Below, piece after piece: positions 1 to 64,000 of a stretch of 64,000 nucleotides of DNA (positions are counted from its first letter, which is position 1; each line of letters starts with the position of its first letter). The position numbers and the translations under genes are program-made. Where the stretch lies: positions 62,001 to 126,000 of the forward strand of contig JAUQWM010000005.1 of NCBI GenBank assembly GCA_030835125.1, given 5' to 3'. The stretch is from Gemmatimonadaceae bacterium. GTDB lineage: Bacteria; Gemmatimonadota; Gemmatimonadetes; Gemmatimonadales; Gemmatimonadaceae. The notes beneath the pieces are model-generated. The model was not told where the DNA came from. It saw only the letters and a program-made list of their open reading frames with translations, and did no database searches.

Positions 1-101
1 GGAAGTCCCAGCCAGGCGCCTACCGCGCCAACCACCACGCCAACCACGATCCCCACGGCTATGCCGCCGAGGACCACGCGCTGCAGGTTGCTGAGGGCCA
101 T
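1..101 (-). CDS. N-terminus of a membrane or secreted protein, cut by the window edge
   Basis: An ATG at 101 on the minus strand is preceded at a normal distance by GGAG. The visible 33 residues begin MALSNLQRVVLGGIAVG and continue as a Gly/Val/Ile-rich hydrophobic stretch with no charge, typical of an N-terminal membrane anchor or signal segment. The rest lies outside the window, so no family can be named. The gene points away from the propeller gene at 248-1579, with about 147 bp between its start and that gene's stop. The reading rests on the ribosome site and hydrophobicity only. Confidence 0.45.
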   Translation of the reverse strand, partial: MALSNLQRVVLGGIAVGIVVGVVVGAVGAWLGL

Positions 102-247
102 GCGGACTCCGGCTTCGAATGCCGGAGTATGGAGTTCAGGTCAACCGGTTGCCACCCCTGCTATCGCACCGGACGCGCGCGACCGCAAAGCGGGCGCATC
201 AGGCCGGAGCAGTGGCACCGTGGTGCCGCTACCCCGGCGGCCCGCAC

Positions 248-1579
248 TCACCGCAACCTGGCTCGCTCGATCCGCGCATTTCCCTCGGCGTCACGCACCG
301 CCAGGAAGACGTCACCGTTCTGCCCGAAGCCGACCAGTACCCGCCCCTCCGGCAACTGCACGCGATCGATGACCTGCCCCTGCTTGTTGATGACGAAATA
401 GATGGAACCCGAATTCCCCACCGGGCTGGTCGTGCGCACCCAGAGGTTTCCGGCGAGGTCCCCGCGCGAGGATCCGCTCGTGAAGGGCGGCCGATAGTCG
501 GGCAACTGGTCCGCCGAGACCATGTTGATCGGCGGCAGCTCTATTCGTGTGGCGGCGCCCGGGGCTCCGCCGCCGCGCGCCGGTGGTCCGCCGCCACGCG
601 CGGCACCTTCGGCACCCATCCGGAAAATCATCTCCGGCGCCGCGCCGCCGCCGCCGGCGGGATTCACTGCGATCGGTCCGCCGCCCGCCAGGCGCGCCTG
701 CGCCATCTCCCGCTGCTTTTCCAGTTCCTGTCGCGCCGAATCGAGCAGGGCCGCCTTGCCGTCGTCGTCGAGCCGCTGCCATTCGTACGGCAGCTTGCCT
801 GACGAGGTGCGTGACCCGTCCGGGTTGATCCAGTCGATCGAGTAGTCCGCGCCGCGCACGAGCGCAATCGTGCCGTCGGAGAGGAGCGCCCAGTCATCGA
901 CCGTCGGGATCGGGTTGATCGTCGAGGTCATCGAGAACCCGCCACTGGCCGTCTGGGTGACGGTGATGTTCGGCCGGTTGATCTTGTAGAAGCCGGCCGT
1001 ATCGAGCGTGCGCGACGCGAGGTCGAACCGGACGATCGCCATGGAGTCGGGAAACTCCGGCATGACCGGGCCGCCGCCACTGCCGCGCGGGGCCGCCATG
1101 CGCAACGCCGGTGTGGCCCGGTACACGAGTTTCCCCCTGGCGTCGAATCCGGGGAACCCGTTAGGCCCGCCGATCAGGTTGTTCACATCCTGCGGCCGCG
1201 GAGCCGACATCACCCGGGTGATCGCGCCGGCCGGGTCGATGACCAGCATGGACATCGAGGCGGGGTCGACGAAGAGCGCCGAATCGCCCCGATACTGCAG
1301 CAACCCGCCGGCCCGGTTGCCGTACGCGTTCGCCGTGCTGCTGGTCGAGTCGGCGACGACGGTGACCTGGGAGAACGTCGAGTCGAGCAGCAGGACCCGT
1401 CGCTTGAGGATGTCGTTGACGAGCACCCTGCCACCCGGCAGGGCAATCGCCGTCGCGACGCCGCCCATGACCTCCGTCGAACGCGCCACCGTGGCCCCGA
1501 TGGGCCTCACCGGCGGCAACGACTGGCCGAAGACGGGCATCGCACCGACCACCAAAGCAAGAAGGATGTACCTACGCAT
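248..1579 (-). CDS. Secreted beta-propeller-like protein (6-bladed type), 443 aa
   Basis: The start chosen is the ATG at 1579, which follows AGAGGAA and opens a signal peptide (MRRYILLALVVGAMPVFGQ). The open frame extends upstream into the heptamer repeat, but that extension is low-complexity and not credible. The mature protein has spaced repeats of the kind LPGGRVLVNDILKRRVLLLD, GDSALFVDPASMSMLVID and LSDGTIALVRGADYSIDWI, the pattern of 6-bladed propeller (BF3164/NHL-like) proteins common in Bacteroidota and Gemmatimonadota. Residues about 290-385 form a low-complexity Gly/Ala/Pro linker. It lies 3' of the TonB-dependent receptor on the same strand, separated only by the repeat array, so the two may be co-transcribed. 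The ligand is unknown. Confidence 0.75.
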   Translation of the reverse strand: MRRYILLALVVGAMPVFGQSLPPVRPIGATVARSTEVMGGVATAIALPGGRVLVNDILKRRVLLLDSTFSQVTVVADSTSSTANAYGNRAGGLLQYRGDSALFVDPASMSMLVIDPAGAITRVMSAPRPQDVNNLIGGPNGFPGFDARGKLVYRATPALRMAAPRGSGGGPVMPEFPDSMAIVRFDLASRTLDTAGFYKINRPNITVTQTASGGFSMTSTINPIPTVDDWALLSDGTIALVRGADYSIDWINPDGSRTSSGKLPYEWQRLDDDGKAALLDSARQELEKQREMAQARLAGGGPIAVNPAGGGGAAPEMIFRMGAEGAARGGGPPARGGGAPGAATRIELPPINMVSADQLPDYRPPFTSGSSRGDLAGNLWVRTTSPVGNSGSIYFVINKQGQVIDRVQLPEGRVLVGFGQNGDVFLAVRDAEGNARIERARLR

Positions 1580-1600
1580 GGTTCCTCTGTCGTGACTCGT

Positions 1601-1705
1601 GAAATCTGCAATCCGCACTCTGCACTCTGCACTCTGCACTCTGCACTCTGCACTCTGCACTCTGCACTCTGCACTCTGCACTCTGCACTCTGCACTCTGC
1701 ACTTT
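1601..1705. repeat. Heptamer tandem repeat, unit GCACTCT
   Basis: Twelve perfect copies of GCACTCT run from 1615 to 1698, followed by GCACTTT (1699-1705) and preceded by variant units GCAATCC (1608-1614) and GAAATCT (1601-1607). The array directly abuts the stop codon of the TonB receptor gene and fills the gap before the propeller gene. A unit length of 7 is not a multiple of 3, so it is unlikely to be coding, although it keeps a frame open on each strand. Related arrays with other 7-bp units lie at 15041, 26466, 26632 and 29469-29550. Confidence 0.95.
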
Positions 1706-4700
1706 CTACCTCACAATCACCGTCGCCCCGCCTCCGCCCACCATCCCCGGCACGAACTCGCCGCCGCCCGGGAACCCGAACGGTGCGCTCGCGCCCTGCG
1801 TCCCCGACCGGATCATGGCCAGGTAGCGCGGATCGAGATAGCTCGCGATGAACGTCGGCAGCTTGCGCAGCTGGTCCTGCGTGAGGAGCTGCTTGATCAC
1901 CGGGGACAGCCGGAGCAGCAGGTCCACCGATGCCTTGCGGGCATTCACGTAGCGATCCTGCACGTTGCGCTTGTCGTACGTATCCGGCAGCGCCGCCCAT
2001 TCCTTCGCGACCGGCGCCCAGATCGAGTCGAGCCGGATGATGTACCGACGGTTCATCGTCGCCAGGCTGTCGGCCTGGACGCCGGTCAGCTTGAGCGTGT
2101 CCGCCTGCCGGAGGATGGTTGCCATCGGGTTCGGGATTCCGCCCGAGCCGTACATGGCCTTGATCATCGCCTCGGGCACCTTGTTGCCGCGGAGCGTGCG
2201 GCCGCGGTCGAGCTGCATCGACAGCGACTGCCATTCCCGCGACGGGCCGAGGTCCATGCGGATCATCGCCGTGACGCGCACGGGTGCGCGGACCGCCGAC
2301 AGCGCCGGCGACGTAGCCCCGAAGCGCTGGTTGACCTCGTACGTGTACCGCTGCGACCCCGGGTTGAAGCCCCGGACGTAGAGCAGCGCCTGCTCGGGCG
2401 TCCGGACCTGGCCCCACCCGCGCAGGTCGTCCGAGCCGTTGAACATCAGGTCGGCGGCGCCCAGCGGGTTGGCGATCTGCAGCGAGATCGTCGTCCGCTG
2501 CGGCATGCGGACCTTCACCGGGTTGAACGAGATCGACAGCACGGCCGACTGCGTCCAGGGGCCGGTGCAGCTCGAGCGCGCCGCCAGTTGCCCCAGCTGC
2601 TTCATGAGGCAGTCCTTCGCGCCGCCGGTCGACGACCCGATGAGCTGCTGCATCTGCGACGCCAGCGACGCATCGGCCGTGCTGGACGGATCGAAGATGA
2701 ACGCGCGGTCGTTCGAGTAGCCGTCGCCGTTCACGTCGCCCACGATGGTCGGGGTGTACGGGACGCCGGACCGGAACGATCCGCTCCAGTTGATCCGCAT
2801 CACGTCGAAGAGGTTGTAGCCCAGGTTGTACGAGACCTGGTGCCGCGAATTGAATGCCGCCCGTCCCGACTCGATGTCCAGCGGGTTCCCGGTCGTCGAG
2901 GTGAAGCCGCGGAACTGGTCCTTCACGTCCGACACCACGTAGGAGAGCCCCCACGAGAAGGCGGTGCTGAAGGACAGCGGCGACAGCCGGATGCTCAGCT
3001 GCCTGCTCTCGCTCCGCAGGTCGGAGCGCTGCTGCGTGACGCGCGAGAACAGGTCCGACTTCCGGCCCGCGCCGGACGCGATGGATCCAGTGGCCGGCAC
3101 GATGCTGGTCGGCTGGACGAAGACGGGGCGGCCATCCTCGTCAGGCAGGGAGAACCGGGCGGTCGGGTCGAAGTTGAGGTCGATCGTGCTCGCCTGGTTC
3201 ATGTTGCGCGAATACGTCGCCTCGATGTTGGTGGTGAACCGGTTGCCGAGGATCGCGCCGCTCCAGCTCAGGTTCGACCGCAGGCTCTTCTGCGACTGGT
3301 AGTCCGCGTCGAACAGCGTCACGTTGGGCGCGGAGTTGGCGAAGGGCGTGCCCAGCGAGCCGTCGGCGCACTGGGTCGGGGTCGCCGCCGGGTTCGAGAG
3401 GTACAGGTCCCAGTCCGGGATCGGGGTGGCGCTGCCGACGCAGGTCAGCTGCTGCACGCCGGACGCCAGCCCGGTGTTGTCGATGGCGCCGCCCAGCAGT
3501 TGCGTGCCGGGGGAGTTCTGGAAGATGCCGACGCCGCCGCGGACCACCGCCCGCGGGCCGCGCACCGCGCCATCGAACGCCGCCACCTGGGCCGCGGTCC
3601 CCATGGTCCACGAGAACCCGATGCGGGGGCTCAGGTACAGCCGGTTCGGCACCTCGTCGTTGCGGACGCCGAAGACCTGCTCGACCTGGGGGTTGGGGTT
3701 GGGCGCCGCGCCGAAGCGATTGCCGTCGAGGCGAAGGCCGTATTGCAGCTGAAAGTCGTTGTTGACGCGGTACGAATCGCCGAGCGACAGGCCGCCGACG
3801 ACCTGGCTCCCCTCGCGGGTCCGCGGCGACAGGGCGCGGGTGTACGACGCCGGCAGGTTCGCCGCCAGGTCCTCGAGTGAGTTGTAGGTGAAGGTCCCCA
3901 GCCGGTTGGTGGTCTGGTCCTGCGCGTAGCCGTCCCGGCGCAGCTCCGTCGTCAGCTTCCACCGGTGCTTGTTGTCCGTGCTGAACCAGGACAGCGCGTT
4001 GTTGAACGCGACGTTGAGCGTGCTCTGCGACGTGCTCACCAGGGGGTTCCCGCCAAAGCCGAGCGAGCGGACGCCCGAGGTCCCGTCGTCGAAGTCGGAG
4101 TTCACGCGGACCGAACCCGAGGGCAGCGTGATGTACGGCGACCCGGCGCTGTGGGTCGTGCTCACGCCGAGCGAGGTCTCGCTGAGGAAGTAGCCGTAGA
4201 AGTTCGTGTGCCGCGCCTGGACCGTGCCGTTCCAGCTCGTCCGGTCGCCGTTGCGCGCCGGGAGGTCGGTGACGGAACCGAACAGCGGGTCCTGGCGGTT
4301 CCAGCCGGCGTTCATGGTGAGGTTGAACGCTTGGCCGCTGGTGCTCGACGGCGGGGCGAAGTCGATCGACCCGAACAACATGCCGTTGTCCACCAGCCGA
4401 TCGTTGGGGATCCCGCCGAGGGTGGCCGGGATCTGGTGCTGGCCCAGGATCGACAGGAGGCGTGTCACCGAGTCCTGCGCGACCCCTGCCGCCTGCAACC
4501 CGGCGCTGCCGGTGTTGAGCAGGGTCTGGTAGTCGCGGGCATTCCGGCCCAGCTGGTAGGAGAAGTTGTAGAACGCCTGGTCGAACGTGACCGGGCCGGC
4601 GAACCCGCCGCCTAACGAAATGTTGGAGTACTGCTGCCCCAGGTCGCGCGCCGCCGGGTCGGTCCACTGCAGCGACGGCGAGTCGAGGTTCAGGCTGCCG

Positions 4701-5434
4701 CTCCGGACCTTGAAGTTCGTTCCCGATCGCGTCCGCACGTTCATCTGCCCGCCGGAAAACCCGCCCCGCGACACGTCGTACGGCGCCGTCACCAGCGACG
4801 TCGAGATCCCGGCGTCCCGCGGCAGGTTCGAGCCGCCGAAGTCGAGCCCGTTGAGCGTGGTGTTGTTCTGGTCCGACCCGAGGCCCAGCACCGAGTAGCC
4901 TGACGGGTCGCCATCGGCGCCCGGGATGAGCGTCACGCCGGGCAGCGACGCGGCCATTGCCGCCAGGTCGCCCTGCTGCTCGGCGCTCAGCGCCGACATG
5001 TTCACCGGTCGTTCCGTGCCGCCGACGTCCGGAATGGTGCTGTTGCGATTGACGCGCGCGCGCTCGCCCTGGACGACCACGCCCTCGAGATCCTGCGCCG
5101 CGAGGTTCATCTTCGCGTCAGCGACGAGGATGTCCTGGTCCGCCGTCCGCTTCACCTGGAAGCGGCGCTGGGCATACCCGATGCGGTTCATCGTGACGAT
5201 GTAGTCGCCATCGCCGCCCGGGAACGTGATCGTGAACCGGCCATCGTTGTTGGTTCTAGCGGTCCGGTTCACGCCGCCGGTCACCGAGGTCGCGGTGACC
5301 TGCACACCCTCGAGCGGGCGGTTGTCCGGACCGGTGATGCGGCCACGAATGACGTCGGTCTGCTGGGCCGCCGCCGGCTGCGCCAGGCAGAGCGCGACCA
5401 GGGCGAGGGAAAGACGAAAGAGGTTCCGGAGCAC
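1706..5434 (-). CDS. TonB-dependent outer-membrane receptor, Oar-like, 1242 aa
   Basis: The start is taken as GTG 5434, which has AGGA at correct spacing and opens a clean signal peptide (LRNLFRLSLALVALCLAQPAAA, then Q). A longer frame upstream adds 22 residues without signal character. Residues about 28-110 form a carboxypeptidase-regulatory-like domain (VIRGRITGPDNRPLEGVQVT). A plug domain follows (about 130-260, with SVLGLGSDQNNTTLNGLDFG), then a very long beta-barrel rich in aromatic and Asn/Ser strands. The last 120 residues are helical and Lys/Arg/Leu rich (LLRLSPVIKQLLTQDQLRKL), recalling Spy/CpxP-like segments, which is unusual after a barrel. The substrate is unknown; Oar-type receptors are linked to protein or peptide transport. 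A long, hairpin-rich leader of more than 250 nt precedes the gene. Confidence 0.9.
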   Translation of the reverse strand: MLRNLFRLSLALVALCLAQPAAAQQTDVIRGRITGPDNRPLEGVQVTATSVTGGVNRTARTNNDGRFTITFPGGDGDYIVTMNRIGYAQRRFQVKRTADQDILVADAKMNLAAQDLEGVVVQGERARVNRNSTIPDVGGTERPVNMSALSAEQQGDLAAMAASLPGVTLIPGADGDPSGYSVLGLGSDQNNTTLNGLDFGGSNLPRDAGISTSLVTAPYDVSRGGFSGGQMNVRTRSGTNFKVRSGSLNLDSPSLQWTDPAARDLGQQYSNISLGGGFAGPVTFDQAFYNFSYQLGRNARDYQTLLNTGSAGLQAAGVAQDSVTRLLSILGQHQIPATLGGIPNDRLVDNGMLFGSIDFAPPSSTSGQAFNLTMNAGWNRQDPLFGSVTDLPARNGDRTSWNGTVQARHTNFYGYFLSETSLGVSTTHSAGSPYITLPSGSVRVNSDFDDGTSGVRSLGFGGNPLVSTSQSTLNVAFNNALSWFSTDNKHRWKLTTELRRDGYAQDQTTNRLGTFTYNSLEDLAANLPASYTRALSPRTREGSQVVGGLSLGDSYRVNNDFQLQYGLRLDGNRFGAAPNPNPQVEQVFGVRNDEVPNRLYLSPRIGFSWTMGTAAQVAAFDGAVRGPRAVVRGGVGIFQNSPGTQLLGGAIDNTGLASGVQQLTCVGSATPIPDWDLYLSNPAATPTQCADGSLGTPFANSAPNVTLFDADYQSQKSLRSNLSWSGAILGNRFTTNIEATYSRNMNQASTIDLNFDPTARFSLPDEDGRPVFVQPTSIVPATGSIASGAGRKSDLFSRVTQQRSDLRSESRQLSIRLSPLSFSTAFSWGLSYVVSDVKDQFRGFTSTTGNPLDIESGRAAFNSRHQVSYNLGYNLFDVMRINWSGSFRSGVPYTPTIVGDVNGDGYSNDRAFIFDPSSTADASLASQMQQLIGSSTGGAKDCLMKQLGQLAARSSCTGPWTQSAVLSISFNPVKVRMPQRTTISLQIANPLGAADLMFNGSDDLRGWGQVRTPEQALLYVRGFNPGSQRYTYEVNQRFGATSPALSAVRAPVRVTAMIRMDLGPSREWQSLSMQLDRGRTLRGNKVPEAMIKAMYGSGGIPNPMATILRQADTLKLTGVQADSLATMNRRYIIRLDSIWAPVAKEWAALPDTYDKRNVQDRYVNARKASVDLLLRLSPVIKQLLTQDQLRKLPTFIASYLDPRYLAMIRSGTQGASAPFGFPGGGEFVPGMVGGGGATVIVR

Positions 5435-6172
5435 GAGGTGTCCTGTGATGAATCGACGGTGGTGGGCGTGGCCTGCGGAATATGACGGGTGTCGTGCCAC
5501 CTCGGCTTAGACCCGCCGGGTGACCGCTCCGTTTCCATCGCCCACGACGGGATCCCTGCCTTCCGGGATTCGCGAAGGCCAGCTTGTGGGCTCCCGGCCG
5601 GCCGCCTCCGACCGGACCTCCTCGGTTGCCCTGCGGCGGCTCGGATCGATTCAGGGCGGCGTCCGAGGCGGGAATCAGACCCAACAGGGCGTCAAGGACG
5701 CGAGCAAAGCACGGGTCGGACGCGGCACCAGGTGTCCGCCGGCGTGGTGTGCTATGGATGGAGGAAGGGTGCGACCTGCGTGAATGCGATGGCAGGATGC
5801 GACGGCGCCGATGACCAGGCCCGCTTCGCCCCCCGACCTCGCCTGGCACGAATCGGCCGCCGCGAGTTCGGTGCCGACACGCCTGTTCTTCGGCTCACCC
5901 TGAATGGCGCTTCCCGGAGCCAGGGCGTGCCTTCTTCAGGCTGCGGTCGCTTCCTGAGGGGACGGGCGCGGTCGTCAGCAGTGGTCGTTTCTGGCAACGG
6001 AGCGTCGTGGAAGGCGCTGACGACGGGATTGCCCTCATGGAGATTCCGCCAGACTATGCAGACCGACCGAAACGGTTTCGGGAGCGCCAAGTGATTCAAG
6101 GAAGGCGGAGCCGCTGGGAAGCGGTAGACATTGGGCGGCATATCCCACGAAACAATTACCGGTCCAATTGGC
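5435..6172. other. Gene-poor stretch left of the cassette array
   Basis: No convincing gene is seen. The open frames here lack signal, motif or ribosome site, and none resembles a tyrosine recombinase (integron integrase). The half next to the TonB receptor is GC-rich with several short inverted repeats and may be its untranslated leader. The right end joins the first cassette core site at 6173; I found no matching R'' box upstream, so this side could be an attI site or a decayed attC. Confidence 0.5.
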
Positions 6173-6179
6173 GTTAGGC
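6173..6179 (+). other. Left core site of cassette 1 (GTTAGGC)
   Basis: GTTAGGC matches the integron core GTTRRRY, where recombination cuts after the G. It lies 27 nt before the first cassette gene and is the exact complement of the R'' box (GCCTAAC, 7403-7409) of the attC that follows that gene, as expected when the core arrived with its own cassette. It marks the left border of the array. Confidence 0.65.
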
Positions 6180-6205
6180 GGCAAAGCAAGTTCCGAGAAC
6201 TCCTC

Positions 6206-7390
6206 ATGAAGCTTCAGCTTCAGGTCACTGCGCTCCTCCTAAGCTTCGTCAGCGGCCGCGCCGATAGCCAGGTGCGCGACAGTGCTGGCGTGCAGATCGT
6301 TGCGGCGAGTCGAGCAGCGACCCAACAGCGGGCTACGCTCACGCTGGGCGCCGCGCCAAGCTTGGTGCTCGGCGGGTCGTCGGCCGATTTAATGCAGGAG
6401 TTTGCTGACGTTCCGGCCGCTGTGGTTCTGAGCGATAGCACAGTCGTCATTGTGAACCGTGCGACCCACGAGCTGCGCTTCTTTTCGCCTCGCGCCGAAT
6501 TCCGCAGGGCGGCTGGCCGTCGTGGAGAAGGACCCGGCGAGTTTACGACCATTGCGGCTTTCGCCGTGCTCGCCGCGGAGTCGTTGGCGGTTCAGGACTG
6601 GAGAACATCACGCGTTTCCGTATTCACTCGCGGTGGGGTCCTCGGCCGCTCGTTCACGCTCGGCCCGCCTCCTCAGCGCCCGCGCGCGGCTCTGGTCGGA
6701 CCGTTCTCCGATGGCACGTTGCTGGGAGCAGGATCCGACTATTTGACAGATACAGAGCCGCCCCCTGGTTTGTTCACACTCACGCAGACCGCATTCCGAT
6801 TCACGGCATCGGGCGAGCCACTCGCTCCGGTGGGCAACCTTCTCGAGCGTGAGTTCCTTTTCGTGGCCGGGCCGAGCGGGGTTTCTCGTTATGTGATGCC
6901 CTACGGATTCCTCGGCTGCGTACGCGTTTATGGTGACTCATTTCTTATGGGAGATGGACGCAGTTTCGAAATTCGGGAGTACAGCCAGAGTGGAGCACTC
7001 AAGCGACTCATTCGCGCCGATCCAGAACCGAGGCGAATTACTAGCGCTGACAAGGCTGCAGAGAAGGAACGGATCCTTGCGTTCTATGGGCAAAAGACAG
7101 CGTCGCCGGGTTTTGAGCGCTTCTGGTCCGCAGTACCTTGGCGCGCGACCATGCCTGCGTTCAAACGATTTGAACTCTCCGAGGATGGTTGGCTCTGGGT
7201 CGAACTCTATCGGGGAGTCAATGAAGGACCCCGCTGGCTGCTCTTTGACACCGACCGACGTGCGCGCGGATTCATCGATATGCCAGGTCAGTTCGAGATT
7301 CGGCAGATTCGCCGCAACGGTGTACTCGGGGTGGCCCGAACGGCTGATGATGAGGAAAGCATTGCCTTCTATCCTTTTGCCCGCAGGTAA
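6206..7390 (+). CDS. Cassette 1 gene: secreted 6-bladed beta-propeller-like protein, 394 aa
   Basis: The start chosen is ATG 6206, which opens a signal peptide (MKLQLQVTALLLSFVSGRADS); the frame extends upstream to 6131 but that part crosses the cassette border. The mature protein carries a motif typical of BF3164-like 6-bladed propellers (RRAAGRRGEGPGEFTTI, about residues 95-112) plus spaced propeller strands (AVQDWRTSRVSVFTRGG, GDSFLMGDGRSFEIREYS). The stop at 7390 is followed 12 nt later by an attC site, and a core site lies just upstream, so this is a roughly 1.34-kb gene cassette in the standard orientation. Codon use is clearly more A/T-rich than in neighbours (for example a TTA Leu codon at 6388), consistent with transfer. 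Function unknown; probably a surface or periplasmic binding protein. Confidence 0.8.
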   Translation: MKLQLQVTALLLSFVSGRADSQVRDSAGVQIVAASRAATQQRATLTLGAAPSLVLGGSSADLMQEFADVPAAVVLSDSTVVIVNRATHELRFFSPRAEFRRAAGRRGEGPGEFTTIAAFAVLAAESLAVQDWRTSRVSVFTRGGVLGRSFTLGPPPQRPRAALVGPFSDGTLLGAGSDYLTDTEPPPGLFTLTQTAFRFTASGEPLAPVGNLLEREFLFVAGPSGVSRYVMPYGFLGCVRVYGDSFLMGDGRSFEIREYSQSGALKRLIRADPEPRRITSADKAAEKERILAFYGQKTASPGFERFWSAVPWRATMPAFKRFELSEDGWLWVELYRGVNEGPRWLLFDTDRRARGFIDMPGQFEIRQIRRNGVLGVARTADDEESIAFYPFARR

Positions 7391-7402
7391 TGAGACGTTT
7401 CC

Positions 7403-7519
7403 GCCTAACAGGCGTTGCAGCAGACGGCGGAGCTATGGAACGCGCCGAGGCACTCGCTTCGCTCGTGTCCACGGCGCGATCTTATTGGATTCGCCGCGCC
7501 TGAACGCTAGCCGTTAGGC
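7403..7519 (+). other. attC recombination site 1 (117 bp)
   Basis: R'' box GCCTAAC (7403-7409) and R' box GTTAGGC (7513-7519) are perfect complements at the ends of an imperfect inverted repeat. Inside, the left arm GCGTTGCAG pairs with the right arm (reverse complement GCGTTCAG) with one extra G on the left, the extrahelical base that marks the active strand in known attC sites. The 117-bp length is within the attC range. It sits 12 nt after the stop codon of the preceding gene. Confidence 0.8.
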
Positions 7520-7537
7520 AACAGCCCAGCCCTCCGA

Positions 7538-7942
7538 GTGCCACGACAACGCACGGTATTCCTGCTTCTCAGCGTAGTGGTGGTAGGTGGGCTCGCCGCG
7601 CGCCCACTTCGTCGTGTCATCCTGCCGATGCCGCTGGACCACTGCACGTCACGCCGCTTCGATAGCCGCGCCTGGGGTGCCTCGCCCCCGGTCCGATCAC
7701 AGTCGACGCCGCGCCTGTGCATGATTGACGATCTACTGCGCCAGCATGCGTTGGTTGGCCTGACCAGAGCGCAGGCGGTTGAGTTGCTTGGCAAGCCGCC
7801 TGAGACGTCGTACTTTCGGGAGTATGGCTTAGTGTACTTCCTCGGCGCCGAGGGTGGTGTGGCTGGTGTCGACTCGCGGTGGCTGCTGCTGCGGGTGGAC
7901 AGCACTGGGCACGTCACCGAGCGGCGCCTTGCCACCGATTGA
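7538..7942 (+). CDS. Cassette 2 gene: small membrane-anchored protein with BamE/SmpA-like segment, 134 aa
   Basis: GTG start at 7538, 18 nt after the attC core, with only a weak ribosome site. Residues 5-24 are a hydrophobic signal or anchor (RTVFLLLSVVVVGGLAARPL). Residues about 60-110 read IDDLLRQHALVGLTRAQAV and ELLGKPPETSYFREYGLVYF, resembling the helix-turn-strand core of BamE/SmpA/OmlA proteins (G-x-T-xx-x-V-xx-LLGxP), though the similarity is short. The gene fills a 526-bp cassette between two attC sites. Role unknown; an envelope location is inferred from the anchor. Confidence 0.65.
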   Translation: MPRQRTVFLLLSVVVVGGLAARPLRRVILPMPLDHCTSRRFDSRAWGASPPVRSQSTPRLCMIDDLLRQHALVGLTRAQAVELLGKPPETSYFREYGLVYFLGAEGGVAGVDSRWLLLRVDSTGHVTERRLATD

Positions 7943-7953
7943 GTGTAGCTGTT

Positions 7954-8045
7954 GCCTAACAACGTCTGCTGCTCAGCCGGAGCTAGTCGACTCGCTGTCG
8001 CTCGCTTTGGTTGAACCGGCTGCAGTAGAAACTTGTCCGTTAGCT
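7954..8045 (+). other. attC recombination site 2 (92 bp)
   Basis: R'' box GCCTAAC (7954-7960) lies 12 nt after the cassette 2 stop. The inner arms CTGCTGCTCAGCCGG and CCGGCTGCAGTAG are near-complementary with unpaired bases on the left arm. The right core is GTTAGCT (8039-8045), which does not pair with GCCTAAC but pairs exactly with the R'' box AGCTAAC of the next site (8679). That is what cassette insertion predicts, because the right six bases of an integrated attC belong to the next cassette. Confidence 0.75.
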
Positions 8046-8066
8046 GGCACTCAAAGGAGCGTCGCG

Positions 8067-8663
8067 ATGTCGAAGGTGATCGCAATCATGTCCATGTCGC
8101 TCGACGGCTATGTCGCCGACCGCAACGGTGGCGTGGCCGAGGTGATGGGCTGGTACATGACATCTGGGAGCACAGAAGTCCAGACTGGTGGGTCGGACCC
8201 CATGACGCTCAGGATGTCGGAAGCGAGCGCCAGGCACTTCCGCGATCTCACGTCAGAACTCGGTTCCGTAATCACCGGCCGGCGAACGTTTGAGGACGCA
8301 GACGGTTGGGGCGGAAATCACGCGTGGGGGCCTGCATTCGTGTTGACCCACCTCGTTCCCGCGGGATGGCCGAGACCCAACTCGACGGTGCATTTCGTGA
8401 CCGACGGCATCGATAGCGCCGTGAAGCGAGCCAAAGCCGCTGCAGCCGGGAAATCCGTAGGGGTCCACGGCGCTGACACCATCCAGCAATTGTTGAACGC
8501 TGGCCTGCTCGACGAAATCCATGTCGATATCGCGGCGCTCCTTCTTGGCTCCGGAGTTCGACTCTTTGACCACCTCGCTGGCTTGCCCGCCGTTCTGGGC
8601 AATCCGACGGTCATCGCTGGCGTCGGCGTAACCCACCTACGCTACCCGGTACGCAAGGCGTAG
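8067..8663 (+). CDS. Cassette 3 gene: dihydrofolate-reductase-family (RibD C-terminal) protein, 198 aa
   Basis: ATG 8067 follows AAAGGAGC at good spacing. The protein opens MSKVIAIMSMSLDGYVAD, the usual N-terminus of RibD-C/YwjB/YyaP proteins, and contains GSVITGRRTFEDADGW (about 70-85) and a C-terminal Rossmann-like segment with GVHGADTIQQLLNAG and DEIHVDIAALLLGSGVRLF. The family is NAD(P)H-dependent reductase-like; most members, including this one, have no proven substrate. It is not a dfrA or dfrB trimethoprim-resistance enzyme by sequence. It is the last gene of the cassette array. A distant paralog in ordinary chromosome lies at 57963-58529. Confidence 0.88.
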   Translation: MSKVIAIMSMSLDGYVADRNGGVAEVMGWYMTSGSTEVQTGGSDPMTLRMSEASARHFRDLTSELGSVITGRRTFEDADGWGGNHAWGPAFVLTHLVPAGWPRPNSTVHFVTDGIDSAVKRAKAAAAGKSVGVHGADTIQQLLNAGLLDEIHVDIAALLLGSGVRLFDHLAGLPAVLGNPTVIAGVGVTHLRYPVRKA

Positions 8664-8678
8664 TCACATTGTCGTGCC

Positions 8679-8730
8679 AGCTAACAACAGCGTGCAGCGG
8701 AGGGCTCTCAGCCGCCGCTGAGCTGGGCGG
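8679..8730 (+). other. attC site 3, incomplete (no right core)
   Basis: R'' box AGCTAAC (8679-8685) pairs with the left border core of cassette 3 (GTTAGCT, 8039). It is followed by CAGCGTGCAGCGG and then by the near-complementary CCGCTGAGCTG, giving the L''/L' arms with unpaired bases on the left arm. Where GTTRRRY is expected the sequence reads GGCGGCGAACTC, so the R' box is absent. This is the right end of the recognisable array, probably after deletion or decay. Confidence 0.6.
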
Positions 8731-8816
8731 CGAACTCTGGGGCCGATATGCACCAGGTCGGTCAATCGCTCAGTTCGCCGCTCAATCGGGTGAAGGGCCT
8801 CAGATGTCAGGCGCCA

Positions 8817-10754
8817 TCAGCGCGGCACGACGCGCAGTCGCGCCGTCCCGATTGGCGGCTGATTGGGAGGACCGACATGGAGCAGGAGTTCACCCGGTCG
8901 GTCCGGCACCAGCTCGAAATCGGCCGTCTCACCACTGGCGAGGTTTGTCTGGGCAGGCTGTGGCCGAATCCGTGAAGCAGGCAAAGGGAACCCGTCCTTC
9001 GCCAGCGGCCGCCACGTTACAGGGCCGGAGTCATTGACGATGCGGACCAGCGGGTTCGGGAAAAACACCGCGATGTCCGCGAGGCGAATGCGGTACCGAT
9101 CTCCCACGCGGAGTTCAATCGGCGCAGGATCGAGGGAGCCGTTGATGAACGCCCGGCGCGGCACGCCGTCCGAAATCAGGAACAGCAGGTCGTGCGCTGG
9201 ATCCCGGCGTTCTCCGGGCTCGAGCACGATGAGACCGCCGACGAGACCGCCGAATTGCTGTCGTATCTCGTCAAAGTGCGTGTGATACATGAAGGTGCCC
9301 GCGCGCTTCGGCGTCAGGCGCACCTCGAAGCGACTGCCGGATCGGATTGCTGGTGATGTGCGACCAGTCACTCCAGGTGTGCCGCTCCAACCAACCGCTC
9401 CGTCGTAATAGCTGTCGATTTCGATGCCATGCCAGTGCACCGCTGACGGCTCGCCGGAGCGGTTCACGACCTCGATGGTGGTTGGTTCCCCACGGGTGAG
9501 GATGAGAACCGGGCCTGGATATTCGACCGAGTCCCTGCGAGGCTCGGCACCGCGCGCCAGCACGTAACCAAACCGTCGACTGGAGTCGGCGGTCGATGAA
9601 TCAGACTGGATGTAGAGCTGCAGCCGCTTCGTTGGACGCCAGGGCGTCTCCGATGGTGCGGGCCCGGTCACTGTGACGGCCGTGATCAATCCGCTCATGC
9701 CATTCAACGTGTGTCGATCCGGATCATCGTGATGCGCATGCGAGGGAAACTGCGTGCTGTCCTGGTGCGCGATCGGCGGCATCTTCGCCATGTGGGTCGT
9801 CAGGTGGCAATGAAAGATCCACCCGCCCGGGCGATCGGGCGACCAGACGATGGACCGGGTGGATCCAGGCGGCAGCGTCTCGGTCACGGCCATCTCTCGG
9901 TCTTCGGGGGCCAGCACCGAATCCCGGTCCGCCTGCGTGGCTCTGCGGGCAGCGGCACCTGGCGCGTCGGCAATCCCGCGTGAGTCGATGCGGAAGTAGA
10001 AGCCGTGCAGGTGCATGGGATGCGGTGTGATCGCGGCGTTGAGGATGCGCCAGCGGATACTGTCGCCTAACGCGTACGTCAGACGCTCCGAGTACGGCCA
10101 GGCCTTGCCGTTGATGGCGCTGAACTCACGGGACGGCACACCGTGTCGGTCGCGCGCCCCACCCGGCGGCGCGTCGACCAGCGTCGTGAGCACCATGACC
10201 CGATCCTCCGGAATCGGGCCGGCCGAATCGACGATGAACGCGCCGACAAACTGCGAAGCGATGGTCCCGAGCTGCGCCTGCCGTAACGGCGCCGTACCGA
10301 GCGTCACCCGTTGCGACGTGAAGCCGCGATAGAAGTACGTACCGGCCGTGCCGGCCTGGAATCGCGCTTCTCCGCTCGCTCCCGGCAGAATGCGCAGGGA
10401 GTCCGGAACGCCATCGCCCCGTGGGCCGAGGCCCGTCACGATCAGTGTGTCCGGAAGAGGGTTGCGAACCGTCGCCACGATCGGCGTTCCGGCGCGCACA
10501 CGGACGAGCGGACCTGGGATCGTGGGTGCCTTGCCCTGTTCCGCAAAAGCCAGAACGCGAAAGCCCGGGTCCTTCTCGCCGTTGATGCGCCAGGTCGCCT
10601 GCATTGCCACCAGCCGCAGCACAAGCGTGTCGCCGTTTCTAACTCCGGCGGCCGTCCGATTGTCGTTGGCCGTAGCATCCGGATCGCCCTGGTTCGAGTG
10701 ACCCAGCGTGGCCACCAGGCAGGCAACAAAAAGGACCCACACCGAACACCGCAT
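8817..10754 (-). CDS. Multicopper oxidase with permuted copper motifs, 645 aa
   Basis: ATG 10754 has GGAG upstream and opens a signal-like segment (CSVWVLFVACLVATLG). All ligands of a multicopper oxidase are present but in reversed order: the C-terminal-type motifs come first (HPMHLHG, residues 245-251; HCHLTTHMAKM, 315-325), then the N-terminal-type motifs (HWHG, 440-443; HTH, 491-493). Eight His can form the trinuclear centre, with H245, C316, H321 and perhaps M325 for type 1 copper. Cupredoxin-like domains at about 45-175 and 520-645 lack ligands (VTGLGPRGDGVPD and YFYRGF stand where HWHG and YHSH would be). The layout suits a fusion of two two-domain oxidases retaining one centre at the inner junction. 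Likely periplasmic; substrate unknown. Its 3' end adjoins the cassette array. Confidence 0.85.
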   Translation of the reverse strand: MRCSVWVLFVACLVATLGHSNQGDPDATANDNRTAAGVRNGDTLVLRLVAMQATWRINGEKDPGFRVLAFAEQGKAPTIPGPLVRVRAGTPIVATVRNPLPDTLIVTGLGPRGDGVPDSLRILPGASGEARFQAGTAGTYFYRGFTSQRVTLGTAPLRQAQLGTIASQFVGAFIVDSAGPIPEDRVMVLTTLVDAPPGGARDRHGVPSREFSAINGKAWPYSERLTYALGDSIRWRILNAAITPHPMHLHGFYFRIDSRGIADAPGAAARRATQADRDSVLAPEDREMAVTETLPPGSTRSIVWSPDRPGGWIFHCHLTTHMAKMPPIAHQDSTQFPSHAHHDDPDRHTLNGMSGLITAVTVTGPAPSETPWRPTKRLQLYIQSDSSTADSSRRFGYVLARGAEPRRDSVEYPGPVLILTRGEPTTIEVVNRSGEPSAVHWHGIEIDSYYDGAVGWSGTPGVTGRTSPAIRSGSRFEVRLTPKRAGTFMYHTHFDEIRQQFGGLVGGLIVLEPGERRDPAHDLLFLISDGVPRRAFINGSLDPAPIELRVGDRYRIRLADIAVFFPNPLVRIVNDSGPVTWRPLAKDGFPLPASRIRPQPAQTNLASGETADFELVPDRPGELLLHVGPPNQPPIGTARLRVVPR

Positions 10755-10878
10755 GTGGTACTCCGGGCTGGAAGTTCACCATGATACTACATCTTCCGGT
10801 TGTGTTCCTCCACCAGGATCGGATCGCGTTTGTCGGTCTACCAGAGGTGGGGCGAAACCCTGGTCATCGACTCCTTCT

Positions 10879-11376
10879 TCACGCTGCAGCGGTGAACAAG
10901 TCGTCGAGGCGGGCGTAGCTGTACTCCATGCCGTCGGTCATTCCCGTGGAGACGGCGCCATCACGCGCTTCCTTCGACGCGAACGTCATATTGCAGACAA
11001 GCGTCGTAACGCCGTCCTGCTCACTGAGTTCAAGTGACACGATGCAGGGATCGCCAACTGGCATGGCGAAGCCCATATCGCCCGGGTCGAAGTATTGTTC
11101 GTGGATAATCCTCGACGGGGCGTTGGCTTCGGTGAACGTGCCGAAGAAGCCGAACTGCTTGCCGTCTTCGCGGCTTCTCCACTGCCACTTGTACTTGCCG
11201 CCGACGCGGACATCCATGTCGCACACCGGCATGTCCCAGCCATCATAGCCCTGCCATTTCCGCACGAGTTCGGGCTTGGTATGCGCATCCCACACCAATT
11301 GGCGGGGCGCATTGAACGTACGTGTGACGCGGACTTCACGATCACTCGGCAAGGCAACTTCTGCGGGTTTGGGCAT
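10879..11376 (-). CDS. SRPBCC/AHSA1-domain protein, 165 aa
   Basis: ATG 11376 follows GGGAGAAG. The protein is a single START-like AHSA1 domain: VRVTRTFNAPRQLVWDAHTKPELVRKW in two parts (about 15-42), VCDMDVRVGGKYKWQWRS, GTFTEANAPSRIIHEQYFD, and the C-terminal helix ARDGAVSTGMTDGMEYSYAR with the G-M-x-G-M-E pattern of the family. The fold binds hydrophobic ligands; the ligand here is not predictable. It lies 80 bp downstream of an ArsR-type regulator on the same strand, a very common pairing, and probably shares its promoter at 11840-11868. Confidence 0.9.
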   Translation of the reverse strand: MPKPAEVALPSDREVRVTRTFNAPRQLVWDAHTKPELVRKWQGYDGWDMPVCDMDVRVGGKYKWQWRSREDGKQFGFFGTFTEANAPSRIIHEQYFDPGDMGFAMPVGDPCIVSLELSEQDGVTTLVCNMTFASKEARDGAVSTGMTDGMEYSYARLDDLFTAAA

Positions 11377-11455
11377 TGTCTTCTCCCTGGTGCTCCATCG
11401 TGATGGCGCGCCGCCCTGAGGACGAACGCGCGAGCAGCGCGCCGACAGGTCCGCG

Positions 11456-11812
11456 CTATCTTCCTGTGCGCTTGCGCCTGGACGGTTTGGCCTGGAGTTC
11501 TTCGAGCAACGCATCGAGGCGCTGGTAGTTCTGTTCGAAGATCTCGCGGTAACGTTCGATCCAGTCCACGGCCTCCTCCAATCGCTTCGGTTCCAGCTTG
11601 CGTGGACGCCGCTGCGCATCGACGTCCATCGAGATGAGGCCGGCGCGCTCGAGCACTTTCAGGTGTTTGGAAATGGCTGGCTGGCTCATCGTGAACGGCT
11701 CGGCGAGTTCCGTCACGGTGGCCTCCCCCGTCGCCAGCCGCGCCAGGATGGCGCGGCGGGTGGGGTCGGCCAGAGCGGCGAAGGTCAGGTTGAGGCGTTC
11801 CGAGGATTGCAT
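11456..11812 (-). CDS. ArsR-family winged-helix repressor, 118 aa
   Basis: The start is taken as ATG 11812; the frame runs upstream to 11848 but that would overlap the -10 element. LTFAALADPTRRAILARLA and the recognition region MSQPAISKHLKVLERAGLI are the hallmark of the ArsR subgroup that accompanies AHSA1 proteins (SdpR/YgaV-like). No CxC or other metal-site Cys is present, so it is unlikely to be an arsenic sensor. The C-terminus is Lys/Arg rich. It probably autoregulates the two-gene operon with 10879-11376. Confidence 0.93.
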   Translation of the reverse strand: MQSSERLNLTFAALADPTRRAILARLATGEATVTELAEPFTMSQPAISKHLKVLERAGLISMDVDAQRRPRKLEPKRLEEAVDWIERYREIFEQNYQRLDALLEELQAKPSRRKRTGR

Positions 11813-11839
11813 AACCGTCCAGTTCCATAACGTTGTAGT

Positions 11840-11868
11840 TATATACAAGCCCAGGACTGGCCAGTCAA
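11840..11868 (-). promoter_or_regulatory. Sigma-70-type promoter of the arsR-AHSA1 operon
   Basis: On the minus strand TTGACT (11868-11863) and TATATA (11845-11840) are separated by exactly 17 bp, a near-consensus promoter that stands out in this GC-rich DNA. Predicted transcription start is about 11833, some 20 nt before the ATG at 11812. The segment ACTACAACGTTAT next to the -10 box could hold the repressor operator. Confidence 0.75.
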
Positions 11869-11953
11869 GGCTTCTGGGTCATGTCTCAAAGGCCGCAGAA
11901 AGCTGCGAATTCCCGCGCCGAGACCTGTTCGACCCGCCCTGCGCCAACCAGAA

Positions 11954-12556
11954 CTACCTCGGCTTCGCGCTGGTCAGGAGCCCGATCCGCCGTCCCGCCG
12001 CGGAGTCGCGGATCAAGGCCTGGAGCCGGCGCAGGCGCGTTTCTTCCTTCTTCGCGCTCACGACCCACCAGCTCGCGGTCCGGCGATAACCTGGCGGCTG
12101 CGCCTGGAAGAACGCCCAGGCCTTCCGGTTCTTCTTCAGCATCGCCTCGTACCGGGGGTCGAGGCCGCGATGGTCAGCCTGCTCGAACGAATAGACGCCG
12201 GTAGCCGTGCGTTTCTCGAAGGCAGTCAGGCCCGCCGGGTGCATACGGCCTTCGGCTTGTAGCGCCTGCACGCGCGCGATGTTGATCAGGCTCCAGTTGC
12301 TCCTCGGGCGCCGCGGCGTGAACCGCTGCCGATAGGAATCGCCATCAATGGACTTCCGGATGCCGTCGATCCACCCGAAGCAGAGTGCCTCGTCGACCGA
12401 TTCCTGCCAGGTCGGGCTCGACTTGCGGGTCGCCTTCTTCCAGTAGCCAACCCAGAGTTCCGTCGCACGGTCATGGTTCCGCTCGAGCCAGGTCCGGAAC
12501 TCGGCCGCTGTGCGGAAGAACTTCGGCGGTGGCTCGCGACGCGACCCGGCCGGCAT
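11954..12556 (-). CDS. YdeI/OmpD-associated family protein, 200 aa
   Basis: The full YdeI-family pattern is visible: FFRTAAEFRTWLERNHDRA near the start, WVGYWKKATRKSSPTW, DEALCFGWIDGIRKSIDGD (about 55-75), FTPRRPRSNWSLINIARV, then a C-terminal part with the ALKKN-like FQAQPPGYRRTASWWVVSAK. Family members are linked to stress or antimicrobial-peptide resistance but the biochemical role is unsettled. The start codon lies 3 nt after the stop of the zinc-ribbon gene, whose stop (in TAGGAGATG) also supplies the ribosome site, so the two are translationally coupled. Confidence 0.92.
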   Translation of the reverse strand: MPAGSRREPPPKFFRTAAEFRTWLERNHDRATELWVGYWKKATRKSSPTWQESVDEALCFGWIDGIRKSIDGDSYRQRFTPRRPRSNWSLINIARVQALQAEGRMHPAGLTAFEKRTATGVYSFEQADHRGLDPRYEAMLKKNRKAWAFFQAQPPGYRRTASWWVVSAKKEETRLRRLQALIRDSAAGRRIGLLTSAKPR

Positions 12557-12559
12557 CTC

Positions 12560-12781
12560 CTACTCGATCGGGTTCTGCGCGTACGACTCCAGGTATCCGC
12601 ACTTGTCGCAGCGATACGTGGTCACTTCGTACTTGTCCTTGCCCCTGGTGCGAATGCCGAGCCAGAAACTGCGCTCCGGCTCGCCTTCCACCCACTTCGG
12701 GACGTTGCTGGAGTTGTGGTCACCGCGATCGATGACGAATCCCTCGGACATGCTGGCGCGGCACCTGGGGCATTCTTTCAT
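12560..12781 (-). CDS. Zinc-ribbon small protein, 73 aa
   Basis: ATG 12781 gives MKECPRCRASMSEGFVIDRG; the second half of the ribbon is YRCDKCGYLESYAQ. Two CxxC knuckles about 48 residues apart suit a single zinc ribbon of the type in DUF6487-like proteins. The frame extends upstream to 12838 without added features. It is the first gene of a pair with the YdeI-family gene (12556). Function unknown. Confidence 0.82.
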   Translation of the reverse strand: MKECPRCRASMSEGFVIDRGDHNSSNVPKWVEGEPERSFWLGIRTRGKDKYEVTTYRCDKCGYLESYAQNPIE

Positions 12782-12856
12782 GGGGCGATGGCGAAAGGGT
12801 GGATGACGGGAGACGTGTCTCGCGCCACGTCCGATCATCGTGGCACAGTCTACCTG

Positions 12857-13636
12857 TCACGCAGGCGTTGTGCGAGCCATCCATTCGATGCTCGAGCGAA
12901 AGAGCGAGAGTGACACCGCATGCGGTCCGTCGAATTCACGGTAGTCCACGTCATACCCGCCGAGCCGCAGTTCCGGAACGATCTGCCGGCTGGTGGCCTC
13001 GATCGGCAGCACCACGTCCTGGGTGCCATGCGTGATGAAGAACTCGGGGTGCCCGTGCAGACCTGCCGCCTGGATGAAGCCCGGGGAATACGCGGCGACG
13101 CGAGGGAACACGTCGCCGTTGGTGAGTCCCAGCGACAGCGAGTAGGAAGCGCCGTCCGAGAACCCGGAGCAGTACACGCGGTTCCGGTCCACGTGGACGG
13201 TCCGGTACGCCTCCTGGATCGCGGCATTGATGAAGCTCACGTCCGGACCGAACTGGCCGAGGATGAGGTCCCAGGTTCGCCCCCTGGCCTCCGGCGCCAG
13301 CAGGATCATCCCGAACTCGTCCGCCGCCGGTTGGAAGCTGTCCATGTAGTTGCGGGCGGGCGTTACCGCGCCACGAAAGAAGACAGCCATGGGCCAGGCG
13401 CGCGACGGGTCGTATCCGGTCGGGACGACGAGCCAGCAATCCCGAATGTCCCCTCCCACGACGATGCTGTGGATGCCGGCGGCGACCTGTGTCGTGGGAG
13501 GAATGCCCGGGACCGCGGTAATCCGCGCGTTCGGCGCGGCCGGAGCCTCGGTGAGGCCAAGGCGGCAACCGGCCGCTGCCGCCACACCGGCGCCGACCGC
13601 TGAGCAGAAGCGGCGTCGCGTGAGGCGCGGCGTCAT
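12857..13636 (-). CDS. Tat-exported alpha/beta-hydrolase (esterase/PHB-depolymerase-like), 259 aa
   Basis: Starting at ATG 13636 gives MTPRLTRRRFCSAVGAGVAA, a twin-arginine signal ending in AAGC, possibly a lipobox; an upstream ATG at 13675 adds 13 charged residues. The catalytic triad is visible: nucleophile in YCSGFSDGASYS (GxSxG), Asp in ITHGTQDVVLP and His in FDGPHAVSLS. The fold and the tri-peptide RAWPMAVFFRGA resemble secreted phospholipase/carboxylesterase and feruloyl-esterase proteins. Substrate unknown. It ends 75 bp before the zinc-ribbon gene on the same strand. Confidence 0.85.
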   Translation of the reverse strand: MTPRLTRRRFCSAVGAGVAAAAGCRLGLTEAPAAPNARITAVPGIPPTTQVAAGIHSIVVGGDIRDCWLVVPTGYDPSRAWPMAVFFRGAVTPARNYMDSFQPAADEFGMILLAPEARGRTWDLILGQFGPDVSFINAAIQEAYRTVHVDRNRVYCSGFSDGASYSLSLGLTNGDVFPRVAAYSPGFIQAAGLHGHPEFFITHGTQDVVLPIEATSRQIVPELRLGGYDVDYREFDGPHAVSLSLFRSSIEWMARTTPA

Positions 13637-13801
13637 CGACCTGGAGTCGTCCTCATCCCCATGGCGTGGCGGCATGCTGCTTCTCGTCCCCTGGCTTCGA
13701 TCCTTCCATCCATCGTAGGGAGCGGGCCCGCTCTGCGGCAGGTACCCGATGTCCAGCCGCGTCGTGCCCGTGGCAAGCCGTCCCCGGGCGCCCTCTGCGG
13801 C

Positions 13802-15160
13802 TCAGGCCATGGAACGCCGGGCGATACTCCACCGCCCGCGGGTGAAATCAGGGAAATCCACGGAGCGACCCCGATTCGCGACCGAGCGCTCGGACAGGGG
13901 CCCCGGCGCGCTCCAGGCCGCCGCGTCGTAGACGTCCATGTCGGGCGCCAGTCCCTCGCGCATGCACTGCACCAGCCGCCAGGCCATGACGTAGTCCATG
14001 CCGCCGTGCCCGCCGCTCCGCGCCTTCTCGCCTAACGACCGCCAGAGCGGGTGCTCGTGTTCGGCCTTGAACTCGTCGATCGCCTTCCAGCGATGATCGG
14101 GCCGCGCACTGTCGAAGTAGATGCGGGGCGGGTAGTCCTCGAAGATCCCCTTCGTGCCCTGCACGCTGTTGATGCGGCTGTAGGGCCGGGGACTGGTGAC
14201 ATCGTGCTCGAGCAGGATGACGCGACCCTTCGCCGTGCGGATGAGCGACCGGTTGAGGTCCCCGGTGACGTACCGTTCCTTCCACTTCGGCGAGTCCTTC
14301 GGCTCGCGGGCCTCGCGCCACTCGGTCAGGCCGGCCTCCTCGGTGCTCATGGAGACCAGGTAGTCGAACCGGTCACCGCGATTCACGTCCATATAGAAGG
14401 CGACCGGCCCGAGCCCGTGGGTGGGATACAGGTTGGCGTTGCGCTTCGTGTGGTGGTCGCGCCGCCAGAGTCCCTCGTCACGGTTCTCGAAGAGGATCGC
14501 GCGCAGGTCGTGGTTGTACGCCGCGCCGCCGGCCTTGATCTCGCCGAACAGTCCCGCGCGCACCATCTGGAGGACCAGCAGCTCGTTGTACCCGTAGTTG
14601 CAGTTCTCCATCATGATGCAGTGCCGTCGCGTCCGTTCGGAGGTGTCGACGAGCCGCCAGCAATCGTCGAGCGTGTACGCGGCGGGGACTTCGGTGGCGG
14701 CATGCTTGCCGGCGTTCATCGCCGCCAGGCACACGGGCACGTGCCATTGCCAAGGCGTGGCGGTGTAGACGAGGTCGACGTCGTCCCGCCGGCAGAGCTC
14801 CTCGAACGCGCGCTCCCCGGAAGTGAAGACCGCGGGCTCATGGTCGTGCCCCGCACGCCGCATCATCTGGCGCGCCTGCTCGACCTTTTCGGGCACGATG
14901 TCGCAGAGCGCGGTGATGCGAACGTTGTCCACCCCGAGCCACTCGTTGAGCATGGAGCGACCCCGGAGCCCGGTCCCCACGATCGCGATCCGCACGGTGT
15001 CGTGGCGCGCGAACGGGACCCCGGCCATGGAATCGGCTGCGGGAATCGGGATTCGGGAATCGGGAATCGACGCGGCGTGTGCGTCGTCGATCCCGAGCTG
15101 CGTCAGTGCCGCACCAGCGCTCGCGGCGGCGGCGGACTTGAGGAGTTCGCGACGATCCAT
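13802..15160 (-). CDS. Gfo/Idh/MocA oxidoreductase, GH109-like, Tat signal, 452 aa
   Basis: ATG 15160 opens MDRRELLKSAAAASAGAALT, a Tat-type signal. The Rossmann motif VRIAIVGTGLRGRSML starts at about residue 58. GH109 (NAD-dependent alpha-N-acetylgalactosaminidase) features include TPWQWHVPVCLAAMNAGKHA, ATEVPAAYTLDDCWRLVDTSE, MENCNYGYNELLVLQMV, NLYPTHGLGPVAFYMDVNRGD and the late GGHGGMDYVM. The length matches that family. If active it would remove N-acetylgalactosamine from glycans by an oxidation-elimination route. A four-unit 7-bp repeat lies within its N-terminal coding region (see 15041-15068). Confidence 0.9.
   Translation of the reverse strand: MDRRELLKSAAAASAGAALTQLGIDDAHAASIPDSRIPIPAADSMAGVPFARHDTVRIAIVGTGLRGRSMLNEWLGVDNVRITALCDIVPEKVEQARQMMRRAGHDHEPAVFTSGERAFEELCRRDDVDLVYTATPWQWHVPVCLAAMNAGKHAATEVPAAYTLDDCWRLVDTSERTRRHCIMMENCNYGYNELLVLQMVRAGLFGEIKAGGAAYNHDLRAILFENRDEGLWRRDHHTKRNANLYPTHGLGPVAFYMDVNRGDRFDYLVSMSTEEAGLTEWREAREPKDSPKWKERYVTGDLNRSLIRTAKGRVILLEHDVTSPRPYSRINSVQGTKGIFEDYPPRIYFDSARPDHRWKAIDEFKAEHEHPLWRSLGEKARSGGHGGMDYVMAWRLVQCMREGLAPDMDVYDAAAWSAPGPLSERSVANRGRSVDFPDFTRGRWSIARRSMA
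15041..15068. repeat. Heptamer repeat GGGAATC inside a coding region
   Basis: Units GGGAATC, GGGATTC, GGGAATC, GGGAATC occupy 15041-15068. They sit in the linker between the Tat signal and the Rossmann domain of the GH109-like gene and encode the Ser/Ile/Pro/Asp-rich linker ASIPDSRIPIPA on the minus strand. The 7-bp period matches the intergenic arrays although the unit sequence differs. Confidence 0.85.
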
Positions 15161-15224
15161 GGGACGGGCGAGAGGGGAGGGAATGCTTGCCACGCACGTT
15201 AAGGCCTCCCCAGCCACGCGCCAG

Positions 15225-15316
15225 CACCCAGCCCCAGCTCCAGCCCCAAGCCCCAGCTCCAGCCCCCAGCTCGAGCACGCTGCTTGAGCAGCAGCCCGCA
15301 GCAATCAGCACGCAGC
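15225..15316 (-). repeat. CAG-rich interspersed element, copy A
   Basis: A CCCAGC/CCAGCT-type tract (15225-15272) is followed by CAG triplets and the 19-nt core GCAGCAATCAGCACGCAGC (15298-15316). The core, read on the minus strand as GCTGCGTGCTGATTGCTGC, recurs at 19179-19197 (one mismatch) and 22496-22515 (one inserted base). It lies directly downstream of the stop of the ADOP permease gene at 15323. Confidence 0.8.
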
Positions 15317-15322
15317 CTGAAG

Positions 15323-17761
15323 CTACACTGCCCGAAGCACCTCCACGGGATCCGTCCGCATCGCGCGCAGCGCCGGCCGCATCATCGCCAGCAGCGCGAC
15401 CCCTACCAGCACGAACTCCGCGGCAACCAGCGCCAGCGCGTCGATGTGGTACAGAAGGCCGATGTACGGATCGACGAACCGGTTCGTCCAGATCGTCGCC
15501 AACCCGCCGATCGCCGTACCGGCGACCACCAGGACCGCGCCGTCGTGCAGCACGTCCAGGAAGACGCGACGGTTCGTGGCGCCGAGAGCCACCCGGATCC
15601 CCACCTCCCGTACCTGCTGGCTCACCGCATGCGACAGCACGCTGTACAGGCCCACGGCGCATAACGCGAGGGACAGCAGCCCGAATGTCCCGAAGACGCG
15701 GGCCAGGAAGCGCTGCTGTTCGATCAGCGCCTTGCGGCCATCATCCCACCCGTACACGAACACGAACCCGCGCGCACCCACGACGTCCCGGAGCGTGCGG
15801 GGAATCGCCGTGCGCACCGCGGCAACATCCACCGCCCGGCCGCGCACGACGAACTGGCGGGATGGGATTGCGCTGCGCAGCGGCCGCGGCCCCGCCTCGA
15901 CCGGCGAGACGAAGGCTGCCTTGCCCGCCAGGTACACCTGCGGCGCGAGTTCCTCGCCTTCAAAACGCGGGACGCTGGTGCGGATCGTCCGCGCAACTCC
16001 CACCACCAGGAACCACGGGCTGATACGCTCCTCGGGGGCAAACTTCACGAGCTTGCCGATCGGATCCTCGCTCCCCCAGATCTTCAGCGCCGTCGCCGAG
16101 TCGATCACCACCACGCCTTCGCTGAGCGCATCATGGTCCTCGAAGTCACGCCCCCGGATGATGGGCACGCCGATCGTGCGAAGCAGGTTCGGGCTGGCGT
16201 AGGTGTAGTTCGGCAGGTACCGGGTGCGGAAGGCGCCACCCGAACGTTCCCCCGTCAGGCTGGGGCCTCGCGTGAGGCTGACGCCGCTCGACCACGCCAC
16301 CGACTCGACACCCGGGAGTCCGCCCAGCCTCGTTTCCGTTCCCGCCCACAGGGCAAGGCGTGTTGCTTCCGACGTATCGGTCCGGGAGCGGGACCCGACC
16401 TGCACCGTCAGGATGCGCGCGGGATCGAAGCCGAAGTCGACTCCCCGGACCACGTGCGATGCGCGAAGCAGTAGCGAGACTCCGGTCAGCATCGCCAGCG
16501 ACAACGCGACCTGTCCGATCACCAGCACGGGGAACCGGCCTCGGCGACGGCCCGTCGTCGAGCCGGAGGCTTCCTTCATGTGCCTCGCGAGGTCGATATC
16601 CGAAAGGCGAAGCGCCGGCAGCAGGCCGAAGACCAGTGCCGAAACGGCGGCCGCGCCTGACGACATCGCGATCACGCGCCAGTTCATCTCGATCACGAAC
16701 AGGCCCATGGGCATCCGCTCGGGCATGTTGGCCCGGAGCAGCGCGCACCCCCACCACGCGGCGAGGAGTCCGAGCACCGCGCCGGCCAGGGCGACGACCA
16801 GGCACTCCGAGAGCACGGCCGCGATGATGTCGTGGCGCCGGGCGCCGAGCGAGAGTCGCAGTGCCATCTCGTGCCGTTTGGCGAGGCCCCGCGCCAGGAC
16901 GAGGTTGGCGAGGTTGGAGCAGGCAATGACCAGGACGGCGAGCGCGCCCGCCACCAGCAGCCAGACGAAGTCGTTGATCCTGATGGGATCTCGCGTCATG
17001 GGCTGCGCGTTGTACACGAACTCGATCCGGCCCTTGCCGTGCAACCGCGTCAGGTACGCGGCGGCTTCCTTGAATTCGGCGTTCAACGAGTCGATGGTCG
17101 CGCCGGGGCGGAGCCTGACGACCGGAGTGAGGTAGCGTTCCGTGGCCGCGGAGGCACGGACGTCGCGCGGAAGCGCGAGCCAGTAGTTCGTTCCCGTCTC
17201 GAAGGAAAGCTCCTGCGGGGCGACCCCGACCACCTGCACCCGGAGTGGCCCGGCATCTCCCTCGATCGTGACCGCGAGGCGCTCGAGCCGTGGCTCTCCC
17301 TCGAACGTGGTCTTCCAGAGCCGCTCGGAGATGACGACGCTCCCAGCCGCGTCCTCGTCGGCGATCGCCTCCGAGAAGAGCCGGCCGGCGACCGGACGGA
17401 CGCCGAGCACCGAGAAGTAGTTGGCGCTGACCCGATGGCCGTTGGCGGTGATGCGGGCATCGCCCGACACGAGTTCGTCCCCGCGCGCGAAGGACTGGTA
17501 CGCGACCTGGGACGCCGACCGCACGAACCGCTCGAGCACGTCGATGCGATCGGCGGTGGTCACCGTGCCCCCCGCTCCATCGCCACGCATGCGGACCTGG
17601 AAAAGCTGGTCCGGTTCGCGCAACGCCGTCCGCGGATGGCGCAATCCGTCGACGAGCCCGAACACCGCCGCCACCACGCCCAGCGCCAGCGCCAGCGAGA
17701 GGATGGCGACTGTCGCGAACGCCGGGCTTCGCCTCAACGACCTGACCGCCGCGTAAAGCAT
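15323..17761 (-). CDS. FtsX/MacB-type ABC permease (ADOP family, no N-terminal ADOP domain), 812 aa
   Basis: ATG 17761 gives MLYAAVRSLRRSPAFATVAI, the usual start of the first transmembrane helix in ADOP permeases. Upstream frame to 18004 is low-quality. The order is TM1, a MacB periplasmic core (about 45-240), an FtsX unit with VLVIACSNLANLVLARGLAKRHEMALR, a second periplasmic core, and a C-terminal FtsX unit with VSQQVREVGIRVALGATNRR. Unlike the three other copies here it lacks the N-terminal helical domain and has no PadR partner. No ATPase gene is adjacent. The role of ADOP proteins is not established. Confidence 0.9.
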   Translation of the reverse strand: MLYAAVRSLRRSPAFATVAILSLALALGVVAAVFGLVDGLRHPRTALREPDQLFQVRMRGDGAGGTVTTADRIDVLERFVRSASQVAYQSFARGDELVSGDARITANGHRVSANYFSVLGVRPVAGRLFSEAIADEDAAGSVVISERLWKTTFEGEPRLERLAVTIEGDAGPLRVQVVGVAPQELSFETGTNYWLALPRDVRASAATERYLTPVVRLRPGATIDSLNAEFKEAAAYLTRLHGKGRIEFVYNAQPMTRDPIRINDFVWLLVAGALAVLVIACSNLANLVLARGLAKRHEMALRLSLGARRHDIIAAVLSECLVVALAGAVLGLLAAWWGCALLRANMPERMPMGLFVIEMNWRVIAMSSGAAAVSALVFGLLPALRLSDIDLARHMKEASGSTTGRRRGRFPVLVIGQVALSLAMLTGVSLLLRASHVVRGVDFGFDPARILTVQVGSRSRTDTSEATRLALWAGTETRLGGLPGVESVAWSSGVSLTRGPSLTGERSGGAFRTRYLPNYTYASPNLLRTIGVPIIRGRDFEDHDALSEGVVVIDSATALKIWGSEDPIGKLVKFAPEERISPWFLVVGVARTIRTSVPRFEGEELAPQVYLAGKAAFVSPVEAGPRPLRSAIPSRQFVVRGRAVDVAAVRTAIPRTLRDVVGARGFVFVYGWDDGRKALIEQQRFLARVFGTFGLLSLALCAVGLYSVLSHAVSQQVREVGIRVALGATNRRVFLDVLHDGAVLVVAGTAIGGLATIWTNRFVDPYIGLLYHIDALALVAAEFVLVGVALLAMMRPALRAMRTDPVEVLRAV

Positions 17762-17810
17762 GCTCGTTGTCGTGAAGTGAATCCCGCCACGTCGCCCGTT
17801 GCGCTTTGCG

Positions 17811-19139
17811 CTAGAACTGATACCCGTGCGGTCCCGCCCGACTGAGGAAGAACACCGATTCCTTCGCCGGCCGGGGATGCGCCTTCCGGTACGCCGCGCT
17901 CCAGCGCCGGAGGAATGCCTTCGCCTCCGAGTCGGGAACCAGTGCCCAGACGCTGCCGCCGAAGCCGGCCCCGAAGGCGGAGGCCGCGGCGGCTCCCAGA
18001 TCACGAGCGGAACGCTGCAACGTCACGGTCTCCGGCACCTGGTTGCCAAGGTGAGCCTCCACCAGGTGCTGGGAGTGATCCACGACCACCCCGAACTCCA
18101 CGAGGGCCCCCCGTTCCAGGGCGTCCGTCGCGGCGGGGATGATCTCGTAGGTTTCCCGGACGAACTGCTCCAGCCGTCCCACCAGGTACGAGGCCGGAAA
18201 CCTGCCGCGCGCGCGCCGCGCCAGTCGCTGCAGCTGCCCGGCGGCGCCGTCGACGGTGCCGAGGACGGCGCCCAGCGTCCGGTCCGAACGCCCGGTGTCC
18301 CGGTTCCACAATGCCAGCAACCGGCTCGCCGCCAGCGAGACGCGGTTGTATTTCGCGAGGGCGCTGCTGGTCTTCGCGGCGTGCACGCCACACGAGCCTA
18401 GCGCGAATACGTGGCCCGGCGGGACGGGCAGCAGGCCCTCGCGCCGGAGCGGGTCCCACGCAAAGCGCGCCAGCCGGTCCGGCTCACTGCAGAGGATGGC
18501 CGTATGGTCCTGGCTCCCGCCGTGCGTCCCGACGCCGGCATCGGCACCGGTGCCGAGGTGCCGGAACACGCGACCGTTCTCCACCGCGCCCAGGTATCCC
18601 GCCAGTTCCTCGCTCGAGGAAATGAGTTCCCGGAAGATCGGGTTGCTGCGGAGGTCGTTGGACTTGGAGAGCGCAATGAACGTGGCGACGACCAGCGCGC
18701 TGGAGCTGCTCATCCCGGCGTCGGGCGGTAGGTCGCTGGCAAGGGCGATGTCGGCGCCCCGCCAATCCGCGGTGAAGTTGACGGTGAGTCGCCGCGCGAC
18801 GGTGGCCACGTACTGGGTCCATGATCCCGGGATCCCGCTTCCCGGGGTGGCAAGGCTCGTCGTGAACGAGGCCTTCTGGTTGAGGGAACGCACGCGCAGG
18901 ATGGGATCCTTCCGCGGCGCGACACGGACACAGAACCCGCGCTCGAGGGCGCAGACGAGGCTCCGCCCCCCGGCGTAGTCGGTGTGCTTGCCCAGCACCT
19001 CGATGCGGCCGGGCACCCAGAGGGACCAGCGCCGTTTGACGGCACCCATGGCGTCGAGCGCCGCGTCGGCGGCCGCGTACAGCGGCGCCTTGGCACGTGC
19101 TTCCTGTTCCGAGAGGCCCAGCTCGACGAGTTGGTTCAT
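17811..19139 (-). CDS. GHMP sugar kinase, galactokinase-like, 442 aa
   Basis: ATG 19139 is chosen over the upstream frame because the protein then begins MNQLVELGLSEQEARAK, normal for the family. GHMP motif 1 reads WVPGRIEVLGKHTDYAGG (about 38-55), motif 2 PPDAGMSSSSALVVA, motif 3 ASAFGAGFGGSVWALVP. Galactokinases usually have GEHTDY; here the Glu is Lys, so sugar choice may differ (another monosaccharide is possible). A sugar nucleotidyltransferase (23815-24633) and a sodium:solute symporter (24674-26464) lie on the same strand beyond an intervening block, which would fit a sugar uptake-activation set. Confidence 0.87.
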   Translation of the reverse strand: MNQLVELGLSEQEARAKAPLYAAADAALDAMGAVKRRWSLWVPGRIEVLGKHTDYAGGRSLVCALERGFCVRVAPRKDPILRVRSLNQKASFTTSLATPGSGIPGSWTQYVATVARRLTVNFTADWRGADIALASDLPPDAGMSSSSALVVATFIALSKSNDLRSNPIFRELISSSEELAGYLGAVENGRVFRHLGTGADAGVGTHGGSQDHTAILCSEPDRLARFAWDPLRREGLLPVPPGHVFALGSCGVHAAKTSSALAKYNRVSLAASRLLALWNRDTGRSDRTLGAVLGTVDGAAGQLQRLARRARGRFPASYLVGRLEQFVRETYEIIPAATDALERGALVEFGVVVDHSQHLVEAHLGNQVPETVTLQRSARDLGAAAASAFGAGFGGSVWALVPDSEAKAFLRRWSAAYRKAHPRPAKESVFFLSRAGPHGYQF

Positions 19140-19178
19140 CGTGGTTCGAGTGGCGGAGGTCCGGATTCCAGAGGCGAC

Positions 19179-19245
19179 GCTGCGTACTGATTGCTGCCTG
19201 CTGCTGCTGCCGCAAGCTGCTGGGGCTGGCCTTGGCACCCGAACC
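19179..19245 (+). repeat. CAG-rich interspersed element, copy C
   Basis: Core GCTGCGTACTGATTGCTGC at 19179-19197, then CTGCTGCTGCTGCCGCAAG and GCTGGGGCTGGCC. It lies between the divergent sugar kinase and PadR genes and is inverted relative to copies A and B. With copy B (22430-22515) it brackets the PadR-ADOP module. Confidence 0.75.
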
Positions 19246-19301
19246 CGGAGCATGCATGCAGGGCGTGGGTGGCGGCAGGGGGTCCGGCTATTCCCTCAAC
19301 G

Positions 19302-19316
19302 GTTGATTGTATCAAC
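19302..19316. promoter_or_regulatory. Inverted repeat before padR 1, candidate operator
   Basis: GTTGATTGTATCAAC is a perfect 6-bp dyad with 3-bp centre, 21 bp before the PadR start codon at 19337. PadR regulators commonly bind such dyads over their own promoter. The sequence differs from the dyads at 32871 and 52469. Confidence 0.55.
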
Positions 19317-19336
19317 GACTGAGGGTAGAATGGGGC

Positions 19337-19684
19337 ATGAGCGGAGACGATGAACTCGACCTGATGCTCGGCACCCTCGACGGACTCGTGCTGCGCACCC
19401 TGACCTGGCGGCCGGCGCACGGTTACGCCATCGCCCGCTGGATCCACGATACCTCGGGTGGGCGCTTCCGCATCCTCGACGGGGCGTTGTACACGGCCCT
19501 CCACCGCCTCGAGGAGCAGGGGTTCGTCGACAGCGAATGGGGCCTCTCCGACAAGGGGAAGCGCGCCAAGTTCTACCGCATAACGACGGCCGGCCGCCGG
19601 CACCTGCGTACCGAGTCGGCGCGCTGGGACCGGTACGTCGAGACCGTGGCCCGGGTCATGAATGCGGGCGAGGCGCCGGCGTGA
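19337..19684 (+). CDS. PadR-family regulator, 115 aa
   Basis: ATG 19337 opens MSGDDELDLMLGTLDGLVLR. The winged-helix pattern follows: AHGYAIARWIHDTSGGRFRI, DGALYTALHRLEEQGFVDSEW, RAKFYRITTAGRRHL. The stop (19682-19684) overlaps the possible GTG start region of the ADOP permease, so the two genes form an operon. In this family the regulator usually represses its own operon; inducer unknown. Confidence 0.95.
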   Translation: MSGDDELDLMLGTLDGLVLRTLTWRPAHGYAIARWIHDTSGGRFRILDGALYTALHRLEEQGFVDSEWGLSDKGKRAKFYRITTAGRRHLRTESARWDRYVETVARVMNAGEAPA

Positions 19685-19695
19685 GGGACGAGCCG

Positions 19696-22401
19696 ATGTG
19701 GCGCCGTTACCTCCGGTTCTGGCGCCCGAGCCTCGAGGATGACGTCAACGACGAACTTCGCTTCCACCTGGAGTCGCGCGTCGAGGAACTCGTGGGGCAG
19801 GGGCTCACGCCCGACGCGGCGGCGGCGCGGGCGCGCGACGAATTCGGCGACGTCGAGGCGGCACGGGACCGGCTGGCCCGCATCGATCGGCGCATTCAGC
19901 AACACCGGGGGCGCCGCTCCTGGTGGGATGCCACCGCCACCGACCTCAGGCACGTCCTGCGGCGATTACGACGCGCGCCGGGAATCACGGTGACGATCAT
20001 CGTGACCATCGCCATCGGCATCGGCTCGGTGGTCTCGATGTACGGCGTCATGCAGCTCCTGCTGCTGGCGCCGCCACCGCACGTCACGCAGCCGGAGCGC
20101 GTGGTGCGCTACTACCGGACGTTCGAGGCCGTCCCCGGACAGCCGGCGCGTGTCACGGACCAGTTGTCCTGGCCCGACTACCAGTGGTTTGCCCGGGACG
20201 CGGCCACCCTGTCGTCCGTGACGGTGGTCCGCGAATTCGATGTCGTGGCTGGGGCAACGGGTTCCGCACGAAAGGTGCACGCCGCGGGGGTTGGCCCGGC
20301 GTTCGCTCGTACGCTGGGTGTCCGTCCCGTCGTTGGCCGGTTCTTCGCCGATGCGGAGACCGACCCGGTCACCGGCACACGACGCGTGGTTCTTGGCTAC
20401 CGCTTCTGGCGCCGATTCTACGATGGCGACGCCGGTGTCATCGGCCAGACACTGCCGGTGAAGGGTCGGCCGTACGAGATCATCGGCGTCGCGCCACGCG
20501 GCTTCCGCGGGGTGGACTTCGCCGACGTCGAGCTCTGGCTTCCGCTGTCCGTGTTCGATGACGGGGAATCGTCGCCCAGCTGGTGGCACCGAGCCGCGTA
20601 CAGCGGATCGGGCATCCTCACGATCGTGGGCAGGCTCGACGCAGGCACGTCGCTCGCGCAGGCCAGTGACGAAGGGACCCGGCTGATGCGGGCGGCGTTC
20701 GAGGAACGATACGGCGGCAGCGGCCGTCGGGTGCCGCGCGTGGCCATCACCGCCCGCCCCGTGACGGGCGCGCTGGATGCCGCCGGCACGGTGATCCCCG
20801 AGGCGAGGATCTCGGCGTGGCTGGTGGGGGTCGCCGCCGTGGTGCTGCTGGTGTCGTGCGCCAACGTGGCCGGCCTCCTCATCCTTGCCGCCATGCGCCG
20901 CCGCCGGGAGGTGGCGGTCCGCATGGCGTTAGGCGAGAGCCGGCGTCGCCTCGCCGCGCAACTGGTGGTGGAGGGCATCGTCCTGGCGCTGGCCGGTGGC
21001 GCGGCGGCGATGGCGGTATTTGCCGCGGGCGGCCGATGGCTGCACCACCTGCTCCTTCCCGCCATGGCCTGGGAGCCGGCGTCGGTCATCGACGTCCCGA
21101 CGGCGATGGTGGCGATCGCCGCGATGACGATGGTGACGATCATCGTGGTGCTCGCGCCGCTCGCGCACACCGGGCGCGATCCCGTCAGCGCACTCCGAGA
21201 GGGAGACGCGCGCAGCGGGCTGCGCCGGTCGCGGGTCCAGACCGGACTGCTGGTGGCCCAGACCGCGCTCGGCATCGTGTTGCTCGTCGGCGCCGGTCTC
21301 TTCGTCCGAAGCCTTCAGGCACTCGGCAACCTGCGGCTCGGCCTGGAACCCGATCACGTCCTGGTGGTGCAACTCAACTACGCCGGGACCGGTCGCGTGA
21401 CGCGTGACATCGTCCCCGTGTACGAACGCGCATTGGAGCGCGTGAGGGCGCTGCCGGGCGTGGAAGGCGCGGCCGTTTCCGTCAACGTTCCCTTCCGGGG
21501 GGCAAGCAGCGCCGGCATCCACTTCCCGGGACTCGACAGCATGCCGCCCCTTCCGGGGCGGGGATACCCGCTGGTGAATTACGTCTCCCCTGGCTTCTTC
21601 CGGACGACCGGGACGCGGCTCCTGGCCGGAAGGGACTTTGCCGAGCACGAGCGCGCCACCGGAGACGTCGTCATTGTGAACGAGGCGACGGCGCGACTCG
21701 CGTGGCCCGGTCGCAGCGCCATCGGGGAGTGCGTGCAGCAGCAGGCGGGCGGACCGTGCGCGACTGTGGTCGGCGTCGTCGAGAACGCGCGGCTCTTTCA
21801 ACTGGTGGACGAGGAGCCGTCCGTTCTCGTTTATCGGCCGCTCGACCCGGCGCTCGATGACGATCGGGCGCTGCTCGTCCGCGTCCCGCCGGAGCGGATC
21901 GACGAGATGCGGCGCACGCTCTGGCAGGCGCTGGAAGCGCTCGAACCGGGACTGCCGTACGCGGACATCACGACGCTGCAGTCGACGCTGGATCCGCAGA
22001 TGCGACCATGGCGGCTTGGAGCGAGCGTCTTCGTCGCGTTCGCCCTGGTCGCACTCGTGCTGGCGGCGATCGGCCTGTACGCGGCGGTGGCGTTCACCGT
22101 GACGCAGCGGACGCGCGAGATCGGTGTGCGCATGGCGATCGGTGCCGCCGCACCGGACGTGGCGATCATGGTGGTGTTCGATGGACTGCGCGTAGGGCTC
22201 GGCGGCGTTGCGATCGGCCTGCTGGCGGCGTTCTGGTCGAGCCGCTTCCTGGGAGACCTGCTCTTCGCCGTGTCACCGCGCGATGGGCTGGTACTCGGTG
22301 CGGCGGCGGTCTTGATGCTGCTGGTCACCATCGGTGCAAGCCTGGTGCCGGCGCACCGGGCAACGCAGGTGGACCCGCTCATCGCGCTGCAAAGCGAGTA
22401 G
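19696..22401 (+). CDS. ADOP-family ABC permease, 901 aa
   Basis: ATG 19696 is preceded by GAGGGACGAG; a GTG at 19681 would add five residues. Residues about 5-75 are the N-terminal ADOP helical domain (DDVNDELRFHLESRVEELVG, ARDEFGDVEAARDRLARIDR). A first FtsX/MacB unit follows with TM at about 95-120 and CANVAGLLILAAMRRRREVA near 390, then a second unit ending in QRTREIGVRMAIGAAAPDVA and a C-terminal TM with VPAHRATQVDPLIALQSE. It has no cognate ATPase in the window. Regulated with padR 1. Confidence 0.93.
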   Translation: MWRRYLRFWRPSLEDDVNDELRFHLESRVEELVGQGLTPDAAAARARDEFGDVEAARDRLARIDRRIQQHRGRRSWWDATATDLRHVLRRLRRAPGITVTIIVTIAIGIGSVVSMYGVMQLLLLAPPPHVTQPERVVRYYRTFEAVPGQPARVTDQLSWPDYQWFARDAATLSSVTVVREFDVVAGATGSARKVHAAGVGPAFARTLGVRPVVGRFFADAETDPVTGTRRVVLGYRFWRRFYDGDAGVIGQTLPVKGRPYEIIGVAPRGFRGVDFADVELWLPLSVFDDGESSPSWWHRAAYSGSGILTIVGRLDAGTSLAQASDEGTRLMRAAFEERYGGSGRRVPRVAITARPVTGALDAAGTVIPEARISAWLVGVAAVVLLVSCANVAGLLILAAMRRRREVAVRMALGESRRRLAAQLVVEGIVLALAGGAAAMAVFAAGGRWLHHLLLPAMAWEPASVIDVPTAMVAIAAMTMVTIIVVLAPLAHTGRDPVSALREGDARSGLRRSRVQTGLLVAQTALGIVLLVGAGLFVRSLQALGNLRLGLEPDHVLVVQLNYAGTGRVTRDIVPVYERALERVRALPGVEGAAVSVNVPFRGASSAGIHFPGLDSMPPLPGRGYPLVNYVSPGFFRTTGTRLLAGRDFAEHERATGDVVIVNEATARLAWPGRSAIGECVQQQAGGPCATVVGVVENARLFQLVDEEPSVLVYRPLDPALDDDRALLVRVPPERIDEMRRTLWQALEALEPGLPYADITTLQSTLDPQMRPWRLGASVFVAFALVALVLAAIGLYAAVAFTVTQRTREIGVRMAIGAAAPDVAIMVVFDGLRVGLGGVAIGLLAAFWSSRFLGDLLFAVSPRDGLVLGAAAVLMLLVTIGASLVPAHRATQVDPLIALQSE

Positions 22402-22429
22402 GCGCACGCATGCGGAACGGGTTGATCCA

Positions 22430-22515
22430 GCCCCAGCCCCAGCCCCAGCCCCAGCCCCAGCCCCCACCCCCAGCCCGCAGTACCAGCAGCAGTAAGCAGC
22501 AATCAGCCACGCAGC
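22430..22515 (-). repeat. CAG-rich interspersed element, copy B
   Basis: About seven CCCCAG hexamers (22430-22476), then CAGCAG triplets and the core GCAGCAATCAGCCACGCAGC (22496-22515), which has one extra C relative to copy A. It lies in the 121-bp gap between the convergent ADOP and AAA ATPase genes, 7 bp from the ATPase stop; copy A also sits next to the stop of a minus-strand gene. Confidence 0.8.
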
Positions 22516-22522
22516 ATGACCT

Positions 22523-23692
22523 CTACCCCCGAACCACATCCCCCAGCGTCGTCTGCTCCACCCAGCGACGAAAGAAAGGACTGTCGAAAGCATACCCCAC
22601 GGGGTTTGCCGCCTTCACCAGGTGGCCCGCGTGCACCAGCGCACTGGCCGCGTTGGTCGTCGATCCGCTGCTTCCCAGACCGAATCGCCGAAGCGACGAT
22701 GACCGGGTGAGGCCCTCGGTCAGGGCGGCCACCGCACGAAGGACGTTCTGCTGCAGCGGTGTCAGGCCCATCCAGGTTGCCTCGAGGAGTGCGCCCTGTG
22801 CGGTAACGATGTCATCGACTGCAAGGGTCACCTCGGCTGCGTCTGCGGTGCCGGCCGACGCGCTCCGGTCAAAACACTGTCGCGCCACCAGCACGATATC
22901 GCGTGTGCGCGGCCCTGCCGCTGACACCACCTCCGCACCCACCCCCGCTGCCTTCACGCCCGCACTCGTCAGGCGCGCGTCGATCCACTGTGCCATATGG
23001 CCAGGGTCGATGGGGCCGAAATGCAGGTGGTCGGCGAGACCGTAGAACGCCCGTCCCTTGTCCAGCATCCGCTCGATGATGTGCGCCTGTGACCCCGCGA
23101 GTACGTAACTGACGTGCTGGTGCTGCTGCAGGATCCCGCGCAGGTGCCACTCGGCGGACTCGCCGCCGAACCGGCCGATCTCCTGAAACTCATCGAGCAC
23201 GATCGCCAGGCTCACCTGCCGCTGCCTGGCCATGGCGTCGACCGCGTCCAGCGTCTGGCCAAGCGAGCGACGCTGGTCCTCCAGCGACGATGATCGCAAC
23301 TCGAGGTCGAGGCTCGGAACGACCAGCCCCGTCGTCGCGTCAGGCGACAACGACAGCTTGAGGCCGATACGCGAGACGAAGTCGCCGATGGCGTCCCGCC
23401 ACTTCCGCCCGAGGGCGCGTCCGGCCGCTTCGAGCACGCGGTTCGCGATGTCCACCAGCGCCGAGGCCGTTGAAACATCGACCAGGAAGGCAACACCGCC
23501 CTGCTGCTCGTGACGCGCAATCGCCTGCATCAGGGCCGAGGTCTTTCCCATCCTCCTCGGGCCGTACACCATCAGCTTCGCGCTCGGTTCCCGGAACGTC
23601 CTCTCGATTCGAGCGAGCTCCTCCACCCGGTCGGTGAAGAAGTCTTCGGTGACGACCCCATGCACCCGGAACGGGTTTTCGTCAGTAATCAC
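22523..23692 (-). CDS. AAA ATPase of the archaeal-ATPase/STAND type, 389 aa
   Basis: MITDENPFRVHGVVTEDFFT and RVEELARIERTF lead to Walker A LMVYGPRRMGKTSALMQA (about 40-57) and Walker B VSLAIVLDEFQEIGRFGG; sensor region YVLAGSQAHIIERML follows. The C-terminal 110 residues form a winged-helix-like part (LTPLQQNVLRAVAALTEGL). Such proteins (PF01637-like) occur as orphan ATPases in mobile or accessory regions. The substrate or partner is unknown. It has its own strong promoter (23721-23749), unlike most genes here, and no co-directional partner. Confidence 0.88.
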   Translation of the reverse strand: MITDENPFRVHGVVTEDFFTDRVEELARIERTFREPSAKLMVYGPRRMGKTSALMQAIARHEQQGGVAFLVDVSTASALVDIANRVLEAAGRALGRKWRDAIGDFVSRIGLKLSLSPDATTGLVVPSLDLELRSSSLEDQRRSLGQTLDAVDAMARQRQVSLAIVLDEFQEIGRFGGESAEWHLRGILQQHQHVSYVLAGSQAHIIERMLDKGRAFYGLADHLHFGPIDPGHMAQWIDARLTSAGVKAAGVGAEVVSAAGPRTRDIVLVARQCFDRSASAGTADAAEVTLAVDDIVTAQGALLEATWMGLTPLQQNVLRAVAALTEGLTRSSSLRRFGLGSSGSTTNAASALVHAGHLVKAANPVGYAFDSPFFRRWVEQTTLGDVVRG

Positions 23693-23720
23693 GGCCAGTT
23701 GCTGTAGCTTTGGAAAGCAT

Positions 23721-23749
23721 TATCGCTGTATGATCTTAAACTTTCAATA
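23721..23749 (-). promoter_or_regulatory. Sigma-70-type promoter of the AAA ATPase gene
   Basis: Minus strand TTGAAA (23749-23744), 17-bp spacer, GATAAT (23726-23721). Predicted start about 23714, some 22 nt before the ATG at 23692. The 120-bp gap is markedly AT-rich for this genome. Three copies of CTGTAG/CTACAG-type half-sites (about 23703, 23731 and 23753) flank it and may bind a regulator. Confidence 0.72.
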
Positions 23750-23814
23750 ACTACAGCGCAATGGTTCCAGGATAGAGTTCGAGTGTCAACTCGTTCTCCC
23801 GCTGCGACTTGCGC

Positions 23815-24633
23815 TTACAGCGATACCCGGACTTCCGCGAGAAGGCGCTCCACCGACGAGACGTCGGCGCGGGTGGCGAGGTCCAGCACGGCGGCTGACT
23901 GCGGCACGACGCGGAACGGCTCGCCGAGTTCGTTCATCGCGATGCGGACCGCATCCACCAGTTCGAGTTCACCGCGCGGAGAGGGTTTCACCCGGCGGCA
24001 GGCCTCGTAGATGACCGGCATGAAGGCCCAGAGGTTCATGCTCACCAACGCGTGCCCGCCCATGGCCGTGAAGGTGTCCTCGTCAGGCTTCTCCACGATG
24101 TCGTCCAGAAATCCGTCGTGGCCGACCCGGAGCAGCGCATAACGACGGATGCGATCCGCGCCGATGTTGCCCCGGGTCACCAGCGCCTCGCGGTCGAATC
24201 CGCAGAGGCCCGATCCCTCCAGGCTCATGAGTGCCCGAACGGCATCGGCCGGGTAGTAGTTGTCGGCATTGAGCACCAGGAACCGCTCGCCCCTGGTGAA
24301 CGGCTCGGCGGACAGCACGGCGTCGGCGGTTCCCTTCGGCTCGGCCTGCACCGCAAACGCGATCCGCAGGCGCCGCAACGTCATTTCATGGTGGAAGTGT
24401 CGCTGCACGTCCTCCGAATCCGGCGCCACGACCAGGCACACCTCCTGCACCCGGGCGTCGGCGAGCGCGCTGAGGACGTAGTGCAGGAATGGCCGCCCCT
24501 GCCCCAGGGGCATCATCCCCTTCAGGCCCTCGACCGCCGCCGCGGCCTGAGCCGTCGACAGCGCCGCCCCGGGGTCTTCGCGGCGCATCCGCGAGCCGAT
24601 GCCTCGCGCCAGGATCACGGCCCTGACGGTCAT
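23815..24633 (-). CDS. Sugar nucleotidyltransferase (NTP-transferase), 272 aa
   Basis: The N-terminus MTVRAVILARGIGSRMR is the G-x-G-x-R nucleotide loop of sugar-1-phosphate nucleotidylyltransferases (Ala-Arg-Gly in place of the usual Ala-Gly-Gly). EPKGTADAVLSAEPF and the metal-site region FLVLNADNYYP follow, then GHALVSMNLWAFMPVIYEA. It is probably cytoplasmic and activates a sugar phosphate. It is 40 bp downstream of the symporter gene on the same strand, suggesting one operon. Confidence 0.88.
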   Translation of the reverse strand: MTVRAVILARGIGSRMRREDPGAALSTAQAAAAVEGLKGMMPLGQGRPFLHYVLSALADARVQEVCLVVAPDSEDVQRHFHHEMTLRRLRIAFAVQAEPKGTADAVLSAEPFTRGERFLVLNADNYYPADAVRALMSLEGSGLCGFDREALVTRGNIGADRIRRYALLRVGHDGFLDDIVEKPDEDTFTAMGGHALVSMNLWAFMPVIYEACRRVKPSPRGELELVDAVRIAMNELGEPFRVVPQSAAVLDLATRADVSSVERLLAEVRVSL

Positions 24634-24673
24634 CGCGGATCCTCCCGGTGCCTGACGACTCGGGTCACCCGGC

Positions 24674-26464
24674 TCACTTGCGGGCCGCTGCCCGTTGCGC
24701 GCTGGTGGTGTCCCACATCCGCGGGAGCAGCCACCAGAGCCCGGCGGCGCTGGCGACGAACACCACCGTCCACATCACGCCCTGCGCCTGCTTTCCATAG
24801 ATGTAGCTGCCGGCGCCGAACAGCGCCGAATAAACGAAGAGGCACCCGAGGACCCAGCCCAGCACCGAGTTGGCCATCGAGTCCGTCGAGGGGGGCAGGC
24901 CTGCCTCCGCGCGGACGGTGGCCCATCCCGGGCCCGAGGGACGGACGAGCCGGTAGAACTCCACCAGCCGCGATCGGTCGGTCGGTGGCGTCAGCAGCGT
25001 CGCGGCGACCCAGGCCACCGTGGTCGACGCCACCGTGATGATCAGCGCCACGTGCGAGGCCATCTCGAGCCCGTTCTTCCGGGCGACGAAGAGTCCTAAC
25101 GACACGATGAACGAGGCGGCCATTGCCGTCACCTCGCTCCAGGCGTTCACCCGCCACCAGAACCACCGGAGGAGGTAGAGCAGCCCGGTGCCGGCGCCGA
25201 TCGACAACAGGAGTTCGAAGCTCTCCCGCGCCGTGTCGAGGACGTAGGTCAGCAGCGCGGCGATCACCATCAGTCCCGCGGTGACCAGCCGGCCCATGGC
25301 CACGTAGTGCCGGTCCTCGGCCCCCGGCCTGATGAACCGCCGGTAGAGGTCGTTCACCAGGTAGGACGTCCCCCAGTTGAGGTGTGTCGAGAGCGTGGAG
25401 ATGTAGGCCGCGAGGAGTCCCGCGATCATGAGGCCGAGGAGGCCCGCGGGAAGGAACTTCAGCATCGCCGGGTAGGCGATGTCGTGGCCGAGCAGCGCCG
25501 GGTCCATTCCCGGGAAGGCGGCCTGGATGTCGGACAACTGCGGATAGACGAGCATCGACGCCAGGGCGACGATGATCCACGGCCACGGACGCAGCGCGTA
25601 GTGCGCAAAGTTGAAGAACAACGTGCCCTTCATCGCGTCGTTTTCCGTGCGCGCGGCGAGCATGCGCTGCGCGATGTAACTCCCACCGCCGGGCTCGGCG
25701 CCTGGGTACCAGACCGACCACCACTGGATGGTCAGCGGGATGATCAGCACCGTCAGGGTCAGGCCCCAATCGCCGAAATCGGGGACGAGCGCAAGCGTCG
25801 ACGGGTCGAGCTTCTCGATCAGGCTCGACAGCCCGCCGACTTCAGGCTGCTTGAGCGCGTAATAGGCCGTTGCGAGCGCGCCGGTCATCGCGATGCCGAA
25901 CTGGATGAAGTCCGTCACCAGAACGCCCCACAGCCCGGACGTCGCCGCGAAGGCGACGTTGAGGACCGCGCAGACCAGCAGGGTCTGCGTCATGGGCCAG
26001 CCGAGCACGACGTTCGCGATCTTCACCGCGGCCAGGTTGACCGAGGCCATGATGAAGCAGTTGAAGACGAGTCCGAGGTACACCGCGCGGAATCCGCGCA
26101 CGAACGAGGCCGCACGCCCGGCGTACCGGATCTCATAGAACTCGAGGTCGGTCAGCACTCCCGAGCGCCGCCAGAGGCGCGCGTAGAAGAAGACCGTCAT
26201 CATGCCGGTGAGCAGGAAGGCCCACCACTGCCAGTTGTTCGCGACGCCCTTCTCGCGAACGAGGTTGGTGACCAGGTTCGGCGTGTCGGTCGAGAAGGTC
26301 GTCGCCACCATCGACACCCCGATCAGCCACCAGGGCGCGGACCGTCCGGACGTGAAGAACTCCGCCGTGCTCGAGCCGCCCCGTCGTGCCAGCACCAGCG
26401 CCGGTATGAAGGAGATGACCGTCAGGGCGAGGACGATGAACCAGTCGAGCGTGGTGAGCTGCAT
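24674..26464 (-). CDS. Sodium:solute symporter family protein, 596 aa
   Basis: ATG 26464 gives MQLTTLDWFIVLALTVISF, the first of about 13-14 hydrophobic helices. SSS-family marks include STAEFFTSGRSAPWWLIGVS, STDTPNLVTNLVREKG, a central PLTIQWWSVWYPGAEPGGGS, and GLLGLMIAGLLAAYISTLSTH with the TM8 sodium-site Ser/Thr. It resembles the SGLT-like group that takes up sugars or sialic acid. No Shine-Dalgarno is visible: the 5' leader next to the ATG is a heptamer array. It precedes the nucleotidyltransferase gene. Confidence 0.93.
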   Translation of the reverse strand: MQLTTLDWFIVLALTVISFIPALVLARRGGSSTAEFFTSGRSAPWWLIGVSMVATTFSTDTPNLVTNLVREKGVANNWQWWAFLLTGMMTVFFYARLWRRSGVLTDLEFYEIRYAGRAASFVRGFRAVYLGLVFNCFIMASVNLAAVKIANVVLGWPMTQTLLVCAVLNVAFAATSGLWGVLVTDFIQFGIAMTGALATAYYALKQPEVGGLSSLIEKLDPSTLALVPDFGDWGLTLTVLIIPLTIQWWSVWYPGAEPGGGSYIAQRMLAARTENDAMKGTLFFNFAHYALRPWPWIIVALASMLVYPQLSDIQAAFPGMDPALLGHDIAYPAMLKFLPAGLLGLMIAGLLAAYISTLSTHLNWGTSYLVNDLYRRFIRPGAEDRHYVAMGRLVTAGLMVIAALLTYVLDTARESFELLLSIGAGTGLLYLLRWFWWRVNAWSEVTAMAASFIVSLGLFVARKNGLEMASHVALIITVASTTVAWVAATLLTPPTDRSRLVEFYRLVRPSGPGWATVRAEAGLPPSTDSMANSVLGWVLGCLFVYSALFGAGSYIYGKQAQGVMWTVVFVASAAGLWWLLPRMWDTTSAQRAAARK

Positions 26465-26465
26465 G

Positions 26466-26521
26466 AGTGCAGAGTGCAGATTGCAGATTGCAGAGTGCAG
26501 AGCGCGGAGCGCAAAGCGCAA
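26466..26521. repeat. Heptamer array at the symporter start codon
   Basis: Eight 7-bp units on the plus strand: AGTGCAG twice, ATTGCAG twice, AGTGCAG, AGCGCGG, AGCGCAA twice (26466-26521). The first unit begins one base from the start codon, so the array would be the 5' leader of the symporter mRNA. AGTGCAG is the reverse complement of a rotation of GCACTCT, the unit at 1615. Confidence 0.9.
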
Positions 26522-26766
26522 AGCAGCAAGGGCTTCGGGCCCGCTCCCGAGGCCACGCTAACTTATGGGTGCAGCGTCCTGGCGCCACGCCGCGCTTCCC
26601 TGCGCGCGGCCCCGACAGCCCGGCGCCCCTCTGCGCTTTGCGCTTTGCGGCTTGGGCTCCACGCCCCCCCCGGCGCTGCGGAAGCATAGCCGACACACTA
26701 ACTTACACGGCCCCGTCGGTTCGGCCCCAAGCAACGTATCCGCCCCTGACCGCGTAGTCTTCCACA
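26522..26766. other. Divergent intergenic region before the efflux operon
   Basis: No gene is seen. It must carry the promoter(s) for the TolC-adaptor-pump operon, but I find no convincing -35/-10 pair. A short heptamer run (TGCGCTT, TGCGCTT, TGCGGCT, TGGGCTC; 26632-26659) and two copies of CTAACTTA (26558 and 26697) are present. The ATG at 26767 has no strong ribosome site. Confidence 0.6.
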
Positions 26767-28179
26767 ATGATTTCGGGCCGAATTCTCGCCGTCGCGTTCC
26801 TGCTGTCACCGCTGACGGCCGTTGTCGCGCAGCGCCCTGATACCGTCCGCATCTCCGTTACCGATGCCCTGACGCGCGTCCTTCGCGAAAGCGATGAGAT
26901 CCGTATCGGGCAGGCGCAACTCGAGGTGACGGGCGCCCAGGTGACTCAGGCGCGGGCGGCCGGGCTTCCCGCGCTCAACCTGCGCGGCGGGTACACCCAG
27001 GTGACGCGCAACGCGCGCGCGACCATCGTCAGCGGCAGCATCTTCGGGCAGAACTACACCTATACCACCACCCTCGCCCTGTCGCAGCCCGTGTTCCAGG
27101 GTGGTCGCATCTTCGCGGGTATGCGGGCCGCGAACGACGTGCGTGAGGCGTCGCGGCAGAACCTGGCCGAGACGCGCTCCCGCCTGACGATGGACGCGCA
27201 CACCGCGTACCTGGGCGCCATCCTCGCTCGCGAGCTGGTGCAGATCCAGGAAGGGAACGCGGCGCTCGCCGACGCCCGGCTCGCCCAGGTGCAGCAACTC
27301 GAAAAGGCTGGCCGTGCGTCCCGGTACGACCTGCTCAAGGCGCGGGTCGATCGCGCCAACCTCGAGCCGGCGCTCCTCCAGGCGCGCAGCAACGCCACGA
27401 TTGCCGAGATCGAGCTCAAGCAATTGCTCAACTTCCCCAGCCAGGCCGTGCTGGTGCTGACCGAGGAACTGGACACCGCGGCGCTGCGCTCCTCGGTCGC
27501 CGCGATCGTGAACGCCGTGTCTTCCGGGTCCGTGAACCGATCCTCGGTCCGCGCGGCCGAGGCCACTGTGGACGCCCGTCGTGAGGGTATCCGGATCGCC
27601 CGGGCGGACTTCATGCCCACGTTCAGTGTCTTCCTGAACAATGGGTACACGGCGCTCCCGTCGACATCGGGATTCCCGACCGTGTGGGGGCAGACCGCGG
27701 CCGCCAACTGTCCGCCCGGCTCCGATCCGGGCCGGGTCTGCCAGAACAACGGCTGGTATCCGGATCGCTCGTTTGGCGTGCAGATGGCCTGGCCCTTGTT
27801 CGATGGCCTCCGGACGAAGGGCAGCATCGACCTTGCGGGAGCGCAGGAGCGGGTGGCGCGCGCGCAGCTCGACCTGGCGCGCGAACTCGTCGCGGTGGAG
27901 GTGGCGCGGGCGCAGGCCGAGTTCTCCCGCGCCGAGGCGACGTACAATGCGCAGCAGCAGAACACCGCCGAGGCCGATGAGGCGTATCGCATCGCGGCGC
28001 TGCGGTTCGAGCGGGGCCTGGGCACGCAGCTCGAGGTGAACGACGCCCAGTTTTCGCTCCTCACGGCGCGCGTCAATGCGGCGCGCGCGACCACCGAGTA
28101 CTACCTGGCGGCCGCCGAACTGGCGCGGTCACATGGGCGCGAGATCCCGCCCCCGCCCACGCGGCCCGCCTTACGATGA
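26767..28179 (+). CDS. TolC-family outer-membrane efflux protein, 470 aa
   Basis: A signal peptide (MISGRILAVAFLLSPLTAVVAQ) is followed by two OEP repeats. DTVRISVTDALTRVLRESDE opens the first coiled helix pair; GYTQVTRNARA and LSQPVFQGGRIFAGM are the first barrel strand and turn; QMAWPLFDGLRTKGSIDLAG marks the second repeat. It would form the outer-membrane channel for the adaptor and pump encoded next. Its stop overlaps the adaptor start by 4 bp (ATGA), so translation is coupled. Confidence 0.95.
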   Translation: MISGRILAVAFLLSPLTAVVAQRPDTVRISVTDALTRVLRESDEIRIGQAQLEVTGAQVTQARAAGLPALNLRGGYTQVTRNARATIVSGSIFGQNYTYTTTLALSQPVFQGGRIFAGMRAANDVREASRQNLAETRSRLTMDAHTAYLGAILARELVQIQEGNAALADARLAQVQQLEKAGRASRYDLLKARVDRANLEPALLQARSNATIAEIELKQLLNFPSQAVLVLTEELDTAALRSSVAAIVNAVSSGSVNRSSVRAAEATVDARREGIRIARADFMPTFSVFLNNGYTALPSTSGFPTVWGQTAAANCPPGSDPGRVCQNNGWYPDRSFGVQMAWPLFDGLRTKGSIDLAGAQERVARAQLDLARELVAVEVARAQAEFSRAEATYNAQQQNTAEADEAYRIAALRFERGLGTQLEVNDAQFSLLTARVNAARATTEYYLAAAELARSHGREIPPPPTRPALR

Positions 28180-29480
28180 GAGCACCTAACGTGGTACGAC
28201 TGACCAGGCAGTGGCTGGCGCTCGCCGGCGCCGCAGTGGTGATCGCGGCCTGCGGCGGATCGGAGGAAGCGGCCGCCGCCGCTGATAGCGCGGGCAGGGG
28301 CCAGGCGCCGGGACCGGGCCGGGAGGGTGGCGGTATGGCCTCCGGAGCGGCCCGCGGTCGTGGCATGATGTCGCTGGTCCTGGGCGCGAGCGACGTCCAC
28401 AGCGTCGCCACCGGCACGATCGAGATGGCGATGGGCATCCAGGGGGACCTGCGGCCGGTCGAGGAAATCCCGGTGCGTGCCCGCATCGAGGGGAACCTCG
28501 AGACGGTGACGGTGCGCGAGGGGGACCGGGTCAGCCGCGGACAGGTGCTGGCGCGCTTCGAATCGAGTACCGAGGAAGGGGCACAGAAGTCCTCCATGGC
28601 GGACGTCGAGTCGGCCAAGGCCGACTCGGTGAACGCGCAGTGGAACGCCGATCAGTCGGCCGAGCTGTTCCGCGCCGGCGCGATCCCGGAGCGTGACCTC
28701 CGCTCGAACCAGCAGGCCCTGGTCGCGGCGAGTGCGCGACTGGCGGCGGCCCGCTCGCGCCTCCAGGCGTCGACGCGTGAGTTCGAGGATACCAGGGTGC
28801 TGTCGCCCACGACCGGCGTCGTGTCGATCCGGTCCGTCGAAACCGGGGAACACGTGTCACGCGGCGCCTCGATGTTCACGATCGTGCGGAACGACGTGCT
28901 CGAACTCGAGGCGGCGGTGCCGGCGCGATTCGCCGGTGACGTCAGCGCGAACATGCCCGTGCGCTTCAGCGCCGGGGGCCGCGAGATGCTCGGCCGCGTC
29001 GCGCGAGTCAGCCCGACGATCAACCCGGCGAACCGCTCGGTGACGATCTACCTGCAGCTCCCGAATCCCGGCGGCGCGCTGAAGGGCAACACCTTCGCGA
29101 CCGGGCGCATCGTCTCCCGCACACTGAAGGGGACGATCATCGTGCCCTCGTCGGCGATCCGGTACGGGCAGCAGCAGAACGAGCCGTTCGTGTATCGTAT
29201 CGCCAACGAGACCATCGAGCACCAGCCGGTGCAGCTGGGTGTGGTGGACGAGGTGACCGGGATCGTCCAGGTCACGTCGGGTCTCGAGGTTGGCGATCGC
29301 GTGATCGTCGGGAACGTGGGTGCGGTGGGCCGGGGCGTGAAGGTCCGCATCGCCGGCAGCACCAATGACGCGCGGCGCGGGGGCGGCGGAGCGCCGAACG
29401 GTGGTGGTGGTCGTCGAGCGGTTCCCCCGGATTCCGGGGCGGCGTTCGACTCCAGTGCCGCAAAGACTCGTGATTCGTGA
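28176..29480 (+). CDS. RND efflux periplasmic adaptor (MFP) lipoprotein, 434 aa
   Basis: ATG 28176 overlaps the TolC gene stop. The N-terminus RQWLALAGAAVVIAACGGSEE has a lipobox (IAAC). A Gly/Ala-rich linker precedes the biotinyl-lipoyl part PVRARIEGNLETVTVREGDR, a coiled hairpin (about 135-215), then the barrel with VSRGASMFTIVRNDVLELEA and the C-terminal membrane-proximal domain (TGIVQVTSGLEVGDRVIVGN). The last 50 residues are Gly/Arg/Pro-rich and probably disordered. It should link 26767-28179 with the pump at 29568. Confidence 0.95.
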   Translation: MRAPNVVRLTRQWLALAGAAVVIAACGGSEEAAAAADSAGRGQAPGPGREGGGMASGAARGRGMMSLVLGASDVHSVATGTIEMAMGIQGDLRPVEEIPVRARIEGNLETVTVREGDRVSRGQVLARFESSTEEGAQKSSMADVESAKADSVNAQWNADQSAELFRAGAIPERDLRSNQQALVAASARLAAARSRLQASTREFEDTRVLSPTTGVVSIRSVETGEHVSRGASMFTIVRNDVLELEAAVPARFAGDVSANMPVRFSAGGREMLGRVARVSPTINPANRSVTIYLQLPNPGGALKGNTFATGRIVSRTLKGTIIVPSSAIRYGQQQNEPFVYRIANETIEHQPVQLGVVDEVTGIVQVTSGLEVGDRVIVGNVGAVGRGVKVRIAGSTNDARRGGGGAPNGGGGRRAVPPDSGAAFDSSAAKTRDS

Positions 29481-29550
29481 CTCGTGACTCGGCACTGCCT
29501 CGACACCCTCGATCTTGACGCCTTGCGCCTTGCGCCTTGCGCTCTGCGCT
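29469..29550. repeat. Two heptamer runs between adaptor and pump genes
   Basis: CGTGATT, CGTGACT, CGTGACT, CGGCACT (29469-29496) overlap the adaptor stop codon, and after a spacer TTGCGCC, TTGCGCC, TTGCGCT, CTGCGCT (29523-29550) lead to the ribosome-site region (CTCCAGGA) of the pump gene. CGTGACT also occurs at 1591, next to the GCACTCT array. Confidence 0.85.
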
Positions 29551-29567
29551 TCCTCCAGGACTGACCC

Positions 29568-32500
29568 ATGTTCCTGAGCGATGTCTCCATCAAGCGCCCC
29601 GTCTTCGCCACCATGATGATGGTGGCGCTGCTGACGTTCGGGCTCGTGTCATATACGCGTCTCGCGATCGACGAGTACCCGGATATCACCTATCCCGTCG
29701 TGAGCGTCAACACGTCGTTCCCCGGGGCGTCGCCCGAAGTCATGGAGCGCGACATCTCGCGTCCCATCGAGGAAGCGCTGAACACCGTGCAGGGCATCCG
29801 CGAGGTCACGTCCACCTCGCAGGAGGGCAACTCCAGCGTCCGCGTCATGATGCAACTCGACCGGAACGTGATGGAGGCGCAGCAGGACGTCATCTCCAAG
29901 GTTGCGCGCATCCGGCGGCAGCTGCCGCCCGATGTCCAGGACCCGGTCATCGTCCGCTTCGACCCGAATGACCGGCCGATCATGTCGATCTCGATCCAGT
30001 CGGCTGATCGCTCGATCCGGGACCTGACCGACCTCGCCGACCAGGTGATCGCGAACCGCCTCGAATCGATCCCCGGCGTGGGTGGCGTCAACGTGAACGG
30101 CGGTACGCCGCGTGAGATCCGCGTCCTGCTCAACCCGGAGGCGCTGAACGCGTACCAGGTGAGCCCCCAGCAGATCTCGCAGGCGCTGGCCCGCGAGAAC
30201 ATGGAAGTGCCGGCGGGGCGGGTCTACCTCCCCGAGACCGAGAAGCTCGTCCGCGTGACCGGCCGCATCCGGGACCCGCTCGCGTTCAATGACGTGGTCG
30301 TCTCTACCCGCGGCGGCGTGCCAGTGCGCGTGCGCGACCTCGGGACGGTGGTGGACGGTTCCGCCGAGCGGCGGTCGTCCGCGTACCTGGGCGTGGACTC
30401 GGTCGAGACGCGCGCCGTCTCGGTCGAGGTGCTCAAGATCTCGGGCTCGAACACGGTGGAGGTCGCCGATGCCGTCCGCGCGCGGATCGATGAGCTGGCG
30501 CAGTCGCTGCCGTCGGACATCGAGATGCGGGTCATCCGCGACGACAGCGTCAAGATCCGGCACGCGCTGTCCGACGTGCAGATCACCATCATGCTCGGCG
30601 CCGTCCTGACCATCCTGATCATCTACCTGTTCCTGAATTCGTGGCGCTCGACGGTGATTACCGGGCTCACGCTGCCCATCTCGGTGATCTCGGCGTTCTT
30701 CGCCATGTACATGTTCGGCTTCACGATCAACACCATGACGCTGCTGGCGCTGTCGCTGGCCATCGGGTTGCTGATCGACGACGCCATCGTGGTGCGCGAG
30801 AACATCGTCAGGCACATCGAGATGGGGAAGGACCACTTCCGCGCCTCACGGGAAGCGACGGACGAGATCGGCCTGGCCGTGCTGTCGACGACGCTGGCGG
30901 TGGTTGCCGTGTTCATTCCCGTCGCGTTCATGGGTGGACAGATCGGCAAGATCTTCTTCCAGTTCGGCGTGACGGTGGCATTCGCGGTGCTGGTGTCGCT
31001 CTTCGTGTCGTTCACGCTCGACCCCATGCTCTCGTCGATCTGGGCGGATCCAGAGCTGGAGCACGGAGGGCACGCGGAGACGCGGAAGCGGACGCGGAAT
31101 CCCATCCGGAAGTTCGCGTTCTGGTTCGACGACCGGTTCGAGAAATCCGCCGACCGGTACAAGGTGTGGCTCGGATCGGCGCTGCGGCATCGTGCCCTGG
31201 TCATGGGCATCGCGGTCGCGTCGATCGTGGGGGCGGGACTGATGTACCCGCTCCTCGGCTTCACCTGGCTGCCGGACTACGACGCCGGCGAGTTCGACGT
31301 GAGCTTCCGCGCGGCGCCAGGTTCGCGCGTGGAGTTCACGACCGCGAAGGGGCACGAGGTGGCGGCGCTCGTCAGGCGGATCCCCGAGGTGGAGTTCACG
31401 TACCTGACCGTGGGCGGCGGCGGCGGGTTTGGCCGTGGCTCGAACAGCGGTCAGGTCTACGTCCGGCTGGCCGACAAGCGTGACCGCCTGCGCAGCCAGC
31501 AGGAGATCCAGACGGCGCTGCGCGCGGAATTCGGGCAGGTCACCGGCGTGCGCCCGAACATCGGGCAGACGCGGAGCATCTTTGGCGGATTCGGGCAGCC
31601 GATCCGCATCTTCGTGCAGGGTCCCGAGGTCACGCGCCTCAAGCTTGCCGCCGAGCAGGTGATGCAGGCAGTGCGCGAGGTGCCGGGCGTGGCGGAGCCG
31701 ACGTCGAGCGACGAAGGAGAGATTCCGCAGCTCGACGTGCGCGTCGATCGGCAGCAGGCGTGGGCGGCCGGACTCGGGATCAACGCAATCGGGTCGACCC
31801 TGCAGCCGCTCTTCCAGGGGTCACGGGCCACGCGATGGGAGGACCCGAACGGGTACTCCCACGACGTCATCGTGGTTTACCCGGACTCGATGCGCGTCTC
31901 GCCCGAGGACGTGGCGCGCATCCCGGTGCTGAGCGCGAACATCGACCCGAGGACGGGCCAGGCGGCGACCGTTCCGCTCTCGCAGGTGGCGACCATCCAG
32001 GCCGGCGTCGGGCCGCAGCAGATCGAGCGGCGCGCCCTGGAGCGCCAGGTCTCGCTCAGCGCCGGCGTCCTGAACGGATACAACATGGGGGATGTCGCCG
32101 ACGCCGCCCGTGACGCCATCTCGCGGATCGGGCTGCCGGCCGGCTACCACACCGTGTTCGGCGGCGACGTGCAGAACCTCGAGGAGACCAAGGGTTACGT
32201 GCTCGAGGCGATCCTGCTGGCGGTGGTCTTTATCTACCTGATCCTGGCGTCGTTGTTCGGGTCGTTCCTGCAGCCGCTGGCCATCATGCTGTCGCTGCCG
32301 CTGTCGTTCCTCGGCGTCGCCCTCGCGCTCTGGATGACCGGGGGCAGCCTCAACGTCATGTCGATGATCGGCATCATCATGCTGATGGGGCTCGTGACGA
32401 AGAACGGGATCCTCCTGATCGACTTCGTGAACAAGGAACGCGAGGCGGGCGCGGAACGGACGACGGCGATCCTGACCTCGGCACGGGTGCGGTTGCGGCC

Positions 32501-32741
32501 GATCATCATGACGACGTTCGCGATGATCTTCGGCATGCTGCCCCTGGCGCTGGCGATTGGTGAAGGCGCCGAACAGCGTGCCCCGATGGCGCATGCGGTG
32601 ATCGGTGGGTTGATCACGTCGACACTGCTGACCTTGTTTGTGGTGCCGGTGTTCTACACGCTCCTGGACGACCTCGCCGTCCGGGTGGTAGGGAAGAAGC
32701 CGGTGAAGGCGGCGAAGCCGGAGCACGCGTACGGCGACTGA
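29568..32741 (+). CDS. RND efflux pump inner-membrane transporter (HAE1/AcrB-like), 1057 aa
   Basis: MFLSDVSIKRPVFATMMMVA is the classic HAE1 start. SFPGASPEVMERDISRPIEE opens the porter domain; the proton-relay Asp pair is in LSLAIGLLIDDAIVVREN (TM4), with the partner Lys in MGLVTKNGILLIDFVNKERE (TM10). Twelve hydrophobic helices and two large periplasmic loops give the normal length. A short Gly-rich insert (VGGGGGFGRGSNSG, about 617-630) lies in the second porter loop. It completes a tripartite system with the two genes upstream; the substrate is not predictable. Confidence 0.96.
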   Translation: MFLSDVSIKRPVFATMMMVALLTFGLVSYTRLAIDEYPDITYPVVSVNTSFPGASPEVMERDISRPIEEALNTVQGIREVTSTSQEGNSSVRVMMQLDRNVMEAQQDVISKVARIRRQLPPDVQDPVIVRFDPNDRPIMSISIQSADRSIRDLTDLADQVIANRLESIPGVGGVNVNGGTPREIRVLLNPEALNAYQVSPQQISQALARENMEVPAGRVYLPETEKLVRVTGRIRDPLAFNDVVVSTRGGVPVRVRDLGTVVDGSAERRSSAYLGVDSVETRAVSVEVLKISGSNTVEVADAVRARIDELAQSLPSDIEMRVIRDDSVKIRHALSDVQITIMLGAVLTILIIYLFLNSWRSTVITGLTLPISVISAFFAMYMFGFTINTMTLLALSLAIGLLIDDAIVVRENIVRHIEMGKDHFRASREATDEIGLAVLSTTLAVVAVFIPVAFMGGQIGKIFFQFGVTVAFAVLVSLFVSFTLDPMLSSIWADPELEHGGHAETRKRTRNPIRKFAFWFDDRFEKSADRYKVWLGSALRHRALVMGIAVASIVGAGLMYPLLGFTWLPDYDAGEFDVSFRAAPGSRVEFTTAKGHEVAALVRRIPEVEFTYLTVGGGGGFGRGSNSGQVYVRLADKRDRLRSQQEIQTALRAEFGQVTGVRPNIGQTRSIFGGFGQPIRIFVQGPEVTRLKLAAEQVMQAVREVPGVAEPTSSDEGEIPQLDVRVDRQQAWAAGLGINAIGSTLQPLFQGSRATRWEDPNGYSHDVIVVYPDSMRVSPEDVARIPVLSANIDPRTGQAATVPLSQVATIQAGVGPQQIERRALERQVSLSAGVLNGYNMGDVADAARDAISRIGLPAGYHTVFGGDVQNLEETKGYVLEAILLAVVFIYLILASLFGSFLQPLAIMLSLPLSFLGVALALWMTGGSLNVMSMIGIIMLMGLVTKNGILLIDFVNKEREAGAERTTAILTSARVRLRPIIMTTFAMIFGMLPLALAIGEGAEQRAPMAHAVIGGLITSTLLTLFVVPVFYTLLDDLAVRVVGKKPVKAAKPEHAYGD

Positions 32742-32782
32742 GCCGCTGTCCGAAGGCAGGAATCCACACCCCTGACGCCATC

Positions 32783-32808
32783 GCCGGCCGGACCCCGGTC
32801 CGGCCGGC
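32783..32808 (+). terminator. Strong hairpin after the efflux operon
   Basis: GCCGGCCGGACC, two-base loop CC, then GGTCCGGCCGGC: a perfect 12-bp stem 42 nt after the pump stop. No T-run follows, so it may be a U-less terminator or an mRNA end-stabilising hairpin. It separates the efflux operon from padR 2. Confidence 0.6.
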
Positions 32809-32870
32809 CTGAGCCGGCGCTCGTCCCATCGGTTCCGGAGCCCTGCCAACCTTTTCGGCGTCCGTGGACT

Positions 32871-32892
32871 CTAAGACCTAAACGTCTTAGGT
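32871..32892. promoter_or_regulatory. Inverted repeat before padR 2, candidate operator
   Basis: CTAAGAC (32871-32877) and GTCTTAG (32884-32890) are perfect arms around CTAAAC; an overlapping dyad pairs ACCTAA (32876-32881) with TTAGGT (32887-32892). It lies 6 bp from the PadR ATG at 32899, so a bound repressor would block initiation. Confidence 0.6.
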
Positions 32893-32898
32893 CAGGAT

Positions 32899-33243
32899 AT
32901 GCCACGGACACGTGACCTCGAAGTCATCCCCGGCACGCTCGAACTCCTGATCCTCCGGGCACTGGCCTGGGGGCCGATGCATGGGCTCGCCGTCCTGCGC
33001 TGGATCGAAACCGGCAGTGGCCGGACGCTTCGCATCGAGGAGGGCGCGCTCTATCCAGCCCTCCACCGCATGGAGTCCCGCGACTGGGTGGCATCCGAGT
33101 GGGGCTACACCGACCAGGGTCGGCGGGCCCGCTACTATCGCCTCACCGCCGCCGGCCGCCGGCAGTTCGCCGCCGAGCGGTTGCGCTGGGAGCGGTACGC
33201 GGACGTGGTCGCGCGCCTGCTGCACACGGAGCCGGCCACATGA
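32899..33243 (+). CDS. PadR-family regulator, 114 aa
   Basis: MPRTRDLEVIPGTLELLILR, AWGPMHGLAVLRWIETGSGR, EEGALYPALHRMESRDWVAS and ARYYRLTAAGRRQF give the complete PadR winged helix. The stop overlaps the ATG of the ADOP permease (ATGA, 33240-33243), so the pair is one translationally coupled operon. About half of its residues differ from padR 1 by eye, so it is a diverged paralog. Confidence 0.96.
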   Translation: MPRTRDLEVIPGTLELLILRALAWGPMHGLAVLRWIETGSGRTLRIEEGALYPALHRMESRDWVASEWGYTDQGRRARYYRLTAAGRRQFAAERLRWERYADVVARLLHTEPAT

Positions 33244-35966
33244 GCGCGCCTGACGAGCGCGATCGCCCCTGGCAGCGGCTGCGCCGGGCATTCCGGCTGC
33301 CACCGTCGCGTGACCGCCTCGCGGCGGAGGTCGACGACGAACTCCGATTCCACATCGAGGAGCGCATCGAGGAGTTCATGCGCGTAGACGGCCTGGCGCG
33401 GGCGGACGCCGAGCGCAAGGCGCGTGCCCTGTTCGGTGACCTGGACGGATACCGGCGCGATACCCGCGACATCGACTTCGCCATGAACGACAGGAGACAG
33501 CGCATGGATACCCGAGAGGCCCTCGTCCGGGAGACCCGCCTTGCCGCGCGCGCCCTCAGGCGCAGCCCGGCCTTCACGCTCGTGACCGTACTCACCCTGG
33601 GCCTCGGGCTCGGCGCCGCCACCGCGATCTTCACCCTGCTCGATGCCGTGGTGTTGCGGCCGCTCCCGTATCGCGATGCCGAGCGGCTGGTGGCGCTGTC
33701 CTCGCCGGTGCCCCGCCTCAAGGGCCAGACCCGCTGGGGCCTCGCGCGACACGAGATGTTCTACTTCCTCGACAACAGCCGCACGCTCGAGGCGCTCGGC
33801 GTCTACCAGGTCTCGAACGTCAGTGTGATGGGGAGCGGAGCCGAACGCACCGAGCGTGTCCGCTGGGTGCAGGCCAGCGCGAGCCTCATGACCGTGCTGG
33901 GCTTCGTGCCGCACCGCGGCCGGTTGATCCTGCCTGACGACAACCACAGCCAGATCCCCTCGGTCGTCGTGCTGGGACACGGCTACTGGCAGCGTCGCTA
34001 CGGCGGCGACCCGGGCATCGTCGGCACGAGCATCAGCATCGAGGGATTCCCGCTCACGGTCGTGGGCATACTGCCGGAGGGAGCGGACCTGCCTGATGAC
34101 AAGGTCGATCTCTGGGCGCCGGCCCACGTGGATTCCACCACCGTCATGAACAACCACACCTGGAGCGCGATCGGCCGGCTCCGACCCGGCGTCTCCGCGG
34201 AGGCGGCTGCGCGGGACCTGGCGCCGCTGACCGAGCGGCTTCCCGAGGTGTATCCCCAGGTCTACCGCCCGGATTTCGTTCGCAACACCGGCTTCAGCAC
34301 GGACGTCGTTCCCCTGCACGACGCGGTCGTCGGCTCGCTCGTGACGCGCTCCCTGTGGACGTTGTTCGGTGCGGTCGCCGTGGTCCTGCTGATCGCCGCC
34401 GCCAACGTCGGCAACCTGTTCCTCGTGCGCATCGACGCGCGTCGCCGGGAGATGGCCGTGCGCACGGCACTCGGCGCCGATCGCGCGCACATGGCGGTGC
34501 ACTACTTCGCCGAGGCGTTCCTGCTCGCCGCCGGCGCTGCCGTGATCGCCGTGGGGGTCGCCGGCGCGATGGTGCAACTGATGATTGCCACCGCGCCGGG
34601 CGAGTTGCCGCGATTGACGGAGGTCCGACTCGATGGCGTGAGCATGGCGTTCGCCGTCGTCGGTGCGCTCCTGGCGGGCATCGTCTTCAGCATCGTTCCG
34701 CTGTGGGGCGCGCGACCGGATATCGCCACGCTCCGCCAGGCAGCCCGCGGCCAGACGAGTTCGCGCCGGCGCATGACGGTGCGTCGGTTCCTGGTCGGAT
34801 CCCAGATGGCCCTGGCGGTGGTCCTCCTGGCCGCTGCGGGGTTGTTGCTGCAGACCTTCCGCAACCTCAGGACGGTTCGCCTGGGCTATGACCCGCAGGG
34901 CGTCCTGACCGTGGCCGTCGCCCTCCCGGAAATCACCTATGGGCGCGACGCGTTGCGAGCGTCCGCCGTCCTGGAGCAACTCGCGGACCGCCTACGGTTG
35001 CACGCGGGGGTCACCGCGGTCGGTTTTGGTGATCGGCTTCCGCTGTCCGGGGGCGACTGGTGCACCGGGGTGACACTCGAAACCGCCAGCGCGGGGGGAG
35101 CGGTGGGCACCTGTCCCCCGACCTCGCTGGTGTCACCAGGATACTTCGAGGCCATGGGCATCAAGGTCGAGGGTCGCGCGCTGGACTGGGCCGGGATGAG
35201 TGCGGGCGATGGGGCCATGGTGGTGAGTCGCGCCTTCGCGCGGCATCACTGGCCTGACGAGAGTGCCATCGGGAAGGGCATCCGCTTCACGCGCGGCGCG
35301 TACTATCGTGTGGTGGGCATCGCCGACGACGTCACGGGGTCGAGTGTGGACGGTTCGCCGATGGAGCTCGTCTACTTCCCCATGCGCCCGATGGCCGCGT
35401 CTCCCCTCTGGGGCGCACCGGTGCAGACCACGCTGGTGGTGCGTACCACGTCCGACAATCCGCTGGCGCTGCTGCCGGCAATCGGCGCCGCCCTGGCGGA
35501 GATCGAGCCGCAGGCAGCGCTCTCGAACACGGCGACGATGGAGACGATCGTTGCGCGCTCCCTGTCGCGTCACTCCTTCACCATGCTCCTGCTGCTGATC
35601 GCGGCCGTGGTAGCGGTCGGGCTCAGCGCGGTCGGCATCTACGGGGTCATGGCGTTCATGGCCGGACAGCGGCGCGGCGAAATCGGGATCCGCATGGCCC
35701 TCGGCGCACAGGCGTCGGCGATCAAGGCGATGGTCGTGCGCGAGTCCATGCTCCTGTGCGCTGCCGGGGTTGCCGTTGGCCTCGTCGGCGCGTTCCTCAC
35801 CACGCGAGCGCTGACGGCGTTGCTGTACGGCGTGCAGGCGACCGACCTGCCGACGTATGCGACCGTCGCGGGAGTATTGATGGCGGTGAGCGGGGCCGCG
35901 AGCTACCTGCCGGCACGTCGGGCCGCGAACGCGGATCCGGCCGCCGCGTTACGTGGGGATTCATGA
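33240..35966 (+). CDS. ADOP-family ABC permease, 908 aa
   Basis: ATG 33240 overlaps the padR stop. Residues about 20-95 form the ADOP N-terminal domain (AAEVDDELRFHIEERIEEFM, ADAERKARALFGDLDGYRRD). LRRSPAFTLVTVLTLGLGLG is TM1 of the first FtsX/MacB unit; AANVGNLFLVRIDARRREMA ends that unit and QRRGEIGIRMALGAQASAIK the second. The C-terminus is YLPARRAANADPAAALRGDS. As with the other copies there is no ATPase partner. Confidence 0.95.
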   Translation: MSAPDERDRPWQRLRRAFRLPPSRDRLAAEVDDELRFHIEERIEEFMRVDGLARADAERKARALFGDLDGYRRDTRDIDFAMNDRRQRMDTREALVRETRLAARALRRSPAFTLVTVLTLGLGLGAATAIFTLLDAVVLRPLPYRDAERLVALSSPVPRLKGQTRWGLARHEMFYFLDNSRTLEALGVYQVSNVSVMGSGAERTERVRWVQASASLMTVLGFVPHRGRLILPDDNHSQIPSVVVLGHGYWQRRYGGDPGIVGTSISIEGFPLTVVGILPEGADLPDDKVDLWAPAHVDSTTVMNNHTWSAIGRLRPGVSAEAAARDLAPLTERLPEVYPQVYRPDFVRNTGFSTDVVPLHDAVVGSLVTRSLWTLFGAVAVVLLIAAANVGNLFLVRIDARRREMAVRTALGADRAHMAVHYFAEAFLLAAGAAVIAVGVAGAMVQLMIATAPGELPRLTEVRLDGVSMAFAVVGALLAGIVFSIVPLWGARPDIATLRQAARGQTSSRRRMTVRRFLVGSQMALAVVLLAAAGLLLQTFRNLRTVRLGYDPQGVLTVAVALPEITYGRDALRASAVLEQLADRLRLHAGVTAVGFGDRLPLSGGDWCTGVTLETASAGGAVGTCPPTSLVSPGYFEAMGIKVEGRALDWAGMSAGDGAMVVSRAFARHHWPDESAIGKGIRFTRGAYYRVVGIADDVTGSSVDGSPMELVYFPMRPMAASPLWGAPVQTTLVVRTTSDNPLALLPAIGAALAEIEPQAALSNTATMETIVARSLSRHSFTMLLLLIAAVVAVGLSAVGIYGVMAFMAGQRRGEIGIRMALGAQASAIKAMVVRESMLLCAAGVAVGLVGAFLTTRALTALLYGVQATDLPTYATVAGVLMAVSGAASYLPARRAANADPAAALRGDS

Positions 35967-36124
35967 CGCGGTGCAGTTTCCGTGGGCCGGGCACCGATGC
36001 CGCGTTCTACCTGCAGTACGTCGCGCGTTTCGAGATCATGCGGCGCTAGCATCCCGGCGGCTGATATCCGGTAACAGACCCAGCCACTTTCCACTGAACG
36101 CAGCCAACCGTACCTTGGCTGCTC

Positions 36125-36961
36125 ATGGCCAGGCGAGTCGGGGTCGGGCAATTCTTCGCGTGGAACGGCGGGTGCCTGTTCATCGGGCATCACGATCGGC
36201 AACTCCCCGTCCATGCTCACCAAGCCATCCAGCTCGTCGTCGCGAGCGCGGGTTGCCACGGCGTTCGCGCCGACGAGACAGACCCATGGGGCACCTACTC
36301 GGTGGCGGCCATCGCGTCGCGACAACCCCACTCGCTCGATGTAACCGGCTCCGACTACGGGGCGGTCATCTTCGTCGAACCCGAGACGCGTGAGGGGCGT
36401 TCCATCGCCCGGCGCTTCTCCGATAGCGGCATCGTGGAAGCGGGAGATCCCGGCGTCCGTGAGATCGCGGATGAGATGTTCGACCGCTGGCTGGAAGGCC
36501 GGGGAACGGAAGCGGTGTCACAGGTGCACCGCCTGGTTCGGGTGCTCTCCGCAGGCGCGGAGCCCGCGGAGGTGACCGATCCCCGGATCCTCAGCGCCAT
36601 CGAGTACATCAACCAGCATCTCGGCCGCGCCGTCACGCTCGATGAAGTCGCGTCGCATGCATGCCTGTCGCCGAGTCGATTCCGCCACCTGTTCAGCGAA
36701 CAGACGAGCATGGGCCTTCGCCCCTACATCCTCTGGCGACGCTTTCTCCTGGTCTGGGACCTCCTCATGAAGGGCGGGACGCTGTCCGAGGCAGCGCATG
36801 CGGCCGGCTTTGCCGACGCGGCTCACCTCAGTCGTACCTCCGTCCGCACCTTCGGATTCGCACCCTCCGCGATACAGCTCCTGTCCTCGCCGCCGGATCC
36901 GCGCCACCTCCCGCGGCGGTCATCCCTGGAGCACGGACCGGCACGGGCCGCAAAAGGCTGA
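36125..36961 (+). CDS. AraC-family transcription regulator, 278 aa
   Basis: The N-terminal 140 residues are a cupin-like sensor region with HHDRQLPVHAHQAIQLVVA. The C-terminal double HTH is clear: ILSAIEYINQHLGRAVTLDE, VASHACLSPSRFRHLFSEQT, LRPYILWRRFLLVWDLLMKG and EAAHAAGFADAAHLSRTSVR with the second-HTH GFADxxHLSR motif. Ligand and targets are unknown; it stands alone between the ADOP gene and a convergent cyclase gene. Confidence 0.93.
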   Translation: MARRVGVGQFFAWNGGCLFIGHHDRQLPVHAHQAIQLVVASAGCHGVRADETDPWGTYSVAAIASRQPHSLDVTGSDYGAVIFVEPETREGRSIARRFSDSGIVEAGDPGVREIADEMFDRWLEGRGTEAVSQVHRLVRVLSAGAEPAEVTDPRILSAIEYINQHLGRAVTLDEVASHACLSPSRFRHLFSEQTSMGLRPYILWRRFLLVWDLLMKGGTLSEAAHAAGFADAAHLSRTSVRTFGFAPSAIQLLSSPPDPRHLPRRSSLEHGPARAAKG

Positions 36962-36988
36962 ACGATCGGGAGTACGGTCCAGGGAAAG

Positions 36989-37657
36989 TCAGTCCCGTAA
37001 CGACACAAAGGCCCGCACGGGAAACGTGCCGCAGCCCTTCACTTTTACCGGCACGGCGGAGAACCGGCCACCGTGCGCCGGAACCGCGGCGAGGCCGCAC
37101 AGGTGCTCCACGATCGGGATGTCACGGCCGAGCAGGATCGTGTGCACCGGGCGCTTTCCCGTGGCGATGCTGTCGATGTTCATCGAATCGATGCCGACCA
37201 GCGCGGCCCCCGCCTTTGCCAGCCACTCGGCAGCGCGCTCCGTGAGGTGTGGGTGTCCCTCGAAATAGGCATCCGTGCGCCAGCGCTGGTCCCACCCGGT
37301 GTGGAACAGCACCGCGCGCCCGCCGACTGCCTGTGCGGACAACGGAACGGTGTCGATCGCGACACTCGTCGCAATGTCGACCGGCACCACGAGGCACTCG
37401 AGGTCCGCGACGGATTCAAGTGGCAGTTCCGACAGGTCCTTGCCGTGTGCGTAGCGGTGGAATGGACTGTCGACGTAGGTGCCGGTATTGGCGACCATCT
37501 CGATCCTGCCGATCTGGAACTCGGCGCCGTCATAGATGGATCGCGACTCCTCGCGGCTTCGCCAGTCGCAGATGACCGGCGCGGGGAGTCCCTTGTAGGT
37601 CACCATGCCATCCTCGACGACATGGCTGACGTCGATCAGTCGCGCGCGTGCCTGCAT
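36989..37657 (-). CDS. Cyclase-family (kynurenine-formamidase-like) protein, 222 aa
   Basis: ATG 37657 gives MQARARLIDVSHVVEDGMVT, the standard cyclase-family start. The metal-site region reads ANTGTYVDSPFHRYAHGKDL where the family consensus is HTGTHxDAPxH: the first two His are Asn and Tyr here, while the Asp and last His are kept. Later motifs AVLFHTGWDQRW, LVGIDSMNID and IPIVEHLCGL are typical. The catalytic metal site may be altered or the enzyme may belong to a distinct subfamily. The substrate (an amide or lactone) is unknown. Confidence 0.87.
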   Translation of the reverse strand: MQARARLIDVSHVVEDGMVTYKGLPAPVICDWRSREESRSIYDGAEFQIGRIEMVANTGTYVDSPFHRYAHGKDLSELPLESVADLECLVVPVDIATSVAIDTVPLSAQAVGGRAVLFHTGWDQRWRTDAYFEGHPHLTERAAEWLAKAGAALVGIDSMNIDSIATGKRPVHTILLGRDIPIVEHLCGLAAVPAHGGRFSAVPVKVKGCGTFPVRAFVSLRD

Positions 37658-37866
37658 GAGTCCTCGATAGTGAAGAGACGTTCCGGAGCCATCGACGGTG
37701 CGATGTCCGTCCCCGAACGAACCTGGGGACCTGCGTGTCCGGTGGCTTGAACGTAGCGGTTGCGCGAGACATCCAGCGCGGGATGCACCCGGCCTTGACG
37801 GGACGGTTGCCCAGAGCGAGAACTCACCATTACGCCGCCCGCCGTCCCCGTTGCTCCCCGCGATCC

Positions 37867-39429
37867 ATGCGTATTGCACTCCTCGCCGCCGTGTTCCTGG
37901 TTGCCTGTTGCCTCACCGCGCACGCAGCTCCCCAGGCACCACCCGCGCCCGACGGTTTCGGTGAGGCCTTCCAGGCGAGACCGCTGGCCGATGGACCCGT
38001 GAAGGTCGGGCCGGCGCGGGGCACGGTGATCGTGGTGGGCGGCGGGTCGCTGGGGCCCGAGGTCTACCAGGCGTTCATCGCCGCCGCGGGCGGGCCGGAC
38101 GCCCTCATTCTCGTCGTGCCTAACGCTGGCGGCGCCGACTCGGTGTCGCCCAATACGGGACAGGCGTGGAAGAGCAACGGAGCGAGGAACGTCGCCGTGC
38201 TGTTCACCAGGGACCGCAAGGCCGCCGACAGCGACGCGTTTGTGGCGCCCATCAGGAGGGCCGGCGGGGTCTGGTTCGAGGGCGGACGGCAGTTCCGCCT
38301 CGTTCAGGATTATGGCGGCACGCAGACCGAGCGCGAGTTCCTGGCGCTCCTCGAGCGGGGCGGCGTGGTCGGCGGGTCGTCCGCGGGCGCCACGATCCTC
38401 GGGGACTTCATGGTCCGCGGCGCGCCCTCGAACGACAACGCCATCATGGACTTTCCGGGATACCAGCGCGCGTTCGGCTACCTGCGCGGGGTCGCGATCG
38501 ACCAGCACGTGGTCGCGCGCTCACGGCTGCCCGACCTCGCCGACTCCATCATCACGCGCTATCCGGGCCTGCTGGGCATCTCCGAGGACGAAGGGACGGC
38601 CTGGATCATCCGCGGCGACACGGGACGCATCATCGGCCGCAACAAGGCCTTCGTGTACAACGGGCGGGACGCGAACGACGCCGGCAGCCCGTTCCTCACC
38701 CTGTTCCCCGGCGACCGGTACGACCTCCATGCCCGCCGCGTCATCGGCAGGGCCCGGGACCGGTCACCTGTCAGCGTCGACCTGATCCGGTCGATGTTCT
38801 CGGGATACGAGGATCCCGCCCGCGGCGGGGCCACGGTCCTCGTCGCGCAACGCGGGGACGTGTTCATCGACCAGGCGTTTGGCATCCCGGCCCAGCCGCG
38901 CCACATGCCGCGCACGACGCTTCCGCAGTTCGACCTGGGGGAGATCGGGCGGACCCTTACCTCGTTATGCGCCCAGATGCCGGCACCGGTCGCACGAGGG
39001 CGCGGTACACCGGGCGGGGCCGCCGCCGGAACGGCCGGGGAAGGCCGGGGAAGAGGTGGTCCGCCCCCGTCCCCCCTCCAGGGTTGTGTGTCGCGCGTGT
39101 CCGGTCCGATCGGCGCGCACCAGACCGTCGCCGTCGACTCGCTGCGGATCCACTCCTCCGTCGACGAGCTGTACCGATTCGCCCTCGGCCTCGAGGTGCC
39201 GGTGACGTGGCGCGACGCGGATTACGCGAAGGGATGGACGGTCGACACCTACAGCGGGACGACCCGGCTGGCAGCGTATGCGACGGCCAACGGAAAGCGC
39301 GGGGCATTCGTCCGGGTTCCCGATCACGGCGTCACGATCATCATCCTCACGAACGATGCGTCCGCCGACGCCCGCGGGATGGCGCAACAACTCCTGGACC
39401 AGGTGCTGGCGCGGGCGACGCGTCACTGA
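37867..39429 (+). CDS. Cyanophycinase-like (S51) lipoprotein with degenerate beta-lactamase-like tail, 520 aa
   Basis: ATG 37867 opens MRIALLAAVFLVACC, with a possible lipobox LVAC. Residues about 50-290 are S51/cyanophycinase-like: GTVIVVGGGSLGPEVYQAF, VWFEGGRQFRLVQDY and the nucleophile region VVGGSSAGATILGD (Ser172). After about 320, VLVAQRGDVFIDQAFGI and later YAKGWTVDTYSGTTRLA and GVTIIILTNDASADARGMAQ resemble the first and last strands of serine beta-lactamase-like hydrolases, but the central catalytic part (SxxK, YxN) is missing and replaced by a Gly/Pro/Arg-rich linker. The cleaved substrate may be a peptide; true cyanophycin use is unproven. Confidence 0.82.
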   Translation: MRIALLAAVFLVACCLTAHAAPQAPPAPDGFGEAFQARPLADGPVKVGPARGTVIVVGGGSLGPEVYQAFIAAAGGPDALILVVPNAGGADSVSPNTGQAWKSNGARNVAVLFTRDRKAADSDAFVAPIRRAGGVWFEGGRQFRLVQDYGGTQTEREFLALLERGGVVGGSSAGATILGDFMVRGAPSNDNAIMDFPGYQRAFGYLRGVAIDQHVVARSRLPDLADSIITRYPGLLGISEDEGTAWIIRGDTGRIIGRNKAFVYNGRDANDAGSPFLTLFPGDRYDLHARRVIGRARDRSPVSVDLIRSMFSGYEDPARGGATVLVAQRGDVFIDQAFGIPAQPRHMPRTTLPQFDLGEIGRTLTSLCAQMPAPVARGRGTPGGAAAGTAGEGRGRGGPPPSPLQGCVSRVSGPIGAHQTVAVDSLRIHSSVDELYRFALGLEVPVTWRDADYAKGWTVDTYSGTTRLAAYATANGKRGAFVRVPDHGVTIIILTNDASADARGMAQQLLDQVLARATRH

Positions 39430-39453
39430 GCGGGGGGAGGCGAGGAAATCTCC

Positions 39454-40332
39454 ATGACCGCCAGCATCTCGGTGGTGATCCCGGCGTTCCAGGCACAGCC
39501 CTATATCGGCCGCGCGGTGGCCAGCGTGCTGGAGCAGACGCGCGGGGACTTCGAGATCGTGGTGGTTGCCGATGACGGCACTGACTATGCGGCCCTCCTC
39601 CATCATGTTGATCGTGCCGGACAGCGGATCCGGTGCGTCACCACGGGCGGCATCGGGACCGGGCCGGCGAACGCGAGGAACGTGGGCCTCGATGCCGCCA
39701 ACGGGCCGATCATCGCGGCGCTCGATGCGGATGACATGCTCGAACGCACCGCGCTGGAACGACTGGCGCCGCTGGCCGCCGAGCACGGGGCCGCGTACGG
39801 CGCCACCCGCTTCATCGACGAGGAGACGGGCGCCGAACTCGGAAGCCTGGATCGGGTGCTCCCCTCGGGACTGCTCCGGCTCGAGGACATCCTGACGAGC
39901 CGGATCCATACCTACTCCGGGATCGTCGTCGACCGGAACCGGGTCACCGCCCGCTGGCCCGAGTGGAGGGAACTCTGGGAGGACGTGACCTTCACCGTCC
40001 GCTGCTTCGACGATGTCGAAGCCATGTACCAGCTGGATGAACCTTTGTATCGCTACCATCGCGTGCCCGGCTCACTCTGCAATCGGGCGGAGAGTGGCGA
40101 AGAGCACCTCGCGTCGGCGCGCCGCTTGGCGGCACGGTTGGAGGCAGGTGACACCCTGGGCCTCCGAAACGCGGACTCCCGCGCGACGTTTCACCGATAC
40201 CTCCTGAGCCGGCAACGCCTCGAGGAGGCCTTCGTCCGGGCGCTGGAAAACGGCACCGTCAGCGACTTCCACGCCTTCATCAGCACCAACCGCGAGATGC
40301 TGTACCGGTTGGACGACCCGACCAGCTCCTGA
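39454..40332 (+). CDS. Glycosyltransferase family 2, 292 aa
   Basis: SISVVIPAFQAQPYIGRAVA and SVLEQTRGDFEIVVVADDGT form the GT-A nucleotide site; PANARNVGLDAANGPIIAAL then DADDML is the DxD-like metal motif. WEDVTFTVRCFDDVEAMYQL resembles the acceptor-side ED motif. The gene is 24 nt downstream of the S51-like gene with GGGGAGG before the ATG. Acceptor and sugar are unknown; no polysaccharide cluster is next to it. Confidence 0.92.
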   Translation: MTASISVVIPAFQAQPYIGRAVASVLEQTRGDFEIVVVADDGTDYAALLHHVDRAGQRIRCVTTGGIGTGPANARNVGLDAANGPIIAALDADDMLERTALERLAPLAAEHGAAYGATRFIDEETGAELGSLDRVLPSGLLRLEDILTSRIHTYSGIVVDRNRVTARWPEWRELWEDVTFTVRCFDDVEAMYQLDEPLYRYHRVPGSLCNRAESGEEHLASARRLAARLEAGDTLGLRNADSRATFHRYLLSRQRLEEAFVRALENGTVSDFHAFISTNREMLYRLDDPTSS

Positions 40333-40346
40333 GGATAGTCCGGCGG

Positions 40347-41891
40347 TTACGGCGGAAGGAACGCTCGCACGGCGTCGATCGTGTCAGCGTCCTCGGGGCG
40401 CTTGTCCGGACGATAGCCCTTCACGCGCGCGAAACGCAGGGTGACGCCACCGGGGTACTGGGAACTCCGCTGCACCTCGTTGAACGCGACCTCGACGACC
40501 AGTTCGGGACGAACAAATACCACGTTCCCCTCGCGGTGCGTCTCACGGGCCAGCAACTCGCGGGTCTGCCACGCGAGCAGTTCATCGGTCATCCCCTTGA
40601 ACGTCTTGCCGAGCATGATGAAGCCGCCGGTCCCGGGGTCGCGCGCACCGAGGTGAAGGTTGGAGAGCCACCCATGGCGGCGGCCAGATCCCCACTCCAC
40701 CGCCAGGACCACCAGGTCCAGCGTGCGCGCCACCTTCACCTTCACCCACGCCGAACCGCGCCTCCCGGCAGCATACGATGCCGCCAGGGACTTCACGACC
40801 ACCCCCTCGTGGCCTCGCTCGAGTGCGTTGGCCATGAACCGTCCTGCTCCACGCTCGTCGTCCGTCATCACGCGTGGCACGCGCGTCGCAACGGGCAACA
40901 GGCGGTCGAGCCGGGCCAGGCGTTCCGCTAGCGGGCGGTCGATGACCTCCTCTCCATCGAGCAGGAGCACATCGAAGAAAAACGGAGTCAGCGGCCGCTC
41001 GGCGCGCAGGGCATCCACGTCCAGTCGTCGGCCGAACCGGCGCATCGTGTCCTGGAACGACAATGGTCGTCCATCGGGCGCAAGCGCGAGGACCTCACCG
41101 TCGAGGATGAACTGCTGTGCGTCGAGCGCGCGAGCCGCTTCGACGACTTCGGGAAGCCGGTCGGTGACATCGTTCAGGTTGCGCGTGTAGATCGCGACGC
41201 GATCCCGGTCACGGTGCACCTGGATCCGTGCGCCGTCCAGCTTCCACTCGATGGCCACCACTCCGCCGCCGGCCGCCTGCATCGCTTCGCCAACCTCGTC
41301 GGCCGAGTCCGCGAGCATTGGTTGTACGGGGCGGAAGAGTTCGACGCGATAGGCGGCGAGGGCGGCGAGCGCCGTGTCACCCTCTGCCAACACGGCACGT
41401 GCGACGGTGCCGAGGTCTCCGGCCAGCATGACGGCCCGCCGAAGCTTCTCCTTCTCGACCTGCGCGGCCTTCGCGACGGCGTCGAGCAGGATCCCTTCGA
41501 GCGCTCCCTGCCGGACTTCACCGACGACGAGCGATGAAAGGAACTCCTGTTCGTCAGCGGTGGCGCGCGTGAAGAGGCCGCGCAGCAGGTCCATTCTTCG
41601 TGCCGCCGAACCACTGCCAGTCGCGGACTGAAGTGCCGAGAAGGTGGTGTCGACGTCGCGCAGTTCGAGCGTCGCCTCCTCCGCCGGCGTTGCCTCGCGC
41701 GCACCGGCCGCCATCGCCCAGCCAGCCCCGAGCTTCCCCTGGCGGGGCCAGCCGAGGAGGAAACCCACCGCGATCTCTACCTCGTCGCCGTCCATCTCGT
41801 TGAGCAAGGTGGCGAGCCGCGCGGTCTTGTCCAGGCGACGCGGAGTGGACGCAACCTGGGCGGAGGCGGCAACGAGGGTGGAGAGCTTCAT
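40347..41891 (-). CDS. ATP-dependent DNA ligase (LigB-like), 514 aa
   Basis: Residues 1-190 form an N-terminal helical DNA-binding domain (AVLAEGDTALAALAAYRVEL near its end). The adenylation motif I is AIEWKLDGARIQVHRD, Lys being the nucleophile; motif III FFFDVLLLDGEEV, IV GHEGVVVKSLAA and V AWVKVKVARTLDLVVLAVEW follow, with an OB-fold C-terminus ending FARVKGYRPDKRPED. The length suits mycobacterial LigB/archaeal-type ligases used in repair in addition to LigA. It is a separate gene from the LigD parts at 47.6-49.3 kb. Confidence 0.95.
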   Translation of the reverse strand: MKLSTLVAASAQVASTPRRLDKTARLATLLNEMDGDEVEIAVGFLLGWPRQGKLGAGWAMAAGAREATPAEEATLELRDVDTTFSALQSATGSGSAARRMDLLRGLFTRATADEQEFLSSLVVGEVRQGALEGILLDAVAKAAQVEKEKLRRAVMLAGDLGTVARAVLAEGDTALAALAAYRVELFRPVQPMLADSADEVGEAMQAAGGGVVAIEWKLDGARIQVHRDRDRVAIYTRNLNDVTDRLPEVVEAARALDAQQFILDGEVLALAPDGRPLSFQDTMRRFGRRLDVDALRAERPLTPFFFDVLLLDGEEVIDRPLAERLARLDRLLPVATRVPRVMTDDERGAGRFMANALERGHEGVVVKSLAASYAAGRRGSAWVKVKVARTLDLVVLAVEWGSGRRHGWLSNLHLGARDPGTGGFIMLGKTFKGMTDELLAWQTRELLARETHREGNVVFVRPELVVEVAFNEVQRSSQYPGGVTLRFARVKGYRPDKRPEDADTIDAVRAFLPP

Positions 41892-41907
41892 CGAAGGTGG
41901 CTCCGTG

Positions 41908-44598
41908 CTACCGCTCCCTCACCCCCGACCGGCCGGAACTCGCGGCTGTTTCCAACCCCAGGCTCATCAGGTTGACGAACAGCCTCGCTGCTCCCGGGAC
42001 CGCGGCCGGCAGCTGCTGAACCAGGGCGAGCGTCGTGAAGACCCAGGTGCCTCGACCGAGCGGTGCGACCAGGAGGGCGCCCCGGCTCGGTGGCTGATCG
42101 GGGTCGTGCATCTCGAGCGGCGTCGCATAACGCGGATCGATGACGCGGGGCATGAAGGCCGCCCGTTCACCAACCCACCCACCCCAATCGGCCTCGGTGA
42201 GGCGGTTGGGCCAGGTGAGCACCCGGGGTGAGGGCGACGAAACCGTCACGGGCGCGTTTTCCACGGTCACCCGGTCCGTGGTGCCGTCCGGCGCCGGACC
42301 AAGCGGATAGGGGAAGACATCGTACGCAAACGTCGCCGCCGTTCCGCCCAGCACCAGCACCGTGCCGCCCCGCCGCGCGAACTCGAGGAGCCTGGCATTG
42401 GACGCCACCAGCTCAGGGTGCGCCTCGTACGCGCGCGGACCCACGACGACCGTCGTGAACCGCGACAGGTCGGCGTTCAGGAGTTCGTCGTAGTCGAGGA
42501 CCGTGAGGCGAACGCCGAGCTGGCGGAGGTAGGGCGTGATCAGGTCGCCCACCCCCTGCAGGTACGCCACGGTGAGCCGGCTTGGCACCGTGACCTCCAC
42601 CCCCTGCAGCCAGAGCCCCGATCCGCGACTCAACTGGATGGGACGAAGGTGCGGATACCGGATCGTGCGCAGGCCGCGGTCGAACTCCGCGCTGTCCGCG
42701 TCCCGCCCGAAGAGCCCGAACGGATGGCGGCCCGGCTTCACCGTGCCGCGGAGGCGCAGCAGCAGCTCCGTGCTCCCTTGCGGTGCGAGCGTGATCGTCG
42801 CCGGCAACGAATCCACGCGCATGCCCTCCGGCGCCACGAGGTGCAGCGACACCGTCCGTGTGCGCTCGGCGTGCGACTGCACCGAGAAGCGCAGCAGCCG
42901 GTCGACCGGCTTGCCGGCGGGGATCCACTCGAGGCTGTGGTCGAAGCCGAGCGTGACCGGGGGCACCCCGCTCACGATCCGGTCCTGCACGCCGCCTAAC
43001 GGGTCAGCTGTCCGGTGGACGACCGGACCGATGCTCATGGTGACCAGCTGCCCGGCGATGCGCGCCATGACGGTCACGTCACTGACCCGGCGGATGGTCT
43101 CCGGGATGGCGACCGCGGAGACGGTCACCCGGTCCGGCGTCGAGGCTGGCCTGGCCATGCCGTCGAGGGCGGACACGAACGGCTCATGCAGGTCCTGCTC
43201 CTTCTGGCCGAGCCACCACGGCGCGGTGTTGCCGAGGACCCGGAAGGGCATCGTCCATCGCACCGTGCTGTCGGGCGGAACCTGCTGCAGCCCGATGCGC
43301 CTCTCCGCGTCGCCGGAAATCGAGACGGTTGCCAGCTGGATCGTGGCACGACCATGGTTCGCCACCGTGAGTGTCGCCGGCACGGAATCACCGTACGCGA
43401 CCTGTTCGCGATCGGCGACCATCGTGATCTCGATACCGGCGGCGATGAAGGCGGCTTCGCTGGCCCGGCGCGTGACCAGGTCGATGGCGGCATCGAGGTC
43501 GAGCTGGCCGGGCCGGCCGCACGCTGAGACCGATGAGGGAAATGCTGATGCACCGACGGTCGGGTGTAGGCAGCGCGGTGTTCGGCTGCGCACCCACGCG
43601 GAAAGCCGCGCCACGCGGGCGAGGTGCGTCACCGCGCCGTCCGGCTGTCGCAGGTCCAGGAGCGTCCGTGCCGAGTCCGCCAATGCCGCCATCAGGCTGA
43701 CGATCCGTGTGACGGTGTCGGCGCCGCCCGCGCCAAGCCGCGCGAACGTCGTGTCGATGCCATCAAAGAGGGACGGCGCCGTGAGCGCCGGCACGGAATC
43801 GGGGGCGAGCGTCACGACTCGCGCGAGCGTCAGGGTCCGACCGTTGTCGCCCGTCTCGCGCAGCAGCGAGTCGGGGTAGCCCTGCGTGCGATGCACGGCC
43901 CTGCTGGCGGCCGCGAGCGCCGTCCAGGTGCGTCCGCTGACCGGGTCGAATCCCTCCACGTCGATCGTCAGGCCGCTGCCCGGTCCGTAGAGCGTGGACG
44001 GCCGCCAGGGGAACCCGTGCCGTGCGACCGGGAACCGCGCCGTGTCGCCGGCGACCTCGAAGGCTTCCCGCGCGAGCAGGGCGGATGCCTCATGGTGGCC
44101 GTCGCTGTCGTCAGGAGAACCCAGGTAGCGGGCAATGATCACGTGCGGGCGGAACGAGCGGATCACCGTCACGACATCGCCCAGCACCGCCTCGCGCGGC
44201 CAGTGCTGAAAGGTCTCACTCGCCGTCCGTGAGAAGCCGAAGTCGTACGCGCGGGTGAAAAACTGCTGCGCGCCATCGATGCGTCGCGCCTCGAGGACTT
44301 CTGCCGTGCGCACCGCGCCCAGGCCGTCGCCGAGCTCGTAGCCGGCCACGTTGACGCCGCTTTCGCCGCGCGTGAGCGAGAGGTACGCGGTCTCGATGCT
44401 CTTCCCGCGGGACAGCCAGGTGATGAGCCGGGTGTCCTCGTCATCGGGGTGCGCGCCGACGATGAGCACGCGCGCCGTCACTGTGAGTCCGCGGACACGC
44501 TGGTCCAGCGCCACGGCGCTGGACTCCTGGGCGGTCGCGACCATGACCGGGGAGGCGAGGAAGAGTGCCCCGGTGAGCAGCGCTCTCGCAGGGTGCAT
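41908..44598 (-). CDS. PIG-L/LmbE-family deacetylase, large secreted form, 896 aa
   Basis: ATG 44598 gives MHPARALLTGALFLASPVMV, a signal peptide; a TTG at 44619 would add seven residues. The PIG-L domain spans about 40-270: RVLIVGAHPDDEDTRLITWL with the AHPDDE zinc motif, TRGESGVNVAGYELGDGLGA, and SDGHHEASALLAREAF with the second metal His pair. The remaining 600 residues contain beta-sandwich-like repeats and a C-terminal part like a class-I glutamine-amidotransferase-type domain (RFTTVVVGPRAYEAHPELVA, GGTVLVLGGTAATFAYDVFP). Likely a glycan N-deacetylase acting outside the cytoplasm. Confidence 0.9.
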   Translation of the reverse strand: MHPARALLTGALFLASPVMVATAQESSAVALDQRVRGLTVTARVLIVGAHPDDEDTRLITWLSRGKSIETAYLSLTRGESGVNVAGYELGDGLGAVRTAEVLEARRIDGAQQFFTRAYDFGFSRTASETFQHWPREAVLGDVVTVIRSFRPHVIIARYLGSPDDSDGHHEASALLAREAFEVAGDTARFPVARHGFPWRPSTLYGPGSGLTIDVEGFDPVSGRTWTALAAASRAVHRTQGYPDSLLRETGDNGRTLTLARVVTLAPDSVPALTAPSLFDGIDTTFARLGAGGADTVTRIVSLMAALADSARTLLDLRQPDGAVTHLARVARLSAWVRSRTPRCLHPTVGASAFPSSVSACGRPGQLDLDAAIDLVTRRASEAAFIAAGIEITMVADREQVAYGDSVPATLTVANHGRATIQLATVSISGDAERRIGLQQVPPDSTVRWTMPFRVLGNTAPWWLGQKEQDLHEPFVSALDGMARPASTPDRVTVSAVAIPETIRRVSDVTVMARIAGQLVTMSIGPVVHRTADPLGGVQDRIVSGVPPVTLGFDHSLEWIPAGKPVDRLLRFSVQSHAERTRTVSLHLVAPEGMRVDSLPATITLAPQGSTELLLRLRGTVKPGRHPFGLFGRDADSAEFDRGLRTIRYPHLRPIQLSRGSGLWLQGVEVTVPSRLTVAYLQGVGDLITPYLRQLGVRLTVLDYDELLNADLSRFTTVVVGPRAYEAHPELVASNARLLEFARRGGTVLVLGGTAATFAYDVFPYPLGPAPDGTTDRVTVENAPVTVSSPSPRVLTWPNRLTEADWGGWVGERAAFMPRVIDPRYATPLEMHDPDQPPSRGALLVAPLGRGTWVFTTLALVQQLPAAVPGAARLFVNLMSLGLETAASSGRSGVRER

Positions 44599-45016
44599 CG
44601 GTGCAGGTCTGGGGGACAATCGTACGCAGCGAGTGACGCCAATCTGCCACCGATCGCCCGGTGTCGCATCGTGGTTAATGGATTCGTAATCCGTCGATCA
44701 GCGACGACCGTGCCGGCCTTCGGTCGCGACCGGGTCTCGACGGGAGCGCGAGCGTGCCTGGAAACCGTGACGACGGGGCCCCAGGTTCAACGCGCCCGGC
44801 GGGGAGGATTGCGCGCCGTGACGTGACCCCGCCGCGCAATGGCCGCCGCCGCTGCAGGGCGCACGCTCGCGACCTCAGCGTTAGGCTCCGGCAACGAGGC
44901 ACCGGCACCCGCGCGCCGCAGGGGGGTACCGGTTCCGGCGTCGGCACGACTGAACCCCGACGCGGGCTCGGAACGGCACCCTGATCCCGAGCCCGACACT
45001 GTCGCGGAGTGCGCGC
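44599..45016. other. Divergent intergenic region with tRNA-like fragment
   Basis: No gene is supported between the PIG-L and SOD genes. At 44670-44695 the segment GTGGTTAATGGATTCGTAA followed by TCCGT can fold as a 5-bp anticodon stem with a 7-base loop TTCGTAA (anticodon CGT, threonine), with a D-arm-like GTGGTTA before it, but no T-arm or acceptor stem follows. It may be chance or a tRNA remnant. One CGTTAGG word lies at 44879. Confidence 0.35.
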
Positions 45017-45598
45017 ATGCGAACCTTCCTGACGACGGCCCTCATCGGCGTGGTGTTGAGCGCCTGCACCCGGGGACCTGGTGTCGCGGACGATACGACC
45101 GCGATGGACAGCGCTGGGGCGACCGCGGCGCCCGCGAGTACCGGAACGGCAACGGCGACCCTGCGCGATGCGTCCGGTCGTGAGCTCGGCACCCTGACGC
45201 TCACCGACACCGTCGGTGGCATCGTCGTCTCCGGCAGGCTGAGCGGCCTCGCGCCCGGGGAGCACGGGTTGCACCTGCACATGACCGGCAGCTGCGAGCC
45301 GCCCGCCTTCGCCTCGGCGGGTCCGCACTGGAACCCGACCAGTGCCCAGCACGGCGCGCAGAATCCGCAGGGGCCGCACCGGGGCGACATGCCTAACGTG
45401 TCGGCCGGGCCCGACAGCAGCGCGGTCGTGCAGGCGCTGACGCCGGGCGGGTCGCTGCGGGGTGCCGCCGACATGCTCCTCGACGCGGACGCCGCGGCCG
45501 TCATCCTCCACGCATCGGGCGACGACTACCGGACCGATCCCTCCGGCGGCTCGGGGTCGCCGATCGCGTGCGGAGTGGTCACCGATACCGGGCGTTGA
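45017..45598 (+). CDS. Cu/Zn superoxide dismutase-family lipoprotein, 193 aa
   Basis: Lipoprotein signal MRTFLTTALIGVVLSACTRG (Cys17), then a Thr/Ala-rich linker. The SOD core has GEHGLHLHMTGSCEPPAFAS (copper His pair), AGPHWNPTSAQHGAQNPQGP (bridging and zinc His), HRGDMPNVSAG, and ILHASGDDYRTDPSGGSGSP with the last copper His; Cys residues in TGSCE and SPIACGVV can form the family disulfide. All metal ligands expected of a periplasmic SodC are present. It would remove superoxide at the cell envelope. Confidence 0.93.
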   Translation: MRTFLTTALIGVVLSACTRGPGVADDTTAMDSAGATAAPASTGTATATLRDASGRELGTLTLTDTVGGIVVSGRLSGLAPGEHGLHLHMTGSCEPPAFASAGPHWNPTSAQHGAQNPQGPHRGDMPNVSAGPDSSAVVQALTPGGSLRGAADMLLDADAAAVILHASGDDYRTDPSGGSGSPIACGVVTDTGR

Positions 45599-45726
45599 GC
45601 GGTCGCGGACGGGCTCCCTGCCAACGGGGAACGGGAACGGCCTGAACCGGTCGTGCGGAAGGATGGAATCGACCCTATCTTCAGCCATCCCGGCCGTTTC
45701 CATTCCCGCCGCTTCCGAGTCACGCC

Positions 45727-47568
45727 GTGTCCAATCCACTCAGTCGCCGCGAAGTCGTCGCCCTATTGGCCTCCACAGCCGCCTTGCCCCTGGTTGCGGC
45801 CTGTGCCGGCGACGGAGGGTCGACGACATCGGGTCGCGATGAGGCGGCCCTCACCCTGCTGAATGACTGCGCCGAGCACCTGCTGGCGCTCTTCCCCGAG
45901 ACGGCAACGTCACTCGGGATCGATACCGGCGCGCGCGCGACGCTCCGCTCGCAACTCGCCGACCGGTCCGAGGCGGGAAAGCAGCGCATCGCGGCCCAGG
46001 TCCGCACGGACCTGGAGCGAGTCAACGCCTTCGATGCCGCCGGTCTCTCACACCAGACCCGTACCAGCCTCGAGGTCGTGAAGAGCGCGTACGCGACCGC
46101 GCTCGAGGGCTTCTCACTGCCGTACGGCGACATCACCGTCGGGAGCTGGCGCAACACGCCGTACGTGGTCATCCAGAATGTCGGCGCCTATCTCGACATC
46201 CCCCGCTTCCTCGACAGTGATCACCGCATCGAGAACGCGTCGGACGCCGAGGCGTACCTGACGCGACTGCAATCGTACGCCAGGCAGCTCGACGGGGAAC
46301 TGGGCCGGATCCAGGCGGCACGCGAGATGGGGCTGGTGCCGCCGGCCTTCCTGCTCGACAAGGCGCTGGGACAGCTGAATCTCTCCATCGAGAACGCGCG
46401 CCGGGGCGGTTCCGTGGTCGAGTCGATCGAGCGGCGCACCGGGAACATCCCCGGCACCTGGGGCGACCGGGCACGAGCCATCGCGGCGCAGGAGATCGCG
46501 CCGGCGCTCCGGCGGCAATCGGAGGAACTGCGGGCGCAGCGCCGGGTCGCGACCGACGATCCCGGCATCGCCGCGCGCCCGCAGGGCGCGGAGTTCTACC
46601 GGTGGGCGCTCAAGGCCTCGACCACGACGTCGATGACGCCTGACGAGATTCACGAGATGGGCCAGGCGGAACTGCGCACGCTACACGGACAGATGGACAC
46701 GATCCTCCGGGAAGTCGGCTACACGACGGGTTCGGTGGGCGAACGGATGAAGGCGCTGGCGAAGGACCCGCGCTACCAGTTCGCCGAGGGCGATGCCGGC
46801 CGCGCCGAGATCATGGCGTTCATCAACGAACGGCTCGCGTGGATCAGGGCGCAGATGCCGCGCGCGTTCAACACCCTGGTGAACCCGAACATGGAAGTGA
46901 AGCGACTTCCGCCCGAGGAAGAACCGGGTGCCCCCGGCGCCTACGGGGGCGCCGGTTCGATCGACGGGACCATTCCCGGCCGGTACTGGATCAACCTCCG
47001 GACCACCGACCTTCACAGCAAGTACAGCCTCGCCGACCTCACCTTCCACGAGTCGATTCCCGGGCACATCTGGGAAGGGGAGTACTCGCGCTCCATGCCG
47101 GTCATCCGGACGATGCTCGCGTTCAACGCGTTTTCCGAAGGCTGGGCGCTCTACGCCGAGCAGCTTGCCGACGAACTGGGCGCCTATGAGACCGATCGTG
47201 TCGGGCGGCTCGGCTACCTCCAGTCGCTTGCGTTCCGTGCGTGCCGCCTGGTGGTCGACACCGGCCTCCACGCGAAGCAGTGGACGCGCGAACAGGGCGT
47301 TCGCTTCTTCGTCGACGTGAACGGATCGAACCCGGAGGAAGTGGCGAGCGAGGTCGACCGGTACTGCGCATGGCCAGGGCAGGCGTGTGGCTACAAGGTG
47401 GGTCACACCGAGATCAACCGGCAGCGCGAAAAGGCGCAGGCCGCGTTAGGTGCGCGCTACGACCTCAAGGCCTTCAACGACACGGTGGTCGGCGGGGGAA
47501 ACGTGCCGCTCGACGTCCTGGGCAGGAACGTGGACGAATACATCCAGGCCGGGGGCCGACAGGGGTAG
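45727..47568 (+). CDS. DUF885 family lipoprotein (predicted zinc peptidase), 613 aa
   Basis: GTG start at 45727; Tat/lipoprotein signal SRREVVALLASTAALPLVAA then CAG (lipobox at Cys26). The conserved DUF885 core is near the C-terminus: YSLADLTFHESIPGHIWEGE with the HExxxxH site, FSEGWALYAEQLADELGAYE with the third-ligand Glu, and WPGQACGYKVGHTEINRQRE. The fold is related to carboxypeptidase Taq/M32-like metallopeptidases. Substrate unknown. It lies 46 bp before the LigD-ligase gene and is unlikely to be functionally linked to it. Confidence 0.92.
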   Translation: MSNPLSRREVVALLASTAALPLVAACAGDGGSTTSGRDEAALTLLNDCAEHLLALFPETATSLGIDTGARATLRSQLADRSEAGKQRIAAQVRTDLERVNAFDAAGLSHQTRTSLEVVKSAYATALEGFSLPYGDITVGSWRNTPYVVIQNVGAYLDIPRFLDSDHRIENASDAEAYLTRLQSYARQLDGELGRIQAAREMGLVPPAFLLDKALGQLNLSIENARRGGSVVESIERRTGNIPGTWGDRARAIAAQEIAPALRRQSEELRAQRRVATDDPGIAARPQGAEFYRWALKASTTTSMTPDEIHEMGQAELRTLHGQMDTILREVGYTTGSVGERMKALAKDPRYQFAEGDAGRAEIMAFINERLAWIRAQMPRAFNTLVNPNMEVKRLPPEEEPGAPGAYGGAGSIDGTIPGRYWINLRTTDLHSKYSLADLTFHESIPGHIWEGEYSRSMPVIRTMLAFNAFSEGWALYAEQLADELGAYETDRVGRLGYLQSLAFRACRLVVDTGLHAKQWTREQGVRFFVDVNGSNPEEVASEVDRYCAWPGQACGYKVGHTEINRQREKAQAALGARYDLKAFNDTVVGGGNVPLDVLGRNVDEYIQAGGRQG

Positions 47569-47613
47569 CCCGCGCCAGCGCCGCCGCTTCCGGACGGCCT
47601 GGACCCCCAGGAC

Positions 47614-48477
47614 ATGCCGAAGGAATTTCCCGGCTGGCTCGAGCCCATGGCGGCGACCCTCACCCAGGAGCGCTTCACGGATCCCGGGTGGATCTTCGAG
47701 CGGAAGTACGATGGCATCCGCCTGCTCGCGTTCCGGCAGGATGCTACCGTGGACCTCTACTCCCGGGCGCGCAACCCGCAGCACATGCCGGCGCTGGCCG
47801 AGGCCATCGCCCGGCTTCCTGTTCGTGACGTCATCCTCGACGGCGAGATCACCTGGGATCGGTCTGGGGCGTATCATGTCTTCGACATCCTGTGGATCGA
47901 CGGCCGGGACCTGACATCGCTTCCGCTCGACGAGCGACGAACTATCCTGGCGGCGTTGCCGCTGGCCCCTCCCCTCCAGCGCGTGGAAGCGATCGATCAC
48001 CCGGCGCCATGGGACCTGGCGTGTGCCGAGGGCTGGGAAGGCGTGATCGCCAAGCGGAGGGACGCGCCGTACGAACATCGCCGCTCGAAGCACTGGCTCA
48101 AGATGAAGTGCGAGGTCTCGCACGACTTCGTGGTCGGCGGGTTCACCGAGCCGCTGGGGACGCGGGTAGGGCTGGGCGCGCTGCTGGTGGGCTACTTCGA
48201 TGGCGCCGATTTCGTCTATGCCGGCAAGGTCGGGACCGGCTTTGATCGCGCCTTGCTCCTCGACCTGAGGCGCCGGCTCGAGGCCGCGGAGGTCGACGCG
48301 CCGCCGTTCACACAGGCGACCGGGCTGCCGCGCGTGCGCGCGCACTGGGTGCGTCCGGAAATCGTCGTGCGCGTCGCCTTCATCGAGTGGACCGTCCACG
48401 AGAAGCTCCGTCACTCGCGGCTCCTGTCTGTATTGGCCGGCCGCGATCCCCGCGACGTGATCCGGAAGGCGCCGTGA
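47614..48477 (+). CDS. LigD-type ATP-dependent DNA ligase, stand-alone ligase domain, 287 aa
   Basis: FPGWLEPMAATLTQERFTDP and motif I WIFERKYDGIRLLAFRQDA (Lys nucleophile) match the ligase domain of LigD. Further motifs: VILDGEITW, YHVFDILWIDGRDLTSLPLD, GWEGVIAKRRDAPYEHRRSK, HWLKMKC and the OB-fold GKVGTGFDRALLLDLRRRLE. Its length equals that domain alone, without nuclease or polymerase domains. The stop overlaps the polymerase gene by 4 bp (GTGA), so both parts are made together. Role: end sealing in double-strand-break repair, if a Ku protein exists elsewhere. Confidence 0.94.
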   Translation: MPKEFPGWLEPMAATLTQERFTDPGWIFERKYDGIRLLAFRQDATVDLYSRARNPQHMPALAEAIARLPVRDVILDGEITWDRSGAYHVFDILWIDGRDLTSLPLDERRTILAALPLAPPLQRVEAIDHPAPWDLACAEGWEGVIAKRRDAPYEHRRSKHWLKMKCEVSHDFVVGGFTEPLGTRVGLGALLVGYFDGADFVYAGKVGTGFDRALLLDLRRRLEAAEVDAPPFTQATGLPRVRAHWVRPEIVVRVAFIEWTVHEKLRHSRLLSVLAGRDPRDVIRKAP

Positions 48478-49322
48478 TCATCTCACACCCGGAGAAGGTG
48501 CTCTTCCCCGACGATGGCATCACGAAGGGGGAGCTGGCGGCGTACTACGAGACCATCGCGCCCGTGATGCTCCCGCACCTCGCCGGGCGACCCATCACCA
48601 TGGAGCGCTTCCACCGCGGGATCGCCGAAAAGGGGTTCATCCAGAAGTCGGTCACGAAGGGGTTTCCCGAATGGCTGGAGCGGGTGGAGGTCCCGAAGAA
48701 GGGAGGAAGCGTCCATCATCCCGTCGTGAGGGACGTCCGCGCCCTCCTCTGGCTGGCCAACCAGAACTGCATAACGCCGCACGTCTGGGCGTCCCGTGTC
48801 CCGGACCTGTACCATCCCGACGTCTGCATCCTCGACCTGGACCCTTCGGCGGATGAACCGGAGCGACTGCGGGATGCGGCGTGCGCGGTACGGGACGTCC
48901 TGGCGGAATTCGGCCTGACGAGCTGGGTGAAGACCTCGGGTTCCAAGGGATTCCACATCGCCGTGCCCCTCGACCGCTCGGCCGACGCCGGCGCGGTGTC
49001 GGGCTTCGCCCACGGAGTCGGGCGCCTGATGGTCGAGCGCCATCCCGACCTGTTCACCATGGAATTCGCGAAGGTGGACCGCGGCGGCCGCATCTATCTC
49101 GACGTGGGGCGCAACCATCCCCCGGCGACGTTCGCCGCGGCGTATGCGGTCCGCCCGAAACCGGGAGCGCCGGTGTCGGCTCCCTGCACGTGGGAGGAAC
49201 TGGAGTCGCTGGCCGTGAGGCCGCAGACGCTCACGCTGCGATCGATGCCTGCGCGAGTGGCGAAGGCCGGCGACCTGTGGGGTGATCTCCTGCGAACCCC
49301 CCATTCCCTCCCGGTCGGGTAA
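48474..49322 (+). CDS. LigD-type polymerase/primase domain protein, 282 aa
   Basis: GTG 48474 overlaps the ligase stop and gives a start directly before ISHPEKVLFPDDGITKGELA, the canonical beginning of the LigD polymerase domain. PDVCILDLDPSADEP carries the catalytic Asp pair, VKTSGSKGFHIAVPLD the nucleotide-binding loop, and RIYLDVGRNHPPATFAAAYA the late conserved block. It is an archaeo-eukaryotic-primase-type polymerase that fills ends during non-homologous joining. The last residues (LRTPHSLPVG) are past the domain. Confidence 0.94.
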   Translation: MIISHPEKVLFPDDGITKGELAAYYETIAPVMLPHLAGRPITMERFHRGIAEKGFIQKSVTKGFPEWLERVEVPKKGGSVHHPVVRDVRALLWLANQNCITPHVWASRVPDLYHPDVCILDLDPSADEPERLRDAACAVRDVLAEFGLTSWVKTSGSKGFHIAVPLDRSADAGAVSGFAHGVGRLMVERHPDLFTMEFAKVDRGGRIYLDVGRNHPPATFAAAYAVRPKPGAPVSAPCTWEELESLAVRPQTLTLRSMPARVAKAGDLWGDLLRTPHSLPVG

Positions 49323-49390
49323 CCGTCGCAACCCGGGCGGTGGGTGAGTCCGCGATCCCGGCGCAGGGTGCGGGGGCGACATGTTGGTGG

Positions 49391-52102
49391 CTATTGCTCA
49401 CGCAACGCCTCGATGGGATCCACGCGCGCCGCACGCCAGGCGGGAATCAGGCCCGCCAGCAGCGCGACGGAGGCGAGGACGAACGCGGCCCCGAGGTACA
49501 CCATCGGATCGGTCGCCTGCGTGCCATAGAGGAACGGCGCGACCTGGGTGGACGCGAGTCGCGCGCCGATGGCGCCGATGACCAGCCCGATCGCCACCAC
49601 CACGCCGACCTCGCCCAGGACGAGCCTGACGACACGCGCGCGCACCGCGCCCAGGGCGATGCGCACCCCGAGCTCGGCGCGTCGCCGGGCAACGGAGTAC
49701 GACGTGACTCCGTAGAGGCCGAGCACCGCCAGCGCGAGCGCGACCGATCCGAAGATCGCCGACAACACCGCGAGCATGCGTTCACGCTGGAGCGAGGTGG
49801 CCAGCTGGCCGGAGAGTGTCTCGAAATCGACCGTGATCGCGGGGCTGAATTCCCGCAGGACGTTGCGCAGCAACGGCACGATCGCGGCGGGACTTCCCTG
49901 CGCGCGCACTTCGAGGATGCGGCGCGGCCCCGGCGACGCGGATTGCGACGAGGCGACATACGCGATCGGCTCCACGTCCTCGCGGAGCGAACGGTACTTC
50001 GAGTTCTCGACGACCCCCACGATGATGAAGGGCGCGCTCACGCCGGCGCCGGCGCGCACCCGGAACTGCTGTCCGATCGGCGAGCGGTTGCCGAAGAACT
50101 TGCGTCCCCAGGCATCGTTGACGATGGCCACCTTCTCGCCACCGGGAACGTCGGCGCTGCTGAAGTCACGCCCGCCCAGCAGGCGGGTGCGCATGGTGGC
50201 GAAGTAGCCTTCGCTCACCTCGTTGAACCAGGTCACTGCGTCCATCGGGGTCGTCGGCGTGAACCCGTCGATGATGATCTCGTCGTTCCATGACGACCTG
50301 CCGACCGGCGTGAGGTCGGAGCTGCTCGCCGCGGCGACGCCGGGAAGGGTCCGTACGCGCTCGAGGATCCGCTGGTGGCTGGCGTCCAACCCTTCCCTGG
50401 GGATTCCCGCGCGGCTGAGGTCGACGGTGGCCAGCAGCACGCCGTCGGCGTCGAAGCCCGGATTGATGCGCGAGAGGTTGTTCAGCGTTCCCACCAGGAA
50501 CCCGGCGGCCACGACCAGGACGAGCGAAAGCGCCACCTGGGCCACGACCAGGGACTTGCCTAACCGGAACCGGGTGTGCCCTTCGATCACGCCGCGGGCC
50601 TGGGCCTTCATGGCCGACTGCGCGCTGACACGGGTCGCACGCCACGCCGGCAGCAGTCCGCAGAGCACGACCGTGACGGTCGCCGCCAGGATGGTGAATG
50701 CCAGCAGCCGCCAGTTCAGCGAGAGGTCGAGTGACACGGCTCCGCCCGGACCCGGCGTCGCGATCAGCGCGACGAGGGCGGTGGTCCCGACCTGGGCCAC
50801 GAACAGCCCCAGCACCGCGCCGGCGACCGCGAGGACCATGCTCTCGGTCACCAGCTGGCGCAGCAGACGGCCGCGACCCGCGCCAATCGCGAGACGAATG
50901 GCCAGCTCCCGGTGCCGTGCCTCCGCGCGTGACAGGAGGAGGTTGGCGACGTTGGCGCAGGCGATCAGCAGGATGAGCGCCACTCCCGCCATCAGGGCCA
51001 TGAGCGCCGTGCGGTACTGCTCCCTCACATCGGAGAAACCGCGCTCCGCCGGTCGCGCGATCAGCGTGCGACTGGCATAGTCGCGCTGGTCGTTCACGGC
51101 CCATTGCGGGGGAATCGTCTCCTCGAACGCCGCGCGCGCAATCGCGGCCATGCGGGCGCTGGCCTGCCTGACGTCGACGTCCGGAGCGGTTCGGCCGATG
51201 ACGCGGAGCCACCAGCTGCTTCGCGCGTTGAGCTGGTTGCTGTTCCCGCGGATGACAGCCAGCGCGCAGATCGGGAGGTACACGTCCGATTCGCGGCCGA
51301 CGTCGGGCCCGCGGAACGCCGCGCCGGCAATGCCCGCAATCTCGAACGGATGGCCGTTCAACCGGATCACGGAGCCGACTGCGTCCGGCGTGGCTCCGTA
51401 CTCGCGTTCCCAGAACCGATAACTCAACACCGTCGAGCCGGTGCAACCGCGCACATCGTCGGCCCGGGTGAGCAGCCGACCCGCAGCCGCGCTGACGCCG
51501 AAGGTCCGGAAGAAGTCGCCGCTGACGAAGGAACCCTGGATCCGGCGCGCTTCGCCACCGTCCGCAAGGTCGAAGGAGGATTCACCGAACGCGGTGATGG
51601 CACTGAACGCAGTCTGGCGGTCCCGGACCTGCTCCCACAGCGGGTTGGTGAAGTACACGCTGCCGTTCACTTCACTCGATGCTTCGGCCGAGTCGGCCAT
51701 CCCGACGTACGCCAGTTCCGTCGGCCGGGTCACGGCCAGCGGACGCAGGACGACCGCATCGAGCAACGTGAAGATCGTCGTGTTTGCGCCGATGCCGAGT
51801 CCGAGCGACGCGATGGTGACCACCGCGAAGACCGGGCTGTGGAGCAGCGCGCGGAGCGCATAACGAGCGTCCCCGGCCACCGACTGCACCCACTCGGCGA
51901 TGTCCATGCGCCGCGTGTCCTCCCGCCGGGCCGCCTCGTTGCCGAACTGGCGCCGCGCGGCGCGCCGCGCCTCCGCCTCGGACATGCCGCCCGCCACCAG
52001 GTCGTCCACCCGCTCCGCGATGTGGAAGTCGACCTCACGCTGGATGTCGCGCGACACGCGGTTCGAGCGAAGGATGTTGAGGATGCGATGATGCCATGCC
52101 AT
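49391..52102 (-). CDS. ADOP-family ABC permease, 903 aa
   Basis: ATG 52102 opens MAWHHRILNILRSNRVSRDI. The ADOP N-terminal domain (about 15-70) has IQREVDFHIAERVDDLVAGG and ARRQFGNEAARREDTRRMDI. TM1 is in LLHSPVFAVVTIASLGLGIG; the first FtsX unit ends LLSRAEARHRELAIRLAIGA, the second has RRRAELGVRIALGAVRARVV; C-terminus IPAWRAARVDPIEALREQ. It is 26 bp downstream of padR 3 on the same strand, giving one operon. Confidence 0.95.
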   Translation of the reverse strand: MAWHHRILNILRSNRVSRDIQREVDFHIAERVDDLVAGGMSEAEARRAARRQFGNEAARREDTRRMDIAEWVQSVAGDARYALRALLHSPVFAVVTIASLGLGIGANTTIFTLLDAVVLRPLAVTRPTELAYVGMADSAEASSEVNGSVYFTNPLWEQVRDRQTAFSAITAFGESSFDLADGGEARRIQGSFVSGDFFRTFGVSAAAGRLLTRADDVRGCTGSTVLSYRFWEREYGATPDAVGSVIRLNGHPFEIAGIAGAAFRGPDVGRESDVYLPICALAVIRGNSNQLNARSSWWLRVIGRTAPDVDVRQASARMAAIARAAFEETIPPQWAVNDQRDYASRTLIARPAERGFSDVREQYRTALMALMAGVALILLIACANVANLLLSRAEARHRELAIRLAIGAGRGRLLRQLVTESMVLAVAGAVLGLFVAQVGTTALVALIATPGPGGAVSLDLSLNWRLLAFTILAATVTVVLCGLLPAWRATRVSAQSAMKAQARGVIEGHTRFRLGKSLVVAQVALSLVLVVAAGFLVGTLNNLSRINPGFDADGVLLATVDLSRAGIPREGLDASHQRILERVRTLPGVAAASSSDLTPVGRSSWNDEIIIDGFTPTTPMDAVTWFNEVSEGYFATMRTRLLGGRDFSSADVPGGEKVAIVNDAWGRKFFGNRSPIGQQFRVRAGAGVSAPFIIVGVVENSKYRSLREDVEPIAYVASSQSASPGPRRILEVRAQGSPAAIVPLLRNVLREFSPAITVDFETLSGQLATSLQRERMLAVLSAIFGSVALALAVLGLYGVTSYSVARRRAELGVRIALGAVRARVVRLVLGEVGVVVAIGLVIGAIGARLASTQVAPFLYGTQATDPMVYLGAAFVLASVALLAGLIPAWRAARVDPIEALREQ

Positions 52103-52128
52103 GATGGGCCTTCTTCCGGAGAACGGGG

Positions 52129-52464
52129 TCAGGTGTAGCGCAGGACGCGCGAAACGCCCTCGGTCAGACGGCTCCAGCTCGCCTGTTCCTCGGCCAGTTG
52201 CTTGCGCCCCCTGGCGGTGATGCTGTAGAAACGAGCCTCGCGGTTCTTTTCGGTGACTCCCCAGGTCGACCGCAGCCAGCCGTCCTGCTCCATCCGGTGC
52301 AGGGCGGGGTAGAGCGACCCCTCCTCCACACGGAGCAGGTCCGCCGACACCAGCTGGATGTGCGAGGTAATCGCGTACCCGTGCATGGGCCCCGCGACCG
52401 CGAGGGACCGCAGGACGAGCAGGGCCAGCGTGCCCTGGAGGATGTCGTTCCGGTTGCGTGCCAT
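52129..52464 (-). CDS. PadR-family regulator, 111 aa
   Basis: MARNRNDILQGTLALLVLRS, AVAGPMHGYAITSHIQLVSA, EEGSLYPALHRMEQDGWLRS and EARFYSITARGRKQLAEEQA show the PadR domain in full, with the C-terminal dimer helix SWSRLTEGVSRVLRY. It belongs to a different branch from the two other PadR proteins (QGTLALLVLRSL versus LDGLVLRTL and LELLILRAL). It probably regulates itself and the ADOP gene at 52102. Confidence 0.96.
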   Translation of the reverse strand: MARNRNDILQGTLALLVLRSLAVAGPMHGYAITSHIQLVSADLLRVEEGSLYPALHRMEQDGWLRSTWGVTEKNREARFYSITARGRKQLAEEQASWSRLTEGVSRVLRYT

Positions 52465-52468
52465 GGTG

Positions 52469-52486
52469 TACCTATCTAGCTAGGTA
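52469..52486. promoter_or_regulatory. Inverted repeat before padR 3, candidate operator
   Basis: TACCTA-TCTAGC-TAGGTA, perfect 6-bp arms, with CTAGCTAG nested at 52476-52483. It begins 4 bp upstream of the PadR start codon (52464). TATACC within the right part, read on the minus strand, may be the -10 element. Confidence 0.55.
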
Positions 52487-52574
52487 TAGACACGGAATCA
52501 CCGGGAATGGTTGGCGCACGTCAAGTCCGGCCTGCCGGGACGCGGTGACGTCCGGGCAGGGAGCCGCGGCACGT

Positions 52575-53924
52575 TCAGCCGAGGACGGCCCGGGCCTCCC
52601 CCACGATTGCGGCAATGCTCCGGTCGATGTCGTCGTCGGTCGTGGCCCATGACGAGACGCTGATCCGCATCGCGACCCGCCCCTTCCACACCGTACCCCC
52701 GCACCAGCAGGTGCCCTCGCGCTGGATGCCCGCGATCACCCGTTCCGTGGCCTCGGCGCTGCCAAAGGACACGAGCACCTGGTTGAGCTCCACGTCGTTG
52801 AGCACCTCGTGGCCGGCGTCGCGCAGGGCCGATGCCATGCGCTGGGCGTGGGCGCAGGTCCGGTCCACCAGCGCGGCGATTCCGCTGCGACCCGACGATC
52901 GCAGCGCCGCCCAGATCTCGACGCCTCGGGCGCGCCGGGACATCTCCGGGACGAACAGGTGCGGGTCCCGGCTCTCCCCCTCGATCAGGTAGGCCGCGCT
53001 GGCCGCCATCGCCGCGTTGAGGTGGCGCCGCTCCCGCACGAACACCAGCCCGCAGTCATACGGCACATTGAGCCACTTGTGGGCGTCGGTGGCCCAGGAG
53101 TCGGCGAGGTCCAGTCCATCGGTGAGGTGGCGCTTCGATGGGGACGCCGCCGCCCAGAGGCCGAACGCGCCGTCCACGTGGACCCACGCCCGTCCCTGTA
53201 CGCGCGTGCAGATGTCGCGCGCCGGGTCGAAGGCGCCGCTGTTGACGTTGCCGGCCTGGATGCAGACGATCGCCGGCCCGCTGATCGTGGGCAGCGCATC
53301 GGCGCGAAACCGTCCCATGTGGTCCGCGGGGACCCTGACGACGCGATCGCGCCCGAGGCCGAGCATGCTGAGCGCCTTCAGCAGGCTGGCGTGCACCTCC
53401 TCTCCGACGACCACAGTGATGGGAGGAGCGCCGAACAGTCCGCGAGACTCCACGTCCCAGCCGTGATCCGCCAGCACCGCGTGGCGGGCCGCCGCCAAGC
53501 CGGTGAAGTTGGCCATGGTCGCTCCCGTCGCGAACCCGACTTCGGTCGCCTCGGGGAAGTTCAGCAGCGACGCGAGCCAGGGTCGGCAGATCTTCTCCAG
53601 TTCCGCCGCGACAGGCGACGCGGTCTGGAGTCCCGCGTTCTGGTCCCACGCTGCAGCGAGCATGTTGGCGGCGACCGTGGCCGGAAGCGATCCCCCAATC
53701 ACAAACCCGAAGTAGCGGCCGCTCGCGGTGGCCACTGTTGCGGGTGATCCGAGCTCATCGAGTTGTGCGAGCACCGCGGCGGGGTCGATGGGATCGTCCT
53801 GCAGCGGCCCGCCGAGCAGGTGCATCCGGGCGAGGGCGTCCGGCGTCGGCGCGACGGATCGTTCGCGCAGGGTGCTCAGGTACCGGGACCCGCGGCGCGC
53901 GGCATCCAGCAAGAGGTCGTCCAT
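52575..53924 (-). CDS. PLP-dependent decarboxylase/aminotransferase-fold enzyme (group II decarboxylase-like), 449 aa
   Basis: ATG 53924 follows GGAGAG and is preferred over the long upstream frame. SGRYFGFVIGGSLPATVAAN and WDQNAGLQTASPVAAELEKI are typical of aromatic-amino-acid/glutamate-decarboxylase-like proteins; EVGFATGATMANFTGLAAAR binds the cofactor phosphate; AWVHVDGAFGLWAAASP holds the PLP-nitrogen Asp; SWATDAHKWLNVPYDCGLVF contains the Schiff-base Lys. The amino acid substrate cannot be read from sequence. It stands alone on its strand, divergent from the gene at 54077. Confidence 0.91.
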   Translation of the reverse strand: MDDLLLDAARRGSRYLSTLRERSVAPTPDALARMHLLGGPLQDDPIDPAAVLAQLDELGSPATVATASGRYFGFVIGGSLPATVAANMLAAAWDQNAGLQTASPVAAELEKICRPWLASLLNFPEATEVGFATGATMANFTGLAAARHAVLADHGWDVESRGLFGAPPITVVVGEEVHASLLKALSMLGLGRDRVVRVPADHMGRFRADALPTISGPAIVCIQAGNVNSGAFDPARDICTRVQGRAWVHVDGAFGLWAAASPSKRHLTDGLDLADSWATDAHKWLNVPYDCGLVFVRERRHLNAAMAASAAYLIEGESRDPHLFVPEMSRRARGVEIWAALRSSGRSGIAALVDRTCAHAQRMASALRDAGHEVLNDVELNQVLVSFGSAEATERVIAGIQREGTCWCGGTVWKGRVAMRISVSSWATTDDDIDRSIAAIVGEARAVLG

Positions 53925-54076
53925 ACGCTCTCCGGAAGAAGGACTGGCGGCCATCGAGCCAACAGCGGGTCCAGCGGATGGATGATGGCACGGCGAGGGC
54001 GGAAGACAAGGCGTCGTCCTGAGGGAAATGGCGGGGACCTGTCCGTCAGAGAGAGGGCACCCTCCTTCCGGAGCCC

Positions 54077-55345
54077 ATGAGCATGGCGCGAGCAAAATGG
54101 TCTGCCCATCACCTCCTCCTGAGCGTCCTCGTTGCCGGCACCTCCTGGCCCGCGCCGGTGGCCGGCCAGAACGCGTATGTCTACTACGACCACAGTCCGC
54201 GGGTGGAGGGCGGGCGGATCTCGTACCGGGTGGCGGAAACGGGGAGCAGGCTGTCCCGGGGAACCCCGCCCCGCCTGAAGGTTCCGTCCGGCGGAAACGC
54301 GTGCTTCCAGGTGACGAACGCGAACCTCCTGCTCTACACCTACTCGTTAGGGCAGCAGGCGATCGCGAGGGAGTCGCCCGAGGGTCTGGCCGACATCCTG
54401 AAGTCCCTGACGACCATCGCGGCCGCGCTCAAGGTCGATGCACCGGAACGTCTCGCCCCCGAGACCCCTGCCAGCGATCCCGCCGAGAAGTACGCCGAGG
54501 CGATCGATTCACTGGCGAAGATCGGCGACGCCCTGGCGGCGCTTCGGGGCTTTTCGGACAACATCCCCGATTTCGGGGTGGTCTTCGATTCCTCGCGCAA
54601 GCTGCTCGAAGCGGGCACCCGACAGCGAAACGTCACGACCGCGCTGTTCGAGAAAGGCAAGGGCGAAACCCAGAAGGTGGTCTTCATGGCCCTCCGGAAA
54701 CTGGACGACGCGGCCTTCACCGCCATCCAGAACCTGAAGAAGCAGTACGACGACGCCAACACCGGGGTCGACGAACTCTGCGTCAAAACGAAGGACACGG
54801 ACCTCGCGATCTCGCTGGTGATCAAGCGGCCGGGCGCCGCCAAGGACGCCAAGAGCGCGCGCCCGGTCGACACAGTTGCCACGATGACTGTCGAAGTCAC
54901 CCACTCGAAGACCTTCGACATCGTGCCCCTCGCCGTGGCGATCCTGGCCGTGCGCAATGCCCGCCACTTCGTCGTCGAAGGTGGGAGCATCCGGGATCGC
55001 GGGAGCCCGTCGCCAGGCGTGCAACCGGGCACGCTGGCCCTGGCCCGCCTGGGAGCGAGCGTCGGCTGGATCGGCGTTGGCGCGTCGACATCCCAGGGGA
55101 GTCTCGCACCGGCACTGCACTTCGCGCTGGTCCTGCGCCCTACGGCCCTCGGCATCCCCATGCTGCTCGGAGCCGGACCCACGATCACCCAGGTGACCGT
55201 TGACCTCAAGGACGGCGCGGTGGCTGGCGGCGCGCTTCCGGCCGGCAAGACGATCGATGACGTCGCGCTGAAGGCCCACCGACTCGGCGCTGCCGTCTAC
55301 TTCGTCCTGGGCGACCTCAGCTTCCTGGGAGGAAAGTCGAAATGA
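54077..55345 (+). CDS. Unrecognised secreted protein, 422 aa
   Basis: A signal peptide (AHHLLLSVLVAGTSWPAPVAG, mature end near QNAYVYYDH) starts from ATG 54077 or 54083. Residues about 90-240 are helical and Lys/Glu/Ala rich (ADILKSLTTIAAALKV, KVVFMALRKLDDAAFTAIQN). The C-terminal 150 residues are beta-rich with small-residue strands (GASVGWIGVGASTSQGS, LAPALHFALVLRPTALGIPM), possibly an outer-membrane barrel or sandwich. I recognise no family. Its stop overlaps the start of the metzincin gene by 4 bp, so the two products are made together and may act together. Confidence 0.75.
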   Translation: MSMARAKWSAHHLLLSVLVAGTSWPAPVAGQNAYVYYDHSPRVEGGRISYRVAETGSRLSRGTPPRLKVPSGGNACFQVTNANLLLYTYSLGQQAIARESPEGLADILKSLTTIAAALKVDAPERLAPETPASDPAEKYAEAIDSLAKIGDALAALRGFSDNIPDFGVVFDSSRKLLEAGTRQRNVTTALFEKGKGETQKVVFMALRKLDDAAFTAIQNLKKQYDDANTGVDELCVKTKDTDLAISLVIKRPGAAKDAKSARPVDTVATMTVEVTHSKTFDIVPLAVAILAVRNARHFVVEGGSIRDRGSPSPGVQPGTLALARLGASVGWIGVGASTSQGSLAPALHFALVLRPTALGIPMLLGAGPTITQVTVDLKDGAVAGGALPAGKTIDDVALKAHRLGAAVYFVLGDLSFLGGKSK

Positions 55346-56493
55346 CGACACGAATCCGGATTGGAGCAGCGAGCCTGTCGCTTGCCGTCGGTGTTGCGTG
55401 CTCCGGTGAAGGGTCCATCGCGGACACGGTCAGGGTGTCATCTCCGGCCGGGACTGTCCTCGAAACCGACACGATCGCGGCTGGGGTTTCGGAGGGATAC
55501 CCGGATTCGGTGATCGCGCAGCTGGAGGCGCGGGCGCGAAGCGTGATCGAGGCCGCCGCGGTCCAGCCGGACAGTGCGGTGTTGAGGGCAGTGCAATCCG
55601 TCATCGTGATCAACAAGCTCTGGACGCAGCGCGACCCGATCCGCGTGGCCTTCCTTGGAGGCTCGAGCGACCTGCGGGGACTGATTGCCGCGGCCGCGCA
55701 GGAGTGGAGCGACGCGTCAGGGATTCGACTGGATTTCGGCACGGCCCCCGGCTACCGCGACTGGACGCCGAGCGATGGTGACTACGTGGCGGACATCCGG
55801 ATCGCCTTTCTCCGCGACCGTTACTGGGGGGGCTACTGGTCCCACGTTGGGAACGACGCGATCGTGAGGTCGATTGCCAGTCCGAGGCAACCATCAATGA
55901 ACCTCCACGGGTTCGACCTCAGGCTCCCTCCGGGCTGGAAAGGCACCGTCCTCCACGAATTCGGCCACGCGCTGGGATTCGAGCACGAACACCAGAACCC
56001 GGAAAGCCCATGTGAAGCAGAGTTCCGGTGGCGGGACGATCCCGGATATGTGGCGACGCAGGACCTCAACGGCTCCTTCATGCGTGACGCACTCGGCCGC
56101 CGTCCGGGTGTCTACACCGTCCTTGGGGGACCGCCGAACAACTGGCCGCCCTCGAAAGTCGATCGGAACATGCGCGTCCTCGCCTACTCACCGGATATGC
56201 ACACGAGCGCGTTCGATGCAGGGTCGATCATGAAGTACTTCTTCGAACCCTGGATGTTCACCAAGGGGATTAACAGCCGCTGCTACAGCAGCCGGAACGA
56301 TACTCTGAGTGAGCGGGATCGCGCGGCGGCGGCGATCGAGTACCGGGCGCTCGTGACGGCGCCGGACAGCCTCACCCGGGAGCACACCCGCGCGGTCGCC
56401 GAGGCGGTCAGCCAACTCAGGCTGGGCCTCGCCCAGAGCAGGCGCCTTACGACGACGTTGTCCGCGGCGATCGCACGTCCTCCCCGGGAGTAG
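55342..56493 (+). CDS. Metzincin zinc-protease lipoprotein (M10/M12-like), 383 aa
   Basis: Lipoprotein signal ending VGVAC (Cys20). The catalytic site LHEFGHALGFEHEHQNPESP is a perfect HExxHxxGxxH (His205, Glu206, His209, His215) with Gly212, and DAGSIMKYFFEP provides the Met-turn. Upstream strands IRVAFLGGSSDLRGL and DIRIAFLRDRYWGGYWSH fit the astacin/matrixin fold. No prodomain Cys switch is obvious. Coupled by ATGA overlap to the unknown secreted protein gene. Confidence 0.9.
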   Translation: MTTRIRIGAASLSLAVGVACSGEGSIADTVRVSSPAGTVLETDTIAAGVSEGYPDSVIAQLEARARSVIEAAAVQPDSAVLRAVQSVIVINKLWTQRDPIRVAFLGGSSDLRGLIAAAAQEWSDASGIRLDFGTAPGYRDWTPSDGDYVADIRIAFLRDRYWGGYWSHVGNDAIVRSIASPRQPSMNLHGFDLRLPPGWKGTVLHEFGHALGFEHEHQNPESPCEAEFRWRDDPGYVATQDLNGSFMRDALGRRPGVYTVLGGPPNNWPPSKVDRNMRVLAYSPDMHTSAFDAGSIMKYFFEPWMFTKGINSRCYSSRNDTLSERDRAAAAIEYRALVTAPDSLTREHTRAVAEAVSQLRLGLAQSRRLTTTLSAAIARPPRE

Positions 56494-56640
56494 CCCGGAC
56501 CGGAGTCGCTAGCGAGCAAGCCGGAGCGAGACGCTGCATCCCCCGGACGGTCGACGGAGTGCTTATAATCGGGTGCGTCCGACGAATCGCGGCGAGGTGT
56601 TCGCAACCGCGGTCCATCCAGCGCGAGACCCTGATCCCGC

Positions 56641-57291
56641 ATGCTCCCACACGACCTCGATCCCGTTGCCGTCCGGGTACTCGGTGCGCTCGTCGAGAAG
56701 GAACTCTCAACGCCCGATCACTATCCGTTGTCCCTCAATGCGCTGACGAGCGCGTGCAACCAGTCTTCCAATCGCGACCCGGTGATGTCGCTGGAGGAAG
56801 ACGCCGTCCTGCAGGCCGTCGAGGCACTTCGTCGACTCGGCCTCGTCCGGTCGATCCAGCCGATCGGATCGAGGGTGCGGAAGTTCCAGCACCTGCTCAG
56901 GGAGGCGGGAGATCTCACGACACAGGAACTCGCCGTCCTGTGCGTGCTCACGTTGCGCGGTCCACAGACGCAGGCCGAAGTCAGGAGTCGTGCTGCGCGC
57001 CTGGTGCCGGACGAAGATGCCAGTGGCCTGGAAGCCACGCTCGAGACACTCGCGTCACGCGATGTGGACCCCCTGGTCGTCCGCCTGTCGCGCCGACCGG
57101 GGCAGAAGGAGGTGCGGTACGCGCACCTGCTGGCCGGGGAAGTCGTCCACGCGGCGGATGACCTTCCGCCAACGCCGGTCGCCGCCCCTACGGACAGGAT
57201 CGCGGCACTCGAGGAACTCACGCGTGAGCTTCGTCTCGAGGTCGCAGACCTGCGGGCGCAGCTCGCCGAATTCCGCAGGCAGTTCGAGTAG
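56641..57291 (+). CDS. yceH: YceH family protein (DUF480), 216 aa
   Basis: VAVRVLGALVEKELSTPDHY, PLSLNALTSACNQSSNRDPV and MSLEEDAVLQAVEALRRLGL are diagnostic; the second winged-helix unit follows (TQELAVLCVLTLRGPQTQAE, LASRDVDPLVVRLSRRPGQK). The C-terminus is a short coiled coil (RIAALEELTRELRLEVADLR). The length is normal. The family is conserved but its role is not settled; two winged helices suggest DNA or protein binding. Confidence 0.95.
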   Translation: MLPHDLDPVAVRVLGALVEKELSTPDHYPLSLNALTSACNQSSNRDPVMSLEEDAVLQAVEALRRLGLVRSIQPIGSRVRKFQHLLREAGDLTTQELAVLCVLTLRGPQTQAEVRSRAARLVPDEDASGLEATLETLASRDVDPLVVRLSRRPGQKEVRYAHLLAGEVVHAADDLPPTPVAAPTDRIAALEELTRELRLEVADLRAQLAEFRRQFE

Positions 57292-57345
57292 GCGGCAATC
57301 TCCGGGCGCACGGCACCGCGTGTGTTGGTCGCCGGGTCCGGGGAC

Positions 57346-57351
57346 TATACT
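57346..57351 (+). promoter_or_regulatory. -10 element of a probable leaderless gene
   Basis: TATACT lies 6 bp before the ATG at 57358, so transcription would begin at or next to the A of the start codon. A weak -35 candidate TTGGTC (57325-57330) is 15 bp upstream. No ribosome site precedes the ATG, in agreement with a leaderless mRNA. Confidence 0.5.
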
Positions 57352-57357
57352 CCCGGT

Positions 57358-57927
57358 ATGGTCGAACCTCCTCGCGATCGCGCGGTTGCGACGCTCCTGT
57401 TGCCGGAAGCGCGGGATGCGGCGATCGCGCAGCTCTCGACGGCCTTTGCGCACGACGTCCTGTCGATCGATGAGTTCGAGCGACGGACCGCGGCTGCCTA
57501 TCGCGCGCGGAGTCCGGGTGAACTGGACAGCCTGCTGGCGGACCTGCCGGCGCCCGGATCGCCCCGCGGCGCTCCAGCGCTGGTGTCTCAGCCAATGGCC
57601 CCACGCATCGCGGCCGCGTTCGCGAACGTCGAGCGGGCCGGCGTGCTGGTCGTGCCGGCCCAGCTCGAGATCCGCGCGATCTTCGGGAATGTCGAACTCG
57701 ACCTGAGTGAGGCGCGGTTCGGGCTCGGCGTGACCGAAGTCTCGATCCGCGCGTTGTTCGGGAATGTCGAGATCCGGCTGCCGCCCGGTGCCCAGGTGGA
57801 GAATCATGGCAGAGCCACCGTGGGCAGCTTCACGAGCCAGCACGGATCCGGGTCGGCGGGTCACAACGTGCGCGTGCTGGTGACCGGTCGCGCGGTCTTC
57901 GCGAACGTGGAACTGACCACCGACTGA
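57358..57927 (+). CDS. DUF1707-domain (SHOCT-like) protein with cell-wall-active-antibiotics-like C-terminus, 189 aa
   Basis: The N-terminal domain (about 10-60) reads LLPEARDAAIAQLSTAFAHD, VLSIDEFERRTAAAYRARSP, the DUF1707 pattern D-x-x-I-xx-L-xx-A-xx-G/D-x-L-xxx-E-F-xx-R. The C-terminal half is a small beta-helix-like region with repeats IRAIFGNVELDLSEA and IRALFGNVEIRLPPG, as in LiaF/DUF1707-DUF4097-like proteins. No transmembrane segment is present. Possibly an envelope-stress or membrane-associated regulator; uncertain. Confidence 0.85.
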   Translation: MVEPPRDRAVATLLLPEARDAAIAQLSTAFAHDVLSIDEFERRTAAAYRARSPGELDSLLADLPAPGSPRGAPALVSQPMAPRIAAAFANVERAGVLVVPAQLEIRAIFGNVELDLSEARFGLGVTEVSIRALFGNVEIRLPPGAQVENHGRATVGSFTSQHGSGSAGHNVRVLVTGRAVFANVELTTD

Positions 57928-57962
57928 GGCGCGGCGGTGAAGCCCTCCGTGACGGCAGCCCG

Positions 57963-58529
57963 ATGAAGACGCAATACTACACGGCCTCGACGCTGGATGG
58001 GTTCATCGCCGACCCCGACGACTCGCTCGAGTGGTTGTTTCCTCTCGGCGACATCGAGGAAACCAGCTATCCCGTGTTCATCAAGGACGTCGGAGCCCTG
58101 TGCATGGGTTCGTCGACCTACGAGTGGATGCTGCGGCACATCGTGGGGCCTGAAGCCGAGCGGCCGCAGCCCTGGCCCTACCGGCAACCGACCTGGGTGT
58201 TCAGCTCGCGCACGCTGCCCGTGGTGCCCGGCGCGGACATCCGGTTCGCGCGCGGCGACGTCAGGCCCGTCCACCGGGAGATGGTCGAGGCCGCGGGAGG
58301 CCTGAACGTCTGGATCGTCGGGGGCGGTGACCTGGCCGGCCAGTTCCATGATGCCGGCCTGCTCGACGAACTGTTCGTGCAGGTGGGTTCGGTGACGTTA
58401 GGCGCCGGCAAGCCGCTGTTGCCGCGCGTCATCACCAGCCCGCCGCTGCGACTGGTGTCGGTGCGGGCGGTCGGCACCGGGTTCGCCGAGCTGCACTACC
58501 TGGTCCCGCGGGCGGGCGACCCGCCCTGA
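57963..58529 (+). CDS. Dihydrofolate-reductase-family (RibD C-terminal) protein, 188 aa
   Basis: KTQYYTASTLDGFIADPDDS is the family start; GALCMGSSTYEWMLRHIVGP, WVFSSRTLPVVPGADIRFAR and LNVWIVGGGDLAGQFHDAGL then DELFVQVGSVTLGAGKPLLP complete the RibD-C fold. NAD(P)H-dependent reductase of unknown substrate. It is a normal chromosomal gene, 36 bp after the DUF1707 gene, with no attC nearby; compare the cassette-borne homolog at 8067-8663. Confidence 0.92.
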   Translation: MKTQYYTASTLDGFIADPDDSLEWLFPLGDIEETSYPVFIKDVGALCMGSSTYEWMLRHIVGPEAERPQPWPYRQPTWVFSSRTLPVVPGADIRFARGDVRPVHREMVEAAGGLNVWIVGGGDLAGQFHDAGLLDELFVQVGSVTLGAGKPLLPRVITSPPLRLVSVRAVGTGFAELHYLVPRAGDPP

Positions 58530-58539
58530 CGGTGGGACG

Positions 58540-60177
58540 CTAGTCGATCGAAGGCCAGCGCGACTTCTCCACCGACGCACCCATCGCCAGGTACAGGGCG
58601 CAGGCGACCACCGTCTCGCCGATGAGGAACTCACGGAACCAGCCGCCGCGCGAAGAGAGCCCGGCCACGATGCCGATGGCAACGGCCGCAAACATGGCAC
58701 CAATGAGGTAGAAGGTGCGGGTGGCCGCCTTGTAGGTATCGGGCGATCGGGAGAACGGCACGGCATGCCCGCCGAGGCAGGGAATCATAGCGAACACCGG
58801 GAACGCAATGAGGCCTGGCAGGATCAACGCCAGGTCGGCCACCGAGCCGCCGAAGAGGAGCACCAGCATCGCGTACGCCACCATCATCGGCGCGGCGATG
58901 AGCGCCAGCACGGCCCGACGCGCGCCCGCGCATAACGCGGCGGGGCCGGCCACCGGGGCGAGGCGAAAGACGTCCGACGCCTGCCACTGCTGCGAGAACT
59001 CGAGCATGCCGAGCGCCATCATCGGGGCCAGGGAGAGGTAGCCGACCCCGAACCCCACGCCCAGCGAACCAAGGCGACCCTCCCCGCCGGCCGATGGCAG
59101 CAGCGCGACGATCGGCATTACCAGCAGGGGCGCCATCCCCGGCCAGACGCGGAGCTTCACGTCCCGGTCCCGCCCCAGGTACGCGGCGACGAGCCGGAAC
59201 GACGCCCTCGACACCGAGTCGCGGAGCCACCAACGGAGCGGAGGCGCGTTCACCAGCCGGTCGATCAGCCGGCGCCGCCCCCGCACCGGGCGCCGGGTCG
59301 TCGACTCCGCGATGGACTGGAGTCCCGCCTGGTAGTCCCCCGCCAGCCTGACGAGCGCCACCCAGACCGTGGCGACGGTGACGCCGATGCCGGCCAGCGC
59401 GAGCCACCACGCGCGCGGCGCCCCGCTGCCGGCGAGGGCGTCGTCGATTCCGGCGAACCAGGACGGCGGCAACAGGATCGTCCACCAGTGGTTCACGCTC
59501 ACGAACGCGGTGCCCTCGACGCGGAACATCAACTGCGGCACGAGCTGGCCTCCGAGCACCACGGCGATGGACACGATCACCTGCGTCGCCGTCATGAAGG
59601 CGTCGAGTCTCTCGCGACCGAACCACCGCAGGCAGAGCTGGTACACCACGACGACCGTCGACGTCGTGAAGATCGCCACCATGGCCACCGAGACGGCGTG
59701 CACGAACGGGAACCACCAGGCGCCGTCGGGGCTGAACGCGCCGACGACGAACCCGGTGAGGTTGAACGCGCCAGCCATCCAGAGCGACACCTGCACCAGC
59801 ATGGCGATCCGGGAGCGCAGCAGGGCTCCCGGCTCGATGGGCCGGTGGAGCAGGATGTCCGCCTCTTCCTTGTTGAAGAGGACTTCCCCGGCGGAAGTCG
59901 CCACATACATGCCGACCAGCACGAAGGTCATCGCGTGCAGGTATGTCGAAATGGCGAACACGGGCTGTTGCAGGAACGACAGGGCGATGAGCCCGAACAA
60001 CGCGTAGAACGCCAGCACGAGCGCGAGCCGCCGGCCGACACTCGCGGGCGCCCCGGCCTTCGCCTTCGACGGGTTGATGCCGCGCGACGACCGTCCGCGG
60101 AGGAACAACGTGAGGAACAGCCGACGCAGGACGTGTCCGGGCGACCCCGCCAGCGTGGATTGGCTCGATCGCCTCAC
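58540..60177 (-). CDS. ABC exporter membrane protein (ABC-2-like), 545 aa
   Basis: About twelve hydrophobic helices, in two halves separated by a basic loop (RRPVRGRRRLIDRLVN). A cytoplasmic N-terminus with LFLRGRSSRGINPSKAKAG is followed by LALVLAFYALFGLIALSFL. The motif SAGEVLFNKEEADILLHRPI resembles the E-loop-like segment of large ABC-2 exporters of the putative-exporter class. Its start overlaps the ATPase stop by 4 bp (60174-60177), so the two form one transporter. Substrate unknown. Confidence 0.88.
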   Translation of the reverse strand: MRRSSQSTLAGSPGHVLRRLFLTLFLRGRSSRGINPSKAKAGAPASVGRRLALVLAFYALFGLIALSFLQQPVFAISTYLHAMTFVLVGMYVATSAGEVLFNKEEADILLHRPIEPGALLRSRIAMLVQVSLWMAGAFNLTGFVVGAFSPDGAWWFPFVHAVSVAMVAIFTTSTVVVVYQLCLRWFGRERLDAFMTATQVIVSIAVVLGGQLVPQLMFRVEGTAFVSVNHWWTILLPPSWFAGIDDALAGSGAPRAWWLALAGIGVTVATVWVALVRLAGDYQAGLQSIAESTTRRPVRGRRRLIDRLVNAPPLRWWLRDSVSRASFRLVAAYLGRDRDVKLRVWPGMAPLLVMPIVALLPSAGGEGRLGSLGVGFGVGYLSLAPMMALGMLEFSQQWQASDVFRLAPVAGPAALCAGARRAVLALIAAPMMVAYAMLVLLFGGSVADLALILPGLIAFPVFAMIPCLGGHAVPFSRSPDTYKAATRTFYLIGAMFAAVAIGIVAGLSSRGGWFREFLIGETVVACALYLAMGASVEKSRWPSID

Positions 60178-60944
60178 TGCCGGAACGTCCTGGCAAAGTC
60201 CTCGGCCCGCCGCTCCAGCTCCTCGCCGCCGGTGAGTTGCGTGAACAGTCGCTCGAGCGTGCCGGCCCCGTGCGACGACACCAGCTCGTCAGGCGCGCCG
60301 TCGAGCAGGAGCCTGCCCTTGTCGATGATGATGACCCGGTCGCAGACGCGCTCGACCACGTCGAGGATGTGCGAGCTGTACACGATGGTCTTGCCTTCGC
60401 GCGCCAGTTGCTGGATCAGGGCCTTGAAGCCGACCGCGGCGTTGGCGTCGAGGCCGTCGAGTGGCTCGTCGAAGAAGACCACCGGCGGATTGTGCAGGAG
60501 CGCCGAGGTGATCACGACCTTGCGCCGCATCCCCTTGGAGTAGGCGCCGAGGAGCTTGTCGGTCAGGGTCTCGAAGCTGAGGTCGAAGAAGGTGATGAAC
60601 TGCCGGATGCGCTCGACGGCGGCGTCCTCGGGGATGGCGTAGAGCGCGGCGATCATCGTGAGGTACTCGAGGCCCGTCAGCGACTCGAAGACCGCGCCCG
60701 ACTCGGGAACGAAGCCGACGTGGCGCTTCACGTCGATCACCTGCGTCGCGAGGTCGAAGCCGGCGACGGTCGCCGAGCCGCTGGTCGGTTCGATCATCCC
60801 GGTGAGCATCCGCAGGGTCGTGGACTTCCCGGCGCCGTTTGGTCCCAGGAAGCCCACGATCTGCCCGCCCGGGATCTCGAGCGTGAGCGCGTCGACGGCG
60901 ACCTGCTGCCCGAACCGCTTGGTGAGTGCCTTGAGGGAGATCAT
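60174..60944 (-). CDS. ABC transporter ATP-binding protein, 256 aa
   Basis: ATG 60944 gives MISLKALTKRFGQQVAVDAL; the upstream frame lacks conserved sequence. Walker A FLGPNGAGKSTTLRML (about 34-49), Q-loop HVGFVPESGAVFESLTG, signature GAYSKGMRRKVVITSALLHN (SKGM in place of SGGQ, common in ABC-2 drug/Na exporters), Walker B PPVVFFDEPLDGLD and H-loop IVYSSHILDVVERVCD are all present. It powers the adjacent membrane protein. Divergent from the DUF481 gene. Confidence 0.96.
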   Translation of the reverse strand: MISLKALTKRFGQQVAVDALTLEIPGGQIVGFLGPNGAGKSTTLRMLTGMIEPTSGSATVAGFDLATQVIDVKRHVGFVPESGAVFESLTGLEYLTMIAALYAIPEDAAVERIRQFITFFDLSFETLTDKLLGAYSKGMRRKVVITSALLHNPPVVFFDEPLDGLDANAAVGFKALIQQLAREGKTIVYSSHILDVVERVCDRVIIIDKGRLLLDGAPDELVSSHGAGTLERLFTQLTGGEELERRAEDFARTFRQ

Positions 60945-61092
60945 GGCCGTAACGGTGAGTGTCGGACGGGCCGTGGGGAAGTGGCAAGCTGCGCCGTCGC
61001 CGGCGCGCCATGCGCCTGATCTGGAATCCGCCGGCGTGTCCGGCGAGATTGCGTGCACTCGCTCGCGGGTCATTGAGGTCCACCTCCGTCCC

Positions 61093-61839
61093 ATGCTCGT
61101 GCGCTTCGTCCCGATGATGATGGCCTTGCTCCTCGCTGGAGCCGGCACCGCTGACGCACAGGACAACAAGCCTCCGGCGGCCGAGTTCAGCAGCGACGTG
61201 GGCTTCGTGAACGTGAGCGGGAACACGTCCATTACCTCGCTGTCGCTGGGCGAGAAGTTCACCCGGCGCCTCGGGAAGTGGGAGTTCCGGCAGGACCTGG
61301 GAGCCGTCTACGGTGAGACGGACGGCACCGAGACCTCGAACATGTGGCGCGCCTCGGTGCGCAGCGACTACGGCTTCGCGCCGCACCTCGCGCTGTACGC
61401 GCGGACGGCCTTCGACCGGAACAAGTTCGCCGGCATCAAGGCGCGATTCGCGAAAGGCCTGGGCGCGGCGTGGAAGGTCAGGGCCACCGATATCGACCAG
61501 CTGAACGTCGAGGCCGGGTTCGAGCTGACGCAGCAGGACAACCTCGACGGCACCAGTGACGGCTTTTCCTCGCTGCGGGCGGCAACGTCATGGAAGCACG
61601 CGTTGTCGAAGAGCGCGTACGTCTTCCAGGGCCTCGAGTTCCTGCCGAACCTCGACGAGGGGGACGACTATCGCGTGAACTCGGAGTCGACCATCGTGGC
61701 GCCGCTCTCGACCCGCGTGGCCATGAAGGCCTCGTATGTGGTGCGGTACGACAACCTGCCATCGTTGAACGCCGCGGGGACAGCACCGCTCCGCAAGTCG
61801 GATCGCATCCTGTCCACCGGTATCCAGGTGTCCTTCTGA
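61093..61839 (+). CDS. DUF481 family outer-membrane protein (YdiY-like), 248 aa
   Basis: Signal peptide from ATG 61093 (MLVRFVPMMMALLLAGAGTA, DAQ cleavage). EFSSDVGFVNVSGNTSITSL then SLGEKFTRRLGKWEFRQDLG is the DUF481 start (G-x-xxx-T-GN-T). Alternating strands such as LALYARTAFDRNKFAGIKAR and a C-terminal Phe (LSTGIQVSF) indicate a small outer-membrane barrel. The role is unknown; E. coli homologs are acid- or salt-induced. Confidence 0.9.
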   Translation: MLVRFVPMMMALLLAGAGTADAQDNKPPAAEFSSDVGFVNVSGNTSITSLSLGEKFTRRLGKWEFRQDLGAVYGETDGTETSNMWRASVRSDYGFAPHLALYARTAFDRNKFAGIKARFAKGLGAAWKVRATDIDQLNVEAGFELTQQDNLDGTSDGFSSLRAATSWKHALSKSAYVFQGLEFLPNLDEGDDYRVNSESTIVAPLSTRVAMKASYVVRYDNLPSLNAAGTAPLRKSDRILSTGIQVSF

Positions 61840-61867
61840 ATCCCGAAGTCCAACGAGGCATCGCCCC

Positions 61868-62632
61868 ATGATCAGCACCCTGCTGCTCGCCGCCGCGCTC
61901 GCGATGCAATCGCGACCCGACACCCTCACGCTCGAACTCGGCGCGAAGGAAGTGGATGGACGGGTGTACAAGCCGCACGCCGCCCGCGTCCGCGTCTGGG
62001 TGGGGCCCGGCGCGGGACGCCTCCGGTCCGAGTGGACGAACGTCCTCACCGTCGGCGACTCGGCCGGGCGGCCGGTGCACCGGTGGGTCACGACCGGCCG
62101 CCAGGTCACGGCCGCGGGTGATACGGTCCGCTGGGAACTGCGCCAGACCTACGACGCGATCACCCTCGCGCCGTACGGGATCGTCCGGACCTCCTCGAAC
62201 GGCGTCGGACATGCGCTCCGGATCGACCGCGGGCGCATGACCGGAACCCGGCGGCCGGCGCCTAACGCTTCCGTCGAGCAGGTCGACCAGGCCATCGAGC
62301 GACTCGGGTTCGTCGCCTCGGCGTCGGACCTGGTACCCGCCGCCGTGGGATTCCGCGCGGGACTCGTCATCAGCGTGCCAGTCTGGGGACCCAGCATGAG
62401 GGCCGCGGAACAGCGCCTGTTCTCGGTGCTCGGCAAGGCCGACGTGGATGTCGAAGGGACGACGGTGAATGCCTGGAAGGTCGAGGAGCGGCGAGCCACC
62501 GACCGGCAGTTGCTGGCCACCTGGTACCTGCTCGACAAGTCGCCCTACATGGTCTACGGCGAGGTGCCATTGCCGGATGGCTCGATCCAGCGGATGACCG
62601 AGGTGGAAGTGGCGATGCCACCTGCCCGGTGA
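61868..62632 (+). CDS. Secreted protein of unknown function (DUF3108-like), 254 aa
   Basis: A short signal (MISTLLLAAALAMQS) opens a soluble beta-rich protein. Segments YDAITLAPYGIVRTSSNGVG and VEGTTVNAWKVEERRATDRQ then LLATWYLLDKSPYMVYGEVP resemble DUF3108-type periplasmic proteins that measure or carry a lipid-like group, but the match is by eye only. It is 28 bp downstream of the DUF481 gene and probably co-transcribed. Confidence 0.75.
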   Translation: MISTLLLAAALAMQSRPDTLTLELGAKEVDGRVYKPHAARVRVWVGPGAGRLRSEWTNVLTVGDSAGRPVHRWVTTGRQVTAAGDTVRWELRQTYDAITLAPYGIVRTSSNGVGHALRIDRGRMTGTRRPAPNASVEQVDQAIERLGFVASASDLVPAAVGFRAGLVISVPVWGPSMRAAEQRLFSVLGKADVDVEGTTVNAWKVEERRATDRQLLATWYLLDKSPYMVYGEVPLPDGSIQRMTEVEVAMPPAR

Positions 62633-62834
62633 CAGGCAGGCCAGCGAACCCCGGTCGTCCGGGCCGGGCGCAGGCGGCCTGGTGCGCTTCATGCGGCACG
62701 GGTGCGTTGACGCGCTGAGTCCGTCGACAGCGAAGGGGCGGCAGCGAACCTAACGAACGGTGGCGCCCGCTCCGCCACCGTCATGGCCCCGCTTGTTACG
62801 GAACGACGGTCGGCGCCCGAGTGTCTCTAGGCGC

Positions 62835-64000
62835 ATGACCGCTCATCCATCGCCCCAGACGGATCGCAGGCGCTCGCTATGGATGGCGAGCATGGACATG
62901 CCCGCGTACCCGGCGCTCAGCGAAGACCTCCGGGTGGACGTGTGCATCGTCGGCGGCGGCATCTCGGGCCTCACGACCGCGTACATGCTGGTGCAGAGCG
63001 GGCGGTCCGTCGCCGTCATCGACGACGGCCAGCTCGGCGGCGGGATGACGGCGTTCACGACCGCCCACCTCACCTGTGTGCTCGACGAGCGCTACCACGA
63101 AATCGAGCGCCTGCGCGGCGAGGAGAACGCCCGGCTCGCGGCCGAGAGCCACCTGACCGCGATCAACCGCATCGAGACCATCATCGGCACCGAGGCCATC
63201 GCCTGCGACTTCGAGCGACTCAACGGCTACCTGTGCCTTGCTCCCGGGGATGACGTCGAGATCCTCGAACGCGAAGTCGCCGCCGCGCAGCGCGCCGGCA
63301 TCGACGCCAGCATCGTGCACCGGCCCCCGCATCCGTCGCCGGAGCCTGGTCCGTGCCTGCTCTTCCCGAACCAGGCGCAATTCCACCCGCTGAAGTACCT
63401 GGCGGGACTGGCGCGCGCCATCGAGCGCGATGGCGGCCGGCTGTTCACGATGACGCACGCCGAGCACCTCGAGGGCGGATCGCCCGCACGCGTCATGGCC
63501 GCGGGTCATGTGGTCACCGCCGACGTCATCGTGGTGGCCACCAACACGCCCGTCAACAACCTCGTGACGGTGCACGGCAAGCAGAGTGCGTGGATGACCT
63601 ACGCCGCGGGCTTCCGTGTCCCACCGGGCGCGCTGCCGCGCGCCCTGTTCTGGGACACCGGGCGTCCGTATCACTACGTCCGGGTCCATGCATCGTCGCT
63701 GGGGAACGGGTCCGGCGAGATCCTGATCGTTGGCGGCGAGGACCATCGCACGGGCCAGGAAGAGGACACCAACGAACGGCAAGCGCGGCTCGAGGCGTGG
63801 GCGCGCCAGCGCTTCCCGGTGATTGGCGAGCCGGAATACACCTGGGCGGGCCAGGTCATGCAGACCGCCGAAGGCCTGGCGTACATCGGGCGGAACCCGG
63901 GCGATCACGACAGCGTCTACATCGTCACCGGCGACTCCGGGACGGGACTGACGCACGGGACGATCGCCGGCATCCTCATCACGGACCTGGTGGAAGGTCG
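62835..64000 (+). CDS. FAD-dependent oxidoreductase (DAO family), 5' part, runs off the edge
   Basis: The frame is open from ATG 62835 to the window end (388 codons). VDVCIVGGGISGLTTAYMLV is the GxGxxG FAD site at about residue 38; TAHLTCVLDERYHEIERLRG and FHPLKYLAGLARAIERDGGR follow, then AYIGRNPGDHDSVYIVTGDS, the late FAD-binding block with GTGLTHGTIAG. Homologs of this arrangement often carry a C-terminal Rieske domain, which would lie beyond position 64000. Ribosome site is weak. Substrate unknown. Confidence 0.88.
   Translation, partial: MTAHPSPQTDRRRSLWMASMDMPAYPALSEDLRVDVCIVGGGISGLTTAYMLVQSGRSVAVIDDGQLGGGMTAFTTAHLTCVLDERYHEIERLRGEENARLAAESHLTAINRIETIIGTEAIACDFERLNGYLCLAPGDDVEILEREVAAAQRAGIDASIVHRPPHPSPEPGPCLLFPNQAQFHPLKYLAGLARAIERDGGRLFTMTHAEHLEGGSPARVMAAGHVVTADVIVVATNTPVNNLVTVHGKQSAWMTYAAGFRVPPGALPRALFWDTGRPYHYVRVHASSLGNGSGEILIVGGEDHRTGQEEDTNERQARLEAWARQRFPVIGEPEYTWAGQVMQTAEGLAYIGRNPGDHDSVYIVTGDSGTGLTHGTIAGILITDLVEG

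Follow-up and report, generated by a model that had tools for sequence, protein, structure and literature searches.

An integrase-less integron cassette array with an attI-like head in an integron-bearing Gemmatimonadaceae genome

Positions 6173–8729 of the window (the whole 64,000-nt stretch analysed here, bases 62001–126000 of contig C26 in a draft genome of 4.48 Mb, 73 contigs and 99% completeness) very probably form a genuine integron cassette array without an integrase (CALIN) in an integron-bearing genome, a reading to which we assign a probability of about 0.93. The term CALIN is reportedly that of Cury et al. (IntegronFinder) for an attC cluster lacking an integron integrase. A three-gene array of this kind had been proposed in a first-pass annotation, and the proposal stood: two attC sites were recovered by a hold-out covariance model, the third was recognized by homology, and no intI lies nearby. 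All three cassettes consist of one ORF and one attC and run in the same direction, as laid out below.

6047–6179, + strand: attI-like site that heads the array (L-type box GTCCAAT 6162–6168, spacer TGGC, core GTTAGGC 6173–6179)
6173–6179, + strand: left core GTTAGGC (boxes read directly)
6174–7513, + strand: cassette 1, core GTTAGGC complementary to its own R'' box GCCTAAC
6206–7390, + strand: cassette 1 ORF, 394 aa, predicted beta-propeller-like and probably exported (Pfam DUF5128)
7403–7519, + strand: attC1, R'' GCCTAAC 7403–7409, R' GTTAGGC 7513–7519
7514–8039, + strand: cassette 2, core complementary to its own R''
7538–7942, + strand: cassette 2 ORF, 134 aa, hydrophobic N-terminus, sub-threshold Pfam BamE match
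7954–8045, + strand: attC2, R'' GCCTAAC 7954–7960, R' GTTAGCT 8039–8045
8040–8729, + strand: cassette 3, also present in genome G167, where both ends fall on the predicted bases
8067–8663, + strand: cassette 3 ORF, 198 aa, RibD_C (dihydrofolate-reductase-like fold; Pfam E 7e-13)
8679–8735, + strand: attC3, short, R'' AGCTAAC 8679–8685 intact, closing box GGCGAAC 8729–8735

The left core starts at 6173 and the first cassette at 6174. Direct reading of the boxes confirmed that in cassettes 1–3 each left core is exactly complementary to the R'' of the same cassette, and that the GTTAGCT core of cassette 3 pairs with its own AGCTAAC and not with the GCCTAAC of attC2, both as the first-pass annotation had it. 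Across the 14 cassettes counted (the three of the window and 11 of the resident integron), exact complementarity held in 11, compared to 2.5 in shuffles (0/20000). The distance from ORF to R'' had been given as 12–15 nt; this is accurate for cassettes 1 and 3 (12 and 15 nt), while in cassette 2 it is 11 nt. The G+C content of the array is 58–63% versus 67–70% in the left flank. No sigma-70-like promoter was seen in window positions 5500–8900, a pattern that says little for this phylum, and Rfam gave no match within the window.

Covariance models made here matched both attC1 and attC2, which answers the covariance check proposed in the first-pass annotation. With the R2 model, built from 10 attCs and excluding the window's own sites, a search of 181 kb gave 75.3 bits (E 3.6e-15) for attC1 and 44 bits (E 7.8e-8) for attC2; attC1 reached 100.5 bits with the R1 model, and was also recovered by a simple core-and-arm scan that found nothing comparable in shuffles. 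Folding of the bottom strand of 7403–7519, likewise proposed beforehand, gave −30.7 kcal/mol (z −2.9). Furthermore, an alignment of 12 attCs from the genome's own integron and relatives (two of them from the window) had 92% of hairpin cells paired, with changes on either side of the pairing in 10 pairs and 24 cells, both partners being altered, compared to 5.1 and 9.3 in shuffles (0/500). Two attC sites within array spacing, attC1 and attC2 by the hold-out model, thus supply the at least two that a CALIN has, and the window contains no intI, so that it does not hold the set of intI, attI and attC that makes a complete integron.

The last site is one of the points that speak against this reading, beside the lack of a clean empty site, the divergence of the attI-like head and the draft state of the assembly: attC3 lacks a proper R', and the covariance model returned no match to it in the window. 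It aligns to its G167 counterpart, an intact attC of 58 nt (L242:2113–2170) that is itself a 31.9-bit model match, and by this comparison attC3 is a short site whose closing R' half was lost, its right half being flank or decayed sequence. An alternative end of attC3 at GATATGC (8744–8750) was dropped, the G167 cassette setting the end at 8729; a genome search for the target family that this guess implied found none. The word GCCTAAC occurs 998 times in the whole genome, versus 505 for the reversed word, and few of the copies are attC boxes; a reading of these counts as hundreds of attCs was rejected, since in scans of ~350 kb almost none of the copies proved to be attCs.

Curated NCBI models gave no name to any of the three cassette proteins. 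The match of the cassette 1 protein to Pfam DUF5128 (a six-bladed beta-propeller) is borderline, at 23.1 bits against a cut-off of 22.9, and the protein has a weak relative in a second orphan array of the same genome (23% identity over 363 aa, E 7e-13). The cassette 2 protein is possibly BamE-like (sub-threshold Pfam match, E 0.15), with relatives at 39% identity in three other genomes among the 151 genomes of the order searched. Relatives of the cassette 3 protein were found in five other genomes of the same 151, three of them in another family (one at 91% identity, two at 82%), against 71–75% within its own family.

Comparison with these relatives is, at the level of sequence, the decisive test for the cassette reading. 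Cassette 3 and its counterpart in G167, a genome of another family, are 91% identical in amino acids and 90% in nucleotides; the DNA alignment starts at the core GTTAGCT, spans gene and attC, and stops at the predicted cassette end. Outside cassette 3 the two sequences are unrelated, and the G167 gene has an attC both before and after it. A further genome, G148, carries the cassette 3 gene with attCs of another sequence on both sides. Because its boundaries are identical inside a different attC array, which is direct evidence, cassette 3 is on this alignment a mobile integron cassette, and, judged in the same way, at least this cassette has moved between families.

The surrounding locus was compared in relatives, a flanking gene having its nearest relatives, within a collection of named genomes, in Gemmatimonadota MAGs. 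In the only same-genus genome sampled (G005), a TonB-receptor gene (83% protein identity to its counterpart beside the array) adjoins homologues of window 11954–12556 and 13802–15304. Between the shared flanking genes G005 has 1.6 kb of mostly tandem repeats and none of the three cassette genes; the difference covers everything between the shared genes, the array and the genes adjoining it both being missing. A search of G005, G003, G006 and G001 for a clean empty site found none; of these genomes, G005 alone keeps genes from both flanks. The G005 repeats, of roughly 118 bp, fill the intergenic region at about 10300–11700 of L236 (G005:C291). Elsewhere in the window, 14 copies of TCTGCAC occupy 1605–1703, where the reverse-strand ORF 248–1702 begins, possibly a variable stretch or a wrongly assigned start.

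A search for intI elsewhere in the genome, also proposed in the first-pass annotation, located a full-length IntI on contig C46 (24082–25011; 388 bits versus a cut-off of 265) and none near the array. C46 was the only contig on which the IntI profile passed its cut-off, and tblastn of this IntI against window 1–16000 gave nothing significant and no trace of an intI pseudogene. The distance from array to intI is known as lying on different contigs, C26 being 196 kb long and running unbroken past both ends of the array. On the same strand 3' of intI, C46 carries a core GTTATGC, an acetyltransferase ORF, an R'' GCATAAC and an attC truncated where the contig stops; since the last bases of C46 are the first bases of C63, the resident integron very likely continues, by this overlap, into C63, which holds ~20 attCs over some 21 kb. 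The window cassettes and this resident integron use one attC family, and the resident integron's first attC shares 87% identity with attC2.

Several further features of these arrays were observed. Cores far from intI (L042, C63 1–20000, at 5297–18813; L043 at 1629–9045; L197) are often GTCAGGC with R'' GCCTGAC, the positions changed relative to GTTAGGC/GCCTAAC being the second T of the core and its partner A, unlike random decay. The resident integron includes a HicA/HicB-like toxin-antitoxin cassette, named from its translation (L042 866–1286, C63). More small arrays or single attC sites lie on C26, C59, C29 and C25, among them the second orphan array, at C26:140.9–142.3 kb, in which a cassette and attC are headed by an attI copy with no intI. 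On the minus strand of C59:117001–133000 (L199), a gatB-like 3' end plus ~185 bp occurs in three copies (79–80% identical), each then followed by a core (11942, 9716 and 5581) and cassettes, which include BrnT/BrnA-like and HigB/HigA-like toxin-antitoxin pairs (names from translations). These three similar left ends were considered as kin of the window's head and set aside; they follow gatB-like 3'-end repeats, and the relation is not clear.

The head of the window array has the L-type box and core at the spacing typical of the family, adjoining the first cassette: GTCCAAT-TGGC-GTTAGGC, where relatives' attI sites follow GTCTAAT-N4-GTTRNRY. Anchored at the core, it matches the C46 sequence that separates intI from the first cassette at 52 of 126 positions (33 expected) and at 40 of 80 (20 expected), ranking 1 of 304 core-like sites for similarity to the C46 attI region. 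With the 18 bases by the core left out, the distal part still matches at 37 of 90 versus 23 expected, and 10 of 20000 random places were as good. Among 10542 GTT sites of the sampled genome, it ranked first in similarity to the two other attI copies; at 126 nt its lead over the next site was slight. One of those copies, at C26:140946–140996, was the second attI copy found by BLAST of the C46 attI against the genome (75% over 52 nt, E 0.09). We therefore consider the window head to be likely homologous to the resident attI, though diverged (about 41–50% over 80–126 bases).

The array may be described mechanistically as follows. Each cassette is an ORF plus an attC whose bottom strand, by the evidence of model, covariation and fold, forms the recombination hairpin; the cassettes were probably placed one by one through IntI-type recombination at G^TT into an attI-like site. 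Both attC1 and attC2 look intact, and excision in trans by the resident IntI could still occur.

An ordinary three-gene operon with chance repeats would account for a single strand and short spacers between genes. We regard it as having next to no chance of being correct: the hold-out attC model gives E values of 3.6e-15 and 7.8e-8, G005 is without all three genes, and cassette 3 stands alone in other attC arrays, in G167 with identical boundaries. The first-pass annotation had named as telling against itself a lack of covariance matches together with the same genes conserved as an operon in relatives; matches were found, and no conserved operon was.

How the array arose is a separate matter. 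The site may be a second integron platform that lost its integrase gene, or a platform copy that lacked it; the left end would then be a true, diverged attI, loaded with the cassettes while intI was still there. We hold this at even odds. This is supported by the attI-like head (L box, spacer and core, best of the 10542 sites), by similarity of the head that reaches back to the end of intI in C46, and by the clearer attI copy on the second orphan array of C26, also without intI; it requires several platforms in one genome, and the window bears no trace of an intI pseudogene. That the resident IntI acted in trans, inserting the cassettes at a secondary chromosomal site resembling attI, has a prospect somewhat below even: a full-length IntI is present, several small arrays are scattered through the genome, and the literature describes off-target insertion as one way in which CALINs arise (PMC8618304), whereas the attI similarity extends past the binding boxes. 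Between these two, loss of intI is slightly favoured. Separation of a piece of the main C46/C63 integron by genome rearrangement, another published route (PMC8618304), would fit the 87% identity of attC2 to the main array's first attC; it appears improbable, as a cut within an array would not yield an attI-like head and the flanks are other chromosomal genes. Finally, because attI-headed arrays without intI recur (the window, C26:140.9 kb and perhaps the gatB-linked C59 units), the attI platform itself could have been copied and scattered, and the one resident IntI could act in trans on several attI sites. We consider this unlikely; if true, it would mean one integrase with many loading sites.

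Like CALIN elements in general, the window array contains two or more attC sites, has all its cassettes on one strand and lacks a nearby intI, the gene being present elsewhere in the genome; it differs in its attI-like head and decayed third attC. It shares attC family, core types and attI-like head with the resident C46/C63 integron, which differs in possessing intI and about 20 attCs. In Treponema integrons, intI is transcribed towards attI and along the cassettes, like that of the C46 integron and its family relatives (PMC3607928); these belong to another phylum, the window array being without intI, and T. phagedenis kept attCs after intI loss (PMC3607928). The Xanthomonas CALINs outside the ilvD locus are likewise small arrays that lie apart from the intI locus of integron-bearing genomes, although the part of that source drawn on here does not mention an attI-like head (PMC12444791). 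The IntI nearest in the plasmid collection to that of C46 (56%) is from Gemmatirosa kalamazoonensis, in which, unlike the window array, a complete integron lies on a 1.1 Mb replicon (PMC9024848).

Arrays in this lineage had been called little described in the first-pass annotation, which is partly right and does not hold for Gemmatimonadota integrons as such: the phylum is among those already listed as bearing integrons (PMC8618304), and the IntegronFinder 2.0 paper mentions the integron of Gemmatirosa kalamazoonensis (PMC9024848). CALINs, their routes of origin and Gemmatimonadota integrons are all published (PMC8618304, PMC9024848, PMC12444791). New are the diverged attI-like head, the similar head on the second orphan array of C26, and the orientation of IntI along the cassette direction in the family; the attI-like heads and the cross-family cassette are the more interesting details.

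Across the family, 81 of 148 genomes, representing 30 of 35 genera, carry IntI, and attCs were found in 39 of 44; in those relatives that showed an attC close to intI, the attC follows the gene downstream with the same orientation. Gemmatimonads thus have a busy cassette economy, with IntI in more than half and attCs in roughly nine-tenths of the family's sampled genomes, scattered arrays without integrase and the exchange of a cassette between families. The attI-like heads make the origin of CALINs, by intI loss or by insertion in trans, testable within one genome.
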